Source of the DNA: Diplonema papillatum | Taxonomy: Eukaryota > Euglenozoa > Diplonemea > Diplonemida > Diplonemidae | Assembly: GCA_030068145.1 (NCBI GenBank) | Contig: JAPJBO010001081.1 | Location: 1 to 64,000, forward strand | Reading direction: 5' to 3' | Length of the DNA: 64,000 nt | Part shown: in pieces, positions 1-64,000 of the stretch | How the letters are laid out: each line of letters starts with the position of its first letter | Numbering within the stretch: the stretch's first letter is position 1 | Program-made: the position numbers and the translations under genes | Notes under the pieces: model-generated | The model's database searches: none | What the model saw: only the letters and a program-made list of their open reading frames with translations | Told to the model about the DNA's origin: nothing

Positions 1-2931
1 AATCACCAGAAGTACACCGCACGCAGTTTGGGGAGAGGGCTCCTCGTGGCTCGAGCATCACGGGAAGCACATTCTTTCCATCAACGACAAGAGTACGAAA
101 ACCCAGGTGACAAGAGCTGAGATCTCCGATGCGCTGAACGCCGACCCGAAAGCCCCGGTGGTAACTCTCCGGGTGGCTGTCCGCCTGCGCTGGGTCGAGA
201 AGACGAAACTGCTGGGACTCTGGATCGATCAGGATTTCTCCTTTGTGCCACACGTCCAGAGGGTGGTAGACAATTTCTCACTCAAGTTGAACTTCCTCCG
301 CCACCTCTCGGGGAAGTCCTACGGCTTCAGTACCCGCACGCTGCGCACCCTTTACCTTACGTATGTGCTACCGACGTTCACGTACGCCCTCGGGGTATAC
401 GGCCCCTTCCTTCTAACGTACGACTCGCTTGCGGAACCACAAGTGACGATGCTCGAACGACTTCACCGTCGGGCTCTCATCTGCGTGCTGGGGTGCAGGA
501 AGAACCTCAACGACTTCACTGCCCAGCAAGAAGCCGGGGTACTTCCGATCCGCGCGATCATCCAAGCGCGCATAGCCGCCCTCAGGGAGAGGATGCGACA
601 CCGACCGCAGCTCTGGAACCACGAGCTGGGCCTCAAGACGACGCTCAGCGACGCGTACGATAGCATCGACAACCTATCGGGAACGCACCTATGTGGACGG
701 GAGACCTTTCTCTTCAACCCCTTTGCCCCTTGGCAGCCTTGCCCTGACGTGGTCATAAACGCCTCGCTCCCGGGTAAGCGGGACGCCAGCAAGGCAGAAA
801 AGTTGAGCCGGGTCCTCAGGCAGCTGAGTAAACTGCCACCGGCGGACTGCTGCGTCTGGACTGACGGCTCTGTGGTGAGCAGCGACCCCCCGCCGGCCAC
901 GGTATGCGACCCGTATCGCTCCGAGGACTTGCGGCCGTGGATCAGGCGGTTCGTCGACAGGCCCACCTGGGGTGGTGCAGGCATCTTCTGCGAAATCGGC
1001 CCGACCGTGACATTCGAGGAGGTGGACGACCAACCGCTCGTGGCCCGATGCTTGCAAACCGGCCGGAAGACAATCCAGAAGTCGGTAAAAGCGGGCCGAT
1101 ACGTCTGCAGCTTCCGGACCGAGCAGGTTGCGATCTGTACTTCCCTCCACCTCCTCCAGCAACACCTACCTGCAACCTCTCAACCGCGCCACATCGTCGT
1201 TCTAAGCGACTCTCAGTCGCTCCTCAAAGTCCTCAGTCTGGGGTCGTATAAGCAGAAGGATCCAACCAACATTAGGATCTGGCTGCTGCTATGCGAGCTC
1301 AGAGCGAGGGGGTACGCGATAACGCTGCAATTCGTGTACGCTCACTGTGGGCTCGCGGGCAACGACATGGCGGACTCCTTGGCCAAGGCGGCGGCAGCTG
1401 AGCTCCAAGAATCTACTGCTCGCGCAGCCGCGACACATGCCACACCTCCACCTGCCATTCAAATTAGCGCCGCGGACGTCAAGTATCGACACAAGGCATA
1501 CCTGAACCTAGACAGGGAACGACAGGCCAGGGAAGCCTACTACCGGGCGGATAAGGACGGCAACACGACTCCGTTCGTTAGGCTGGTCAACGGCCGGACG
1601 ATAAAGCGGCGCCGGCACTTGACGCCTCGGGCCGAACGGGAGATTCGCCAGCTGCGCACCGGGCATCACCCACTCATCCGGACGATGTACACCCCGGACA
1701 TGCGCGCGCTCAGCACAGCCGAGCGCGCCCGAACCTTCCGCCCGTGCCCGATCTGCGGGTCGCTCACGACCAGCCCTGTGCTCCACCTGTTCAAGGCGTG
1801 CGCAGACGACGCGACCGCGCCCTTCAGGCTCGCGATGCGCAACCAGGTGGAACACCGCAACAAGGGCGGGTTCCCGAACGCGGCCGACGAACTGTGGTGC
1901 ACCTTGTTCGAGTACCCCGAACTCGCGCTTGCATACCTGCAGCGTGCGGGAGTACTCCCGCACTACACCATCCTCGCATCCTCAGCGTCCGAGCCCGAGC
2001 TCCAGTCGACTCAAAGCGTGCTGGACGCCGCCTCAGACATCTCGTCACAGGCGGAAGACATGTCGGACGAGCAGACAGTTGAATCGCAGCAACCGGAAGG
2101 CGATCTGGTTATGGTGGCCGAAGCGGACGACTGGCGGCTCTAGAAGCTTCTACTCTGGCTGACTTTTACTCCTTTCCCTCCTTCCCAACACCCCTCCCAC
2201 CTCTACCAAGGCCCCGCACAGCCCCGTGATAGAGTCACGGAGTGAGCCGCTTATCGAAGTAACAACCCCACACCGACGGACGAGAACCCGGAACGCCAGA
2301 CCGGTGACCGGCAACCACAAACACAGCCGCCAGCCAGGGCGACAACAGAGAACCGGTTGTTACTTCGAGCTGAAGGAATGCCCACTCCTCACCAAACGAC
2401 TAACAACTGTGTCGGAAACAAGGCCGGGGAGGCTGGTGAGAACCACTGTCACCAAACAACCAAACAGTTTTCTTTTGCCGCGGCGGCACCACGGATTCGT
2501 CACCCGGCCGTACAGGCCCCGATGGGGAGAAGCCGCGCAGGTGCTGGCGGCAACCTAGAAAAGCCCACCCGCAGCGACGCGAACGTAGTGGGAGGAAAGG
2601 CACCCCGAGCAATCGGAAGGAGCCACCCACAATCACCCACAGACACGCAACCACCTACATAAGTACGCCGAAGTTCAAGAACTTGAAGACATGCAATGCT
2701 GGAACCTCCGCTCAACTGAACCTAGTGGGCGCAGGGAAGCCACCGAGCGAAAAACGTACAATCAAGCAATCACTCTTTTCTTTCTGCTTTCACCCAAACC
2801 GGCAAACAAGCGGCCCAGTACAGCCGGCCTAACCTCGAAGCCGGCTCACAGAGCGGCTGTTCTTTACTTAGAATCGCGGTCCGTTGGGCCGGTGGAAAGG
2901 AAGGTGCCTGATGGAAAAAAAAAAAAAAAAA
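1..2931 (+). mobile_element. LINE family 1 copy, cut by the window start
   Basis: This is the 3' part of a non-LTR retrotransposon: the end of ORF2 (2-2143), a 3' UTR (2144-2914) and a 17-nt A tail (2915-2931). The same family recurs on the minus strand at 30973-33444 and 63373-63993, judged by a shared C-terminal CCHC segment and the downstream LW-LF-PE-AL-YLQ pattern. The 3' UTR holds no other gene that I can support. The tail faces the T run of the minus-strand family 2 LINE across a 4-bp spacer. Confidence 0.85.
2..2143 (+). CDS. LINE ORF2, C-terminal part (RT end, RNase H, CCHC)
   Basis: The frame is open from the first codon of the window, so the true start lies outside it; no start codon should be placed at the GTG at 107. 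What remains is the region after the RT palm, an RNase H domain and a CCHC knuckle. RNase H catalytic positions are visible in order: TDGS near 865, TEQVA near 1120, SDSQS near 1206, and HCGLAGNDMAD near 1342. The knuckle CPICG-x8-HLFKAC lies near 1744-1800. The frame closes with TAG. This is the architecture of I/Ingi-like APE LINEs. The polypeptide would reverse-transcribe its own RNA at a nicked target. It aligns by eye with the homologous frames at 30973-33444 and 11917-16386. Confidence 0.85.
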   Translation: MTRSTPHAVWGEGSSWLEHHGKHILSINDKSTKTQVTRAEISDALNADPKAPVVTLRVAVRLRWVEKTKLLGLWIDQDFSFVPHVQRVVDNFSLKLNFLRHLSGKSYGFSTRTLRTLYLTYVLPTFTYALGVYGPFLLTYDSLAEPQVTMLERLHRRALICVLGCRKNLNDFTAQQEAGVLPIRAIIQARIAALRERMRHRPQLWNHELGLKTTLSDAYDSIDNLSGTHLCGRETFLFNPFAPWQPCPDVVINASLPGKRDASKAEKLSRVLRQLSKLPPADCCVWTDGSVVSSDPPPATVCDPYRSEDLRPWIRRFVDRPTWGGAGIFCEIGPTVTFEEVDDQPLVARCLQTGRKTIQKSVKAGRYVCSFRTEQVAICTSLHLLQQHLPATSQPRHIVVLSDSQSLLKVLSLGSYKQKDPTNIRIWLLLCELRARGYAITLQFVYAHCGLAGNDMADSLAKAAAAELQESTARAAATHATPPPAIQISAADVKYRHKAYLNLDRERQAREAYYRADKDGNTTPFVRLVNGRTIKRRRHLTPRAEREIRQLRTGHHPLIRTMYTPDMRALSTAERARTFRPCPICGSLTTSPVLHLFKACADDATAPFRLAMRNQVEHRNKGGFPNAADELWCTLFEYPELALAYLQRAGVLPHYTILASSASEPELQSTQSVLDAASDISSQAEDMSDEQTVESQQPEGDLVMVAEADDWRL

Positions 2932-2945
2932 GCCCTTTTTTTTTT
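2915..2945. repeat. Tail-to-tail A17/T10 junction of two LINEs
   Basis: An A run (2915-2931) ends the plus-strand LINE, followed by gccc and a T run (2936-2945) that is the poly(A) tail of the minus-strand LINE. The same arrangement recurs at 35314-35353, 49295-49326, 61859-61897 and 62265-62296. Confidence 0.9.
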
Positions 2946-3207
2946 GAACTCAGGGACCAGTTTGGAAGCAGAAGCAACGAACGAACGGGGCCTAAGCTAG
3001 AAAACTGGCGGCCAGGGGGGAAACCAATCTACACGATTAAACGGTAAGACCGGAAACTGGCCTGTCGCAGGGCATTTCCTGCATGCTGACAGTTGAAATA
3101 AGGGAGGAAGTGCGGGGTTTAGAGCGTGGGTCTTGGCGTCAAATGAGGAGTTTACATCTATTGGTTGTATTGGTCGTCTACAAGCAGTCTACTCTTCTGT
3201 ACAGCAT

Positions 3208-6200
3208 TTACACTTCAGATTCAAAGTCTCCCGTTTCCTGCAGCATTTGTATGGTTTTTGCGCAGTTTTCCGGTTTAAATAGTTCTGGTAGTCCCAGTTT
3301 CTCGGGAAAGAACATCGAACGGGTAGGTTTTGTTGCTGTACAGTTAATTAGTACGTGTTCTAGTAGGTTTTCTGGCTTTTCCTTGCAGTGCCAGCAGGTA
3401 CTGCCTCGGATATGCCGTTTTCTGTTTTCATTGCTGCACAGGTGTTCTTTGTTCAGGCTCGAATGCCCACATCGTATTTGTAGTAGAAAAGTACGTTGTT
3501 TGAGAGAGAGGTTGCCGGGCAGTTTGGCAGGTAGGCTTTGGTTGGTGGCTCGGTAGTGATGGCCTTGCGGCCTTTTACTGTACCAAGTTCGTCTAACTGA
3601 TTCGATGGTCCGTGCTTTGACTGAGTTGAGGTCTATGGGCACCAATTTGATGTTCCCTGGGTGAGGGGGCTTCTTTTGTACAAATTTAGCAATCTTGTCG
3701 GCGTCTTCGTTGCCTTGTATCCCGCAGTGGGAGGGAACGTGCACGATATGTAATGTTGCGTTTCTAGAGAGCAGGCAGTGCCACCTTTTCCAGATCATTT
3801 CGGACGCTTTGTCGTACTGTCTTTTTAGACCCTTTTCAAGAATCCGTAGTACTGACTGCGAGTCCGAACAGATAGCTATCCTGGGGTGGGTTAGATTTGG
3901 TAGCTGTGCTAGGAAATACGGGAGCAACTCAGTCGCCAGCAGTTGGGCTACCATTTCCGTGCGAAAAACCGAGGCATGTGCACCGCCGCTACATCCTACA
4001 GCAAAAGTTGACCCCGAGAGGCGAAATAGTCGTAACGTGAAACGACCTTTAAGTATTGTTGTGGGGAGTTTGATGGACCTTGTATGGTCGAATCCGGTGA
4101 TATGTATGACACACGCTGAGCCAGTGTGCAAGTCAAGGGGGGCTTTTGAACCATCAGTGTATATCAACAAGTCATACGGGCCATTCCGATGGAGGAATAA
4201 TTCGGTTATCTGTCGGTTGACTAGCGGTGTATTTGATTTTTTAACACCTGGGATGTTGGTTGTAAACTTGGCTAACGGTGCCGCTATTTGTTCAGGGGTG
4301 AGCGGTTCGGTGATGTGACTTTGTCGGGCCACACCGTTGAGGCCTGCTTGTTCCAGCACCAATTGAGCTCTTGCCAGCAATTTTCCTTTGTTCCATTGTT
4401 GCGCGGCGCACTGTCGTTTGGCCAGCGAATCTTTCTGTCGCCTTAAGTTTTCTACCAGGGTAACGCACTTGACGTCAGCAATGAGATTGAACGGAAGGAC
4501 CCGTGTCTCTAGGTGCAGTGCATGGAGAGGGGTGGATTGGGGAAGTCCGGACACGATCCTGAGTGCTCTATTGTGATCAGCCTTGAGCAGGCTCATGTTA
4601 CTATCGCTGATCGAGTGTCCGTAAATCGCCAGGCCATATGTCAGGACGGGGAGGGAATACGTGAGATACAGAGTTCTAAGGATTTCTTGATGATTCATTG
4701 CTAGCCGGGGCTTCAACTCATTTAGAACAGCTAAGCGAGAGTAAAAGCGTTTTCTAATTGTCTGTACATGGGGGTCAAAAGAAAGAGAGTTGTCCATGAT
4801 AACACCGAGGTATCTTGCACTAGTGACGTTGGGAATGCATTTGGACACAACTAATAGAATTCTTTCTTGGGTTCGCATAACCTGTGCAAGGGTATCATAA
4901 TCATGAACCTCGAACCCGTTGCATTCTGTTATCAACAACCCATCCAAGGAGTGAAGTTGTTGGTGCTCGAGTGCTTTTTGTGATAGTTTGAAGGTCAGCG
5001 TTTCTTCGTCAAAGAGGTCTGCCGGGAGGAGACCAATGGCCCGCAAAATTGATTTGTCCAGGGTGGTCAATTTCAGGGTTGACTTCAGGCTAATTGGGAA
5101 GTGTTCGATTGTACTTTCCGACGTGGGCGGCACGTGGATTAATTGAGACTTGGTTGCTGAGAGAGTAAGATCGAACCTGGTGGCCCAGGATTCAATGGTG
5201 TCAGTGACTATCTGGACCATTTCTTTGAGCTGTGCAACATCCTTATGTCTGCAAACGACCGCAAGATCATCAGCAAATAACGCGAAGAACAGCCCTGGAA
5301 ATTTTTCTTCAAGTTCTCTTGCAAGTGACTCTATGTACACCAAAAAAAGTGGCGGGGCAAGTACTGTACCCTGTGGTACCCCTTTGTTTAACTTGAACCG
5401 TTTTCCATGCGTACCGTTGACATTTACAAATGCTTTTCTGCCTCGTAGGAATGCATGGAGCCAGGAATGTAGCTTGCCCTTCACACCCAAGCTGCTCAGC
5501 TTGTCCATGAGTTTTGCTTTGTTGATTGTATCGAAAGCTTTGGTTATGTCAAAGAGAAGGAGCACAGAGTGTTCATTGTTATTGAATGCTTGCTCTAATT
5601 CTAGGTGGACTGCTGCGATTTGCTCCTCGGCTGATCTACCCTTTTGAAAGCCAGCCTGGGAAACATGTAATTTGTCATGCAAGACGTGCCGTAGTCTCAC
5701 GTGAATTACTCGTTCGAAGAGCTTCGCCAGGCAACTGGTTAGGGAGATCGGCCTATATGAGTCAATATCCTCCGGGGGCTTTCCTGGTTTATTCAACATC
5801 ATCATTTGGGCCAGTTTCCAGTCTCGTGGAACCACGGCCTTACACCATGACATGTTGAACAAGCGCAGTAATGTTTCTTTGGCTTCAAGACCCAGGTTCA
5901 ACAGCATTAGGTTGTTGACGCCATCAGGTCCGCTACTTGTCGTTGGTTTCAGGTCTGCGAGGCCCCATTCTAGCTCCGACATTGTGAGTGGGGTATCCTG
6001 CGTTGTTGTGTGACAAGCTCTGTCATAACTCGGCAGTTCTTCCCCTTCACTGACGTTCGCTAGGTATTGCCCCATTAAGTCAGCCTTCTTCCTGTCATCA
6101 AAGACAGTCTCTCCTTGTACGATAAGTGGCGGAATCACACAGTCAGGCCTCACCTCCGAGCTCACCTGTATCGCTTTATAGGCCTGTCTGATGGTGGAGA

Positions 6201-7452
6201 TCCGAGAGAGTCGCGAGGTATTCGATGCCAGTGTTTTGGTTTTTTCTTCAGCGATCAGTCCATTAATTCTACTTTGGGTTGCTTGAAGAGAGTTCTCATG
6301 GTCATTACACGAAATTCCAACTACTTTGTTGCGAATAATCTCAGCACGTAGCAAGTCTCTTTCTTGCATAGCCTCCTTGACTGCCTCAGTAAACCAGGTA
6401 TTACCCCGTCTTTTACCACAACGTGGCACGCACTTATCTCTCGTCGAGATCAATGACTTCGTAAACCGTTTCGCCAGCGTTGTAGTGTCATTTATTGATT
6501 TGAGGCGCCGCTGCTGACAGTCAACATCCGCCATGTACTGTCCCCAGTCGGCTTTGCCCCAGGCAAAGTCATTCACGTGTTTAGGTTCATTTGGAAACAA
6601 ACAAGGAAGAGATACAAGCATTGGAAGATGATCTGAGCCACCGGACCGCTTCAGTACCCTCCAGTTGGCTGACTCCCACTCGATAGGTGCAAGAAAAATG
6701 TCGGGTGACGTATTTGATTGTGGTCGCGTAGAGATTGAGGGATCGTTCAAGACGGCCAACTCAGATTGAAGTATCCATTCAAACAGAATTGGTGCAAGTC
6801 GATTACTAGGATGGTTGGTGGTAGCCCTGTTTTCCCACAAGGGATGATGGAGGTTCACATCGCCCCCAATGATGGCTGAGGAGGAAGGCAATAGAGTCGG
6901 ATCAAAGTAGTCAATACGCTCCTCTCCCGGGTTGGACCGTACTATGGGTGGTTTGTACAAGTTGACAACCCTGAGAGACGAGCCATCAGGTAAGAATACT
7001 TCCACATCCAATCTTTCTGTTGGGTCATTTACATTTGCCAGCTGAAAATCATGTTTTCTCTCAAATTTTATATTATCACGGACGAGCGTGAGTAACCCAC
7101 CTGCTACCGTCGGTTTTGCAGTTCCGTTTCTCCTGATTGTCCGGTCACGGCGTTCAACCTTGAAACCTGGAACGATTACGACCTCTTCGGGTGGTATCAA
7201 CACTTCCTGCAGCAGGAGGATGTCCAGATTGTACCGTTGGATGAGTTCGAGAACAAACTCTTTCCTCACCCTCCAGCTGTGACAATTAAAACAGAGGACT
7301 CGAAGCCAGCTGTTTTCTACCGTTTTTGGACCCGGGTTTGGGTGTATGTCTCCACACCGTGCTAAAGGAACACCGTGTGAGGATGCGTGTTTTTTGCGGT
7401 GTGCAGTCCGGCAGGAAGGAAGAGAAGCGTTGGCTAGCGTTGATGTGATGAC
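3208..7452 (-). CDS. LINE family 2 ORF2: 2A, AP endonuclease, RT, RNase H, CCHC
   Basis: A 1,414-codon frame runs from the ORF1 stop to a TAA. In order: a basic linker, the 2A-like motif CGDIHPNPGP (7356-7327), then APE endonuclease with FNCHSW (about residue 56), LLLQEV, GGDVNLHHPLW and SGGSDHLPM. RT follows with AGFQKGRSAEEQ, LFDITKAFDTI, GVPQGTVLAPPLF and FADD (about residue 724). RNase H has YTDGS (about residue 1100), FRTEMVAQ, CSDSQS and HCGIQGNEDAD. A C-terminal CWHC-HVLINC knuckle ends the protein. The first in-frame AUG lies after the endonuclease, so the start must be by UGA readthrough, reinitiation or a non-AUG codon. I favour readthrough because ORF1 is in the same frame. Confidence 0.9.
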   Translation of the reverse strand, partial: VITSTLANASLPSCRTAHRKKHASSHGVPLARCGDIHPNPGPKTVENSWLRVLCFNCHSWRVRKEFVLELIQRYNLDILLLQEVLIPPEEVVIVPGFKVERRDRTIRRNGTAKPTVAGGLLTLVRDNIKFERKHDFQLANVNDPTERLDVEVFLPDGSSLRVVNLYKPPIVRSNPGEERIDYFDPTLLPSSSAIIGGDVNLHHPLWENRATTNHPSNRLAPILFEWILQSELAVLNDPSISTRPQSNTSPDIFLAPIEWESANWRVLKRSGGSDHLPMLVSLPCLFPNEPKHVNDFAWGKADWGQYMADVDCQQRRLKSINDTTTLAKRFTKSLISTRDKCVPRCGKRRGNTWFTEAVKEAMQERDLLRAEIIRNKVVGISCNDHENSLQATQSRINGLIAEEKTKTLASNTSRLSRISTIRQAYKAIQVSSEVRPDCVIPPLIVQGETVFDDRKKADLMGQYLANVSEGEELPSYDRACHTTTQDTPLTMSELEWGLADLKPTTSSGPDGVNNLMLLNLGLEAKETLLRLFNMSWCKAVVPRDWKLAQMMMLNKPGKPPEDIDSYRPISLTSCLAKLFERVIHVRLRHVLHDKLHVSQAGFQKGRSAEEQIAAVHLELEQAFNNNEHSVLLLFDITKAFDTINKAKLMDKLSSLGVKGKLHSWLHAFLRGRKAFVNVNGTHGKRFKLNKGVPQGTVLAPPLFLVYIESLARELEEKFPGLFFALFADDLAVVCRHKDVAQLKEMVQIVTDTIESWATRFDLTLSATKSQLIHVPPTSESTIEHFPISLKSTLKLTTLDKSILRAIGLLPADLFDEETLTFKLSQKALEHQQLHSLDGLLITECNGFEVHDYDTLAQVMRTQERILLVVSKCIPNVTSARYLGVIMDNSLSFDPHVQTIRKRFYSRLAVLNELKPRLAMNHQEILRTLYLTYSLPVLTYGLAIYGHSISDSNMSLLKADHNRALRIVSGLPQSTPLHALHLETRVLPFNLIADVKCVTLVENLRRQKDSLAKRQCAAQQWNKGKLLARAQLVLEQAGLNGVARQSHITEPLTPEQIAAPLAKFTTNIPGVKKSNTPLVNRQITELFLHRNGPYDLLIYTDGSKAPLDLHTGSACVIHITGFDHTRSIKLPTTILKGRFTLRLFRLSGSTFAVGCSGGAHASVFRTEMVAQLLATELLPYFLAQLPNLTHPRIAICSDSQSVLRILEKGLKRQYDKASEMIWKRWHCLLSRNATLHIVHVPSHCGIQGNEDADKIAKFVQKKPPHPGNIKLVPIDLNSVKARTIESVRRTWYSKRPQGHHYRATNQSLPAKLPGNLSLKQRTFLLQIRCGHSSLNKEHLCSNENRKRHIRGSTCWHCKEKPENLLEHVLINCTATKPTRSMFFPEKLGLPELFKPENCAKTIQMLQETGDFESEV
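7327..7356 (-). other. 2A-like ribosome-skipping motif in LINE ORF2
   Basis: The codons read CGDIHPNPGP, matching the 2A core D-(V/I)-x-x-N-P-G-P; His replaces the usual Glu. It lies 32 codons after the ORF1 stop and 14 codons before the conserved endonuclease Asn. Skipping between G and P would release the endonuclease-RT protein from anything translated ahead of it. The family rule is established for APE LINEs and picornaviruses; activity of this copy is inferred. Confidence 0.75.
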
Positions 7453-7455
7453 TCA
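7453..7455 (-). promoter_or_regulatory. In-frame UGA between ORF1 and ORF2 (possible readthrough site)
   Basis: The ORF1 stop reads AAG CAU UGA GUC on the minus strand. The next 61 codons up to the GTG at 7269 are open in the same frame and run into ORF2. UGA-G is not the strongest leaky context, so efficiency is uncertain. Confidence 0.55.
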
Positions 7456-8721
7456 ATGCTTGCTACCTCCTTTCTTGCCGGCCTTAGCCACTGGTCTGAC
7501 TTTTTCTCCTTCTGGGGGGGTTGCCTCCCTCTTGCGGCGGGAAGGTGGTGGCTCCTCTGTGGAGTCTTCATCAGTGCTGTCATCCGCAACTTGTGACTTT
7601 TTTTTCGAAGGACAACCTTTTCCTTTTTTCTTTTGATCTTCCTCCCTCCAAGATTGGAGCATTTCTCGAGTGTCATCCTGCTGCTGCCGCAGCATAACGC
7701 CGAACGTCGATGCCAGCTCAGCCGTCGTCCTCGACATCGCCTTCTCAATCTGTTGATTGAGGTCGCTGCGCAGCGTCTTGGTCGCGTCGTCGATCTTGCA
7801 CGACTGCGTCTTCGCCGATTCCTCCAAGGAGTTTGCGAGCTCCTTTCTCAAGGAGTCGTTTTGGGCGTTGATTGATTGTTTGAGCTTTTCGAGCTCAGTC
7901 TGCGTTACGAACTTGTTGTTCGTCAGAATTGTCGGACCGGTGGGTTTGGCGGTGGGGGTGTTGCTTGTTCTATCATTGGCGACTGGGGGTTGGTTGCGGG
8001 GTCTGTCGGTGCGTTCAACAGTGAGTTGGGCGCCATCGACGTAGACTTCGGCGTTGGGGGGGTCGTCAACACTCTTGACTACCCAGTGGCGTCCTTCATC
8101 GGCTTCCACGGGTCTAGCAACTAAGGCAGACCAGCCCATCTTCTCCAAGGCTCGGGCGATCTGCTCTTTTCGGGCGGTGGCCGGAACCCCCTTCACCAAG
8201 AAGAAGCGACCCTTGTCCGTCTGACCGCCAACAAGAGCCACCACTGCTTCCAAGTGCGCTGCCCCTTCTTCCACACGTATCCCAAAACCTCTCCTGGAGA
8301 CCACCAGTCCCCAGTGCTGTGTCACGTCCACGCGGCCCATCCTTCTGACAGCTTCATCAGCTTCACCCACGTCCAGTCCACTCATCCACACCACGTCGAA
8401 CTTCTTCCGGGCCTCGAATGTCTCCTTAGAGACTAGACTTTTCACGAACAGCTTCTCGCGGCCGGACCCCCGTAGCAGCTTCTCAGCGAGACCTGCCCCC
8501 GAAAAGCAGAGCATCGAAAACACTTCCCCCGAGCCGACGTTCCGGATTTCTGGTCTTGCAAGCCTGAACTGGGCCGTTGTACCAAACAATTTCACCAGTC
8601 GCAGCTTGACTTCCTTGATCAAGTCGTCTTGATCTCCGAAAAGCACCGTTTCTACCGCCCGGTGGATCTCAACCACCACTCCTGTCGACGCTTCCCAGAC
8701 ACCCGTTGTGGTTCTTGCCAT
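7453..8721 (-). CDS. LINE family 2 ORF1 protein
   Basis: A 422-residue frame with an ATG start that is the first AUG of the element. Residues about 130-245 form an RRM-like region (GRFFLVKGVP, KMGWSALVARP, GRHWVVKSVDD) that is shared in pattern with ORF1 of family B at 16388-19762 (YFLVSGVP, SLGWTAQP, GRHIEWAVKS). Residues about 270-370 look like a coiled coil rich in Glu, Lys, Gln and Leu. The tail is Lys-rich. No zinc knuckle is present. The likely role is binding and chaperoning the element RNA in a ribonucleoprotein particle, as known for LINE ORF1 proteins. It ends in UGA in frame with ORF2. Confidence 0.8.
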   Translation of the reverse strand: MARTTTGVWEASTGVVVEIHRAVETVLFGDQDDLIKEVKLRLVKLFGTTAQFRLARPEIRNVGSGEVFSMLCFSGAGLAEKLLRGSGREKLFVKSLVSKETFEARKKFDVVWMSGLDVGEADEAVRRMGRVDVTQHWGLVVSRRGFGIRVEEGAAHLEAVVALVGGQTDKGRFFLVKGVPATARKEQIARALEKMGWSALVARPVEADEGRHWVVKSVDDPPNAEVYVDGAQLTVERTDRPRNQPPVANDRTSNTPTAKPTGPTILTNNKFVTQTELEKLKQSINAQNDSLRKELANSLEESAKTQSCKIDDATKTLRSDLNQQIEKAMSRTTAELASTFGVMLRQQQDDTREMLQSWREEDQKKKGKGCPSKKKSQVADDSTDEDSTEEPPPSRRKREATPPEGEKVRPVAKAGKKGGSKH

Positions 8722-8804
8722 TTTCCCGTTAAATTCAATTTTGTAGGGGGTGTGTTATTCGAGACTGGAGGTCCAATAAAGTACAGAAACTGTAGCTTTT
8801 AAAT

Positions 8805-9294
8805 CGTTGGTAGCCCGAGGTTTGGCAACATGGCCTAACGGTTACCGCACCCTCCTGGGCCCCTGTAGGCCATGGTTCGATTCCCCCGGTCCGATTTTTT
8901 TTTTTGCGATTTTTCGGTGTGAAAAGCAGCCGTCTGGAAATTATTTACGAGGTCTTTTTGGGAAATCTTTTGGTTTTCGAGTAGTTCTGGGATGCGCGAT
9001 TATGGGCAAGCTGCCAGCTAGCCCAGCGATCAAAATCTGACCCCCTCCTGGATGCAGAGAGAAAAAAAACCGATCTCCAGGACCCCATTTTTTCGGGTGC
9101 CGACCTCCATTTCCGGGGGGGGGGTCGGTCAAAATTTTTATCCGACCAAATATTCGGAAAGCCCTGTCCTCAACGGATTCAAACGTGTCCTCAAAATCTC
9201 GAAACCGACCATTTTCGGACCTGCAGATGGAATTTTTCGGCAGAAATCCGAAAAAAGCCGAAATCTGTGACACTTTTTCGTGGAATGGGTGATA
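8805..9294 (+). mobile_element. Repeat X: putative tRNA-headed SINE
   Basis: The 5' part (about 8818-8893) carries a pol III-like A box (tggcctaacggtta) and B box (ggttcgattcc) followed by a T run, so it looks like a degraded tRNA. The acceptor stem does not pair, so I do not call a tRNA gene. The body (9052-9294) is repeated inverted at 35741-36024, where the tRNA head is shortened and 8872-9060 is missing. Confidence 0.5.
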
Positions 9295-9884
9295 CATCTC
9301 TCGCGGGGCTGAGGGAGCTTGCGCAACTCCAATGTCCACTTCGAGCATAGGTCGAGCTTCGACCCGAAGTTGTGCGTGACCGGCGTGACGTAAACGATGC
9401 ACGTGCGCTGTGCCCCGCTGTAGCTGCACGTATCGCTGATGTACTAACTAACATATTGCCCTGACTCCGACGGTCCTTAGCGACACGTCCCTCAGACTCA
9501 GAGTCAGCGAGACACCGTGTTCCTGCACTCGATGCATGCGACACATCATACTTTTCATCATAACGACACGAAAACCTGGGTGGTCACCCGTTTTCTGTGC
9601 GAGTTGGTGAGTTGCTTCACGGCGACATTCACCAGAAGCTGGCAGAGCTGGTTACTACAGTACAGGGCCACAAAGCAGGCTTGTACTGGCTGGAATCGGG
9701 TACCTGTCGTAAAAATCCCAAAAAACTCCAAAAAAAACACAGATATGGTGGTTATACGGCAATTGCGGCCGGTTTTCAGGAGGGAAAAAAAACCGGAAAA
9801 ATTCGCCACATCCGCCACACGACTTTTTCATTTTCGTGTGGCAAATGTGGGCCACACGTGGCAACCGTGTGGCGACCAGCCCTG
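9295..9884 (+). repeat. Repeat Y, full copy
   Basis: A 590-bp repeat present inverted at 37771-38357 and partly at 39098-39464. All three copies share the right end gcgaccagccctgg. The right half contains nested gccacacg/cgtgtggc inverted repeats able to form hairpins. No coding capacity is evident. It may be a non-autonomous element. Confidence 0.7.
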
Positions 9885-9894
9885 GGTGAACATT

Positions 9895-10031
9895 GCATGT
9901 TCATAGGACCTCCAGTCTCGAAAAATTCTCAAAAACTTCAAACCGAAAAAAACACTTCGCGCGGGGATCGAACCGCGGACCTGTGGGTCCGGAGACCGCC
10001 GCACTGTTGAAGTGGACCATACAGGCATGAA
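9895..10031 (-). mobile_element. tRNA-derived SINE-like repeat (copy 1)
   Basis: On the minus strand a tRNA-like unit reads CACTTCA through an intact B box (GGTTCGATCCC) to GAAGTG, with pairing ends and a T-rich 3' side. The anticodon arm is imperfect. A near-identical copy sits at 34772-34920, both flanked by the motif ggacctccagtctcgaaa, so this is a dispersed repeat rather than a single tRNA gene. Confidence 0.5.
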
Positions 10032-10037
10032 ATCCGA

Positions 10038-10058
10038 TTCAATTTCAATTTCAATTTC
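10038..10058 (-). repeat. Hexamer tail of LINE family B
   Basis: Three to four GAAATT units on the minus strand form the 3' terminus; the second copy has the same tail at 27231-27252. Short-repeat tails instead of poly(A) are known for I-like and CR1-like LINEs. Confidence 0.8.
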
Positions 10059-11916
10059 AAAAATTTGGAAACCGCACCCGGGTTAGGCTTGGGGATACGG
10101 TGCTAAGGTTCCTTGTGCCTTCTCTTCATCCTTGGGGCGTTTGTTTGTTTTCTGTTTCCTTTCGTTCGTTCTTGGTATGGTTGTGGGGGGGTTCAGTGGG
10201 TTTGTTTCTTGCCCGCCCTCCCCTTGTTTCTTGCCGCTGTTTTGGTAATGATGTCCTGGCGTGCCAGGCTTTACCAGTCGCGGTCGGTGTGTTTCCGGCG
10301 ATTGTCGCGCTGTCAGTTGCCTGTGATAGTAATTTGTCAAGGGTTTGCTTTGGTTCGCTGCTGATATGCTGCTTGGCTCTGCGTGTTGTGTGCAGTGATG
10401 GTTGTTTTTCCTTGGTTTTGTTGTGGCTTCGTCCTTCGCTCGCCCTCCCTTTCCGGTGCGGTGTTCTGACGTCTTTTGGTAACCCTGGCGTGCCAGGTTT
10501 GCCTGTTGAGTCGGTCTTCCGTGTCGGTCGGGGGGGGTTTGCTTTCGCTTCGGGACTTTCCTGTTGTTGTCGGGCGCGTGGCGCTGTTTCGCTGCCGCTG
10601 CCCGTCCTGCTGCCTTCGCTCTTGTGGGTTGTTGTTGAGCGTGGTGCGTGTAGCACTGAAACGGGGGGTTAATACGTTGTCTGTTGTTTTGGCAGGACTC
10701 GGCTTCTCTTGCGTGCTTGGGGGGGGGGCGTTGTTATTGGTTCTGGTTTTGTGGGACAAGGTAAGGGAAAGGTATTTCTTTTTCGGCAGTTGGTGGGGGG
10801 TATTTTTTGGACTTGTTGTGCGGCTCTCCCTTCCGGGCGGTGTTCTGACTTCTGTTGGTAAACCCTGGCGTGCCAGGGTTTGCCTGTTGAGTCGGTCCTC
10901 CGCTTCGGTCGGGGGGGGCTGGTTTGGTTGCTGCTTGTCTCTGTTTCGCTTTGCGGCGCTGTTGCGTGGTGCGGTCCGTTGGGCGCTTCGCCTGCCTCTA
11001 CTTTGTTCTTCCTTCCGGGGCCTTTGAGCTTGCTGCTTGTCTCTGTTTCGCTTTGCGGCGCTGTTGCGTGGTGCGGTCCGTTGGCCTGGTCGCTTCCGGC
11101 AGCGTCAGAAACACTGGGCTGGTGTTTCCGACGCTGTTCTATCCCGTGCTCATTGTCCGCTCTCGGCCCGGAGGGTTGTCTTTTTTTTGTTTTGGTTGCT
11201 AATGCACTGTTCTTGTGTTGCAGCTACCTGTCTGCCTCAGTGACCGCTCCAGTGCTCACTCTGCGTGGTGCGGTCCGTTGGCCAGGTCGTCTCCGGCAGT
11301 CGGAAACACCGGGCTGGTGTTTCTGACGCTGTTCTATCCCGTGCTCATTGTCCGCTCTCGGCCCGGAGGGTTGTCTTTTTTTGTTTTGGTTGCTAATGCA
11401 CTGTTCTTGTGTTGCAGCTACCTATCTGCCTCAGTGACCGCTCCAGTGCTCACTCCACCCTTTTGGACCTTCCTATGGTCAGGTGGGTGTGCTGTCGGTG
11501 CACCGAGTCTACCCTTCGTTGGTAGTCGTGTTCGGTCGCGGCGCTGTTGCGCTGCTGCGGTGGTACTTTTGTTTGCCTTCTTTTTTTCCCCTCTCTTTTC
11601 TTATTGTTCTCAGGTGCTGTTCGGTCCGGTGACCGGCTGCGTCCGTGTCGGCGTGCGGGCTTCGGCTGTTCGTCGGCGCCTGCGTCTCCGTTGTCGTGCT
11701 GCCGGTTTACTGCTGCCGCCTTGCGGCGGTTGGTCGGTGGCCGTGGGGACTGTGTAGTGCCGGGTGTGTGCGTCTGGTGTTGGACTGCGCCGTCAGCGTA
11801 CTGATTCGCGCTTCGCACTCAGCAGCCCTGTTGCGCCTGCACCGGCGGTCGGGTGAGGTTGCTTTGCACGGATGTGCCGGGTGTGTTGCCGCCTCAGTCT
11901 TCCGACCCGGCCCGAA
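10059..11916 (-). other. 3' UTR of LINE family B
   Basis: No gene is supported here. The plus strand is G/T-rich. It contains internal duplications: a block around 10925-10975 repeats at 11035-11085, and a roughly 170-bp block around 11110-11265 repeats at 11300-11455. Open frames in this stretch follow composition and are identical in the truncated copy at 27253-29098. Confidence 0.75.
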
Positions 11917-14900
11917 CTATGCCCATCCTTCGGCATCCTCGGAGCTTGATCCCTCGAGGTCGAAGGTGTTGTCGACGCCATTGGTTGCTGCTGCCGCCAT
12001 GTTGCCGTCGAGTTCCGGTGTGCCGGGCTCAGGTGGGTCTTCGTAGACCTCGTACTTCGGCACAAGCCCCACGGCCTGAAGGTACGCGAGGGCTGCTTCA
12101 GGGAGCTCGAAGAGCAGCGGCCAAAGCAGCTTGTGCCTTTCCCTGGGTGTCGGCTTTTCCCTTGGTGTGTCCGGGATGGCCTTGTGGACCCGTCTCCACA
12201 TGGTCGCTCTCTCGTCGCCCCCGATTCTGCATTCCAGGAAAAGGTGTGTTAGGGGGCAGATCGGCGTGGCGTCGCAAAGCTGGCATGGGCGGGTTGCTTG
12301 CCTCTCTTCTGCTGCGAGATCCATCCAGTCGTCCCGGTAGCAGTTCCTGAGGAGTTGGTGGTGTCCCGTGCGAAGCTGGCGGATCTCGCGCTCGGCTCGC
12401 CTCGTCAGGTGTGCCGTTTTTGGGACCTTCCGTCCTCGGACCAACTGCGTGTACGGCAGCGGCCCGCCCGGTTGGTACGGGGATTCCCGCATTGAAGCCG
12501 CGTGTAGTGCCTCCCAGGCGTGCTCGCGGTACCGGGCCTTCGCGGTTCCTACCGTCATCGGCGGCTGCGTTTCTTCTCCGGTCTGCGAGACGCCCTGCTT
12601 CGCTAGCCCGTCCGCCTCTTCGTTCCCTGCTAGTCCGCAGTGGCCGTAGACGAACTGGAGTACTGGTGTATACCCCTTCGCAACCAGTTTCTCGAGCGCC
12701 TGCCAGATTCGGACGTTGTCCCGTTCTTGCTGTTTGTGCGGACCTTGGGACAGCACGTTCAGAAGGGAGCTGGAGTCGCTGAGCACCCAGATGTGTCTGC
12801 TGGTAGGCTCTCCTTCGAGTACCTCCCTCTTTCCCAGTTTCAGCTCCAGCGATTCCAGCGCAATTTTCATCGCCACTTGCTCCGCGCGGTAGCTGGTTGC
12901 CCACTTACCGGCCTGACGGCTTAGGCGGGTCCCTTTCATCGGCGTCGCGTCTCTCCAGCTTTCTTCTCGGCGGTAGTACACCACGAGACCTGCGCCACCC
13001 CACCTCGTGACCTCGTCGGTTGTTACGGTTGTACCGTGGAGCAGCTGGTACTGTGCGTGTCTTCTCTTCAGCGCCGCAACCGATCCGTCCGTCCAGACGA
13101 TGTATGTCGGGGATGGCAATCCGTCGAGGACTGCCTCTGCCTTTCTCCGGTTTTCCTCGGCGCTTTTCGACTTCTTTGGAAGTGAAGCGCAGATGTGGAG
13201 CTCTGGTGGCGGCTTCCAAGGTGGGAAGGGATTTGGTGCGTGCTTCTCCCGCCGTGGCTTCGATGTTCGCGCCGTCTTCTTGAGGATGAGGAAGGACTGC
13301 GGGAGGGTGTCGTTGGTTCGTCGCGGATGCAGCACGTCCTTCCACATGGTCTTCGTGGCCATCTTTTCCGCCAGCGCGCCTGTCCTGAGGTCGGTTATCG
13401 ACCTGATTGGCAGCATTCGTGCCTCGGTGAGGACAGCTTCCGTCAACGTCGTCTTCTTGCAGCCAACCACGGCGCAGAGTGCGGTTCGATGCAGGCACTC
13501 TATCCTGTCCACGTCCTTCTTCGATGCATAACGGATGTAGACTGCCATGCCGTAGGTTAAGACCGGCAGGGCGTATGCCATGTAGAGGGCTCTGAGCACT
13601 TCGGTCTTGTGGCCCCACTTCGTCCCGGATACCAGCTGTACCAGATTTACCCTCCGCCCAGCGCTCTGCAGTATGCGATCTATGTGAGCTGTGAAGTTCA
13701 GTCTGTCGTCGATCGTCAGCCCCAGGAGTGTTACCTTGTCCTTCCACTGAAGGTCTGACACCACCGTGAACTCTATGGGGTTTTGGGCCGTCTCCCCGAT
13801 TCGATGGATATTTCGTCTCCATTGCGGTTGCGTTGTCGTTGGCACTCCGCCGATTGACACTATCCTCTTCTTGTTGTGTGGGCTGGATGGATCGATGTAG
13901 CGGAGCGCCCCATCTTGCTCGTGTGCCTTCCTGCCGAATTCGGTTGGTGCCTCAGTGACTTTTTGGTGCGAGTTCGGGAAGGTGATCAGAGGTGGGTGGA
14001 CCCTCCTTCGCATGTTCGCGGGTCGGTTGCCAGACTTGTCGATCGGGCGGAATTGAACAGCCTCCGTCTTCTTGTACGCCAGGTCCATCTTCGCCTCGGA
14101 GGCCCAGGTTGAGAGTGCGTTTACCACTCGTTGGACTGTTTCTTTGAACCCTGCCGCCGAGCGACCAGCCACTACTACCCCCACGTCGTCGGCGAATAGA
14201 GATGGGGTCACGTTATTTGGATTGGTGCGTGTTGGTTTCGGCATCGTGGACAGCTTTTCGCCGAGGTCGTCGATGTACAAGAGGAATAACACTGGTCCGA
14301 GCACAGTTCCCTGGGGGACTCCACTTTCGAGTGTCACCTCTTCGCCGTATTTTCCCTCTACCCGGAACTTTGCCTTCCTGTCCTGCAAGAAGGCCTCGAC
14401 CCACCTCACTATCTTCGGCGGAATGCCGCGACGCTTCATGATCGCGATGAGTCTGTCGTGATCTACCGTGTCGAATGCCTTTGCGAGGTCGAACACGAGT
14501 AGGCAAGTGTGGCATTCGTCCCGGAGGCTGCGGTCAACGGTCGTCACGGTCTTGAACAGCTGTTCTTCTGTCCCCCTTCCTTTCCGGAAGCCACCTTGGC
14601 ACTCCGTGAATGGTCGGACGTGAGGGTAGCTGTCTCCTTCGATGATGAAATCGAGCCTTTCCCTGATCACCGTTTCCATGATCTTTGCCGCGACGCTCGT
14701 CAGCGAGATTGGGCGGTATCCTGCTGGTTCGGACTTGTCTTTTCCCGGCTTCGGAAGGGGTATGGCATGAGCCTCTTTCCACGGCTTTGGGATCGTCGCG
14801 TTGTCCCACGACGCGTTGATTACCTTCAGTAGTGCCTGGAGGGTGCCCTTCTCCATCGCTTTGTAAACTTGGGGGCAGAGGCCTTCCGGGTCGGTTGATG

Positions 14901-16386
14901 CCTTCGCTTTGAGCTTCTCGACTGCTCTCTCTATTTCGGCTAGAGTGATCGGGCCTTCGGCTTCGTTGTTCGCGGTTTCCTGGCGTTTTCCGGATGGTGT
15001 CGCAGGCTCCGTCGTCGGTGTTGAACCCGTCTTCTTCTTGCAGACTTCGGTGTTATGCTGGGTTTTATTTGTGGTTTCCTGGCGTTCATCGGACGGTGTC
15101 GCCGGCTTTGTTGTCGGTGTTGGTTCCGTCTTCTTCTTGCAGACGTTGGCGTAATATTTGGCGAGGAGGGTTGCCTTCTCGGCCGGGTCGGTGGTGGTCC
15201 GCTCTCCTGACCGGAGGGGAGGGAGTGTGCTACTCGTCTTCTTCCCGTCGATTTCGCGGACCGTCCGGAACAGTAGCCCTAGGTCTGTTCCGCGGTTCAC
15301 TTTGTCGACGATTCCGCCCCAGTAGATCGTCTTGGCGTGTAGCGCCGCTTCCGCGAATCTCGCCCTCGCTTCTTCGTACGCGGTCTTTGCGTGCTCCGTT
15401 TTCTGCTGCTGGAACGACCGGAATGCGGCGTCTTTGCTCCGAGACAGAGGTGTCAATGTCTTGTCCCACCACGGCCTCGGGGGCAGCTTCCCAGTTGACT
15501 TGGGGATGTGCTCGCGGATCGCGTCTCGGATGTGGCCTGTTAACGTGGCCGCTAGCTCGTGGGGGTCGGTTGTTTCGTCCTCCGGGGATGCGGCACACGT
15601 GTTTTCGAGATGTTCTGTGAACTTCTTCCAGTCTGCTCGACCCCAGGCGATTCCGGCTCTTGGTGTTTCCTTTCTGTGCCTGTATCCGCGTGGGATGTCG
15701 AACATGAGAGTTCGATGGTCAGCGCCCCATGCTTCCTCCGTTCTCCAGTTCAGGATGGTGTGTGGGAGGCCAGCTGCGATCGTTACGTCGGGGGAGGTGT
15801 TTGATGCGTCCCGCGTCGGCGTCGTCGGTTCGTTCCACACGGTTGCCGCGTTGCTGGAGAGCCATGCGTGGAGCTTCGTGCCTGCTTGGTTTGCGACCCT
15901 GCTGGGGCACCATGATGGGTGGCGTGTGTTGAGGTCCCCGCATATGATGGTTCTCTCATTCATGGCTAGCGGATCCATCTTCAGGTCTTTCCCGTCTTCC
16001 GGCGGGCGGTACACGTTGTAGATGCGGACGCTTGGGAGGCCTACGCGGTCTATTTCGATACCTAAGCACTCCATGAGTGTGTCTTCGCCAAAGTCCAGTT
16101 CCGGAAGTATTCGGCTGATCAACGAGCTCCGTACCAGGATGACGAGTCCTCCACCCCTCTTCCCCGAATTTTTCCTGTCGCGCCGGTAGGCGACGTATCC
16201 GGCGACGTTCGGTGTGGGCTTCGTGCTCGTCAGCCATGTTTCCTGTAGGAGTACTATGTCGGGTGCGTGGGCTCGAATGCCTCTCGTCACTTCTTCGATT
16301 GAATACGGCCCTTGCTTCGCCCACCACGACCTGATGTTGCTCGACGCGATTTTGATCAGTGCGTCGAAGATGGCCGGCGGTCTAGG
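11917..16386 (-). CDS. LINE family B ORF2: AP endonuclease, RT, RNase H, CCHC
   Basis: About 1,489 codons, ending in TAG. The endonuclease Asn (ASSNIRSWW) is at 16338-16336, followed by LLQETW, GDLNTRHPSW and GADHRTLMF. RT motifs are GGFRKGRGTEEQ, VFDLAKAFDTV, GVPQGTVLGPVLF and FADD near 14190. RNase H shows WTDGS near 13095, RAEQVA, LSDSSS and HCGLAGNEEAD. A CQLCD-HLFLEC knuckle lies near 12230-12275. A 33-residue unit beginning VCKKKT is tandemly duplicated between endonuclease and RT. No AUG precedes the endonuclease motifs, and the frame is open into ORF1 in the +1 register, so frameshifting or stop-restart is likely. Confidence 0.9.
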   Translation of the reverse strand, partial: PRPPAIFDALIKIASSNIRSWWAKQGPYSIEEVTRGIRAHAPDIVLLQETWLTSTKPTPNVAGYVAYRRDRKNSGKRGGGLVILVRSSLISRILPELDFGEDTLMECLGIEIDRVGLPSVRIYNVYRPPEDGKDLKMDPLAMNERTIICGDLNTRHPSWCPSRVANQAGTKLHAWLSSNAATVWNEPTTPTRDASNTSPDVTIAAGLPHTILNWRTEEAWGADHRTLMFDIPRGYRHRKETPRAGIAWGRADWKKFTEHLENTCAASPEDETTDPHELAATLTGHIRDAIREHIPKSTGKLPPRPWWDKTLTPLSRSKDAAFRSFQQQKTEHAKTAYEEARARFAEAALHAKTIYWGGIVDKVNRGTDLGLLFRTVREIDGKKTSSTLPPLRSGERTTTDPAEKATLLAKYYANVCKKKTEPTPTTKPATPSDERQETTNKTQHNTEVCKKKTGSTPTTEPATPSGKRQETANNEAEGPITLAEIERAVEKLKAKASTDPEGLCPQVYKAMEKGTLQALLKVINASWDNATIPKPWKEAHAIPLPKPGKDKSEPAGYRPISLTSVAAKIMETVIRERLDFIIEGDSYPHVRPFTECQGGFRKGRGTEEQLFKTVTTVDRSLRDECHTCLLVFDLAKAFDTVDHDRLIAIMKRRGIPPKIVRWVEAFLQDRKAKFRVEGKYGEEVTLESGVPQGTVLGPVLFLLYIDDLGEKLSTMPKPTRTNPNNVTPSLFADDVGVVVAGRSAAGFKETVQRVVNALSTWASEAKMDLAYKKTEAVQFRPIDKSGNRPANMRRRVHPPLITFPNSHQKVTEAPTEFGRKAHEQDGALRYIDPSSPHNKKRIVSIGGVPTTTQPQWRRNIHRIGETAQNPIEFTVVSDLQWKDKVTLLGLTIDDRLNFTAHIDRILQSAGRRVNLVQLVSGTKWGHKTEVLRALYMAYALPVLTYGMAVYIRYASKKDVDRIECLHRTALCAVVGCKKTTLTEAVLTEARMLPIRSITDLRTGALAEKMATKTMWKDVLHPRRTNDTLPQSFLILKKTARTSKPRREKHAPNPFPPWKPPPELHICASLPKKSKSAEENRRKAEAVLDGLPSPTYIVWTDGSVAALKRRHAQYQLLHGTTVTTDEVTRWGGAGLVVYYRREESWRDATPMKGTRLSRQAGKWATSYRAEQVAMKIALESLELKLGKREVLEGEPTSRHIWVLSDSSSLLNVLSQGPHKQQERDNVRIWQALEKLVAKGYTPVLQFVYGHCGLAGNEEADGLAKQGVSQTGEETQPPMTVGTAKARYREHAWEALHAASMRESPYQPGGPLPYTQLVRGRKVPKTAHLTRRAEREIRQLRTGHHQLLRNCYRDDWMDLAAEERQATRPCQLCDATPICPLTHLFLECRIGGDERATMWRRVHKAIPDTPREKPTPRERHKLLWPLLFELPEAALAYLQAVGLVPKYEVYEDPPEPGTPELDGNMAAAATNGVDNTFDLEGSSSEDAEGWA
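15031..15145 (-). repeat. In-frame 99-bp duplication inside ORF2
   Basis: The string cttcttcttgcagac occurs at 15031 and again 99 bp later at 15130, and the intervening 33 codons are repeated with a few changes. The unit codes a Thr/Pro/Lys-rich linker between endonuclease and RT. Confidence 0.75.
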
Positions 16387-16387
16387 C

Positions 16388-19300
16388 TCAGTTTGTTTGG
16401 GGGCGGGGAGGTTGCGACGCCTTTGGCCCCTCCGGGCGCCGCGACGGGGAGTTTCGTCCGTCCCCCGGCTGGGCTTCGGTCCCCTGCGGCTCGTCCCCGG
16501 CCATTAGATCGGTTGACTCTTGGCTGATGATTGGAACGTGAGTCGGGGTGGCTGGGTCCCGTATTATCGGCAAGGGTGTCGGGGGGCTCGCCGGTGCGGG
16601 AAGACTGTTCCGCCGCCGCGTCCTCTTCTCTGCAGACTCCCGCTTCTGGAGAATCGCCTGGGTGGAGTGGGCTTTTGCCCTCTCGTCGACTCGCGTCGTC
16701 GTTGGCAGCGCCTTCCTCGGTACCCCCTCCAGCACCTTGTCTTCTCGTCTGCGCTCCCGATCCCGCATTGCGATACAGAACATAGCCCTTTCCGCCTCTT
16801 TGCTGATTGGCCTGCGGAAGATGGAGTCTGTGCAGACGACGAGTTGTCCGTTGTTGGGCGGTGAGTTGCCCCCGTCGTTGTTGATTGACGGGGGGTTCGT
16901 CTGAGCGGGTTCGGCTTGGGTTGTGCTTTCGGACGGGGGTTCGAACGGGAACCCCACGGTCCGCGTAGGAAGTAGAGGTGGTTGGTGGGGGTGCGCGAGG
17001 CTGTGGCCTGCCGTGCCGGGCGCGTCTGTGTCCTGATGCCAGCTTGCGCGTCGCGTGGTTAGTTGCGGTGCTGCGTCGTTGGTGCATGTCGGGGTGTCGC
17101 GTGAGGCTGGTGAAATTATGGTTGTTGTTGATGCGCGGAGTGCTGTGCTGTTGGTTCGTGGGGTCGGTTCCGCCTTCGCGTTGTGAGTAGTTGGTGGCTT
17201 TGGTTCCTGGTTGGCTCGTGCCAGCACGTCTAGCAGCGCTGGCAGGGCGTTGACCAGGGCCTCTTGGAGTGTTTGTGCGGAGAGGGGTTGGCTCGTGGCT
17301 GGGCTGGTATGCGAAGCCGAGGTGGGGGGAGGTCGGGGTGGGGTGGTCCCTTCGTTTTCAGGTACTTGTGGGCTGCCTCCTTCTCGTCCCGCCTCGTCGT
17401 CGTCGGCCGCGCCAACCAGCTCCCCCCCAGCGAACGGGGCGCCCTCGTCGAACTCGTCGATCTCCGGGCGGTCTGCGTCGAGTGCTCCGGCGATCTCCCA
17501 CACCGTTGCGGCTTTGTTGCCGTGCCTCGCTTGGAACTGCTGGAAGCTGAGGCGGTCGTTGTCCTTCGGGCGTGACGGGTCGTGCCTTCGGTGTGTCTCG
17601 GCGCTTCTCAGTTCGTTGGAGAGGCGGGGGCAGCGGTTCGGTCCGGTTGGCTCAAGCGGTAGCCTCTTCGTTCGACGGATGGTCAGTCGGATGCCGTCGT
17701 GGGTCGTGTGGTTGTATTTCCCGGGTAGAACCTCTGACTTGACCGCCCATTCGATGTGCCTCCCGTTTTTTGCGGTCTTGAAAAGTGGTTGGGCGGTCCA
17801 ACCCAGGCTGTCAAGCTTGGCGCGGAGGTGGTGTGCGTTCGTACCGCATGGGACGCCGGATACCAGGAAATAGCCGACTTCCGGGGGGGCTTCGGGGAGT
17901 TGTGCCCGTAGCTGCTTTGCTTGTTCCCGACGCACCCGGATACCCAACGTCCCCCGGCAGTACGTTAGCCCCAGCTGCCAGTCGGAGATTCGGGACGCGA
18001 TTTCGTGGGCCTCGTGGAGCGCCGTCCCCTCGTTGAGCATGATGTTTACGTATGGGGACGGGGTGTCGTCGTCGTGCTCGGTGCGTTCGATGAAGCCCCC
18101 GTGCCCGCTGCAGCGCAAGACCTCTTCCTCGTTCGCTTGTGGTGTCGAGAACTCCATGCGTAGTTCCCGGTGCAGTTCCCCTTTTGTGAACGAGGTCTCC
18201 GCACTGTCGTTCCAACAGGAGTTGATGATGTTCCTGTTTACTGTGCGGTGGAGGCAGCTTTGCGCCCACGAGTAAGGCTGTCGGGTGACTTCTTCCCAGC
18301 TGCCGCTGGTTTCCGTCCACGGAAGCACGTACCTGAAACGAGTTTCTGGCCACTCCCAGCCTCCGTATAGCTTGTGCCCGCCTTGCTCGTCTCTGTTGTT
18401 GGCCTCTGGTTGCTGGTTCCTTTCGGGCGTTGGCCGCTGCGTGGTCCGCTTGTCGTCGACGTTCGTGCTTCCGCGGCCACTTGTGTTCGCGTGGTGGCCC
18501 GCTCTGGGGTCGCCTCCGCCAGCGTGACCTCGTCCGCCTCGTCCTCCCGCGCCCGCCGCGCTGTGCGTCGCGTGTGCTGCGCCTGGCCGTACAACACGGA
18601 CGTGGACCTTGCCCCTGCCGCCGCCGCCGCCGCCATGCATGCGCGCGCACACCGCGACTCCGGGGGACATCCCGCTTTCGAAGCCTATTGACTCAAGCGG
18701 TTGGTCGAGGGGGAGTGGGGCGCCACTGCCGCGGATGACGTACGCCTCTAAGTTCGCTGGCATGTGGCGCTCCAGCACGTCCCCTAACCGTTCGTCGAGG
18801 TGAGCTGCGACGAGGTGTCGTTTGCCGTCTAGTCCCTGGACGAAGAAGTTCGTTCTGGCTGTCGTTTGGGCGCTGGGGCCCTTGGTGCCTTCAGGGTGTT
18901 GTTCGTCTGCTGCGGTGTGGGTCGTCGCTATGTGTGCTTCCGTTCCCGGAGGGGCTGTGGACGGTGCCGCTTGCTCGCTTCCCGGTTGTGATGCCGTTGC
19001 TGTGGGGTGAGCGATTTCGGGCGCGATGCGGTGTAGCTGGCTGGTCGGGGCGTCGTTGCTGCGGTCTTTGCGCCTGTTCGTTGGTGGCAGCCCGGGCAGA
19101 TCCGGGTCACCCGCCGGTGCAGTGCTTCTTGCCTCTTTCTCGTCGGCTGTCGTTTCCCCTATGTAGTAGTCCAGGGAGAGGTACAGCGGGCCGGCGGGTT
19201 GGGCGGAGTGTTGAGTCGTGGCGCCGGGAGTGGTCTCTTGTGCAAAGATGAGCATTTCCCTGCTCTGCGCCCTGTGCTCCCTTTTGCGGTTGTCCTCCTC

Positions 19301-19762
19301 TTGCTTCGTTCGCTGTCGGGCGAGCCTGCGGTCGTAGTCTCGGTGGAGACGGCGCTGCTTTCGAGTGAGGGAGCGGAGTAGGATGTACCGGGGAGGCAGG
19401 AGTACCGGTGTGGCTGCGGCGTGGCGTGAGAGGCTGCTAGGTCGTCGCGGGTTGGTGTTTTGTGTTCCGGCCGAGGTGACGGTTGAGGGGCGGATTGGCG
19501 GTGACCAATTGTAGACTTCCCTGGTGCTGTGAGGCGTGTCACGTTGGTGTCCTGCCTTTGTCGTGGGTTGGACCGGGGGTCTCGGCTGGTGCGTCGTGTT
19601 GCCTTGCGTCAGCCCGCCTCCCGGTTCCTGCACGTGCCCCAAGGGCTCGTCGAGCGTCTTCGTTGCGCCGCCGCCGTTGCTGTTTGGCGGCGGCGTTGCC
19701 AGTGCGGCGGCTAGTGCGACCAGGAGCATCACGCCGGGCGGGGTGTCGCCGTGTGCCTTCAT
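16388..19762 (-). CDS. LINE family B ORF1 protein
   Basis: The frame has 1,124 codons from the ATG at 19762 and is open further upstream to a GTG at 19873. It is very long for a LINE ORF1. The N-terminal third is Thr/Pro/Arg-rich. A Gly-rich stretch with seven consecutive glycines lies about residue 380. The central part carries the RRM-like pattern YFLVSGVP, SLGWTAQPLF, GRHIEWAVKS (about residues 620-690) shared with family 2 ORF1. The C-terminal third is low-complexity and Pro-rich. The role is presumably RNA binding in the element RNP. The stop TGA overlaps the ORF2 frame, which reads across it in another register. No zinc knuckle or 2A motif was seen. Confidence 0.75.
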   Translation of the reverse strand: MKAHGDTPPGVMLLVALAAALATPPPNSNGGGATKTLDEPLGHVQEPGGGLTQGNTTHQPRPPVQPTTKAGHQRDTPHSTREVYNWSPPIRPSTVTSAGTQNTNPRRPSSLSRHAAATPVLLPPRYILLRSLTRKQRRLHRDYDRRLARQRTKQEEDNRKREHRAQSREMLIFAQETTPGATTQHSAQPAGPLYLSLDYYIGETTADEKEARSTAPAGDPDLPGLPPTNRRKDRSNDAPTSQLHRIAPEIAHPTATASQPGSEQAAPSTAPPGTEAHIATTHTAADEQHPEGTKGPSAQTTARTNFFVQGLDGKRHLVAAHLDERLGDVLERHMPANLEAYVIRGSGAPLPLDQPLESIGFESGMSPGVAVCARMHGGGGGGRGKVHVRVVRPGAAHATHSAAGAGGRGGRGHAGGGDPRAGHHANTSGRGSTNVDDKRTTQRPTPERNQQPEANNRDEQGGHKLYGGWEWPETRFRYVLPWTETSGSWEEVTRQPYSWAQSCLHRTVNRNIINSCWNDSAETSFTKGELHRELRMEFSTPQANEEEVLRCSGHGGFIERTEHDDDTPSPYVNIMLNEGTALHEAHEIASRISDWQLGLTYCRGTLGIRVRREQAKQLRAQLPEAPPEVGYFLVSGVPCGTNAHHLRAKLDSLGWTAQPLFKTAKNGRHIEWAVKSEVLPGKYNHTTHDGIRLTIRRTKRLPLEPTGPNRCPRLSNELRSAETHRRHDPSRPKDNDRLSFQQFQARHGNKAATVWEIAGALDADRPEIDEFDEGAPFAGGELVGAADDDEAGREGGSPQVPENEGTTPPRPPPTSASHTSPATSQPLSAQTLQEALVNALPALLDVLARANQEPKPPTTHNAKAEPTPRTNSTALRASTTTIISPASRDTPTCTNDAAPQLTTRRASWHQDTDAPGTAGHSLAHPHQPPLLPTRTVGFPFEPPSESTTQAEPAQTNPPSINNDGGNSPPNNGQLVVCTDSIFRRPISKEAERAMFCIAMRDRERRREDKVLEGVPRKALPTTTRVDERAKAHSTQAILQKRESAEKRTRRRNSLPAPASPPTPLPIIRDPATPTHVPIISQESTDLMAGDEPQGTEAQPGDGRNSPSRRPEGPKASQPPRPQTN

Positions 19763-20285
19763 GACCGTATTGTTCACACCCCTCCGCCGGGTGTGGGCCT
19801 TCACGCGCGCCGGAACGAAGGCGCTAGCCGCTGTCAGGTGGCTCTTCCCCGGCTCAGGGGTAGTCGGTGTCACGTTGCGCGGTCGGGCGCGGCTTCCGAT
19901 CTGTCTCTCTCTGTGGCGGTCAGAGGAAACTCGTGCACTCGTCTTCGTTCGTGTTGTTGTTGTGTTGTTTCTTTTTGTCGGGGACTTCTTTCACCGGGGA
20001 GACCGGTACCGCTTTCCTCACAAACCCGAGGGAGGTTTATGGGTGACCACGGTAAGCCACCAATAAAGTTTTTTTTTTTTTGGAGCGCGGGACACTGTAC
20101 TCGACATGTTGGTACAGCGGGGCTGCCGGTATCCGGTTGCTTCCGGAGCGGTAGTCCAAAGAAATGCTTCTTCAGCACACTGTGAACGCCTGTCTCACAG
20201 CGACACGGGACTGGCCTGCGCTGACTGCAACAGGTCCGACCCGGTAAAAAAACCCGCGATGCAGTGACTCTACCCCCTGCATCAG

Positions 20286-23249
20286 GGTGGATCCGCTTCG
20301 TCCGGTCGCGCCCCACCAGATGCAATGACGATCCTTGCCACCCCTTGGGCTATAGAAAGGCTCAAGCGGTGGAAGAGGTCCTGGCAGGCGGCCGAAGCGG
20401 TCCGGTCTTCACGGAGGGCGTTGGCGCGGGCAATGTGCCGCAGCTCCGTGATTGCTCCTGGGCACCAGGCCCCGAACGTGTCTACAACTAGCGGCACCGC
20501 TCGCCATTCCCGCGGGTCTGGCTCATTGGCGATGATGCGTTGTAGACACGCTCCTTGACGGCTACAGCGTACGCGGCTGCTGCGCCCCCTGGCTCCGCCG
20601 CCGCCCGGGCTGCGTAGTGCGGCTGCGAGAGTTGTAGGGGGTACGTGACAGCGACGTCAAGTAGGACGGTGGTGCCGTCCCGGACGTAGCTGATGTCCGG
20701 GCGCTTGCGCCGCGCGTTAGCGAACACGGCTCGTCTCGATCGGAAGGACCGAGCAGTCCTCGTCGAGCGAAGTCGGCGACCGATGTCACGCAGCGCGTTG
20801 TGAAGGCGCGTTCGGCGGCCGCTGCCGAAACACGTCTGGGCGTGCGATCCGTTGACGTCGGTCGCACCGTGCCCGCAAAGGCGGCACGTCCCCCGGCGCG
20901 GCCGCAATTGGAAGCCCCAACCGAAGCCGGACTGCCACCGCCAGCTCGGCCGGAGACAACCACATTGATGGTATCCGCCTCAGGGTTGCCGTACAACCAC
21001 GCCGAAGCGTGCTTGCCGGAGCCGCTTTGGATCCGCGCCCGGATCCGGTCTTGAGCCCGGGTCAGGGCCTGACCCTGCAGTTGGCCGGAGTGGCCGAGCT
21101 CCTCCGTCAGCGACTCGAGAAGGTTCTTCCTCTTCTCGGTGGCCAAGCGGACGACCATGCCTTCTGTCCTCGCCCCTCGTACTCGGCTCGTGCCTGCATG
21201 ACGTCCTGCGATCTTCTCCATGGACGGATTCATAGGTTGCAAGGCGCGGGTCGACGAGGGACGCTTGGACGGCGTCGTGCCTGCTGCCACGTGAGGTGTG
21301 GCAGAGGGCCGGGGCCACGAGGGCGGGGAGATGCGGCCCCCCGTCCAGCGCCGCGGCGATGTGGGCGAATCCCGCTCACGTCCGCACAGCTGTGGAGGCC
21401 GAGGCCGCCCATCCTGACGGGGAGTGACGCCTGTGTCCACGACGCGTCATCGGTTTCGATCCCGGTGATCGTCGCGAGACAGGACTGGGTGACGCGGTCG
21501 ATGCCCGCGTAGGCGAAGACGGGCCCTGTCGCGCGCATGAGGTGCACCACTCCAACGAAGCCGGCACAGAAATTCGTCAGCGTGAGCGCCACGTGCGCGT
21601 CAGGTAGGGACGCGATCACCCTCAGCTTCCTCTCGGCGCCCTGTACACCCGTCAACGAACGCGCGGATCTTCTCCGGCGATCCGTTCGGCACTGCCAGGT
21701 GCTCGATCTCGTCGAGGGAGCACGTCTCGATGCCGATCTAGGCCCGCCGGTACCTCGGCACCCGGGGCAATCGCCAGTCTGCACTTGCCCCTATTGAGGC
21801 TCAGACCGACTGCTGCGGCTCGCCGCTCGAAAACGCACAGCCATCGCGCGATCGAGTCGAGTTCCCCGCCCGTTACTCCGTCGTCGAGGTAGAACGTCAG
21901 GAGCTCGAGGCTGGCCCGGCTCAGCGCTGAGTGGTTGGGCGCGGCCTCCGGCTGCTCCTGAGGTGCCGGCTCCTGTGCTACTGGCCCGGCGCCCTCCGGA
22001 TCCTCGGGGGCGCCTCGCTGGTATCATGGCCACCGCGCCGGCGGTCGGGGCCGGGGCGCGAGGGCCGGCGACTCCGGGCTCCGCCGGGCACCCACGTGGG
22101 CTTGGGTCCTCGGGTGGCGGTTGCGCTGGCCCCGGCTCGTGCGGTGGCGGTGGCCCCTGCTCAGGAGGGCCCTCTCCGCCTTCCACGGCTCCTGCGGGGT
22201 CCGCGGGCTCCTCCGGCCGCGGAGCCTGAGCGCCCGCCCCCGGGGCCTCTTCCGGCGCCGGCTGGACTGCCGGGCTGACCTGTGGCCCTGCCGCAGCCTC
22301 GGCCGGCGGCGGCGGCGGCGCGATGACGTCCTGCAGCGCCAGGCTGTAAGTGGAGAGGCCCCAAGGGGTCCCCCTGTTGCACCCCACGCTTCGGAAGTGA
22401 GCAGTTTGGTCTCCAACTCTGCAGTATGGAGTGCTTCCCGTATGCCGCCATGGTGTACGCCAAGACCTGGGGGACATGCCTGCTGGCGCTTTGAATGATC
22501 GCCTCCCTCTGCAGGGAGTTGAATGCGTTCGCCAGGTCGATCTGGAGGATGCCCTTGCCCGCCCCGCCTTCCCTGCGGTACATGGCCGCCACCCTACGGA
22601 CGGCGAGAATTCCCGCGTCGGTTCCGGCCTTCACCCCGACACCGACCTGCCCGCTTCGCCGGAGCACGCTTTGCCCGAGCTCCTTTACCACCCGGTCGGA
22701 CGCGAGGACCTTTCCGGCCACCCTCCGCAGAATCTCGCCGCAGGCGATGGGTCGGATGCCGCCCCCTCTTTTCACCAGTGGGACCAGCTTGGCCCCGTAG
22801 AGGTATGGCCTGGCCGCCGCCGAAACCCTCCCGGACGAGAGGGCCCATACCGCGTCTGCCACAGCCTCCTTGAAGGAGCCGGAGCTGTCCCAGAGGTCCA
22901 GCAGGTGCTGCGCAGAGAGCCCGGAGGGGCCGGCCGCCGTGCCCTTCGGCATCTTCTTCAGCAGTCTCCGAACCGCACTCGGCGAGGGCCGTGCCACGTT
23001 CAGGCCCTGCATCGCCGGGTCGCCTTGCCACCCTCGGCAGCCGGGTGGAGGGCCCTGAGCTGCGCCATGGTGGCCTCGTCTGGCGGGGCCGTCTGCGCTG
23101 CCGAAAGCGCCGACACCGCCCGCGAGTAACACCGGTCCCGCGCCCGCTTGATGACCTGGCGACACGGTGGGGGCGTCCAGGTCATGCCACTGACCTGACC
23201 GCCGTCTGGAGCTCGACCCTGTGGTCGTTGTCCTCGACCGGGTAGGCAC
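20286..23249 (-). pseudogene. Broken RT and RLE endonuclease part of RLE element
   Basis: Fragments in several frames match the intact homologue: KKMPKGTAAGPSGLSAQHLL and the LQIDLANAF motif (23249-22461), the proline-rich insert and FYLDDG region (22330-21890), and the CCHC plus PD-D endonuclease (about 20930-20600). Comparison with 40552-42719 shows single-base indels in otherwise near-identical DNA (for example around 22390-22430). They may be true decay or uncorrected sequencing errors. Confidence 0.8.
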
Positions 23250-23464
23250 GCCGGCGCGCGCGACCTTGAGCCTTCCCAGCCGTGATGGCCAAGGCCTCCG
23301 ACCAGAGCGTCCCGAACAGGCCGTCCCTCCAGAGTCTGACCCGGCGGCGGAGGGCCTCTGTCACCGCTCTGCGTCCTCCCCGAGTGGTGGCCGCCAAGAT
23401 GAGCGGGGCGAAGGCATATACCCGCAGCCACCCCGCGTCGTCAGATGCCCCCCGGAGCACAGTC

Positions 23465-24292
23465 TCAAACAGGGCGGCGACCTGCGGTTTCGCCGTTGTG
23501 GGGACCCTGTTCAGGGTGGGCACATTGGCCGCGGCTACCTGGGCAAAGGTGAACGGGAGCGCCGCCCCCTGAAACCATCTCCCCGGGGCCGCCTCCCCCC
23601 CTGGGCCGCCTGGCCGGGGGGGGCGGGGGCCTCCGCACTGGCTCCAGCCCAGCGGCCACTCGACCTTGGTAGGCCCGGGAGCGGGGGCACCAACTGCAAT
23701 GCCTGCCCCTCCGCTCCCCGGGTCCCGCCGCATCCCTGCAGATGCAGACCGCCGCTCCTCCTTGCGGCCCGGCCGGCTGAGCCCTAACCGGTGGCGGAGG
23801 TACCGGTGGCACGACAGGAATTACTACGGGCGGGGCCGCGGGCGGCTCCCCTGGCGGCCCGGGATTGGGGTGGATGTCCCCGTCGCAACACAGGTCGTCT
23901 CCTCCGCGCCCGGAGGAAACGACCTGTGCGGCGGCGGAGTCATCCATCCCTGTGGCCGCCCAGTGAGCCTGTCGGCCCCTCCTTCGTGGGCCCGGGTGCC
24001 GGGGGACGTCCCCGTCGTCGCACGGGTCGTCGCCGCCCCTTCCCAAGGAGACGTGAATCTCCGGGTCCGGGCTTGCTATCCCGGCCGCGTGCGCCACCCT
24101 CACGCTGTCCGGGAACAGGACGGGCGTAAGTGGCCAGCTGGACTGCGGGGGACCCGGGGGTTGGCTCTCCATGGCCGCTCCCCTCCCCTGGCCGGGCTGC
24201 GCCAACCTGTCCTTCACCCGCGCGGCGATGGCTCGCACTGAGGCGACCAGGCCCGCGCCCCTCCCCAGGCCCGTGTCGGGCTTCTGCCTCAC
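23465..24292 (-). pseudogene. 2A-bearing middle part of broken RLE polyprotein
   Basis: This 275-codon stretch carries the degenerate motif DDGDVPRHPGP (24022-23990) and a canonical-looking 2A core, CDGDIHPNPGP, at about 23887-23855. A Cys cluster CIC-HCSWC follows downstream. The same order is found in the intact copy at 45546-45870, so the pair is an old, conserved feature of the family. The frame is lost upstream at about 24290 and downstream at about 23465. Confidence 0.75.
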
Positions 24293-27003
24293 CGGGGCCG
24301 GCGTCCCGACGGGCGATCGTGACGCGGGGCGCTTGGCTCCAGTCGCCGGAGTCCCAAGCGTGGCCCCGCACCCCTCTCCAGAAGGCGTTGGCTCGCCGCG
24401 TCTACCGGGGGTCGCTGCTGCGGTTCCGGTGATCCGACCCCCGGAGCGGGGGTGCCGGATCCGCCGCTGACGTCTCGCTGCTCAGAGGCCGAGGCTTGCT
24501 CCGAACCCTGCGCCGGCGAACCCGGCCGAAGGAAGCCCCCATCCATCGCCTCGGCCCCCTCCGACAGGAAGCTGGGCTCCGACGGCACGTACCCCCAGGT
24601 GAGCCCGGACGGGGGGGTCTCCCACCCTTCCTCGGGGCCTCCCGGCCGTCTGCGGCGCACGGCCGCCGGCGTACCGACCGGGGACCGCGATGCGGGGCGC
24701 TTGGCCCCCTGCCCCTGGTGGGCTTCAGAGCCCCCGGCCGGCGCCTCGGCCTGGCCCGGTTGCTGGGCTCCTTCCCGGCAGCCTCCTCCCGGGGGTTCTC
24801 GCTGATCGGACCCTCCCTCCGCTGCTGGCGCTTCGGCCGACGGCTGGCTCGGCGGCGCTGCGCCCGCCCCCGCGCCCCCGTCTCCGGGGTCGGGGCCTCC
24901 CTTGTCCCCCCCGTCGGCCCGCGGAGCACCCGCCCCCTCTTGAGCCAGTTCGTCGTCCGACTCGGAGCCCGAATCCGACCCGTCCTCGCCCGGTCCAGAG
25001 CCAGTCCCGGACTCGGAATCCGGAAAGGGGTTCGCCTCCGAGCTCCCTCGCAGGGCGCTCAGGTCCACCCCGTGCCTGAACTTCCGGCTATGCCGCCTGT
25101 CCCGTGCCGAGCTGGCTTGGGCGGCGCCTGCGAGGGCGGCCGGGCCGGCCTCGCCGCCAGCCGCGACGTGGTCGGCCCGGACTCCCTCGCCTCCGGCGGC
25201 CGCGGGTTCGGCCTGGGCGGCCGCTGCTCGGTCGGCCTGGTCGACCTCGCCACTAGCGGCGACGGGGTCGGCCCGGACGGCCTCGCACCCGGCGGCGGCC
25301 GCGGCGGCAGGTTCAGCCCGATCGACCTCGCCCCCAGCGGCGGCGGGGTCAGCCTGGCTGGCCTCGCACCTGGCGACTGCGGGGTCGGCCAGGTCGACCT
25401 CGCCACAAGCGGCGACGAGGTCGGCCTGGACGGCCTCGCACCCGGCGGCTGCGGGGTCGGCCAGGCCGACCTCGCCACAAGCGGCGACGAGGTCGGCCTG
25501 GACGGCCTCGCCCCTGGCGTCTGCGGGGTCAGCCAGGTCGACCTCGCCACAAGCGGCGACGAGGTCGGCCTGAACGGCCTCGCACCCGGCGGCGGCGGGT
25601 TCTGCCTGGACGGCAACGGGGTCAGCCTGGGCCTGGTCGCCCTCCCTGCTTGCCGGCAACGACTGCGCCCTGGGACGCCCCGCCGGGACTAGCTCGACGT
25701 CCCGAGGAGTCGCCGGCGAGGACGCCGCCGACGACCTCGGGAAGTCCACCTCCTCGTCAAAGAGGCGGCGCCCCACCGGCAGATCGCCGGCCTGGGGGGC
25801 CTCGGATGCCTCACGCATCCCAGCGTCCCTTCCGGCCGGCTCCTTTGGCCCAGGGGCTACCGGCGGCGGGAGGAACGCAAACCCCTGGTGGGGCACCCTC
25901 GCCGCCCGCGGTGCGCTCGGCACCAGTGCCCTCTCGGCCTCCTCTTGTGGGGCGAGCCCCCGCAAGATCTCCTGCATCTCGCCGAGAGATGCGTCCATCT
26001 CGGCGACGTGGGCTACGACGAGCTCGTCGTAGCCCCGACTCGCGGTCTCCCTGCGGTGCTGGGAGGCGTGCTGAGCGGCCTCGCCGGCGGAGGCGCTCAA
26101 CCGCCCGCAAAGGCCACAGAGGGCCACCACCGGCGTGGCGGCCCAGCTGCGAAACCACTGGAGGTGTTCTTCCTCCAGCGCCTCCGCCTCCGCCTGCGCC
26201 CGGCGGACTCTCGCCCAAGCGTCCAGAACCGCGGGAAGCTGCGGTCCCTCCGGGAGCTCGTCGACGGCGTGTAGCGCCGTGGCCTGCACACCCTTGCTGG
26301 AGCGTGCAGGCCTCGGCCCGGTTGTCTGTGCTGTGTGTGTTTGTTTGGTTCGCAAAGGGGGGGGGTGGTACGAGCGGTTCGCAAACGGCGCTGTGGGTTT
26401 GTTGTTTGAAAAAAAGGGGCGTACCTCCCCCGCGCGCTGGTGCCGGTCCGGGCACCGGGTGTTCCGGCATCTACCCTGCTTGAAGGCAGGGCAAATGGGG
26501 AGCAACCGGTGCTCGTACCGGCACTGGCTACGACGACAGCCTGCGCGCCGGAAGTTGAAGTTCCGACAGACTTCCTCCTTCCGGCCTGCGGGCTGCGCCG
26601 TGTTCACACGGGTGTCGGCGGCTGCGGCTGCGGCGACTGCGGCTGCGGCGGGAGCGCGTCTTCCCTGCCTCAGCGCCTCGGCGAACGTCGGGACGGCGGC
26701 ATCGACGGCGGCATCGACAGCGGCGGCGGCGGAAGCGTCCTCTCCCCGCGCGACCGCCTCAGCGAACGTCCGGGGGGCGGCCCGGAGAGACGCGGCGAAC
26801 GCAGCGGCGTCCGTCGGTGTCCGTGTCGCGGCGGCGGGGCACGCGAACCCCGGCCACCCGGCCGTCGACAGGGCCGCTGCCCCTGCCGAGAAGGCAGCGG
26901 CCAGCTCCCGGCTGCCCGTCCCTGCTCCGAGGGCGGCAGCAGCCGTCCCGGCCCCGCCCGCCGGAGCGGGGGGCCCGCCACCCCCCGGGTCGGGGGCGGC
27001 CAT
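24289..27003 (-). pseudogene. N-terminal part of RLE polyprotein (CCCH and C2H2 fingers)
   Basis: A 904-codon frame from the ATG at 27003. After an Ala/Pro-rich leader it has two CCCH fingers (CRNFNFRRAGC-SQC-YEH, then CPAFKQGRC-TRC-DRH, about 26570-26440) and a C2H2 finger (CGLCG-QHASQH, about 26120-26060). A stretch of about eight imperfect 72-bp repeats encodes an Ala/Asp/Val/Glu-rich tract (about 25640-25130), then an acidic Ser/Asp/Glu region and the basic motif KRPASRSPVGTP. The frame breaks near 24289 where the intact homologue continues into the 2A region. Confidence 0.75.
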
Positions 27004-27048
27004 GCGTGTGTTGGTGTGTGTGTGTGTGCTTTTCTCAACGATTTCGCG

Positions 27049-27222
27049 TTTTTTTTTTTTTTTTTTTTTTAACATGTCGACGCCCGTAGGCAACGGCTTC
27101 ACTGGGCCGGATTTAACGTCGGGTTAGAAACTGAACTGATACTGAAAGAAAAATGGAAACGGGGAGGAATTCGATTGTCGGGGCTTCCTGCAAACTGATC
27201 CCCCCATGTAGGCCTTACTAGT
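27049..27222 (-). mobile_element. Repeat Z with poly(A) tail (copy 1)
   Basis: About 150 bp (27071-27222) plus a 22-nt T run (27049-27070). It is nearly identical to 62278-62450. The tail orientation makes it the 3' end of a minus-strand retroelement or a SINE. No RNA fold or coding region was recognised. Confidence 0.65.
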
Positions 27223-27230
27223 GATAGCGA

Positions 27231-29420
27231 TTCAATTTCAATTTCAATTTCAACATTTGGAAACCGCGCCCGGGTTAGGCTTGGGGATACGGTGCTAAGG
27301 TTCCTTGTGCCTTCTCTTCATCCTTGGGGCGTTTGTTTGTTTTCTGTTTCCTTTCGTTCGTTCTTGGTATGGTTGTGGGGGGGTTCAGTGGGATTGTTTC
27401 TTGCCCGCCCTCCCCTTGTTTCTTGCCGCTCTTCTGGTAATGATGTCCTGGCGTGCCAGGCTTTACCAGTCGCGGTCGGTGTGTTTCCGGCGATTGTCGC
27501 GCTGTCAGTTGCCTGTGATAGTAATTTGTCAAGGGTTTGCTTTGGTTCGCTGCTGATATGCTGCTTGGCTCTGCGTGTTGTGTGCAGTGATGGTTGTTTT
27601 TCCTTGGTTTTGTTGTGGCTTCGTCCTTCGCTCGCCCTCCCTTTCCGGTGCGGTGTTCTGACGTCTTTTGGTAACCCTGGCGTGCCAGGTTTGCCTGTTG
27701 AGTCGGTCTTCCGTGTCGGTCGGGGGGGGTTTGCTTTCGCTTCTGTTGTTGTCGGGCGCGTGGCGCTGTTTCGCTGCCGCTGCCCGTCCTGCTGCCTTCG
27801 CTCTTGTGGGTTGTTGTTGAGCGTGGTGCGTGTAGCACTGAAACGGGGGGTTAATACGTTGTCTGTTGTTTTGGCAGGACTCGGCTTCTCTTGCGTGCTT
27901 GGGGGGGGGGCGTTGTTATTGGTTCTGGTTTTGTGGGACAAGGTAAGGGAAAGGTATTTCTTTTTCGGCAGTTGGTGGGGGGTATTTTTTGGACTTGTTG
28001 TGCGGCTCTCCCTTCCGGGCGGTGTTCTGACTTCTGTTGGTAAACCCTGGCGTGCCAGGGTTTGCCTGTTGAGTCGGTCCTCCGCTTCGGTCGGGGGGGG
28101 CTGGTTTGGTTGCTGCTTGTCTCTGTTTCGCTTTGCGGCGCTGTTGCGTGGTGCGGTCCGTTGGGCGCTTCGCCTGCCTCTACTTTGTTCTTCCTTCCGG
28201 GGCCTTTGAGCTTGCTGCTTGTCTCTGTTTCGCTTTGCGGCGCTGTTGCGTGGTGCGGTCCGTTGGCCTGTTCGCTTCCGGCAGCGTCAGAAACACTGGG
28301 CTGGTGTTTCCGACGCTGTTCTATCCCGTGCTCATTGTCCGCTCTCGGCCCGGAGGGTTGTCTTTTTTTTGTTTTGGTTGCTAATGCACTGTTCTTGTGT
28401 TGCAGCTACCTGTCTGCCTCAGTGACCGCTCCTGTGCTCACTCTGCGTGGTGCGGTCCGTTGGCCAGGTCGTCTCCGGCAGTCGGAAACACCGGGCTGGT
28501 GTTTCTGACGCTGTTCTATCCCGTGCTCATTGTCCGCTCTCGGCCCGGAGGGTTGTCTTTTTTTGTTTTGGTTGCTAATGCACTGTTCTTGTGTTGCAGC
28601 TACCTATCTGCCTCAGTGACCGCTCCAGTGCTCACTCCACCCTTTTGGACCTTCCTATGGTCAGGTGGGTGTGCTGTCGGTGCACCGAGTCTACCCTTCG
28701 TTGGTAGTCGTGTTCGGTCGCGGCGCTGTTGCGCTGCTGCGGTGGTACTTTTGTTTGCCTTCTTTTCTTTCCCCTCTCTTTTCTTATTGTTCTCAGGTGC
28801 TGTTCGGTCCGGTGACCGGCTGCGTCCGTGTCGGCGTGCGGGCTTCGGCTGTTCGTCGGCGCCTGCGTCTCCGTTGTCGTGCTGCCGGTTTACTGCTGCC
28901 GCCTTGCGGCGGTTGGTCGGTGGCCGTGGGGACTGTGTAGTGCCGGGTGTGTGCGTCTGGTGTTGGACTGCGCCGTCAGCGTACTGATTCGCGCTTCGCA
29001 CTCAGCAGCCCTGTTGCGCCTGCACCGGCGGTCGGGTGAGGTTGCTTTGCACGGATGTGCCGGGTGTGTTGCCGCCTCAGTCTTCCGACCCGGCCCGAAC
29101 TATGCCCATCCTTCGGCATCCTCGGAGCTTGATCCCTCGAGGTCGAAGGTGTTGTCGACGCCATTGGTTGCTGCTGCCGCCATGTTGCCGTCGAGTTCCG
29201 GTGTGCCGGGCTCAGGTGGGTCTTCGTAGACCTCGTACTTCGGCACAAGCCCCACGGCCTGAAGGTACGCGAGGGCTGCTTCAGGGAGCTCGAAGAGCAG
29301 CGGCCAAAGCAGCTTGTGCCTTTCCCTGGGTGTCGGCTTTTCCCTTGGTGTGTCCGGGATGGCTTTGTGGACCCGTCTCCACATGGTCGCTCTCTCGTCG
29401 CCCCCGATTCTGCATTCCAG
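27231..29420 (-). mobile_element. 5'-truncated copy of LINE family B
   Basis: Matches 10038-12238 nearly base for base, including the hexamer tail, the 3' UTR duplications and the last part of ORF2. An 11-bp deletion relative to the full copy is seen near 27740. The 5' break at 29420 joins a short tgaa repeat. Confidence 0.9.
29100..29420 (-). pseudogene. Remnant of LINE family B ORF2 C-terminus
   Basis: The last 107 codons of ORF2, beginning within the CCHC knuckle (CRIGGDERATMW) and ending with the same TAG as the intact copy. The reading frame is kept but everything upstream is missing, as expected for incomplete reverse transcription. Confidence 0.85.
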
Positions 29421-29446
29421 ATTGAATGAATGAATGAATGAAAAAC
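29421..29446. repeat. Short tgaa microsatellite at LINE break
   Basis: About four and a half units of tgaa followed by aaaaac mark the 5' break point of the truncated LINE. Confidence 0.6.
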
Positions 29447-29609
29447 AAGCACCGTCCATCCGCTGCTCAGAAGAGCCGCGTCTGGAACAGGTCAGGCGTT
29501 ACTAGCCTATTTGCGCCAAGAGACACGCGCACGAGTGACAGGTCCACAGGTTAGGGGTTAGGAGGGAGTGGGGGGGGGGGGCGGATGATAAAATTGTGAC
29601 GAATAAGAG

Positions 29610-30546
29610 TTTCGTTAGCTTGGCATGCCCTCGAGGACCGTCGTGGGTGTGTTTGGCCCTGACCGGAGTCTGGGCTGTTGACGGCTTTGTCGCTCGGGTT
29701 CTGCCTGCGCTACGACTTGCTCCGTGGTTTCGAGCGGCACTGCGCTTTGCTCGTCGTGCTTTTGCTCGTGCTGAACTCGTTGCCGTGTTGGCGTTCAATA
29801 CGCGACGAACCTTTGCAACGACGCGCTGAGTGCCCTCACCGTGCTGTTCCAGCTGCGAGCTGGGGAAGGGACGAGGGGGGATAAGGGGGGATACTGGTTG
29901 TGTTGTGACGAAAAAGAGGTGTTTCGTTAGCTTGGCATGCCCTCGAGGACCGTCGTGGGTGTGTTTGGACCTGACCGGAGTCTGGGCTGTGGACGGCTTT
30001 GTCTCTCGGGTTCTGCCTGCGCTACGACTTGCTCCGTGGTTTCGAGCGGCACTGCGCTTTGCTCGTCGTGCTTTTGCTCGTGCTGAACTCGTTGCCGTGT
30101 TGGCGTTCAATACGCGACGAACCTTTGCAACGACGCGCTGAGTGCCCTCACCGTGCTGTTCCAGCTGCGAGCTGGGGAAGGGACGAGGGGGGATAAGGGG
30201 GGATACTGGTTGTGTTGTGACGAAAAAGAGGTGTTTCGTTAGCTTGGCATGCCCTCGAGGACCGTCGTGGGTGTGTTTGGCCCTGACCGGAGTCTGGGCT
30301 GTGGACGGCTTTGTCTCTCGGGTTCTGCCTGCGCTACGACTTGCTCCGTGGTTTCGAGCGGCACTGCGCTTTGCTCGTCGTGCTTTTGCTCGTGCTGAAC
30401 TCGTTGCCGTGTTGGCGTTCAATTCGCGACGAACCTTTGCAACGACGCGCTGAGTGTCCTCACCGAGCTGTTCCGGCTGCGAGCTGGGGTAGGGACGAGG
30501 GGGGGGTTACCGATTGATGTTGTTTGTTGGGACTCGTTGACGGAGG
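29610..30546. repeat. Tandem repeat, three 312-bp units
   Basis: Three near-identical units start at about 29610, 29922 and 30234; the third diverges at its end. The unit contains a pyrimidine/purine-rich block ending in gggacgaggggggataagg. Open frames running through all units on the minus strand follow from the unit length (312 = 3 x 104) and are not evidence of a gene. Flanks 29447-29609 and 30547-30732 hold no recognisable gene; a 20-bp segment ending gacgagtgcac is duplicated at 30678-30732. Confidence 0.85.
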
Positions 30547-30972
30547 AGTCCGGGTGGGGATGGACAACAATAAAGTGCTGGCACCGACTACTCCCCTTTA
30601 GGGCCTTCCAGCCGGGTTCCGAGTGGTGCTTACTGGAGCGCAGCAGACTGAACTGTACGATCTCGACAAGAGTCTTGTGAAATAAGACGAGTGCACGTTT
30701 GTACCAATTAAGAAAATAAGACGAGTGCACATTTCGCTCAGCGGTTAGCCTGCGTCCTCTTCTGGCGATGCGTACGAAGCGCGCGCTGGACGCGGAGCCT
30801 CAGTCGGGCTGCGCGGGGCGGTGCGGCGTCGTCCGGCGTCGACGGCGACGTGCTGCGAACTGCGAGAGCACCGTGGCAGGTGACGGGTTCAGGATGGCCG
30901 GCGCGAGAGTACCCAGGCCCCGGCGATCCCCTGCCTCGGACTGCAGCCGCTGCGTGGACGGGTGACGTTGCC

Positions 30973-33444
30973 TCACATGATGGGCACGAGCCCGTACTCG
31001 TGGTTCGGGGGGGCTTCGTCCTTGTCAGACTCCACAAGGACTTGGAAGGGTGGGAGGGCGCCAGCTCTCTGGAGGTAGAACAGGGCGTGCTCGGGATGGA
31101 CGAACAGGTAGTACCAGAGGGATTCGATCGGACCGCCTGGGTCCTTTTTGATCCGCCTCGTGATATCATGTCGCATCGCCGCCCTCAAGGGTGCCGTTAT
31201 TAGGTCACGGCAGTGTACGAACAAGTGCAGCAGGGGGCTGGTAGAGCGGACCCCGCAGACCGGACACGGGAGGAAATGGGACTGCAACTCGGCCTCGCTG
31301 AAGGAGCGCCAGTCCGTGGCGTACAGCGTCATGATCAGGCGGTGGTGCCCGGTCCTCAGCTGGCGCACTTCGCGTTCAGCCCTCGGCGTGAGATGACGGC
31401 GTCGGGGGATCGGCCGGCCATGAACAATCCGGGCAAACGGCGAGAGGTTCCCGTGGCCGTCCGCGCGCTCGAATGCTTCCTTGGCACCTGCCTCGCTGCT
31501 GTTCAGCCGCAGATACGTCCGATAGCGGCAGACTGCACCAGCGACGGTTAGGGGGAAGGGCTCGGGGTGATCCGAGGAAGAGGCTCCGGCGGCCCGTCGG
31601 TACCCGAGAGCTGCAGCTTTGGCCAGCACGTCCGCCGCGTCGTTGCCTTCCAGCCCGCAGTGCCCGTACACGAAGTGCAAGGTGACGTCGTATCCCCTCG
31701 CCTCCATTTCCGACAGGATTGTCCAGCACTCTATCGCCAGTGGTTCGACTTGTGAATGGGGGCCGGCGCTGAGAGTTTTTAGAAACGACTGGGAGTCGCT
31801 CAGGACGAGGATGTGGAGTGGGCGGGACGTCGGGGCGAGATGTTGTCGGAGAAACACAAGGGCCGAGTAAAGGGCGACCTGTTCCGCGCGGTAGCTGTGG
31901 ACGTGCTTGCCTACCGGGCATGAACGGGAAGTCGTGTGCCGATTTCCGGTGGCTGTCTTCAAGTCAGCGACGTCGCGCAGGCTGGGCGTGATCGACGGTT
32001 CGAACTCGAAGTACAAACCGGCACCGCCCCACGCTGTTTTGTCCGCATAGCGTTTCAACCAAGGGCGATGTCGCTCGTCCCACCTGTCGGCTATCGAGGG
32101 CGGCGGCTGGGGCGGGGGGGCACCGTCGAGCACCGAGCCGTCTATCCACGCTGAGCAGTCCGGCGGCTCGAGCCGGTTCAGCCGGCTTTCGACAATGCGC
32201 CTCTTCTCAGCAGCCGAATCGCCCTTCTTCCCCGGCAGGGTGGCGACGATCGTCACTTTGGGACTCGGCGTCCACGGGGCAAACGGGTTGAATACGAATG
32301 CCTCTCGTTTGCACTCAACCGTTCCGGCCTTCTCGCACAGGGCGTCGTAGCTGCGCCTCAGAGTCGTGTTCATGGCGAGGTCGTTCTGCCAGAGCGTGCT
32401 CCGGAGTCGCATCCTCTCACGCAGAGCGGCGACACGGAGATTCGCTATCGCTCGGAGCGGCAGAATCCCGGATTCCTGTTGCGCCGAAAAATCCGAGGTG
32501 TTCTTTCTGCACCCGAGGAGAATGACCTGGGCGCGCCGGTGCAGCCGCTCGAGCGTCGTGACCAGGGGGGATGTGGACCGAAGGAGGTATGGGCCGTAGA
32601 CCGACAGGGCGTACGTATACGTCGGCAGGACGTACGTCAGATACAGCGTGCGCAGCGTACACGAGTTACATCCGAACGACTTTCCGGAAAGGTGACGCAG
32701 GAAGTTCATCTTCAAAGAAAACTTGTCGACGACGCGTTGCATGTGGGGGACGAACGTGAGCTCCGAGTCTATGACCAGGCCAAGGAGCTTGGTCTTGTCG
32801 ACCCAGCGTAGGGCGTCGGCTACTCGGATGGTCACCAGGCGGTTTTTGGTGGCGTCCTTGTCGCCGCCATTTTTCTCGTCGACTGAGACGATCAGCTTGC
32901 CGTGGTGTTGGTGCCAGGGTGAGTGCTCGTCCGGTTCCAGGAACTTCCAGGTCGACCTAGACTTCAACGCTATCACGTAGTCGTCAGGGACCAGAACATC
33001 GACCGCTGTGGCGTTGAATCTCGTCGTGACAGGATAGGGCTCAGGGGCACCCGGATCCCGGAAGAGGACGCCCTCTGTCTTCAGTTTAGACAGGTGCATC
33101 TTGGCTTTGAACGTCCACTCCTCGACCACATCCACAACCTCCTGCGTGTACTTCTCAAGTTGAAAGTGGGACGGGGATGAGACGACGACGCCATCATCGT
33201 CGGCAAAGAGCGAGAAGTTGATCCAGGATCGACTCTCAGAATCAGCAACGATACGCTTGTTGAGAGCCTCAAGCGAGGTGCCGAGGTCGTCAATGTGGTA
33301 CAGGAAGAGAACCGGCCCGAGGACGGTTCCCTGGGGTACGCCGTGCTTCAGGTGGAACTTTTCGCCGGTAGCACCATCGACTTTGAAAGCCGCCTTCCTG
33401 TTTCGCAAAAAGGACTCGAGCCACACAAGGAACTTAGGAGGACG
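30973..33444 (-). pseudogene. 5'-truncated LINE family 1 ORF2 (RT, RNase H, CCHC)
   Basis: An open frame of about 823 codons that begins inside the RT, just before FLRNRKAAFKVDG, and is fused upstream to unrelated repeat DNA at about 33445. RT motifs kept are GVPQGTVLGPVLF and FADDDGVVV. RNase H has WIDGS (Ile for the usual Thr), RAEQVA, LSDSQS and HCGLEGNDAAD. The knuckle is CPVCG-HLFVHC. The endonuclease and RT fingers are missing, so the copy is dead as an autonomous element, although no internal stop has accumulated. It is homologous to 2-2143. Confidence 0.85.
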
Positions 33445-33461
33445 ATTCTGTTCTGTTCTGT

Positions 33462-33597
33462 TCCGAAAAACGGAAAAAGCCAACCCCGCGCTATTATCCA
33501 GTTCAAAACAATACACTTTTTTAGTGTAGAGAAAAGTGGGGTTGGCTCGAATAGAGGCTATTCACATTGCATGTTCATAGGACCTCCAGTCTCGAAA
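33462..33597. repeat. Left direct repeat flanking the minisatellite
   Basis: Begins tccgaaaaacggaaaaagcc and ends cctccagtctcgaaa; repeated with few changes at 34916-35041. Each copy is followed by short tandem units containing gtactatcttgatcaactct (33598-33705 and 35042-35145). Confidence 0.8.
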
Positions 33598-33749
33598 GAT
33601 GTACTATCTTGATCAACTCTAAGGAAACATGTACTATCTTGATCAACTCTAAGAAAAACCGTACTATCTTGGGATGTACTATAATGGGCAACTCTAAGGA
33701 AGTACGTGCGCTCGGCTAAGGCCGGCGCGTGGCGAGACTGGAGGCAGCA

Positions 33750-34771
33750 GTTAAAGTTCGGGGAACAGCAAAGTTCGGGCGAAGCTAAGTTCGGGCAATG
33801 CTAAGTTCTGGTGAAGCAAAGTTCGGGTGAAGCTAAGTTCGGGCGAAGCTAAGTTCGGGTGAGCAAAGTTCTGGTGAAGCAAAGTTCGGGCGAAGGTGAA
33901 GCTAAGTTCGGGCGAAACAAAGTGCGGGCGAAGCTAAGTTCTGGGTGAAGCAAAGTTCGGACGTTCTGGTGAAGCTAAGATCGGGCGAAACAAAGTTCGG
34001 CGAAGCTAAGTTCGGGTGAAGCAAAGTTCGGGTGAAGCTAAGTTCTGGTGAAGCAAAGTTCGGGCGAAGCTAAGTTCGGGTGAAGCAAAGTTCTGGTGAA
34101 GCTAAGTTCGGGCGAAACAAAGTTCGGGCGAAACAAAGTTCGGGCGAAGCAAAGTTCTGGGCGAAGCTAAGTTCGGATGAAGCAAAGTTCTGGTGAAGCA
34201 AAGTTCGGGCGAAACAAAGTTCTGGGGGAAGCTAAGTTCTGGTGAAGCAAAGTTCGGGCGAAGCTAAGTTCGGGTGAAGCAAAGTTCTGGTGAAGCTAAG
34301 TTCGGGCGAAACAAAGTTCGGGCGAAACAAAGTTCGGGCGAAGCAAAGTTCTGGGCGAAGCTAAGTTCGGATGAAGCAAAGTTCTGGTGAAGCAAAGTTC
34401 GGGCGAAACAAAGTTCTGGGGGAAGCTAAGTTCGGGCGAAGCAAAGTTCGGGTCAAGCTAAGTTCGGGCGAAACAAAGTCCGGGCGAAGCTAAGTTCTGG
34501 GGGAAGCAAAGTTCGGGTGAAGCAAAGTTCTGGTGAAGCTAAGATCGGGCGAAACAAAGTTCGGGCGAAGCTAAGTTCGGGTGAAGCTAAGTTCTGGTGA
34601 AGCAAAGTTCGGGCGAAGCAAAGTTCTGGGGGAAGCAAAGTTCGGGTGAAGCAAAGTTCTGGTGAAGCTAAGATCGGGCAAAACAAAGTTCGGGCGAAGC
34701 TAAGTTCGGGTGAAGCTAAGTTCGGGCGAAGCAAAGTTCGGGCGAAGTTCGGGTGAAGCAAAGTTCTGGTG
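33750..34771. repeat. 15-16 bp minisatellite
   Basis: About 65 imperfect units related to gcaaagttcgggcgaa run for 1 kb, with variants (gctaagttcggg, aagttctggtg). A higher-order block of roughly 180 bp is visible because the order of variants at 34080-34230 recurs at 34262-34410. The open minus-strand frame across it is a by-product of repeat composition. Confidence 0.9.
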
Positions 34772-34920
34772 AACATTGCATGTTCATAGGACCTCCAGTC
34801 TCGAAAAATTCTCAAAAACTTCAAACCGAAAAAAACACTTCGCGCGGGGATCGAACCGCGGACCTGTGGGTCCGGAGACCGTCGCACTGTTAAAGTGGAC
34901 CATACAGGCATGAAATCCGA
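34772..34920 (-). mobile_element. tRNA-derived SINE-like repeat (copy 2)
   Basis: Nearly identical to 9895-10031, with the B box (GGTTCGATCCC on the minus strand) preserved. It lies between the minisatellite and the right direct repeat. Confidence 0.5.
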
Positions 34921-35041
34921 AAAACGGAAAAAGCCAGCTCCGCGCTATTATCTAGTACAAAACAGTACAGTAAGTAAAAGTGGGGTTGGCTCGAATAGAG
35001 GCTATTCACATTGCATGTTCATAGGACCTCCAGTCTCGAAA
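34916..35041. repeat. Right direct repeat flanking the minisatellite
   Basis: Second copy of the 33462-33597 repeat, in the same orientation, followed by gtactatcttg tandem units to 35145. Confidence 0.8.
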
Positions 35042-35154
35042 CATGTACTATCTTGATCAACTCTAAGAGGTATGTACTATAATAGGTAACTCTAAGGAAA
35101 CATGTACTATCTTGATCAACTCTAAGAAAAACCGTACTATCTTGGGTATTGACT

Positions 35155-35327
35155 CCCTGGTCGGACCTGCTTGCTAGCAGGCCAGCCCAGGTCGCAGTGA
35201 GACTGGCGTTCACTGTGTGCTGAAGAAGCATTTTTTTGGGCTCCCGCTCCGGAAGCAACCGGATACCGGCAGCCCCGCTGTACTAACATGTCGAGTACAG
35301 TGTCCCGCGCTCCAAAAAAAAAAAAAA
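35155..35327 (+). mobile_element. 3' end fragment of RLE element (subfamily B)
   Basis: Matches the last 170 bp of the intact RLE element (49140-49306), ending gtgtcccgcgctcc and an A run (35314-35327). No coding sequence is retained. Confidence 0.85.
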
Positions 35328-35332
35328 TTGCC

Positions 35333-35562
35333 TTTTTTTTTTTTTTTTTTTTTCAGGCCACCAGGGCACCTTACTCCACTCCTTTGAGGTCCCCATGATG
35401 GGGATGGTTGGGAAACCATACTAGGTATGGAAGCCATCCTTTCGCGGACCAGTTTCCGCTCGGCTATTGAACTAGGGCTTGCATCTGGGAGTTCATCCCC
35501 AAACGCCTGGAGAAGTTGGCCAGTCAGGGAATCGAACCAGCGACCCTCAGGTTAACAATCTG
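35333..35562 (-). mobile_element. tRNA-derived SINE, head incomplete
   Basis: A T run (35333-35353) is the SINE tail, followed by the body and the reverse of the B-box half of its tRNA head. The A-box half is missing at 35562, where a tRNA-Leu-related sequence begins. The full form is at 61578-61835. Confidence 0.85.
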
Positions 35563-35575
35563 GCCCCCGCCCTGA

Positions 35576-35614
35576 ACTCGGCCATCTTGCCCCCGCAAGG
35601 CGAGATGGCCGAGT
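35576..35614. repeat. Fold-back of the tRNA-Leu 5' end
   Basis: actcggccatcttgcc (35576-35591) is the reverse complement, with one mismatch, of the first 16 nt of the tRNA (35599-35614); the loop is 7 nt. Confidence 0.9.
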
Positions 35615-35680
35615 GGTCTAAGGCGCTACGTTCAGGTCGTAGTCTCTTCGGGGGCGTGGGTTCAAACCCCACTCTCGTCA
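35599..35680 (+). tRNA. tRNA-Leu (anticodon CAG)
   Basis: All arms fold: acceptor GGCGAGA with TCTCGTC (one G-U pair), D stem GCC/GGC, anticodon stem CTACG/CGTAG with loop TTCAGGT (anticodon CAG), a long type II variable arm as expected for Leu, and T arm GTGGG/CCCAC with loop TTCAAAC. The discriminator base is A. The internal A box (TGGCCGAGTGG, 35606-35616) and B box (GGTTCAAACCC, 35659-35669) match pol III consensus, and a T5 terminator follows at once. No intron is present. It is the only canonical RNA gene seen. A 16-nt inverted copy of its 5' end lies directly upstream. Confidence 0.93.
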
Positions 35681-35685
35681 TTTTT
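35681..35685 (+). terminator. Pol III terminator of tRNA-Leu
   Basis: Five T residues directly after the discriminator base. Confidence 0.85.
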
Positions 35686-35740
35686 CTGGGAGCCACTCAA
35701 GGTTTCCGGGGGGGGCTAATTCAGTGTGAGACTTAGCTAG

Positions 35741-36024
35741 TATCACCCATTCCACGAAAAAGTGTCACAGATTTCGGCTTTTTTCGGATTTCTGCCGAAA
35801 ATTTCCATCTGCAGGTCCGAAAATGGTCGGTTTCGAGATTTTGAGGACACGTTTGAATCCGTTGAGGACAGGGCTTTCCGAATATTTGGTCGGATAAAAA
35901 TTTTGACCGACCCCCCCCCCGGAAATGGAGGTCGGCACCCGAAAAAATGGGGTCCTGGAGATCGGTTTTTTTACAGGGCCCCAGGAGGGTGCGGTAACCG
36001 TTAGGCTATGTTGCCAAACCTCGG
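35741..36024 (-). mobile_element. Repeat X, inverted shortened copy
   Basis: Reverse complement of 9052-9294 plus the 5' half of the tRNA-like head (8809-8871). The head and body are joined by ggccctgtaaaaaaa, with the intervening segment of the other copy missing. Confidence 0.75.
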
Positions 36025-36924
36025 ACGGATATTGGGGCAGCATGTCAGGAGACAGGGTGAGTAGCGACACCCCCCCTATGCCAGCACAGTGCGAACCTTG
36101 GAGCCACGGCGTCGTGCCTGACGTAGCAGACTCAAGAAGATTAGAAAGGAGCCCCTTCAGCCAAACACAACACTCACCAAACCCCTGGGCCAGAGTCCTC
36201 CCCCAGGCTCCCAGAGCGCAGGCACTCTCTTTTGCTCAGAGAAGTAAAACACCCCAGACCCAGGGCGAGACATGTTGTCCGCTTCGAAAGGATAGCCCCC
36301 ACACCACACACTTTTCCTCTCTGTCACGCACACAACGGCACCGCGTTCCAGGCGCAGCATTTTCAGGGCAGCATGTCAGATGACAGGGTGAGTAGCGACA
36401 CCCCCCTAAGCCAGCACAGTGTACCACGGGATTTGGATTCGACGAAAAAGGACGCTTTTTCTCTCCCCCCAGCCCCTGACACACCAAAGCAAGGGCTTTC
36501 AGCCCTCGGAGACCCTGCCTGACACGAAGGACGCGCAACCGACATTTCATTGTCGGTCCCGAGTGTCAGGTCAATCTGCACCTTCACAAGGTCAGAACCC
36601 CCTGCACGTAGCTCGTCTGACGAGTGCCCGGCGTGTGGGGGGATGCGTAACTTGCCTAACGGGCCGAAACGGGGGTCTCCGCGTGATGCCTATACCAAAG
36701 CACTTTCTACACCCACCCTCCAGGGAAAGCAACCCGCCCTCTTCCAACACACCTCGACCCCTGCGACACAAAAGGAAAACAAGCGCGTGGCGTGCCTTCC
36801 GGCACAAAGCGGGCCCAGTAACGCCCCTACCTGCTACAGGGGGGGGCCAATTACAATTGAGTTCAATTGTAATATAACGATACACGGCGTGGAATTGGGG
36901 GGTCTCAGACCCCCCCCAAAAACA
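36025..36924. other. Non-coding stretch with an internal direct repeat
   Basis: No gene recognised. A 40-bp segment beginning gcagcatgtcag and ending gtagcgacacccccc occurs at 36037 and again at 36367. Near the right end, at about 36859, the AT-rich motif ttcaattgtaatata appears; it recurs at 36937 (inverted), 39563 and 39618. Confidence 0.6.
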
Positions 36925-37719
36925 CTAGTATATTACAATTGAAGTGCAGTTTGCCTGGTAGAAATTGGCTGGTAACTTGGTTGTCTTGGTCCGGCCTGGT
37001 GCCAGGTAAGGAACCCGCGGCCTCCGGATTACATCGCGATGTCTCCTCCGACCACTGGGCACGTCTTTCGTGTAAATGTCGTCGGTCGCTCTCAACTTAG
37101 GGCTGTCGGCGGACGCAAACGGAAAAAGGGATGGACAAAAGCGCTCGGTGATGCCACTGATGAGGTGCCTCTTGTTACGGTTTCCCCATTGAACTGTGGA
37201 TTCGGCACTTGCATGATGGGCTGCTGATGACTGGTCAACATCAGAGTTGTCAACAGTTTGCCAACTTCCGATGACGTCAAGAACTCTGCAGTGCCCACAC
37301 CACCACCTCTCTGTTCGCGCGGTCAACCTTTCGTGGCCAGTGGGGACGAACAGCTGCTTCACGACTGACACGAGTGCCACAACTATCAGCACCCAGGGGA
37401 CCCACCGACTGAGAGTCCTTCTGCCCTTCTTTTTCACAGAGAGCGTCGGATGCAGACGGACCGGCCACCGAGACGCTGGATCATAGCTGTCCGGCCTTGG
37501 CTTCCAGTTGTCGTCGTTGGTTGACCTGTCGTGCCGGTCGTCGCCTGCGCCCTCCTGTCCGCTTGTCTGGTCCGGTGTTCCGTTGACGAACCTGGTGGAT
37601 AACCAGGCATTCTCGTCCCAACCGTCGGCCGACATAGCGGCATAATTTGCGCGTGCGGGCCACGCCAACAGCAACGGAAACAGCGAAACGATCATGCCCA
37701 AAACTTTTGGCAGCCCCAT
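36925..37719 (-). CDS. Possible secreted or type I membrane protein, unknown
   Basis: A 264-codon frame from an ATG at 37719. It starts with a typical signal-peptide-like segment (MGLPKVLGMIVSLFPLLLAW, then ARA as a possible cleavage site). An Asp/Asn/Gly-rich stretch of about 80 residues and a basic patch follow, then a single hydrophobic segment WVPWVLIVVALVSVV (about residues 108-122). Behind it lies RWWCGHCRVLD, which resembles the CGHC active site of PDI-like thioredoxins, but no thioredoxin fold is evident. The frame ends in an AT-rich repeat motif, so the 3' end may be artificial, and repeat Y lies just upstream. No homologue is recognised. It is the only reading frame that does not look retroelement-derived; it could be an exon, a decayed gene or chance. 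Confidence 0.3.
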   Translation of the reverse strand: MGLPKVLGMIVSLFPLLLAWPARANYAAMSADGWDENAWLSTRFVNGTPDQTSGQEGAGDDRHDRSTNDDNWKPRPDSYDPASRWPVRLHPTLSVKKKGRRTLSRWVPWVLIVVALVSVVKQLFVPTGHERLTARTERWWCGHCRVLDVIGSWQTVDNSDVDQSSAAHHASAESTVQWGNRNKRHLISGITERFCPSLFPFASADSPKLRATDDIYTKDVPSGRRRHRDVIRRPRVPYLAPGRTKTTKLPANFYQANCTSIVIY

Positions 37720-37770
37720 GCTTGTTACAAATTTCGTATTGTTCCTCAAATAATTCTTTTCACTGCAGTG

Positions 37771-38357
37771 CCAGGGCTGGTCGCCACACGGTTGCCACGT
37801 GTGGCCCACATTTGCCACACGAAAATGAAAAAGTCGTGTGGCGGATGTGGCGAATTTTTCCGGTTTTTTTTCCCTCCTGAAAACCGGCCGCAATTGCCGT
37901 ATAACCACCATATCTGTGTTTTTTTTGGAGTTTTTTGGGATTTTTACGACAGGTACCCGATTCCAGCCAGTACAAGCCTGCTTTGTGGCCCTGTACTGTA
38001 GTAACCAGCTCTGCCAGCTTCTGGTGAATGTTGCCGTGAAGCAACTCACTCACTCGCACAGAAAACGGGTGACCACCCAGGTTTTCGTGTCGTTATGATG
38101 AAAAGTATGATGTGTCGCATGCATCGAGTGCAGGAACACGGTGTCTCGCTGACTCTGAGTCTGAGGGACGTGTCGCTAAGGACCGTCGGAGTCAGGGCAA
38201 TATGTTAGTACATCAGCGATACGTGCAGCTACAGCGGGGCACAGCGCACGTGCATCGTTTACGTCACGCCGGTCACGCACAACTTCGGGTCGAAGCTCGA
38301 CCTATGCTCGAAGTGGACATTGGAGTTGCGCAAGCTCCCTCAGCCCCGCGAGAGATG
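37771..38357 (-). repeat. Repeat Y, inverted full copy
   Basis: Reverse complement of 9295-9884 over its whole length with few differences. Confidence 0.85.
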
Positions 38358-39097
38358 TATACCGCATTGACCCATTGATTGGGTCCACAACGAACACCCA
38401 CTAACCCAGTGACCCACCTGACGACAACCAGTGGCCAACCACTGCGTGACTCAGTCACGTGTCAGTGTCTGGGTGTCTAACGCCCGAAGGCTGTGGTGCG
38501 GCCTTATAATAATAAGGCTTATTCAACAACCGGGAAAGGCAAGCCTGCGGCTGCTCCGTCTACTTTGTTGAAAACTGGACGCTAAACGGTGGTCGTGACC
38601 GACGGCCAGTGGGCATCATCCCCTCGCGTGCTGGCCCCTGGCAGCTGGATGCTGTCCTCTCTTGCGGTGGCCCGGGTGGGTGTCCACCGAGGGGTGGTTC
38701 CTTGCCCGTGGGAAGGCCGTGCTTCGCGCAGGAACCCCGGCTGAGGGGTTCGTCCCTCGCGCGGTCGGTGCTGGCGCGGTGAGAGTCGTCTCCTCGCCGC
38801 CGCCGCGGCAGGGGTGTTGCCCCCTCCGGCAGGGTTGTCATCCCTTCGAGTCCGACGACCGTTACCACACCAGGCACGTAAACACACGGAGCTTGCACAT
38901 ACCCAACTGTTCCCGCACTTCGAGTTGCCGTAGTTCGACCTCAAACTTGCACGTGGTTTCGGCCCCGCTGCAGCTGCACACATCGCAGAAGCAGCGTCAA
39001 CGCCGACTGTTGAGAAACGTCCCCAAGACTCAGAGTGTCGTCCCTGTTCCTCGAGTAAGTTGACTCCGCCAGGCTGGATGGCGTCCTGTAACTGGAC
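38358..39097. other. Unassigned stretch
   Basis: No gene or known repeat recognised. It contains a perfect small hairpin gccttataataataaggc near 38494. From about 38950 it is weakly similar to the left part of repeat Y. Confidence 0.4.
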
Positions 39098-39464
39098 CTG
39101 TTCCTGCACTCGATGCATAATTTTCATCCCAACGACACAAGAACCTGGGTTTTCACCCGTTTTCTGTGCGAGTGAGTGAGTTGCTTCACGGCGACATTCA
39201 CCAGATGTTAACAGAACTGGTTACTGCAGTACAGGGCCACAAAGCAGCTTGTACTGGCTGGGATCGGGTACCTGTCGTAAAAATCCCAAAAAAACTCCAA
39301 AAAAAACACAAAAAAAGGGGGATATGGTGGTTATACGGCAATTGCGGCCGGTTTTCAGGAGGGAAAAAAAACCGAAAAAATTCGCCACATCCGCCACACG
39401 ACTTTTTCATTTTCGTGTGGCAAATGTGGGCCACACGTGGCAACCGTGTGGCGACCAGCCCTGG
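39098..39464 (+). repeat. Repeat Y, right-half copy
   Basis: Matches 9521-9884, including the gccacacg hairpins and the terminal gcgaccagccctgg, but more diverged than the inverted copy. Confidence 0.8.
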
Positions 39465-39559
39465 CAGTGGTCTATCATGCCATTGATGATTCATGAGTCA
39501 AAACAGAAAAGAAGCCAGCAGAAATGCCAGGCCTTGTGCACAATCGTAGCGTAACAGTG

Positions 39560-39702
39560 ACCACACAAACAGTTCAATTGTAATATACGGTTGGAGTGCG
39601 CCGATTTCCCAAAAAAAAAGTTCAATTGTAATATACGGTTCAATAGTAATTAGCCCCCCCCAGTAGGACACTTGCGGGTGCCTTATGCAAAAAAAAAAAA
39701 AA
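39560..39702 (+). repeat. AT-rich motif pair and A17 tract
   Basis: Two copies of ttcaattgtaatatacggtt (39563 and 39618) precede a C run, a short segment and an A tract (39686-39702), which looks like the tail of an older retroelement. Confidence 0.55.
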
Positions 39703-40308
39703 AAAGGTAAGGGACACGCCGACAACACCGACATCAACGGCGCAGATGAGGCGGCGACGCGGGCCCTCCAGGAGAGACTTCCGGTTCTGGACGTTGAGCT
39801 CCTGTATCGGAAGAACGGGGTAGGAGCTGTTTGCTGTTACGCCGCAGAGGACTTCCCGCAGCTGGAGAGCCCCATTCGGTACGTGAAGCGCGTGTGGCAG
39901 TACAGCCGGACAAAGACGGCGACGAGGAGCATACGGGAACTTGCGTCGGCGGAGACAACGAAGGGGAGTACGCTCCGCTCCCTCGAAGCACTGCCCGGCG
40001 CCGTGGACCTCTTGCAAGCGATTATCCGGCGAGCGGTGATGCCGCGAGCCACCCGGATCGCCTGCAAGCGGTGCGCGGCGCTGGCCAACGCGCAACACGT
40101 CCTGCTCGCAGATGATGCGACGCACAACGAAGTGTCCGACATCCGTCACGCATACCCCACCGACCCGCCACAACTGAAGGGACTGCTCGCGGACTTTGCA
40201 AAGAAACGAAGAGACACGATCCGGCACGTGGCGAAACGCGTGAAGGTCCTGTGCGACGACCCGTTAGCGGCACGGTGGTCCTCGCTAGTTTTGAGATATC
40301 TCGAGTAA
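39703..40308 (+). pseudogene. LINE family F ORF2 C-terminal remnant
   Basis: About 200 codons corresponding to the last fifth of the family F ORF2. They start at GHADN of RNase H and contain the conserved block RAVMPR-x8-C-x2-C and QHVLLADDATHN, ending SSLVLRYLE with TAA. The putative C-terminal zinc ligands (C-x2-C-x8-H) are shared with the intact copy. The endonuclease, RT and most of RNase H are missing. No internal stop is present, so insertion is recent. Confidence 0.85.
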
Positions 40309-40444
40309 ATCAGCACTGCGTCTTGTGTGGGGGGCAACGGAAGAGGAAGAAGTGGAAAGAGAAGGGATCGGAGCGGTAGGGAAAAGGGAGAGTGAATGAC
40401 TAACGATATCAACGGAAGGAGAAAAAAAAAAAAAAAAAAAAAAA
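39703..40444 (+). mobile_element. 5'-truncated LINE family F copy
   Basis: Starts directly after an A tract within the RNase H HAD motif of family F, keeps the ORF2 C-terminus (39703-40308), a 3' UTR and an A tail (40422-40444). Homologous to 56772-57440 on the other strand. Confidence 0.85.
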
Positions 40445-40551
40445 CGCTAACCCAAACAACTTCCGCCGGTAGAGAAACCTCGCCTAAAGAAATCAACTGC
40501 CTTCGGGTAGGCTAGTCTGACACTAGTTGTCGTCGGGAAAAAAAAAAAAAA
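40445..40551 (+). mobile_element. Very short retroelement tail with A14
   Basis: A 93-bp unrecognised sequence followed by an A run (40538-40551), wedged between the A tail of the family F copy and the start of an RLE copy. It is probably the 3' end of a further element. Confidence 0.5.
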
Positions 40552-42941
40552 CGTACACCATGGCGGCATACGGGAAGCACTCCATACTGCAAGTTGGAGA
40601 CCAAACGCTCACTTCCGAGCGTGGGGTGCAACAGGGGGACCCGTTGGGGCCTCTCCTCTTCAGCCTGGCGCTGCAGGACGTCATCGCGCCGCCGCCGCCG
40701 CCGGCCGAGGCTGCGGCAGCGCCACAGGTCGGCCCGGCAGTCCAGCCGGCGCCGGAAGAGGCCCCGGGGGCGGGCGCTCAGGCTCCGCGGCCGGAGGAGC
40801 CCGCGGACCCCGCAGGAGCCGTGGAAGGCGGAGAGGGCCCTCCTGAGCAGGGGCCACCGCCACCGCACGAGCCGGGGCCAGCGCAACCGCCACCCGAGGA
40901 CCCAGCCCACGGGGGCCCGGCGGAGCCCGGAGAGCCGGCCCTCGCGCTCCCGGGCCCGATTCCGCCGGCGCCGGTGGCCCAGATACCGCGAGGCGCCCCC
41001 GAGGATCCGGAGGGCGCCGGGCCAGTAGCACAGGAGCCGGCACCTCAGGAGCAGCCGGAGGCCGCGCCCAACCACTCAGCGCTGAGCCGGGCCAGCCTCG
41101 AGCTCCTGACGTTCTACCTCGACGACGGGGTAACGGGCGGGGAACTCGACTCGATCGCGCGATGGCTGTGCGAGTTCGAGCGGCGAGCCGCAGCAGTCGG
41201 TCTGAGCCTCAATAGGGGCAAGTGCAGACTGGCGATTGCCCCGGGTGCCGAGGTACCGGCGGGCCTAGACGGCATCGAGACGTGCTCCCTCGACGAGATC
41301 GAGCACCTGGGTGTGCCGTGCGGATCGCCGGAGAAGATCCGCGCGTTCGTTGAGCGGGTGGCACAGGGCGCCGAGAGGAAGCTGAGGGTGATCGCGTCCC
41401 TACCTGACGCGCACGTGGCGCTCACGCTGACGAAGTTCTGTGCCGGCTTCGTTGGAGTGGTGCACCTCATGCGCGCGACAGGGCCCGTCTTCGACTACGC
41501 GGGCATCGACCGCGTCACCCAGTCCTGTCTCGCGACGATCACCGGGATCGAAACCGATGACGCGTCGTGGACACAGGCGTCACTACCCGTCAGGATGGGC
41601 GGCCTCGGCCTCCACAGCTGTGCGGACGTGAGCGGGATTGCCCACATCGCCGCGGCGCTGGACGGGGGGCCGCATCTCCCCGCCCTCGTGGCCCCGGCCC
41701 TGCTGCCACACCTCACGTGGCAGCAGGACGACACCGTCCAAGCGTCCCTCGTCGACCCGCGCCTTGCAACCTATGAATCCGTCCTGGAGAAGATCCAGGA
41801 CGTCATGCAGGCACGAGCCGAGTACGAGGGGCGAGGACAGAAGGCATGGTCGTCCGCCTTGGCCACCGAGAAGAGGAAGAACCTTCTCGAGTCGCTGACG
41901 GAGGAGCTCGGCCACTCCGGCCAACTGCAGGGTCAGGCCCTGACCCGGGCTCAAGACCGGATCCGGGCGCGGATCCAAAGCGGCTCCGGCAAGCACGCTT
42001 CGGCGTGGTTGTACGGCAACCCTGAGGCGGATACCACAATGTGGTTGTCTCCGGCCGAGCTGGCGGTGGCAGTCCGGCTTCGGTTGGGGCTTCCAATTGC
42101 GGCCGCGCCGGGGGAGTGCCGCCTTTGCGGGCACGGTGCGACCGACGTCAACGGATCGCACGCCCAGACGTGTTTCGGCAGCGGCCGCCGAACGCGCCTT
42201 CACAACGCGCTGCGTGACATCGTCGCCGACTTCGCTCGACGAGGACTGCTCGGTCCTTCCATCGAGCGAGCCGTGTTCGCTAACGCGCGGCGCAAGCGCC
42301 CGGACATCAGCTACGTCCGGGATGGCACCACCGTCCTACTTGACGTCGCTGTCACGTACCCCCTACAACTCTCGCAGCCGCACTACGCAGCCCGGGCGGC
42401 GGCGGAGCCAGGGGGCGCAGCAGCCGCGTACGCTGTAGCCGTCAAGGAGCGTGTCTACAACGCAATCATTGCCAATGAGCCAGACCCGCGGGAATGGAAG
42501 GCGGTGCCGCTAGTTGTAGACACGTTCGGGGCCTGGTGCCCAGGAGCAATCACGGAGCTGCGGCACATTGCCCGCGCCAACGCCCTCCGTGAAGACCGGA
42601 CCGTTTCGGCCGCCTGCCAGGACCTCTTCCACCGCTTGAGCTTTTCTATAGCCCGAGGGGTGGCAAGGATCGTCATTGCATCTGGTGGGGCGCGACCGGA
42701 CGAAGCGGATCCACCCTGATGCAGGGGGTAGAGTCACTGCATCGCGGGTTTTTTTACCGGGTCGGACCTGTTAGCAGTCACGCGCAGGCCAGTCCCGTGT
42801 CGCTGTGAGACAGGCGTTCACAGTGTGCTGAAGAAGCATTTCTTTGGACTACCGCTCCGGAAGCAACCGGATACCGGCAGCCCCGCTGTACCAACATGGC
42901 AAGTACAGTGTCCCGCGCTCCAAAAAAAAAAAAAAAAAAAA
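40552..42941 (+). mobile_element. 5'-truncated RLE-type LINE (subfamily A)
   Basis: Begins within the RT after an A tract and ends with gtgtcccgcgctcc and an A20 tail (42922-42941). Nearly identical to the 3' third of the decayed minus-strand copy (20069-22460). Confidence 0.9.
40560..42719 (+). pseudogene. RLE LINE: RT palm end, thumb, CCHC and RLE endonuclease
   Basis: A clean frame of 719 codons from an internal Met (TMAAYGKHS). It has RT motif GVQQGDPLGPLLFS, then about 130 residues rich in Pro, Ala, Glu and Gly, then the catalytic motif FYLDDGVTGG and LSLNRGKCRL. The C-terminus has the CCHC knuckle CRLCG-x9-HAQTC (about 42118) and the restriction-like endonuclease motif KRPDISYVRDGTT with DVAV (about 42295-42350), the PD-x12-D signature of R2/CRE-type elements. 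The copy lacks motif A and everything upstream, so it cannot act alone. It ends in TGA. Confidence 0.88.
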
Positions 42942-42956
42942 GTAATCGTTGAGAAT

Positions 42957-45900
42957 ATGCCGCCGTCCCCGGGGGGGGATCGGCCCCCCCGGACGCCACC
43001 GGGTGGTCAGGGGCAGGCGGCCCCTGCCGCCGGTAGGAGTGCGGGCGCCGCTGCGTCTGCTGGCCCGGTTCCGCTGCCCCGCTCGTTTGCGGAGGCGCTC
43101 AGGCGGAGCCCTCCCGCTGCCGCCGCTGTCGACGCCGCCGCCGCTGACGACGCCGCCGCCGCCGCCGATGACGCCGCAGCCGACCCCCGGGCCCGGGTGC
43201 ACCCGGCGCAAACCGCGCGGGAAGGTGAAGTCTGCCGGGACTTCAACTTCCGACGCGCGGGGTGCCGACGGGTGCAGTGCCGATACGTGCACCGGCTTCT
43301 CCCGGTCTGCCCGGCCTTCCAGCGGGGCAGATGCAGGGACGCCAGGTGCCCGAATCGGCACCCGCGCCCGGGGCAGGTACGCTTTCCTGTTCACCCCCAA
43401 TACCCCAACCGCTCTTTCCACCCCAAACAAACACAACAGACAGCACGGTCGACGGCTGCGCCCGCTCGGCGCAGCCAAGGCGTACAGGCCGCGGGGCCGT
43501 ACGCGGACGACGACCTGCCGGAGGGCCCGCTGCTCCCGCAGGTGCTGGCCGCCCGGCGGGAGGTCCGTCGGGCGCAGGAACGCGCGGAGGAGCTTGAAGC
43601 TCAACTCCTCCGCGAGTTCAATAGCTGGGCCCCCACCCCGGTGGAGGCTCTTTGCCTCGTGTGCGGTCGGCTCAGCACCACCGCCGGGGAGGAGGCCCAG
43701 CACCGGGCCCGGCATCGCAAGGATGCTGTGACCCAAGGCCGCGACTCGCTCGTCGTGGCCCACGTGGCGGTGGGAGACGAGGGCCTCCGCCACGTGCGCG
43801 AGCTCTGCCTGCAGTGGCAGGCTGAGAGGCCCCAGGCCCGGCCGGCTCAGGGCGGCCCCCATCAGGGTTTCCCGTTCGCGGCGCCGGGCCCTTTCGGGGC
43901 CCCGATCCAGCCAGCCCTGCAGGCGGGCCTCGCCGCCCCTCACCCTGCTCCGGAGGGGGCAGAACAGGGTGATGGGGCCGCGGTCGAGCGCGATAGGTCC
44001 ATGGACTCCGCGTGCGACCGCGTCCTGTTCGGCAGCGCGTCGAACAGGTCGGCGTCGTCCCCTGCTCCCCGGGACGGCAGCCTGCCTCCGCCCGCGTCCC
44101 GGCCCAGGGCTCTGTCGTTGCCCGGAGACGCGGGGGAAGAGGCGGTCCCTGCTGGGCCAGGTGGGGCAGACCAGGCCGTCCCCGCCGCCCCGTGCGGCGA
44201 GGGCGACCCGGTAGGTCCTGCCGCGCCCCACAGGGAGGCCGCTCCGGACGCAGCCGCCGCAGCCCACGACGTGGCAGGCCAGGCCGGTCCCCTCGACGCT
44301 ATCAGGGGGGCCGACCAGGTCGAACCCGCCGGAGCGCCGGCGGAGCGGGCTGACGACAGGGCAGCCGACGCCCAGATCGGGGAGCGCAGGCTCCGGCGGG
44401 AGCGTCGGCGGTTCCGTCACGCCGCGGACCCGGTTGCGCCCGGCGAGGTCGCTGAGCCCTTTCCGAACTCCGACGAGTCGGACTCCGACAGTGAATCGGG
44501 GCCGGACCCGTCGGGTGACGGGGGGGGCCGCGACGGACACGGCGACGGGGACGACGAGAGCGGCCCGGACTCCGGCAACGGGGGGCCCGGGGGCAGCCGT
44601 CCGCAGGCGGGCCAGCCGGCGAGCGAAGCGCCGGACGCGAGCGCCGAACCGGGGCTACCGGAGGCACCCTCGGAGGCCGGCCTCGGGAACGGGTCGGCCG
44701 CGAACGACAGGTCCGGCCGGGCCGCGACCCCAGCGGAAGCCAGCCCCGGAGAGGGGGGCTTCTTGCCGCCGGTCGCGGAGGCCGGGCCTGCCCGGAACGG
44801 CCCGTCCCCGGGGGCCGAGCCCGGTGCTTCGGGGGCTGGCTTGGCCCCCGGCGACAAACGCCCGGCGTCGCGCTCACCGGTCGACACGCCGGCGGCCAGG
44901 CGCCGCAAGCAGCCCCACAGCGCCGATGACCCCCTCGCCGGGTGGGAAACGCCCCCTTCCGGCCTAACGTGGGGCATACCGCCGGAAGCGTCGTCCCCGA
45001 CAGGGGGCAGTGCTTGGGAGGGGGCGCAGCTCCCGTGCCCCAGTCCCCCCGCGCCGGGACCGGGAGGACCGTTGGGGACGGCGACCCCCGCCGCTTGGAC
45101 GGCCGGCGACGCTCACACCCCGGCGGGGGCAGCCGGCTCGCCGGACCCGCGCCCACCCGTCAGCCAAGCTTGCCAGGACTTGCTGAACGCGGTTTGCGGA
45201 ACACCGGGGACCCCTGCTAAGCGCCCGGCGTCTCGGTCGCCAGTGGGGACTCCGGCCTCCGTCAGGCGGAAGCCGCTCGCCGGGATGGGGCGAGGCCGGG
45301 GCTTGGGTATAGCGGCGGCGGCCCGGGCCTTGGCCGCTCGGCTGGCGGTTGGGCGGCGCAGCCCTCCAGGACCGGCCCCAGCATCGGCCGGCCGGGGGAG
45401 AGGCACGGCGGCGAGGCGAAGTCCCCCGGCTTCGTCCTCCGCGTCCCTGACGCCTGTCCTCTTCCCGGACAGCGTCCGGGCCGCTCACGCCCCGGTGCCC
45501 CCGCACACGCACGTCTCCCTGGGGAGGGGGGGGGACGACCCCTGCGATGACGGGGACGTCCAGCGCCACCCGGGGCCGCTGCCGGGGGGCCCCTCGGGGG
45601 GCTGCAGCTCCGCGACCGTCTGTGTCCTTTCGCGTGGGCGGGGTGGAGATGATCTCTGCGTGGATGGGGACATCCACCCCAACCCAGGACCGGCGGTCAG
45701 CGACGCCCAGGACCCGGCCCCCACGGTCGCCGAACCGGCGCCGGCCAGCACGGGGCCGGGCGCGGCCGGTCGGCAGAGCGCAGCGGGGTCGCAGAGGGCA
45801 CCGGCGCCGGTGTGCATCTGCCGCACGACCGGGGAACGGAGGGGGAGACACCGAATGTGGTGCCCCTGCTCCAGGGCCTACCGGGAGGCCGTGGCCGGTG

Positions 45901-48900
45901 GGAGGGAGCCAGCGGCAGTCCCGCCTCGGACTCCCGTGGAGCCATCCGGGGGCGCTCCCAGTGCCGCAGGCCGGGACGGACAACAAGGGGGCGCAATCCC
46001 CTTCTCGTTCGAGGAGGTCGCGACTGCCGGCATTCGCACCCTGGAGCGGGTGCCGGCGGCCGCGAAGCCGCAGGTCTCAGCTCTCTTCGAGACCGTGCTC
46101 AGGGCAGCCACCGATGATGCCGGGTGGCTGCGGGCTTACGCCTTCGCCCCCCTCGTCCTCTCGGCTACCCACCGGGGGGGGCGGAAAGCGGTGACAGAGG
46201 CCCTCCGTCGCCGCGTCCGCCTCTGGAGGGCGGGGCAGCTGGAGACCCTGTGGGCTGAGGCCCGGGCCGTCTCAGCCGGGAAGGGCGATCGCCGCGCGCG
46301 CCGGCGAGCCTACCCGGTCGCAGACGACGCCGATAACAGGCTCGAGCTGCAAACGGACGTCGAGTCCGTGGACGACCTGGACGGGGCCACCGTGCGGCAG
46401 GTCCTCCGGCGGGCCCGCGACCGATGCTACTCGCGGGCCGTCTCTGCGCTTTCCGCGGCGCAGACTGCGCCGGCGGACGACGCCACGCTGGCGGCCCTGA
46501 GGGAGCTGCACCCCCCTGCCCCCGAGTTGCCTGACGACCGCAGCTTGCGGCCCGTGGCCGTAGCGAGGCCCTCCCCGGGCGTTATCCGCCGCGTGCTGAA
46601 GAAGATGCCGAAGGGCACCGCCGCTGGGCCGTCCGGCCTCTCTGCGCAGCACCTGCTCGACCTGTGGGACGTCTCCGGGTCGTTCAAAGAGGCAGTGGCG
46701 GACGCCGTCTGGGCCCTCTCTTCCGGCAGAGTGGCTTCAGCCGCCCGACCGTACCTCTTCGGGGCGAGGCTAGTTCCGCTGGTCAAGAAGTCCGGCGGGA
46801 TCAGGCCCATTGCGTGTGGAGAGATCCTGCGACGGGTGGCCGGCAAGGTCCTCGCTTCCGACCGGGCGATCAAGGACCTGGGAGCGAACGTCCTTCTGCG
46901 GAGTGGGCAAGTCGGAGTCAGCGTTAAGGCGGGGGCCGACGCTGGCGTGCACGCCATCCGCAGGGTTGCGGCCCTGTACCGCGACAGGGACGTGGTCGAC
47001 AGGGGCATCCTGCAGATCGACTTCGCGAACGCCTTCAACACGCTGCGGCGGGAAGCGATCATCTGCAGTGTCAACCGACACGCCCCCCAGCTGTTGGGGT
47101 ACGCACTAGCGGCGTACGAGAAACACTCCGCGCTTGTGGTGGGCGACCGGGGTATCTCCTCCCAGTGCGGAGTCCAACAAGGGGACCCCTTGGGACCGCT
47201 GCTCTTCAGCCTCGTCATGCACGATGTCGTCGTGCCGCCGAACCCCGGAGAGCAGCCACCCGTCCCGGCGGCCCCGGCTTCGTCGCAGGCGCCCGTCGAG
47301 TCCGCCCCCGCGTCGCTCGGCCAGCCGGAGCCTCTCGATGCCGCCGGGGGGCGGCCCACCCCTCCAGAACCGGCTCAGGCCCCAGGTTCGGGGGACCCAG
47401 CGGTGCCACCGCCGCCGCCGGTGGGGTCCCCGGCGGCCCCGAGGGCCACGGATGGCGCGCTGAGCCAGGCGGGGCTTGACCTCCTGACGTTCTTCCTGGA
47501 CGACGGGGCGGCTGGGGGTGAGCTCGACACCCTCGGTCACTGGCTGCAGGGCTTCGAGGACAGAGCGGCCGCGGTCGGGCTCAGTCTGAACCGGGGGAAG
47601 TGCAGGCTGTCCGTTGCCCCCGGCGCCACAATCCCCGAGGCCCTGCAAGGCATCGAGACTTTTCCGCTGGACGATATCCAGCACCTCGGCGTCCCCTGCG
47701 GTTCCCCCGAGACGATGCGCGCCTTCGTGGAGGAAGCGGCCAAGAGCGCCGAGCGGAAGATGCGGATGATAGCCTCCCTCCCCGACGCACATGTGGCTCT
47801 GACTCTGCTGAAGTTCTGCGCCGGCTTCGTCAGCGTCGTCCACCTCATGCGCGCTGTGGGGGCTGTCTTCGACTTCGCGTGCATCGATCAGGCCACGCAG
47901 TCTTGCCTGGCGACGATCACGGGCATCGAGACGGACGCTTCCGCCTGGGCTCTGGCTTCCCTTCCCGTCAGGCTCGGTGGCCTGGGCCTGCACTCCTGCG
48001 CCGACACAGCGGCGATCGCGCACATCGCGGCTACCTTTGACGGCGAGGCTTGCCTCCCGTCCCTGGTGACCCCCTACGTGCTGCCGCACGCCATGCTTCT
48101 GGACGAGGACGACACTTTCCTAGCGTCCCTCGAAGACCCGCGCCTTGCACCCTTCGAATCCGTTTTGGAGAAGATCCAGAACGTTCTGCAGGCACGGGAT
48201 AACTACGGGGGACGTGGACAGAAAGTGTGGTCCGCGACAGTTCATGACGAGCGACGCAAGGCCCTCCTTATCTCGATGACTGAGGAGCTGGGCAGGTCAG
48301 GCCGGCTTCAAGGGTCGGCGCTGGCTCTGAAGCAGGTCCAAGTCCGGGCGCGGATCCAAAGCTGCTCCGCCCAACATGCGTCCGCTTGGCTTTATGGCAA
48401 CGCGGAGGCGGACCCCAGGCTGTGGCTTTCTCCCGCGGAGCTCGCAGTGGCCATCCGGCTTCGGCTGGGGCTGCCCATCGCCCCCATGCCGAGCATCTGT
48501 CGCCTCTGCGGGACAGGCTCGGCAGACGTCGACGGAGTGCATGCGCGAAGTTGCTTCTCCGGCGGGCGCCGGACGAGAATGCACAACGCACTCCGCGATG
48601 TCATCGCTGACTTCGCCCGCCGTGGCTTGCTGGCCCCGGCGGTCGAGCGCCCCGTGTTTTCGAACACGGAGCGGAAGCGCCCGGACATCAGCTATGTCCG
48701 GGACGGCACCACCGTTGTGCTGGACGTCGCCGTCACCTTCCCCCTGCAGCCTTCGAACCCCCAGTACGCTAAGCGGGCGGCGGAGAAGCCAGGGGGGGCG
48801 GCGACAGCCTACGCAACAGCTGTTAAAGAAGGTAAGTACCGCGGCATAATAGACAACGAGCCAAACCCTCGGGAATGGCTCGCTGTCCCGCTAGTCGTGG

Positions 48901-49181
48901 ACACCTTCGGAGCGTGGTGTCCTGGAGCACTCACGGAGTTGCGGCAAATAGCTCGCAAAAGCGCCCTCCGTGAAGACCGGACCGCTTCGGCCGCCTGCCA
49001 GGACTTCTTCCACCAATTGAGCTTTCAAGTAGCCCAGGGGGTGGCAAGAATAGTCATTTCATCTGGCGGGGCGCGACCGGACGAAGCGGTCCACCCTGGT
49101 GCAGGGGGTAGTGTCACTGCATCGCGGGTTTTTTTACCTGGTCGGACCTGCTTGCTAGCAGGCCAGCCCAGGTCGCAGTGA
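42957..49181 (+). CDS. RLE retrotransposon polyprotein with CCCH fingers, 2A, RT and endonuclease
   Basis: 2,074 codons from the first ATG after the 15-nt leader; the open frame upstream is only the older copy's tail. Order: Ala/Pro-rich leader; two CCCH fingers (residues 93-135); C2H2 finger (233-253); long Pro/Ala/Gly/Asp-rich part with two KRPASRSPV motifs; degenerate 2A (864-874); 2A-like DGDIHPNPGP (903-912); CIC-x10-H-x3-CPC cluster (953-971); RT (about 1200-1600) with LQIDFANAFNTL (motif A Asp 1355), VQQGDPLGPLLFS, an 80-residue Pro-rich insert, and FFLDDG (Asp 1515-1516). Then a CCHC knuckle (1848-1866) and RPD-x12-D (Asp 1910, Asp 1923). If 2A works, products of 911 and 1,163 residues result: a nucleic-acid-binding protein and the RT-endonuclease. 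Confidence 0.9.
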   Translation: MPPSPGGDRPPRTPPGGQGQAAPAAGRSAGAAASAGPVPLPRSFAEALRRSPPAAAAVDAAAADDAAAAADDAAADPRARVHPAQTAREGEVCRDFNFRRAGCRRVQCRYVHRLLPVCPAFQRGRCRDARCPNRHPRPGQVRFPVHPQYPNRSFHPKQTQQTARSTAAPARRSQGVQAAGPYADDDLPEGPLLPQVLAARREVRRAQERAEELEAQLLREFNSWAPTPVEALCLVCGRLSTTAGEEAQHRARHRKDAVTQGRDSLVVAHVAVGDEGLRHVRELCLQWQAERPQARPAQGGPHQGFPFAAPGPFGAPIQPALQAGLAAPHPAPEGAEQGDGAAVERDRSMDSACDRVLFGSASNRSASSPAPRDGSLPPPASRPRALSLPGDAGEEAVPAGPGGADQAVPAAPCGEGDPVGPAAPHREAAPDAAAAAHDVAGQAGPLDAIRGADQVEPAGAPAERADDRAADAQIGERRLRRERRRFRHAADPVAPGEVAEPFPNSDESDSDSESGPDPSGDGGGRDGHGDGDDESGPDSGNGGPGGSRPQAGQPASEAPDASAEPGLPEAPSEAGLGNGSAANDRSGRAATPAEASPGEGGFLPPVAEAGPARNGPSPGAEPGASGAGLAPGDKRPASRSPVDTPAARRRKQPHSADDPLAGWETPPSGLTWGIPPEASSPTGGSAWEGAQLPCPSPPAPGPGGPLGTATPAAWTAGDAHTPAGAAGSPDPRPPVSQACQDLLNAVCGTPGTPAKRPASRSPVGTPASVRRKPLAGMGRGRGLGIAAAARALAARLAVGRRSPPGPAPASAGRGRGTAARRSPPASSSASLTPVLFPDSVRAAHAPVPPHTHVSLGRGGDDPCDDGDVQRHPGPLPGGPSGGCSSATVCVLSRGRGGDDLCVDGDIHPNPGPAVSDAQDPAPTVAEPAPASTGPGAAGRQSAAGSQRAPAPVCICRTTGERRGRHRMWCPCSRAYREAVAGGREPAAVPPRTPVEPSGGAPSAAGRDGQQGGAIPFSFEEVATAGIRTLERVPAAAKPQVSALFETVLRAATDDAGWLRAYAFAPLVLSATHRGGRKAVTEALRRRVRLWRAGQLETLWAEARAVSAGKGDRRARRRAYPVADDADNRLELQTDVESVDDLDGATVRQVLRRARDRCYSRAVSALSAAQTAPADDATLAALRELHPPAPELPDDRSLRPVAVARPSPGVIRRVLKKMPKGTAAGPSGLSAQHLLDLWDVSGSFKEAVADAVWALSSGRVASAARPYLFGARLVPLVKKSGGIRPIACGEILRRVAGKVLASDRAIKDLGANVLLRSGQVGVSVKAGADAGVHAIRRVAALYRDRDVVDRGILQIDFANAFNTLRREAIICSVNRHAPQLLGYALAAYEKHSALVVGDRGISSQCGVQQGDPLGPLLFSLVMHDVVVPPNPGEQPPVPAAPASSQAPVESAPASLGQPEPLDAAGGRPTPPEPAQAPGSGDPAVPPPPPVGSPAAPRATDGALSQAGLDLLTFFLDDGAAGGELDTLGHWLQGFEDRAAAVGLSLNRGKCRLSVAPGATIPEALQGIETFPLDDIQHLGVPCGSPETMRAFVEEAAKSAERKMRMIASLPDAHVALTLLKFCAGFVSVVHLMRAVGAVFDFACIDQATQSCLATITGIETDASAWALASLPVRLGGLGLHSCADTAAIAHIAATFDGEACLPSLVTPYVLPHAMLLDEDDTFLASLEDPRLAPFESVLEKIQNVLQARDNYGGRGQKVWSATVHDERRKALLISMTEELGRSGRLQGSALALKQVQVRARIQSCSAQHASAWLYGNAEADPRLWLSPAELAVAIRLRLGLPIAPMPSICRLCGTGSADVDGVHARSCFSGGRRTRMHNALRDVIADFARRGLLAPAVERPVFSNTERKRPDISYVRDGTTVVLDVAVTFPLQPSNPQYAKRAAEKPGGAATAYATAVKEGKYRGIIDNEPNPREWLAVPLVVDTFGAWCPGALTELRQIARKSALREDRTASAACQDFFHQLSFQVAQGVARIVISSGGARPDEAVHPGAGGSVTASRVFLPGRTCLLAGQPRSQ
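45546..45578 (+). other. Degenerate 2A-like motif
   Basis: Reads DDGDVQRHPGP; the essential Asn of the 2A core is His. The minus-strand subfamily A copy has the same His, so the change predates the split of the subfamilies. Probably inactive in skipping. Confidence 0.6.
45663..45692 (+). other. 2A-like ribosome-skipping motif in RLE polyprotein
   Basis: Reads DGDIHPNPGP, identical over nine residues to the motif in the unrelated LINE at 7356-7327. Skipping would occur between codons 45687 (Gly) and 45690 (Pro). Confidence 0.75.
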
Positions 49182-49294
49182 GACTGGCGTTCACTGTGTG
49201 CTGAAGAAGCATTTTTTTGGGCTCCCGCTCCGGAAGCAACCGGATACCGGCAGCCCCGCTGTACTAACATGTCGAGTACAGTGTCCCGCGCTCC

Positions 49295-49326
49295 AAAAAA
49301 AAAAAAGGATTTTTTTTTTTTTTTTT
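49295..49326. repeat. A12/T17 tail-to-tail junction
   Basis: The A tail of the RLE copy, ggat-like spacer, then T17 (49310-49326), which is the distal part of the LINE family F poly(A) tail split by the DIRS element. Confidence 0.85.
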
Positions 49327-49554
49327 ATTATCGTGGTCAACTCTACATACTTGGGGGCGTGATTGAGCCCCTCAGGCTCGAATCACTAAGCTGCGCATTG
49401 TAAGCGGTTCGTCCGTTCGAGAGTCTTCGGCTTGGGACTGCTCGTCTGCGATGGGAAAGATCGGGCGATACACAGAGCCTTTCGTGTTAGATATGCATCT
49501 GGTACGCTCCGACAATGAGAAATCCAGGTAGCCGACAGAGATGTTTCCATTCCC
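49327..49554 (-). repeat. DIRS terminal repeat B2
   Basis: 228 bp, near-identical to B1 at 50853-51080; starts attatcgtggtcaactct on the plus strand. Confidence 0.92.
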
Positions 49555-49564
49555 TGCAGTTGAC

Positions 49565-50704
49565 TCATTCGCTTTCCGTGTCTTGTTGGGCTATGGCTTC
49601 CATGCCTCTTTTATGGACTCTTGACCATTCAATGTACTCTTTAAAGGTTTGCGAGCTCCATCTCCCGGCCTTAAGGAGGATGCACAGCTCTGGGTTGCTG
49701 TCATTTATGTCCTGCGCGGCGCCCCTGCGGAAGCTATGTGTACCCCACCCTTGCACAGGCTGTTGGAACAGGGTGGCCTTCATTTTAACGGATTCAAGCA
49801 TGTCTGGGTATGTCATGCTGAATATTTCCGCACCGGGTGCAACATTATCTCGGATGTGAGGCCACAGGTGATGAATGGGGCATAGCGCCCGCCATCCTTT
49901 CTTCCTCGCCTGCATGTTGCAAATGCAACCCCTAGATAAGGTGTCACCTTGTTGGTTGTTCTTTCTTGTTCTCAGAACAATGTAGAGTTCCTGTTGGAAT
50001 TTAAAGACTGCGCTGTGTCTTTTCGTCTCTTTAACGTCCCGGAGTGCATTAACCGGCGAGTCAGTCTCAATTCCACGTCTCAGCGGGATCGCTTCGTCAC
50101 CGGTGCGTAGCAAGTAGACGTACGATAGAACTGCCAATTGACGAAACTCGTTTAACGAACGGTTGGAGCCGGCAACAACAACAGGGGATGTATCGTCCAC
50201 AATTTTATCGAGAAGCCGCGACGTGATCGCATCCATTTTACGTTTTCCGGTTTGCCTCCCTCTTATCCCTCGAATCACTTCCTTCACCAAGGGATCTCTC
50301 AGCGGAGAATTGATCCCCAAGAACCGTTGGACTTTTTCGAGCGCTGATATTGTGCACTCTGCGGTATCCGCATTGGTGTGGATTGCTATGAACCCACGAA
50401 TTTCTTCGGGGTCAATGGGGAAGTGGGGACATCGTTTGAGGTCCGCGTAGTGCGTCCAGGCCCTTACTGCGACGAAGTATTGGTGCCACGTCTCACCTTT
50501 GACCGAGGATGCCGTGAGCGATTGAACGGCTTGATCGATCGTCGCGCGAGCGGCCAGAGGTGGTAGCCCCTCGAGGTATTCCAACTTGCGCTTCCGACTC
50601 ACAGTGAAGTCAGTTATCACCGACTCCTCGGTTGCATCGCGTTCCATCTCCGCTTTCAACATGGCGATGACCTCCGGTCCAGTCGGATACTTGCGTCCAG
50701 ACAT
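49565..50704 (-). CDS. DIRS tyrosine recombinase
   Basis: 379 codons from the ATG at 50704 (MSGRKYP); the longer frame back to 50866 runs through repeat A2 and lacks an ATG. The N-terminal half is a SAM-like core-binding domain. Catalytic residues of the family are visible: Arg I in YLLRTGDEA (about 50105), H-x-x-R in GTHSFRRGAA (about 49725), Trp in GRWSSQTF and the nucleophile Tyr in FKEYIEW (about 49640). The enzyme would recombine the circular cDNA with the chromosome at short identical cores. It ends in UGA, after which 26 more codons are open. It lies between A2 and B2, as expected for PAT-like elements. Confidence 0.9.
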   Translation of the reverse strand: MSGRKYPTGPEVIAMLKAEMERDATEESVITDFTVSRKRKLEYLEGLPPLAARATIDQAVQSLTASSVKGETWHQYFVAVRAWTHYADLKRCPHFPIDPEEIRGFIAIHTNADTAECTISALEKVQRFLGINSPLRDPLVKEVIRGIRGRQTGKRKMDAITSRLLDKIVDDTSPVVVAGSNRSLNEFRQLAVLSYVYLLRTGDEAIPLRRGIETDSPVNALRDVKETKRHSAVFKFQQELYIVLRTRKNNQQGDTLSRGCICNMQARKKGWRALCPIHHLWPHIRDNVAPGAEIFSMTYPDMLESVKMKATLFQQPVQGWGTHSFRRGAAQDINDSNPELCILLKAGRWSSQTFKEYIEWSRVHKRGMEAIAQQDTESE

Positions 50705-50729
50705 TTTGTCAGTTGGGTGGGTGGGTGGG

Positions 50730-50849
50730 GGAAACTTTCTCTGTACGTGGTGTACGTGAGTTCTTCCGTCGAAGACGTTTCCTGAGCGGTCGTAGAGGTT
50801 GACTAATCGATAATAAAATACTTTCAGTTCTAAAGAACTGAAAGTTTTC
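50730..50849 (-). repeat. DIRS internal repeat A2
   Basis: 120 bp matching A1 (56641-56760). Its outer end is the palindrome ctttcagttctaaagaactg followed by aaagttttc. Confidence 0.92.
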
Positions 50850-50852
50850 TTT
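50850..50852. other. TTT core at the B1-A2 junction
   Basis: The internal junction reads gttttc-ttt-attatcg. A1 ends gttttc against T11 and B2 starts attatcg against T17, so the core matches the insertion target. Confidence 0.75.
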
Positions 50853-51080
50853 ATTATCGTGGTCAACTCTACATACTTGGGGGCGTGATTGAGCCCCTCA
50901 GGCTCGAATCACTAAGCTGCGCATTGTAAGCGGTTCGTCCGTTCGAGAGTCTTCGGCTTGGGACTGCTCGTCTGCGATGGGAAAGATCGGGCGATACACA
51001 GAGCCTTTCGTGTTAGATATGCATCTGGTACGCTCCGACAATGAGAAATCCAGGTAGCCGACAGAGATGTTTCCATTCCC
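50853..51080 (-). repeat. DIRS internal repeat B1
   Basis: 228 bp matching B2. The interval to the pol stop (51081-51490) is non-coding with no further feature recognised. Confidence 0.92.
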
Positions 51081-51490
51081 AACGCAGATCTCTGTCACTA
51101 GTTCCCATCGCAGAAGGAGAGATGCGTCGCAGGTTGTTCTCGAGGGCAATTTGTTGGTGTAAGGGAGATAGGGACCAACAACGTTGAATGTATTGTTCGT
51201 TGGAAGAAGGGTCACAAGAGCAAGCTGTAAACACCTGATTCAAGCGCAAGGATCGCATCCTTTGTTCAGCGTTTTAATTGAAGAAGCATCTTGTTAAGCT
51301 GGCCGAGTTTTCAAGCTCTAACTACGGCTGACTGTGAGAGGAGGAACGTCGAAAGGTACGTCGACGTGGGCGTGGCTACGTTGTTCAGGTGCAGAAACGT
51401 TGGTGCGAAGATTGATCCGACTTGCATTTGGCCGGTGTCGGATACAGTGAGTTGGGAGATCGGAACACGGGACGATGGGTGAGACTCAGC

Positions 51491-53752
51491 TTACACATCC
51501 CGCATTCTTCGGGTGAAGAGGACACTTTTGAAGTTTGGCACGTACTGGTACCCTCGTTCTTCGAGGTACCAAATGCGGCCCATTTGCCGGGAGGGAAGGT
51601 CGGCAATATTATGTGCTGATTCGACCCTCTCTAGCCACACCTCCATCGATCCTGAGGACACTGCCTCGAGCCAGAAGTTACGAATCAAGGTATTAAATAA
51701 CTGGTTCCGCGAGTATCCCTTTACGAGGGTCGCAAGAGAACAGACGTTATCAACGAAGAAATATTTCGGGATGTTTTTGAAGTCGTCTTCGAGGATAGAA
51801 ACCGGAAAAAGGGTCTCGTGGAAGTCGTTCAAGTAACATTGAATCGAGACGACGACTTCTGTTTCGTACAGTTGGATGTTGTCGCGGTCGGCGGGATCGA
51901 CGATATACTTATGGTGGTTCGTTCTGTCTACCGCAGAGAGTGCGTTTCCGTAAAATCGATGTTCTTTGTACGAAACGCAGAATCCGAGGGTGCCCAGCGT
52001 GGCGTCGGTGTAGATGATCATAGGCGTACGCGGTGACGATATGGCCTTGTAGTCGATGCGCCGATGAAATTGGGATCGAAGTATGGCTCCTTGCCACCAC
52101 TCTAGGGCTGAACGTAGTCGTTCTCCCAGCTTTACCACGTTTACGGTCGAGTACTGCCTTGTTCGTATCGGGTGTATGTAGGCACGTCCTACCGACCCGG
52201 TCATGCTCTGTTGAACAAAGCTGAGTTGACCAACAAGCTTTGCCGCTGCTTGTGGTGTCAGGCTGTCCTTCCGCAGGATCTCCTCGATGGTCGCCTTAAG
52301 TTTAGCCGACCTTTCGGTCGTGATAGCTAGGGAGGCCGATCCGGGAGACGAGACATCGATGCTCACGCCCAAATAGGATATGAGTTGCCCGATCCTCTTC
52401 TTCTTGTCACTGAAGATTAAACCGATGATGGTCGAGAAGAACTCTTGGAAGTCGAACGCCATCTGCTCGATGTCGTCGGCTCTTCCGAGTAGATGAAAGT
52501 CATCAAAATACCCGGATGCAGGAATACCCATGATTCTGCGCGCAGCTGCTGTTACAAACCGAGATAGGCAGTTGTAATCCAGAACCGCCGACTCCGTCCC
52601 GAAGCAGAGCACGTTACTGAGGTACAGCTCAAGTTCGTGCGTTGCAGCATTGAGTGCGACGATCACTGCATACTTTCGTTGTGCTTTATCGGCGATCAAC
52701 GATTTGTAAGCGTCCGACTGATCGAGGACGGCTTGTGCCTGCAGTACGACTCCGTTTTGAAACAAAGCAATAGCTGTCGCCACCACGTTGTCAATGCCAA
52801 GAAGTGTTATTGGGGAGTGGATGCGGGTGACCTTATTCGTCGCTCGTCCGTTATCGCATCCACGGTGCTTCTCCCCTTGAACCACGACGAACCTCCTGAT
52901 CGGAATGAAGTGTTCCGTTGGGAGTGTCTCGACCGAGAAGGGACCCTCTAGCCATCCCTTTTCGACTTCTGCTTTCAACTGGGCAGAGATCTCGAGGAGA
53001 TTCCCGTCACGTATGCTTTGTCGTCGGAGGGACTCCAGGAGGGGCTGCTGTTTGTTCTTCAGCTCTCTTTTCGTGGAGATGAACGACTTTCGAGCGCTCC
53101 TGTTTTCAGGTTTCACGTCGAATACCCCTTCTTCGCACAAGTCATCGACAACTGGGAAACCAAACCCGAGTCTGTGAACGAATTCGTTCTTCACGCCCGG
53201 TTGTGCTGCTCCCATCAGCTCGAGAAGCTCCTCCACGACAGGTACGTTGATGCGAGACGCGATTGCTTTCGCAGGGTGATCCATATCGAAGAACGAATTG
53301 AACCGCGCCGTGTCTTTCTTGCTACTCTTCGCTCTATCTTCCCAATATAGAAGACGGCTTGCTCGAAAGTTTTTGTTCTGTGCCGTCGAGTTCGTGGCGT
53401 AGATGAGCGTGCACTGGCGAAGGTCAGGATCGAGTTCTGCTGCGTCGAACGCTTGTGATTTGATTCGAGCTGTCAGCGCCACGTGGTCTTCCATTGATTT
53501 CGCCTGGAACGAGTAAAACACTCCCTTCTGTTTTTGATGGGGACGGTGCTCCTCGATGGATCGAAACGGCTGGGACTGTTCACGTTGATTCCCCGGTTCG
53601 CACCGCAACCACAGCTTGTGAGTCAGATCTGCTGGTGGCGTCGACGAGGTGTAGAGAGCAGGATGAGATAGTATCGGGATGGTTGCGAAGGACGTTTGAG
53701 CAACTTCATGACGTTGGGGTGCTTGAGAATGGTGGACCGACAGCGGTGCTAG
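51491..53752 (-). CDS. DIRS pol: reverse transcriptase and RNase H
   Basis: 753 codons from the gag stop to TAA. The RT active site is GYFDDFHLLG (about 52513-52485) with AVLDYNCLSRF and SYLGVSIDV around it. RNase H shows IIYTDATLG (about 52022), LYETE, FFVDN and SAHNIADLPSRQ. The first ATG is at 53494, 87 codons into the frame, yet those codons are all open and continuous with gag, which suggests expression as a gag-pol fusion by readthrough of the UGA at 53755-53753. No methyltransferase domain, found in some DIRS groups, was seen. Confidence 0.9.
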   Translation of the reverse strand, partial: LAPLSVHHSQAPQRHEVAQTSFATIPILSHPALYTSSTPPADLTHKLWLRCEPGNQREQSQPFRSIEEHRPHQKQKGVFYSFQAKSMEDHVALTARIKSQAFDAAELDPDLRQCTLIYATNSTAQNKNFRASRLLYWEDRAKSSKKDTARFNSFFDMDHPAKAIASRINVPVVEELLELMGAAQPGVKNEFVHRLGFGFPVVDDLCEEGVFDVKPENRSARKSFISTKRELKNKQQPLLESLRRQSIRDGNLLEISAQLKAEVEKGWLEGPFSVETLPTEHFIPIRRFVVVQGEKHRGCDNGRATNKVTRIHSPITLLGIDNVVATAIALFQNGVVLQAQAVLDQSDAYKSLIADKAQRKYAVIVALNAATHELELYLSNVLCFGTESAVLDYNCLSRFVTAAARRIMGIPASGYFDDFHLLGRADDIEQMAFDFQEFFSTIIGLIFSDKKKRIGQLISYLGVSIDVSSPGSASLAITTERSAKLKATIEEILRKDSLTPQAAAKLVGQLSFVQQSMTGSVGRAYIHPIRTRQYSTVNVVKLGERLRSALEWWQGAILRSQFHRRIDYKAISSPRTPMIIYTDATLGTLGFCVSYKEHRFYGNALSAVDRTNHHKYIVDPADRDNIQLYETEVVVSIQCYLNDFHETLFPVSILEDDFKNIPKYFFVDNVCSLATLVKGYSRNQLFNTLIRNFWLEAVSSGSMEVWLERVESAHNIADLPSRQMGRIWYLEERGYQYVPNFKSVLFTRRMRDV

Positions 53753-53755
53753 TCA
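53749..53755 (-). promoter_or_regulatory. gag stop with UGA-CUAG readthrough context
   Basis: The minus strand reads AAC UGA CUAG CA at the end of gag. UGA followed by CUAG is the best characterised eukaryotic and alphavirus-type leaky stop. The downstream frame is pol. Confidence 0.75.
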
Positions 53756-55018
53756 GTTCTTCTGGCGCTTGCCCTTGAACCCGGGTTTGTTCGCCGTCGC
53801 ACCTTTTCCGGAGGCCTTGCCGTAAGGTTCGTAGCGGTGCTGTTGTGGTGACGTCACGTTGCTGCTCCTTGTTTTAGCGGGTTTCGCTTGTTCGCGCTCG
53901 AGCTCAACTTTGTCTCTAAACCCTTTCAGCACCTCGCTGTCGATGTTCCCCATGAATGTTAGCGTATCCACGGTCGACACGTCTCGAGATAAGTCGGAAG
54001 CTTGCTTCAAAACGAAGTCCTCGTATCTGATCCCAGCTGCATAGGTGCCGCGCGAGGCTGTGTGGGATGCTGCCAGTGGCAGGAGTCCAACCACCATGAC
54101 GATCAGACGCAATTGGTCCCTCTCCGGGACTGCATTGCATACTAGCAACGCAAGGGCATGACGAATCCGCATCAGCGTGTGAGTCGTGCCTGGCATGAAG
54201 TCTTTGTCGACTTTTGAGGACACATCGAGAAGGATTTTCTTGTGTGCTGTTTCTGCTGCTGCCTCCCCGAGATGGTCCTTGGCCTCTTGAAGGACCTCGT
54301 CGTTTAGGCGTGTGGTCATCGGAGAGAAGGCAATATTGTGTGCTTCGGCCCTGGTTGGGAAAAGCGGTGCTTTCTTCGGTGAGAAGTCAACAGGGATCTT
54401 GACCCCTGCCTCCATCTGGAGGAGTATCGCTCTGACTAGCGGGATATCGGGCTTCAATACCGTCGGAACATCATGCAGGTTTAATTGACGCAGTCTTTGG
54501 TCAATGTTCACCATTCTGCGCGGTTCGCCCTTAATTTTTCCTGTTCCATCTTGTTTTGGTAGCCTCAGACCAAACGCGCGGATGATCCCCGCGTTCGCGC
54601 AGCTCATCCCTCCCGCGATCAGGTCCGCGATTGGGATTGCGATTCCGGCCATCGTTTCCAGGTCAGGCATGCTCCATTTCTTCAGCGCTGCGTACAACTC
54701 CTTCACTTCCGTCACAGAAGGCGGGTCCATCCTTTCTTCTTTCACGGCACACAGTTCAAGGCTGATGATGGCAAGTGAGGCCCTTTTGACGGCGTCTGCG
54801 TCTGCTTCGGCCGATCTCACAAATTCATCATATAGATCGGCGGCATGCTGGTCGATTCCGGCTTCGACTGCGTCCGGCAAAGCCTTTTTAGCGGTGGCGG
54901 CGGCCCTCAGATCAGCCTTGTGCGCAATGATGAAGGAAACGCTGTCCATTCTTCTATTCTTTGAGAAAAGAATTCGAGCCTGGCGATATGTCGATATTAC
55001 TGGTATGGGAACTTCCAT
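53753..55018 (-). CDS. DIRS gag-like protein
   Basis: 421 codons from an ATG (MEVPIPVIST). Largely helical, Ala-, Asp- and Glu-rich, with a basic tail ending KGKRQKN; no zinc knuckle. Position before pol in a PAT-like element is the basis for the call; sequence alone is not diagnostic. It would form the particle that packages element RNA. Confidence 0.75.
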   Translation of the reverse strand: MEVPIPVISTYRQARILFSKNRRMDSVSFIIAHKADLRAAATAKKALPDAVEAGIDQHAADLYDEFVRSAEADADAVKRASLAIISLELCAVKEERMDPPSVTEVKELYAALKKWSMPDLETMAGIAIPIADLIAGGMSCANAGIIRAFGLRLPKQDGTGKIKGEPRRMVNIDQRLRQLNLHDVPTVLKPDIPLVRAILLQMEAGVKIPVDFSPKKAPLFPTRAEAHNIAFSPMTTRLNDEVLQEAKDHLGEAAAETAHKKILLDVSSKVDKDFMPGTTHTLMRIRHALALLVCNAVPERDQLRLIVMVVGLLPLAASHTASRGTYAAGIRYEDFVLKQASDLSRDVSTVDTLTFMGNIDSEVLKGFRDKVELEREQAKPAKTRSSNVTSPQQHRYEPYGKASGKGATANKPGFKGKRQKN

Positions 55019-55142
55019 AAGTATGGCCTGTCCAACAGACAGACAGCGGTGTGCCGCATGTACTTACAAGTAGTCTTATGGCGTGTCCCGCCCTACTACG
55101 ATTCACAGAAGCTTGTTAATGTGTGTTGCCAGCCCAGCGGCA

Positions 55143-56577
55143 CTTACGGCGGTGTCCTGCCCCATTGGGACTTACGGAAGTCTGGTGCCTGCCCAACGGA
55201 CTTAAGGCGGTGTCCGCCTGCCACGGCATTTTCCTGCTGCTTCGGGACTTACAGAATTGTTGTGCGTCCACGGACATACGGTGTTGTCCTGCGCTCTCGG
55301 GACCTTGCCTGCCCGACGGACTTACGGACGGTAGTCTGGTGCCTGCCCAACGGACATACGGCGGTGTCCTGCCCCATTGGGACTTACGGAAATCTGGTGC
55401 CTGCCAACGAACTTCGGCGGTGTCCTGCCCCATTGGGACTTACGGAGGTCTGGTGCCTGCCCAACGGACTTACGGCGGTATCCTGCCCCATTGGGACTTA
55501 CGGAAGTCTGGTGCCTGCCCAACGGACTTACACTTACGGCGGTATCCTGCCCCATCGGGACTTACGGAAGTCTGGTGCCTGCCCAACGGACTTACGGCGG
55601 TATCCTGCCCCATCGGGACTTACGGAAGTCTGGTGCCTGCCCAACGGACTTACACTTACGGCGGTATCCTGCCCCATCGGGACTTACGGAAGTCTGGTGC
55701 CTGCCCAACGGACTTACGGCGGTATCCTGCCCCATCGGGACTTACGGAAGTCTGGTGCCTGCCCAACGGACTTACGGCGGTATCCTGCCCCATCGGGACT
55801 TACGGTCGTTTGTTGCCTGCCCAACGGACTTACGGCGGTATCCTGCCCCATTGGGACTTACGGAAGTCTGGTGCCTGCCCAACGGACTTACGGCGGTATC
55901 CTGCCCCATCGGGACTTACGGAAGTCTGGTGCCTGCCCAACGGACTTACGGCGGTATCCTGCCCCATCGGGACTTACGGAAGTCTGGTGCCTGCCCAACG
56001 GACTTACGGCGGTATCCTGCCCCATCGGGACTTACGGTCGTTTGTTGCCTGCCCAACGGACTTACGGCGGTATCCTGCCCCATTGGGACTTACGGAAGTC
56101 TGGTGCCTGCCCAACGGACTTACGGCGGTCTCCTGCCCCATCGGGACTTACGGAAGTCTGGTGCCTGCCCAACGGACTTACGGCGGTATCCTGCCCCATC
56201 GGGACTTACGGTCGTTTGTTGCCTGCCCAACGGACTTACGGCGGTATCCTGCCCCATTGGGACTTACGGAAGTCTGGTGCCTGCCCAACGGACTTACGGC
56301 GACTTACGGTCGTTTGTTGCCTGCCCAACGGACTTACAGCGGTATCCTGCCCCATCGGGACTTACGGAAGTCTGGTGCCTGCCCAACGGACTTACGGCGG
56401 TATCCTGCCCCATTGGGACTTACGGTAGTTTGTTGCCTGCCCAACGGACTTACGGCGGTATCCTGCCCCAATGGGACTTACGGAAGTCTGGTGCCTGCCC
56501 AACGGACTTACGGCGACTTACGGTCGTTTGTTGCCTGCCCAACGGACTTACGGCGGTATCCTGCCCCATTGGGACCT
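55143..56577. repeat. 58-bp minisatellite in the DIRS leader
   Basis: About 25 units, each made of a 28-bp and a 30-bp half that both begin cttacgg. Some units carry a 6-bp insertion or lack one half. Because 58 is not a multiple of 3 and the unit lacks stops, all three plus-strand frames are open for over 1.2 kb; these are not genes. The block lies between A1 and gag. 55019-55142 holds diverged units. Confidence 0.92.
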
Positions 56578-56640
56578 GCAGAGTTGTCAGATGCGGCGTC
56601 TTGTCCATACCTTTGGTGTGTTGATTAGCCTCAACAACCA

Positions 56641-56760
56641 GGAAACTTTCTCTGTACGTGGTGTACGTGAGTTCTTCCGTCGAAGACGTTTCCTGAGCGG
56701 TCGTAGAGGTTGACTAATCGATAATAAAATACTTTCAGTTCTAAAGAACTGAAAGTTTTC
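56641..56760 (-). repeat. DIRS terminal repeat A1
   Basis: 120 bp matching A2; its outer end abuts T11 (56761-56771), the proximal part of the LINE F tail. Confidence 0.92.
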
Positions 56761-56852
56761 TTTTTTTTTTTGTCGGCCGCCCAATGTCCACTCTCCTTAC
56801 TGTCTTTCTCCTTTCCGCTAGTCGCCTTTTTCACTGTCAAATCAAGCATGCA

Positions 56853-59800
56853 CTAATCGAGATATCTCAAAACGAGGGATGACCAACGAGCCGCGAGCGG
56901 GTCGTCACATAGCGCTTTCACGCGCCTGGCCACGTGGCGGATTGTGGGCCTTCGTCTTGTCGCAAAGTCTTCGAGGAGTCGCCTCAGATGTGGTCGGTCT
57001 TGTGGGTATGCTTCCATGATATCAGACACACCATTGTGCGTCGCGTCGTCTGCCAGCAGTACATGCTGGGCGGTTGCCATCTCCGCGCACCGTATACAGT
57101 TGACCTTTGTGCCTCGAGGCATTACCGCACGCCGCACGATGGACTGCAGGAGGTCTGCCGCCCCGGGTATGGTCTCGAGGGAGCCGAGGGTGCTTCCCTT
57201 TGTCGTCTTTGCCGATGCCAGCTCTCGGATACTCCTCATGGCCGTCTTCGTGCGGCGGTGACGCCAGACGCGCCGCACGAAACGGATGGGGCTCTCCAGC
57301 ATCGGGAACTCCTCAGCCACGAGACAGCACACAGACTTCACCCCGTTTAAAAGGTGGAGCAACTCCATGCTTAGACCCGGTCCTCTGTCCCGGAGTGCCT
57401 GGGTCGCCGCCTCGTCCGCCCGGTTGATGAAGGCGTTGTCGGCGTGCCCCTTACTCCATCGAAGGCACTGCGCGTACTCGCCTACTGCGTTGGCGACGGG
57501 GTCGCCGGGCTCTCCGCGGCGGACACGCAAGATTGCGGCCTCGCTGTCGCTGTACCACGTGACACGGTCGGGTGCGACTTCACGCCGCCGTAATGTCGTC
57601 GCTAACAGGTAGATGGCGGCCAACTCGGTCTCCGTACTCGATGTCACCGTGCCCCTCACCATGCAGCCGAACGACGTCGTGCCAATTGACACCCCGGCGG
57701 ACCCGCGTGATTCGTCTTCCAGGAACCCCCCGTCGGTCGCCACCACCATTTCCCGCGGCTCCGAGAATTCATCCGTCCCCAGTAGCGCGTCTAACCGTTC
57801 CAAAACGTCCTCTCCCTCGACCGTCGGGTGTGGCGGCCTTCGCCGGAATCCTTCGACCGGCAGTGCGCTTTTCGCCTCGTCAGGTCGATGAGCCAGTACC
57901 GCCCGCGTTCGTTGTAGCGCCGCATATGTCTCGACATTTTGGCAGGCAAAGCCGTCTTTGCACCACGCGAAATCCTTTATCCCCCTGCTGTGGCGATGCT
58001 TGGGAAAGAGACTCGCGTGGGCTGCAACGAGCTTCGGCGCCCGCGGGTCGAAGCAAGACGAAAGACAGTGCATCGATACGATGGGGAGCACGTGGCTGCT
58101 GAAAAAGGCGCATTTTCGCCTTGTGGAGCGGTGCACGTGGGAGTTTGTGAAGTCGACGAGGCGCGCCAGCCTTTCCATGCACTTGGCGTCATTGTCGCAC
58201 CCACTCAGTCGTCCGCCCGCATGGATACACACGCCCAGCAGTCTTGCCCGGTTGGTGGTTTCACGGATGGGATCCGAGCTCCATGCGAAGGAAGACCTCG
58301 CCAGTACAACCGTCTTTTCCTCAGCCAACTCCAGGTCTTTCGATGTCGCCCACTTCTTTAGGGCCCTGTACGTTCCTTGGAGTCTTGATCTCGTCGTACG
58401 TGCAACCAGGTCATCGACGTATGCCCGTGTTTCATCCTCGGGGGGAGGCTCGCAGGTATACAAGATGTACAGCAGCACGCTGAGGGGTGATCCCTGGAGA
58501 ACGCCGCGTTTCATGCCAACCGGCGGGGTGAAACCGTCATAGTGCACAATCGACACTTCCTGATCCTCGATGACCCTCGCTATCGTCCTCGCCCACTCGG
58601 GACCAAGCAACCTCTCGACCGTCCGAACCAGCTTTTCATGCGGTATCGTGTCAAATGCCGCGAGAACGTCGACTAGCAGCAGCAGGTGTTCATCGTCGGG
58701 CTCCGTGCCTGAACCCGATTCCAGCCATTCCTTCGCATAAAGCACTACCTGTGCTGCCCCGCTCCGGCTGCCGCACCCGAACTGGAATTTGTACCTGAGG
58801 ACCACCGATTGCACGAGCGGCTTCATCTTCTGGTACAGCGTCGAGTGCAAAAGCTTTGCGAATAGGGGCATTATGGCGATCGGGCGATACCCCCTCGGCT
58901 CCGACCTTCGCAGCGCCTTTCCCTTCCAAAACAAGAAAATCCACGACAACCGCTGGCGCGCCGGGACGCCTTCACGAACCCATCTATTCAGCTCATCCGT
59001 TGTTGATTGTACGGCTTCTTCAGACATAACTCTTAAAAACTTCGGTGAAAAATCTGCCGTTCTCGCGGTGGGCCGGATGGCTTCGATTGCCGTCCTGAGG
59101 TCTTCGGTTGTCAATGCGACTGCTTCGGTGTCCGGGGGTATGATTATCGGGGGACTGGGCGTGTCGGATTTATACTTGTTTCGGAGGAAAGCTGTAAAGG
59201 CGTCGGGATTTTCCAGCAACGGAGGCTGGTACGGAGTCGTCAGGTTGGGCGGCCTCTGCTTCATCGCGACCACGTCCAACTTCTTCCGTACAGATCGTAT
59301 CTCGGCGTTCAACAACTTCTTTTGCTCCGGGCCGGCCGCGCTTCGGAGAAGGATCCGTCGGTAGAGAGCGTCCTGCAGCCTCGCCACCTTCGTGCTTCTG
59401 GGTCGCGGTGGGGGGCTTGCACCCGTTTCATCCAGTGTGTTCAGCAAATCGGAAAAGGCCGTCTGGTCGAGGACTTGTCGCTTCGATGGGTAGATCATGG
59501 CCGGAGGCTTCTTCAGGAATTTGTCGAATCGGAGGATTAGTACGGCGTGATCGCTTCCACCGGTGAACCGTATTCTGTCCAAGCTCCAGCGCGATCTTCT
59601 CGGTACAAACGCCCTATCCAGGGATGACGCGGCGTTGGACCTCGCGAACGTGGTTTGCGACCGAACCAGCTCCTGCAGATTTTCCCTCCGTACTCGAATC
59701 TCTACTTGGGGGGTTGTCCGCGGATTAAAATCCCCGACAACTGCAACATCAGTCACACAGTCCCGAGCTCGCGACGCTATCCAGTCTCCAAGTCGATCCG

Positions 59801-60350
59801 TCAGGGCATCACGTTTGTGGCACGGAACGTATACACTTACCACTCGCAATGTCTCGCCAGCCACCTGCAGATCCGCGCTGCACGCCCCGTACCCCGAATA
59901 GCACTGTGATAGTGTAATCAGGGATTGCTTCTTTATCAGTATCGCCGTTCGGGCCAGGGGGCGCCCGTTCGCGTAGGGGCACGTACCCACTACGACGACA
60001 CTCCATCCAGCACGCTTCGCGTATTCGCGGAAATTTGTGGGCTCACGACCAATCTCGTTCACCGCCAGGATATCGCCGGCGGGTAGGCGAGCGAAAAATC
60101 TCTCAAGACACATCTTCGAGGAGGCATTGCACGACAGTAGGACTAGGCTTCTTTCGGAAGGGAGAAAAAGGCGGACGTTTGTGGACGGTATGATCAGAGG
60201 AGGCCGTGGACGTAAGGGACCGGTTGTTTCGGTTGGTTGTTGTGACAGGGAGGGATTGACTGATGGGCTGGGTGATATTTCGAGGGAGGAATTGACTGAT
60301 AAGGTTGACCTGACGTTGTTGGGGTTGTTTGTTTCCGTCTTATAGACCGT
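56853..60350 (-). CDS. LINE family F ORF2: AP endonuclease, RT, RNase H
   Basis: Stop TAG at 56853. The endonuclease Asn (LLSCNASS) lies upstream of the first ATG at 60113; then LAVNE, VYVP, VVGDFNPR and GGSDHAVLIL. RT has GCGSRSGAAQ, LLVDVLAAFDTI, GVLQGSPLSVLLY and AYVDD (about 58415). RNase H has VATDGG (about 57735), STETELAA, WYSDSEAA and WSKGHADN. The C-terminus has C-x2-C and QHVLLADDATHN. The frame is open without a stop from inside ORF1 (at least 60392) in the -1 register, so ORF2 may be made by -1 frameshifting. The family differs from the I-like elements here by YVDD and VLQGSP. Confidence 0.88.
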   Translation of the reverse strand, partial: TVYKTETNNPNNVRSTLSVNSSLEISPSPSVNPSLSQQPTETTGPLRPRPPLIIPSTNVRLFLPSERSLVLLSCNASSKMCLERFFARLPAGDILAVNEIGREPTNFREYAKRAGWSVVVVGTCPYANGRPLARTAILIKKQSLITLSQCYSGYGACSADLQVAGETLRVVSVYVPCHKRDALTDRLGDWIASRARDCVTDVAVVGDFNPRTTPQVEIRVRRENLQELVRSQTTFARSNAASSLDRAFVPRRSRWSLDRIRFTGGSDHAVLILRFDKFLKKPPAMIYPSKRQVLDQTAFSDLLNTLDETGASPPPRPRSTKVARLQDALYRRILLRSAAGPEQKKLLNAEIRSVRKKLDVVAMKQRPPNLTTPYQPPLLENPDAFTAFLRNKYKSDTPSPPIIIPPDTEAVALTTEDLRTAIEAIRPTARTADFSPKFLRVMSEEAVQSTTDELNRWVREGVPARQRLSWIFLFWKGKALRRSEPRGYRPIAIMPLFAKLLHSTLYQKMKPLVQSVVLRYKFQFGCGSRSGAAQVVLYAKEWLESGSGTEPDDEHLLLLVDVLAAFDTIPHEKLVRTVERLLGPEWARTIARVIEDQEVSIVHYDGFTPPVGMKRGVLQGSPLSVLLYILYTCEPPPEDETRAYVDDLVARTTRSRLQGTYRALKKWATSKDLELAEEKTVVLARSSFAWSSDPIRETTNRARLLGVCIHAGGRLSGCDNDAKCMERLARLVDFTNSHVHRSTRRKCAFFSSHVLPIVSMHCLSSCFDPRAPKLVAAHASLFPKHRHSRGIKDFAWCKDGFACQNVETYAALQRTRAVLAHRPDEAKSALPVEGFRRRPPHPTVEGEDVLERLDALLGTDEFSEPREMVVATDGGFLEDESRGSAGVSIGTTSFGCMVRGTVTSSTETELAAIYLLATTLRRREVAPDRVTWYSDSEAAILRVRRGEPGDPVANAVGEYAQCLRWSKGHADNAFINRADEAATQALRDRGPGLSMELLHLLNGVKSVCCLVAEEFPMLESPIRFVRRVWRHRRTKTAMRSIRELASAKTTKGSTLGSLETIPGAADLLQSIVRRAVMPRGTKVNCIRCAEMATAQHVLLADDATHNGVSDIMEAYPQDRPHLRRLLEDFATRRRPTIRHVARRVKALCDDPLAARWSSLVLRYLD

Positions 60351-60352
60351 GG

Positions 60353-61573
60353 CTAATAGGAGCCCATCGGGTCGTCCCCGGGGCGCGGGTTTTCAAGCGG
60401 TGACGTCCCCCCGCCGCCTTCTCCAACCCGCTCCCCAGGCTTGCTCTTTGCCGGTGGCGACACCGACATCTCGCCCTCTCGTTCTAGACCCCTCTTCGCT
60501 CCAACTGCGTCCTCTTTCTCCGCCCTTGCCTTTGCGCCTGTCTTCTCCTTCTCCCCTTTTCCCTTCTTGCCGGCTCCTCGCCCTTTCGGCGCGCCTCCCT
60601 TCCCTTTTTCGGTTACCTGCACTCCCTGTGGCCTGCATTCCTGGTCATTTCCGCTCTTCGACCGTTCGTCCGCTGCCTCGTCATCGGATGCGCTCGTCTC
60701 TCCGCGACTCGCTGCTCGGGCGTACGTTCTGGGGGTCCGCGGGGCGCCCGTCTCTCCCTCCACCAAAACGCCCAGTTCCCCGAAGCGTAGCTCCCTGGCT
60801 CCAATCTTGATCTGCAGACTCTGCAGTAGGGCCTCCTCTTCCTCCTCCAGCCCTTTCACCGCAAAGGTCGTCGTTGCCCGCGTTAGACCGTACGCCGGAA
60901 TCAGTTCGAATCCGCTTGTCACCCCAGCGTGGTTCAGGGCTAGCTGGACTTCGTAGTCTGCCAGCGTCCTACTGAGTCCCACCACCCCGAATTCTCCCTT
61001 AAGCCTCTCTCTGTACGCCTCCTTGTCCCTCGCCGCCTGCTCTTTCGATTTAACGAAAACCCCATCCCGCTTTACCGCCATCCCTGCCGCGTCCAAACGC
61101 TCTGCGAAGGCGCCAATCTTCCCCTCTGACTCCCTGTCCGCGAATACTCGATACCCGGTGGCCGAGTGGCGCATAATCGCTGCCCGCATGCCTACCTTCT
61201 CCATGGCCTCGATGATGTCCTTGGGGGGGTTCGAAAACGGGTCCTCTCGCGCGGTTCGTCTCTGAAAAGCCTCCAATTCGATGCCGGGAGGGGGCGTGAT
61301 GATCCATGCCGCGGGGTTGATTGAGAAACGATGTTCAGCGGCCACTCTTGCAAGCAGGTCCAGGTCGCACCCGTCCTCCATCTCCAGCAGCTTGACCACG
61401 TTTCCTTTGTAGTAACCACCGGCGCTACGCACCTTCGACACTCCGGCCACCTTTCCAATGCTCTCCATGACCTTCCCAACCTCCCCCACCTCGCCGCATA
61501 GTGAATACACCTTCGCCAACGCCTCATGCAGCTCGTCGTCTCCTATCAGCAGTACCTCCCCGTCGCTCGGCAT
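60353..61573 (-). CDS. LINE family F ORF1 protein
   Basis: 406 codons from the ATG at 61573, four bases inside the element. The N-terminal 250 residues are globular with Leu/Val-rich helices. About residues 215-285 (TLADYEVQLALNHAG, TTTFAVKGLEEEEEALLQS) resemble the RRM-like block of the other ORF1 proteins only loosely. The last 130 residues are Lys/Gly/Glu-rich and disordered. It is probably the RNA-binding protein of the element. It ends TAT TAG. Confidence 0.75.
   Translation of the reverse strand: MPSDGEVLLIGDDELHEALAKVYSLCGEVGEVGKVMESIGKVAGVSKVRSAGGYYKGNVVKLLEMEDGCDLDLLARVAAEHRFSINPAAWIITPPPGIELEAFQRRTAREDPFSNPPKDIIEAMEKVGMRAAIMRHSATGYRVFADRESEGKIGAFAERLDAAGMAVKRDGVFVKSKEQAARDKEAYRERLKGEFGVVGLSRTLADYEVQLALNHAGVTSGFELIPAYGLTRATTTFAVKGLEEEEEALLQSLQIKIGARELRFGELGVLVEGETGAPRTPRTYARAASRGETSASDDEAADERSKSGNDQECRPQGVQVTEKGKGGAPKGRGAGKKGKGEKEKTGAKARAEKEDAVGAKRGLEREGEMSVSPPAKSKPGERVGEGGGGTSPLENPRPGDDPMGSY
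60386..60392 (-). promoter_or_regulatory. Candidate -1 slippery heptamer in LINE F
   Basis: The minus strand reads A AAC CCG in the ORF1 phase, fitting X XXY YYZ, 31 nt before the ORF1 stop. The -1 frame is open from here into ORF2. CCC as YYY is not a strong slip, so this is tentative. Confidence 0.35.
60393..60396. other. Start of ORF1/ORF2 overlap checked by reading
   Basis: The -1 frame was read codon by codon only from here to 60113 and has no stop; how far it stays open further into ORF1 was not determined. Confidence 0.4.
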
Positions 61574-61577
61574 GTTC

Positions 61578-61835
61578 TTTTTTTTTTTTTTTTTTTCAGG
61601 CCACCAGGGCACCTTGCTCCACTCCTTTGAGGTCCCCTTGATGGGGATGGTTGGGAAACCATACTAGGTATGGAAGCCATCCTTTCGCGGACCAGTTTCC
61701 GCTCGGCTATTGAACTAGGGCTTGCATCTGGGAGTTCATCCCCAAACGCCTGGAGAAGTTGGCCAGTCAGGGAATCGAACCAGCGACCCTCAGGTTAACA
61801 ATCTGGCGCCCTGACCGCTGTACCAGGTGTGCCCC
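61578..61835 (-). mobile_element. tRNA-derived SINE, full copy
   Basis: Minus strand: tRNA head starting ggggcacacctggtacagcg with A and B boxes and a GTT anticodon-like loop (Asn-like), a body ending ggtgccctggtggcctg, and an A19 tail. It sits directly upstream of LINE F on the same strand. Confidence 0.88.
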
Positions 61836-61880
61836 TACCCCCCTAAAGGACTTCTTGCAAAAAAAAAAAAAAAAAGGACG
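61836..61880. repeat. A17 tract and spacer
   Basis: A run at 61859-61875, then ggacg before the next SINE tail. Confidence 0.7.
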
Positions 61881-61996
61881 TTTTTTTTTTTTTTTTTCAG
61901 GCCACCAGGGCACCTTACTCCACTCCTTTGAGGTCCCCTTGATGGGGATGGTTGGGAAACCATACTAGGTATGGAAGCCATCCTTTCGCGGACCAA
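61881..61996 (-). mobile_element. Truncated SINE copy
   Basis: T tail 61881-61897 and about 99 bp of SINE body, cut before the tRNA head. Confidence 0.85.
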
Positions 61997-62005
61997 AGGA
62001 CGACT

Positions 62006-62277
62006 GGGGCACACCTGGTATAGCGGTCAGGGCGCCAGATTGATAACCTGAGGGTCGCTGGTTCGATTCCCTGGCTGGCCAACTTCTCCAGGCGTTTGGG
62101 GATGAACTCCCAGATGAAAGCTCTAGTTCACACAGTACTTGTACTGCTAGCGGAAATTGCTCCGCAGTAAAGGATGGCTTCCATACTTGATTGTATGGTC
62201 TCCCAACCATCCCCATCAGGGGACCTCAGAGGAGTGGAGTAAGGTGCCCTGGTGGCCCGAACTAAAAAAAAAAAAAA
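62006..62277 (+). mobile_element. tRNA-derived SINE, full copy, divergent body
   Basis: Head ggggcacacctggtatagcg with B box GGTTCGATTCC and a GAT loop, tail A13 (62265-62277). The body between about 62120 and 62190 differs from the minus-strand copies, so two subfamilies exist. Confidence 0.88.
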
Positions 62278-62450
62278 TTTTTTTTTTTTTTTTTTAACAT
62301 GTCGACGCCCGTAGGCAACGGCTTCACTGGGCCGGATTTAACGTCGGGTTAGAAACTGAACTGATACTGAAAGAAAAATGGAAACGGGGAGGAATTCGAT
62401 TGTCGGGGCTTCCTGCAAACTGATCCCCCCATGTAGGCCTTACTAGTGAC
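62278..62450 (-). mobile_element. Repeat Z with poly(A) tail (copy 2)
   Basis: T run 62278-62296 then a sequence nearly identical to 27071-27222. Confidence 0.65.
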
Positions 62451-63180
62451 GGCCGGGTAGGTCAGGTGGAGCGCCCGTGACTGACAGATGCAGCATCATA
62501 ACATGGTTGTCATTGTTTGCGTACACGTTTGTTCCGGCAACTTAGCCTTCTTTCGTCGGCTAGTCGGATCGGGGGTGTGAACGGTGGCTCAGGTCTGCAC
62601 TGTGACTTTCGACAACGGCCCTGCCGTTACTGCCATATTCTCGTACTTATGTGCAACGCGCATGCACGTATGCATCGAAGCATGTACACATTCAGCCGTG
62701 TACCATGTGTACATTCGCTCAGTCTCGCTAGTCAGTGCACAAGTCCCAGTGATAAGGGCTCGAACAGCAAGTTGTCAAGGCATTAGCGTAACAGGCTACA
62801 GAATAGGTCTAAGCCTACACTGTCTGACCTTGCTTCAGGTAAGGCCGGCGACCTGAGCATTAACTCAGGTGTTGACTGCACTAGAGAAGCTTACAGGTAA
62901 CGATGTAATTCACAAAGCAATAGGCGGCATCCGGCGCGCTCTACACGACGTCACAGCGGCGACTCTTTCAAACGAACGGTTGCGCCGACTTGCGGGGACA
63001 CGGTCATTTGCAGCCAAGCCCTAAGACTCAGCGAACGCCTTCGACGATGTTGACAATCTCCGCGGCTGAAACAGATTAGTGTCCAACGCGAGCGGCATCG
63101 CAATCCGTTGGTGGGATGATGTCGCTTCAGCCTGAACCCCTGGCATTGCGGACGTTAGTGCAAGGTATTCACCAGGTTCA
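62451..63180. other. Unassigned stretch
   Basis: No gene, repeat or RNA recognised. It is less GC-rich than the retroelements and could be host or old repeat DNA. Confidence 0.4.
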
Positions 63181-63993
63181 ATTCAGGGTTGGAGACCGTT
63201 CACTTTTTCTATTCGGTTGGAAGGGAGGACAGAGTTGTTGATTGAGTTTGAACAGGTGCCAGAGGTGGTGATGCAAGTCATCGCATGCTGCAGGCGCGCG
63301 GTCTTCGGACAACCGCACAGCAGGCTGCAGGTGTAGCAGGCTTCTCGTGCAGTTGTAAACGGACGAGCCCGCTCAGGCCCACTCACCCGGACTACTGCTG
63401 GTAGTTGAAACCGCAGCCTGCATGTCCAGGGCGTCCTCGAACCGGAGCGTGCCAGTGCAAGAGTCCAGGTCCGGTGTCGGAGAACGATCCGATTCGTGCT
63501 GAGGCCCGGCGAGTTGACTGCCATTCGAACTGATATCCGGCCCAGGTACCAGTTGACTCGAAAGCAACGGAACCACAGGCGAACTCAACTGCGATAGAAC
63601 GGTCTGAGAGCTCCAGGCCGAGAGCATGTCGCTCGAGACAGCAGGAGCTGCAGCATTGCTCCACAGCAGATCATCGTCGTTGAGCAGGATCCGGTACCGC
63701 GGTATCGCTCCGACTTCCTGCAGGTACCGAAGAGCGACCTCCGGATGCTGGAACAGCAGGAGCCAAAGTTTGTCCTTTGTTCCTACGTGCTTCAAGCCCT
63801 CCGTGCGACCACACTTGTCTGCCATGACCGCCCACATGCTGTCCCGAAGCCGCTGGGTCACAAGGTCGGTGCAGCATACGAACAAGTGCTCCAGCGGACT
63901 ACGGGAGCGGCGACCACAGACTGGGCAAGGAAGAAAAAGCTGGCGTCGGTCACAACGATGCATCGTGTGGTACTCAGCTGAGTACATCGTCAC
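63181..63993 (-). mobile_element. 5'-truncated LINE family 1 copy
   Basis: Starts at 63993 directly after an A run of at least seven (63994-64000 as T on the plus strand) and contains the C-terminus of ORF2 and a 3' UTR to about 63181; the exact 3' end is not marked by a tail. Confidence 0.75.
63373..63993 (-). pseudogene. LINE family 1 ORF2 C-terminal remnant
   Basis: About 206 codons with the CCHC knuckle CPVCGRRSRSPLEHLFVCC and the conserved downstream pattern LWLLLFQHPEVALRYLQ seen in the other family 1 and family B proteins, then a Ser-rich tail ending SSPGEWA. RT and RNase H are missing through 5' truncation. Confidence 0.85.
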
Positions 63994-64000
63994 TTTTTTT

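Follow-up and report, generated by a model that had tools for sequence, protein, structure and literature searches.

Structure of the LINE

The window analysed here is a 64,000-nt stretch of the Diplonema papillatum genome (assembly GCA_030068145.1, contig JAPJBO010001081.1, positions 1 to 64,000). On its minus strand it carries a young LINE of roughly 5.8 kb, whose features, in the order in which they are transcribed, are as follows.

8774..8811, minus strand: copied spliced-leader sequence at the element's 5′ end, 52 nt ahead of the ORF1 AUG
8721–7456, minus strand: ORF1, 422 codons, with a basic C terminus that is conserved as far as its stop
7455–7453, minus strand: UGA at the ORF1/ORF2 boundary, the proposed readthrough site
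7452–3208, minus strand: ORF2 frame, 1414 codons, in the register of ORF1
7354..7452, minus strand: in-frame spacer of 33 codons without an AUG
7327–7353, minus strand: GDIHPNPGP, a 2A/StopGo-like motif, the final proline of which would be the start of the ORF2 protein
6628..7290, minus strand: APE-type endonuclease (Pfam PF03372, 1.2e-10, ORF2 residues 55–275; PF14529, 2.1e-12)
6621–6619, minus strand: first in-frame AUG of ORF2 (codon 278), past the endonuclease match
5119..5784, minus strand: reverse transcriptase (RT) domain (Pfam PF00078, 1.1e-37)
3685..3903, minus strand: RNase H domain (Pfam PF00075, 8.5e-07)
3210–3208, minus strand: UAA stop of ORF2
2936..3207, minus strand: 3′ untranslated region with an A-run at its end

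The order endonuclease–RT–RNase H in ORF2 is that of the I/Ingi-like group of APE-type LINEs, which bear RNase H, and by host lineage and this domain order the element may have Ingi affinity. The RT domain gave 14 hits in the PDB, among them chains of LINE-1 ORF2p and R2, and ORF1 had no Pfam match above the cut-off. No target-site duplications were found in the two copies open to checking. The element is one of a large diplonemid group of two-ORF, APE-type LINEs bearing RNase H.

An initial annotation of the sequence had described a single UGA dividing two frames of the same register, and the locus has exactly this arrangement. The 61 codons that it reported as open after the UGA are indeed open, but the actual stretch runs to 1414 codons. 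It had also placed the 2A-like motif directly ahead of the endonuclease, and found no in-frame AUG until after that domain; both statements are borne out, the latter for the window family.

Conservation of the junction across families

To the 187-bp stretch spanning the junction, the genome has six exact matches (the window included) and three partial ones. Four copies (L009, L010, L011 and L013) and the window are about 99.9% identical across 5.2 to 5.8 kb, and a further one, C209 (L012), is about 4% divergent from the window copy; the junction is letter-for-letter the same in all six. At a more distant locus, C1488 (L016), which differs at about 25% of the DNA, the UGA, frame and motif are retained, with an AUG two codons ahead of the GD of the motif.

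Searching with the N terminus of ORF2 yielded 136 genome places, from which junctions were read at 45 distinct places in 14 families (F1–F13 and F19, the window family being F1). Left out of the 45 were L049, in which the sequence before the stop is not ORF1; L063, which has no stop; L064 and L065, which have no 2A-like motif; L014 and L015, motif-less fragments that both read KH-TGA; and L001–L008, L017 and L019–L023, duplicate places of other loci. The copies are not independent, as the assembly may hold both haplotypes and the families share ancestry.

Going upstream in frame from GD[IV]HP[NH]PGP, the first stop is TGA in 45 of 45 copies, across all 14 families. Homology identifies it as the stop that closes ORF1 in 12 families, as does inspection by eye in F6, and in F19 it is presumed to be so. 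Between the stop and the GD lie 33 codons in F1 and F2, 25 in F3, 17 in F4, 99 in F5, 163 in F6, 98 in F7, 61 in F8, F9 and F12, 31 in F10 and F11, 60 in F13 and 338 in F19. The register is thus constant despite a spacer range of 17 to 338 codons, and a conserved stop followed by a conserved in-frame downstream ORF, one mark of programmed readthrough, is found in every copy read. If a copy with an intact ORF1 had a sense codon in place of the UGA, its open frame would exceed 1489 codons; by listed open-frame length, none of the 136 matches at or above 48% identity is longer than that. The comparison with other copies proposed in the initial annotation therefore came out with UGA, ORF1 register and motif all kept.

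For the window family, the best reading of this arrangement is UGA readthrough joined to a 2A-like motif. That readthrough would couple ORF2 to ORF1 is well supported by the comparison.

One distant family outside this set, L063 (C66:21900–23100), has the motif GDVHPNPGP and is stop-free over the 384 codons read upstream; it is possibly a single fused ORF.

The stop codon and its surroundings

The stops that end ORF2 in 11 families are mixed (TAA in four, TAG in five and TGA in two, namely F4 and F19). ORF1 closes with TGA in all 11 of these families, ORF2 in 2 of 11 (Fisher p=2.2e-4); with close families merged the counts are 8 of 8 and 2 of 8 (p=0.007). Elsewhere in the genome, TGA ended one of the eight histone loci read, the other seven ending in TAG, six of these on one contig. 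UGA terminates one histone-like gene and two ORF2s, so any leakiness must be partial.

The base after the UGA is G in F1–F3, A in F4–F6, F10, F11 and F19, and C in F7–F9, F12 and F13, and no stop context common to all families was seen. RNA folding was assessed on single sequences against shuffles for 14 representatives, a procedure blind to covariation and pseudoknots. Over the 90 nt downstream, z ranged from −1.43 (F19) to +1.78 and was positive in 12 of the 14. Over 140 nt downstream, in 12 representatives, the window family reached −1.90 (5 of 100 shuffles) and the others lay between −0.58 and +1.67; a separate fold of the window junction gave −1.35. No consistent downstream fold emerged across the representatives. 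Over the 100 nt upstream, z was negative in 7 of the 14, with −3.75 in F7 (0 of 100 shuffles), −2.24 in F2 (1 of 100) and −1.73 in F4 (6 of 100); given the upstream folds in F7 and F2, a cis element is possible. With neither a stop context nor a folding signal in common, we suspect that the cause acts in trans.

The spacer: AUG codons and selection

The way the search was built guarantees an open frame 0 from the stop to the motif. What is informative is that this stop closes ORF1 and is always TGA, and that most representatives have stops in the other two frames (of 11, three are open in +1 and one in +2). Judged against shuffles, openness is unremarkable for short spacers such as that of F1 (P=0.25) but not for long ones (P=0.0054 in F6 and 0 of 5000 shuffles in F19).

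Selection on the spacer was gauged from pS and pN, frame by frame, in nine family pairs that are not independent. The best of the nine, F8–F12, has pS 0.38 and pN 0.10 in frame 0 (p=3.8e-5), with p >0.8 in the other frames, and stays at p=0.0014 once the 2A-proximal part is removed. For the full stretch in frame 0, F1–F2 (p=0.03), F2–F3 (0.0066), F8–F13 (0.0044), F9–F12 (0.0028) and F12–F13 (0.01) also fall below 0.05, making six of nine pairs; F8–F9 (0.068), F9–F13 (0.16) and F10–F11 (0.094) do not. For the 2A-distal part three of nine pairs do so, F8–F12 being joined by F8–F13 (0.032) and F9–F12 (0.04), and significance is not reached in F1–F2 (0.57), F2–F3 (0.23), F8–F9 (0.31), F9–F13 (0.42), F12–F13 (0.11) or F10–F11 (1). 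Since every significant distal pair lies within F8–F13, coding constraint on the distal spacer is established only in that group, the best sampled; for the spacer of the window family, the pair values point weakly to purifying selection in frame 0.

In-frame AUGs upstream of the motif are absent from F1, F3, F4, F6 and F8–F13 (in F8–F13 the reading covers the first 41 to 82 ORF2 codons). The lack of an in-frame AUG until after the endonuclease, noted in the initial annotation, is seen in F1 but does not extend to all families: in F2, F5, F7 and F19 at least one in-frame AUG precedes the motif, in F2 immediately, and in F4 and F6 an AUG stands directly ahead of the endonuclease. Together with the stopless L063, these families count against a simple reading.

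They also give substance to the strongest alternative, termination followed by reinitiation, in which some ribosomes, once past the UGA, would resume scanning or start again at an AUG or near-cognate codon further on, the way SART1 or LINE-1 does. The weak folding after the stop, no better than the shuffle mean over 90 nt in 12 of 14 representatives, is also in its favour. Yet no AUG overlaps the ORF1 stop or begins less than 8 nt after it in any of 11 representatives, so that the SART1-type arrangement is missing; F1 is AUG-free for 277 codons, and F3 has no AUG before the endonuclease, its first being codon 64, within that domain. Moreover, reinitiation needs neither a register kept across variable spacers nor a constant UGA, and both are seen. 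As a general explanation we consider it unlikely, while it is possible locally in the families where AUGs are available (F2, F4–F7 and F19).

Host decoding machinery

Readthrough of the UGA, which we continue to prefer, raises the matter of how the host decodes this codon. Two genome places match the eRF1_1 profile, one of which reads to us like pelota. The other, L068 (C455), is eRF1, with its GGQ exon about 450 bases downstream, and is the only eRF1 found. Compared with the solved eRF1s, it has TATSIKS in place of TASNIKS and alanine at the position of Ser70, and its loop corresponding to GNGTSM (GTS) reads GVASAGL, one residue longer; Glu55 and YxCxxxF are retained. A published study relates these motifs to stop recognition and reports that eRF1 Ser70Gly accompanies UGA readthrough in Blastocrithidia (PMC12153298). 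Probably, then, the divergent host eRF1 allows the leak in trans, this being the least certain step of the explanation.

A divergent eRF1, together with two genome matches to tRNA-Sec above the cut-off, could also be taken to mean that the UGA encodes selenocysteine or is a standing sense codon. This is highly unlikely. A search for the SECIS family at window positions 2500–9000 returned nothing at E up to 10, and the three Rfam matches were all below their cut-offs and included no SECIS. ORF1 and ORF2 contain no further in-frame UGA, and the codon ends the ORF2 of F4, the ORF2 of F19 and a histone-like gene. Among the 133 kinase matches listed, internal stops occur in one only; UGA is not sense in host kinases. 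With the pattern used, we obtained no match to a short-stem tRNA-Trp.

The 2A-like motif

As the core of a 2A we used D[VI]ExNPGP or an active variant. The window family, with DIHPNPGP, departs from it by histidine at p14 alone, and F8–F13, with DIHPHPGP, by histidine at both p14 and p16. A published survey reports over 95% activity in reticulocyte lysate for rare natural-context StopGo variants that carry His at either p14 or p16, whereas N16A abolished F2A and N16H in foreign contexts had modest activity only (PMC12846837). For the double variant, no published assay was seen in the literature searched. The earlier proposal that a 2A frees the enzyme thus keeps its footing in the presence of the motif and in the activity of single variants in print, and the double change in F8–F13 weighs against it. 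From the motif and these assays, 2A activity at GDIHPNPGP is plausible.

Spliced leaders on LINE copies

The genome report gives a D. papillatum genome of about 280 Mb with transposable elements still uncurated, a spliced-leader (SL) exon of 39 bp with 110 SL RNA gene copies, essentially all mRNAs trans-spliced with it, and cis-introns also present (PMC10161547). We searched the genome and found 624 exact places for a 3′ leader pattern and none for its reversed control. The pattern used is one that we assume to represent the 3′ part of the leader.

In eight copies (the window, L009, L012, L024, L030, L031, L035 and L090) the leader lies 40 to 116 nt ahead of the ORF1 AUG, incomplete or changed in L031 and L035 and represented by its 3′ part alone in L090. 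In L091–L095 it runs into the same untranslated sequence, the AUG being beyond the piece read. Three of the six F1 copies have it (the window, L009 and L012); of the others, L011 and L013 lack it and L010 is a truncated copy. Additional leader remnants start right after an internal ACAG, one each in L009 and L030 and two in L024. The leader at the 5′ ends and these remnants indicate that trans-spliced LINE RNA is copied back repeatedly.

The junction was read in 12 of the 13 leader-bearing copies, L095 being the exception, and is TGA in all 12. These copies have passed the spliceosome with UGA and spacer intact, which is the strongest argument for recoding in translation.

The same copies bear on two explanations at the level of RNA. 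ORF2 might be expressed from a separate mRNA, with a leader trans-spliced within ORF1 or the spacer, a route open in principle in a host in which essentially all mRNAs are trans-spliced (PMC10161547). Such an mRNA would have no AUG before the end of the endonuclease in F1, and no element-internal leader was found in the loci scanned, many of which stop short of the 5′ end; we regard it as very improbable. Least probable of all is loss of the UGA from the RNA, by a cis-intron across the stop or by editing, to give a minority mRNA with a fused ORF: cis-introns do exist in D. papillatum (PMC10161547), but TGA and spacer persist in 12 of 12 leader-bearing copies and in 45 of 45 overall.

Some further leader places were noted. 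Among related families, two sites of the untranslated region serve as the point of leader attachment (L090 versus L092–L095; L035 versus L091), which would fit the use of two trans-splice acceptors. L096, one of two places with SL followed by GTATG (the other is C1898), was considered as an SL RNA gene and rejected on reading; in L089 and L097–L100 no GT follows the leader. We did not count L016 as leader-bearing, its leader lying 2.1 kb before ORF1 with other coding sequence between. There, about 2 kb of other coding sequence separates ORF1 from a leader with LINE-like untranslated region; by eye we take it to be piggyBac-type transposase-like, and it is perhaps a later insertion.

Proposed mechanism and relation to known systems

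Under the reading that we prefer, the RNA of the element would gain a spliced leader and ORF1 would be translated by ordinary scanning. Most ribosomes would terminate at the UGA and release the ORF1 protein, and a minority, as the family comparison supports, would decode the UGA as an amino acid and proceed in frame across the spacer. At GDIHPNPGP the last Gly–Pro bond would be skipped, so that the endonuclease–RT–RNase H protein would start at the proline with no need of an AUG; the outcome would be a high ORF1:ORF2 ratio. Of the two-step recoding first suggested from the sequence, the readthrough step has gained support from the constant UGA (45 of 45), the mixed ORF2 stops and frame-0 selection in one group, and the 2A step is plausible. 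As one explanation, readthrough at the UGA, 2A release and an eRF1-permitted leak are probably right in our estimation, with moderate confidence. A broader proposal, that the sole diplonemid release factor has drifted so as to make UGA a standing leaky stop, and that a whole LINE radiation has adopted UGA at the end of ORF1 to exploit a leak present throughout the host, with the 2A freeing the enzyme, is more tentative, and we hold it to be possible rather than probable.

In 2A position and euglenozoan lineage, L1Tc is an element to set beside these LINEs. Unlike the L1Tc type, they have a separate upstream ORF1 in the same frame, closed by a UGA, so that only ribosomes that read through would arrive at the 2A; their motif also differs, with His at p14 and, in F8–F13, at p16. 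Two papers list L1Tc of Trypanosoma cruzi, sea urchin elements and others as 2A-bearing APE-type non-LTR retrotransposons (PMC4981915, PMC12846837). An in-frame stop between an abundant structural protein and a polymerase recalls the Gag-UAG-Pol arrangement of Moloney murine leukemia virus (PMC5009743), but the diplonemid stop is UGA, has no recognised stimulatory structure and is followed by a 2A-like motif instead of a protease. The UAAUG stop-start of SART1 (PMC5972666) likewise ties translation of a LINE ORF2 to ORF1 termination; in contrast to it, the diplonemid UGA has no overlapping or adjoining AUG, and ORF2 is in the frame of ORF1. Blastocrithidia, also a euglenozoan, has eRF1 changed at position 70 (Ser70Gly) and a short-stem tRNA-Trp (PMC12153298), whereas in D. 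papillatum UGA is unreassigned and Ala at position 70 is accompanied by changed GTS and TASNIKS motifs. Finally, the full leaders with trailing remnants that were cut at an internal AG resemble those of recycled dinoflagellate mRNAs, which record rounds of trans-splicing and reverse transcription (PMC6050394, PMC3229502). Here, unlike in dinoflagellates, the relict leaders sit on the LINEs themselves and in a diplonemid host, so that relict spliced leaders are now seen in the genomes of two lineages.

Readthrough and 2A are each known separately, and their combination in a LINE seems to be the new element here. The open literature searched contained no report of UGA readthrough joined to a 2A in a LINE, of its spread over many families or of the divergent eRF1, and an earlier mention is possible. 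How a bicistronic LINE RNA supplies a small output of ORF2 is an old open question, which a natural series of 14 families, with varied spacers, one stop and one separating motif, makes directly testable. Retroelement recoding may also be tied here to a divergent host release factor. If the leaky-UGA reading is correct, UGA would be a codon with two meanings and no reassignment, a possible half-way state to the Blastocrithidia code.

Other elements in the window

A second LINE occupies 11917–19873 on the minus strand, with a probable ORF1 at 16388–19873 and an ORF2 frame at 11917–16503 (stop to stop). The two share up to 116 bases, read in different registers, and there is no 2A-like motif, so this host also has a LINE with another kind of coupling. 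At 42825–49181 on the plus strand lies a retroelement of another type, in which Cys-rich fingers and an RT-like stretch are recognisable by eye; its one long ORF has two tandem 2A-like motifs, DGDVQRHPGP and VDGDIHPNPGP, at 45552–45578 and 45666–45692; L098, by eye a relative, has a spliced leader at its start. A second copy of this tandem pair is found at 23855–24013 on the minus strand, in a 338-codon frame, and tandem units of about 197 bp at 11065–11455 recur beside the L013 copy.
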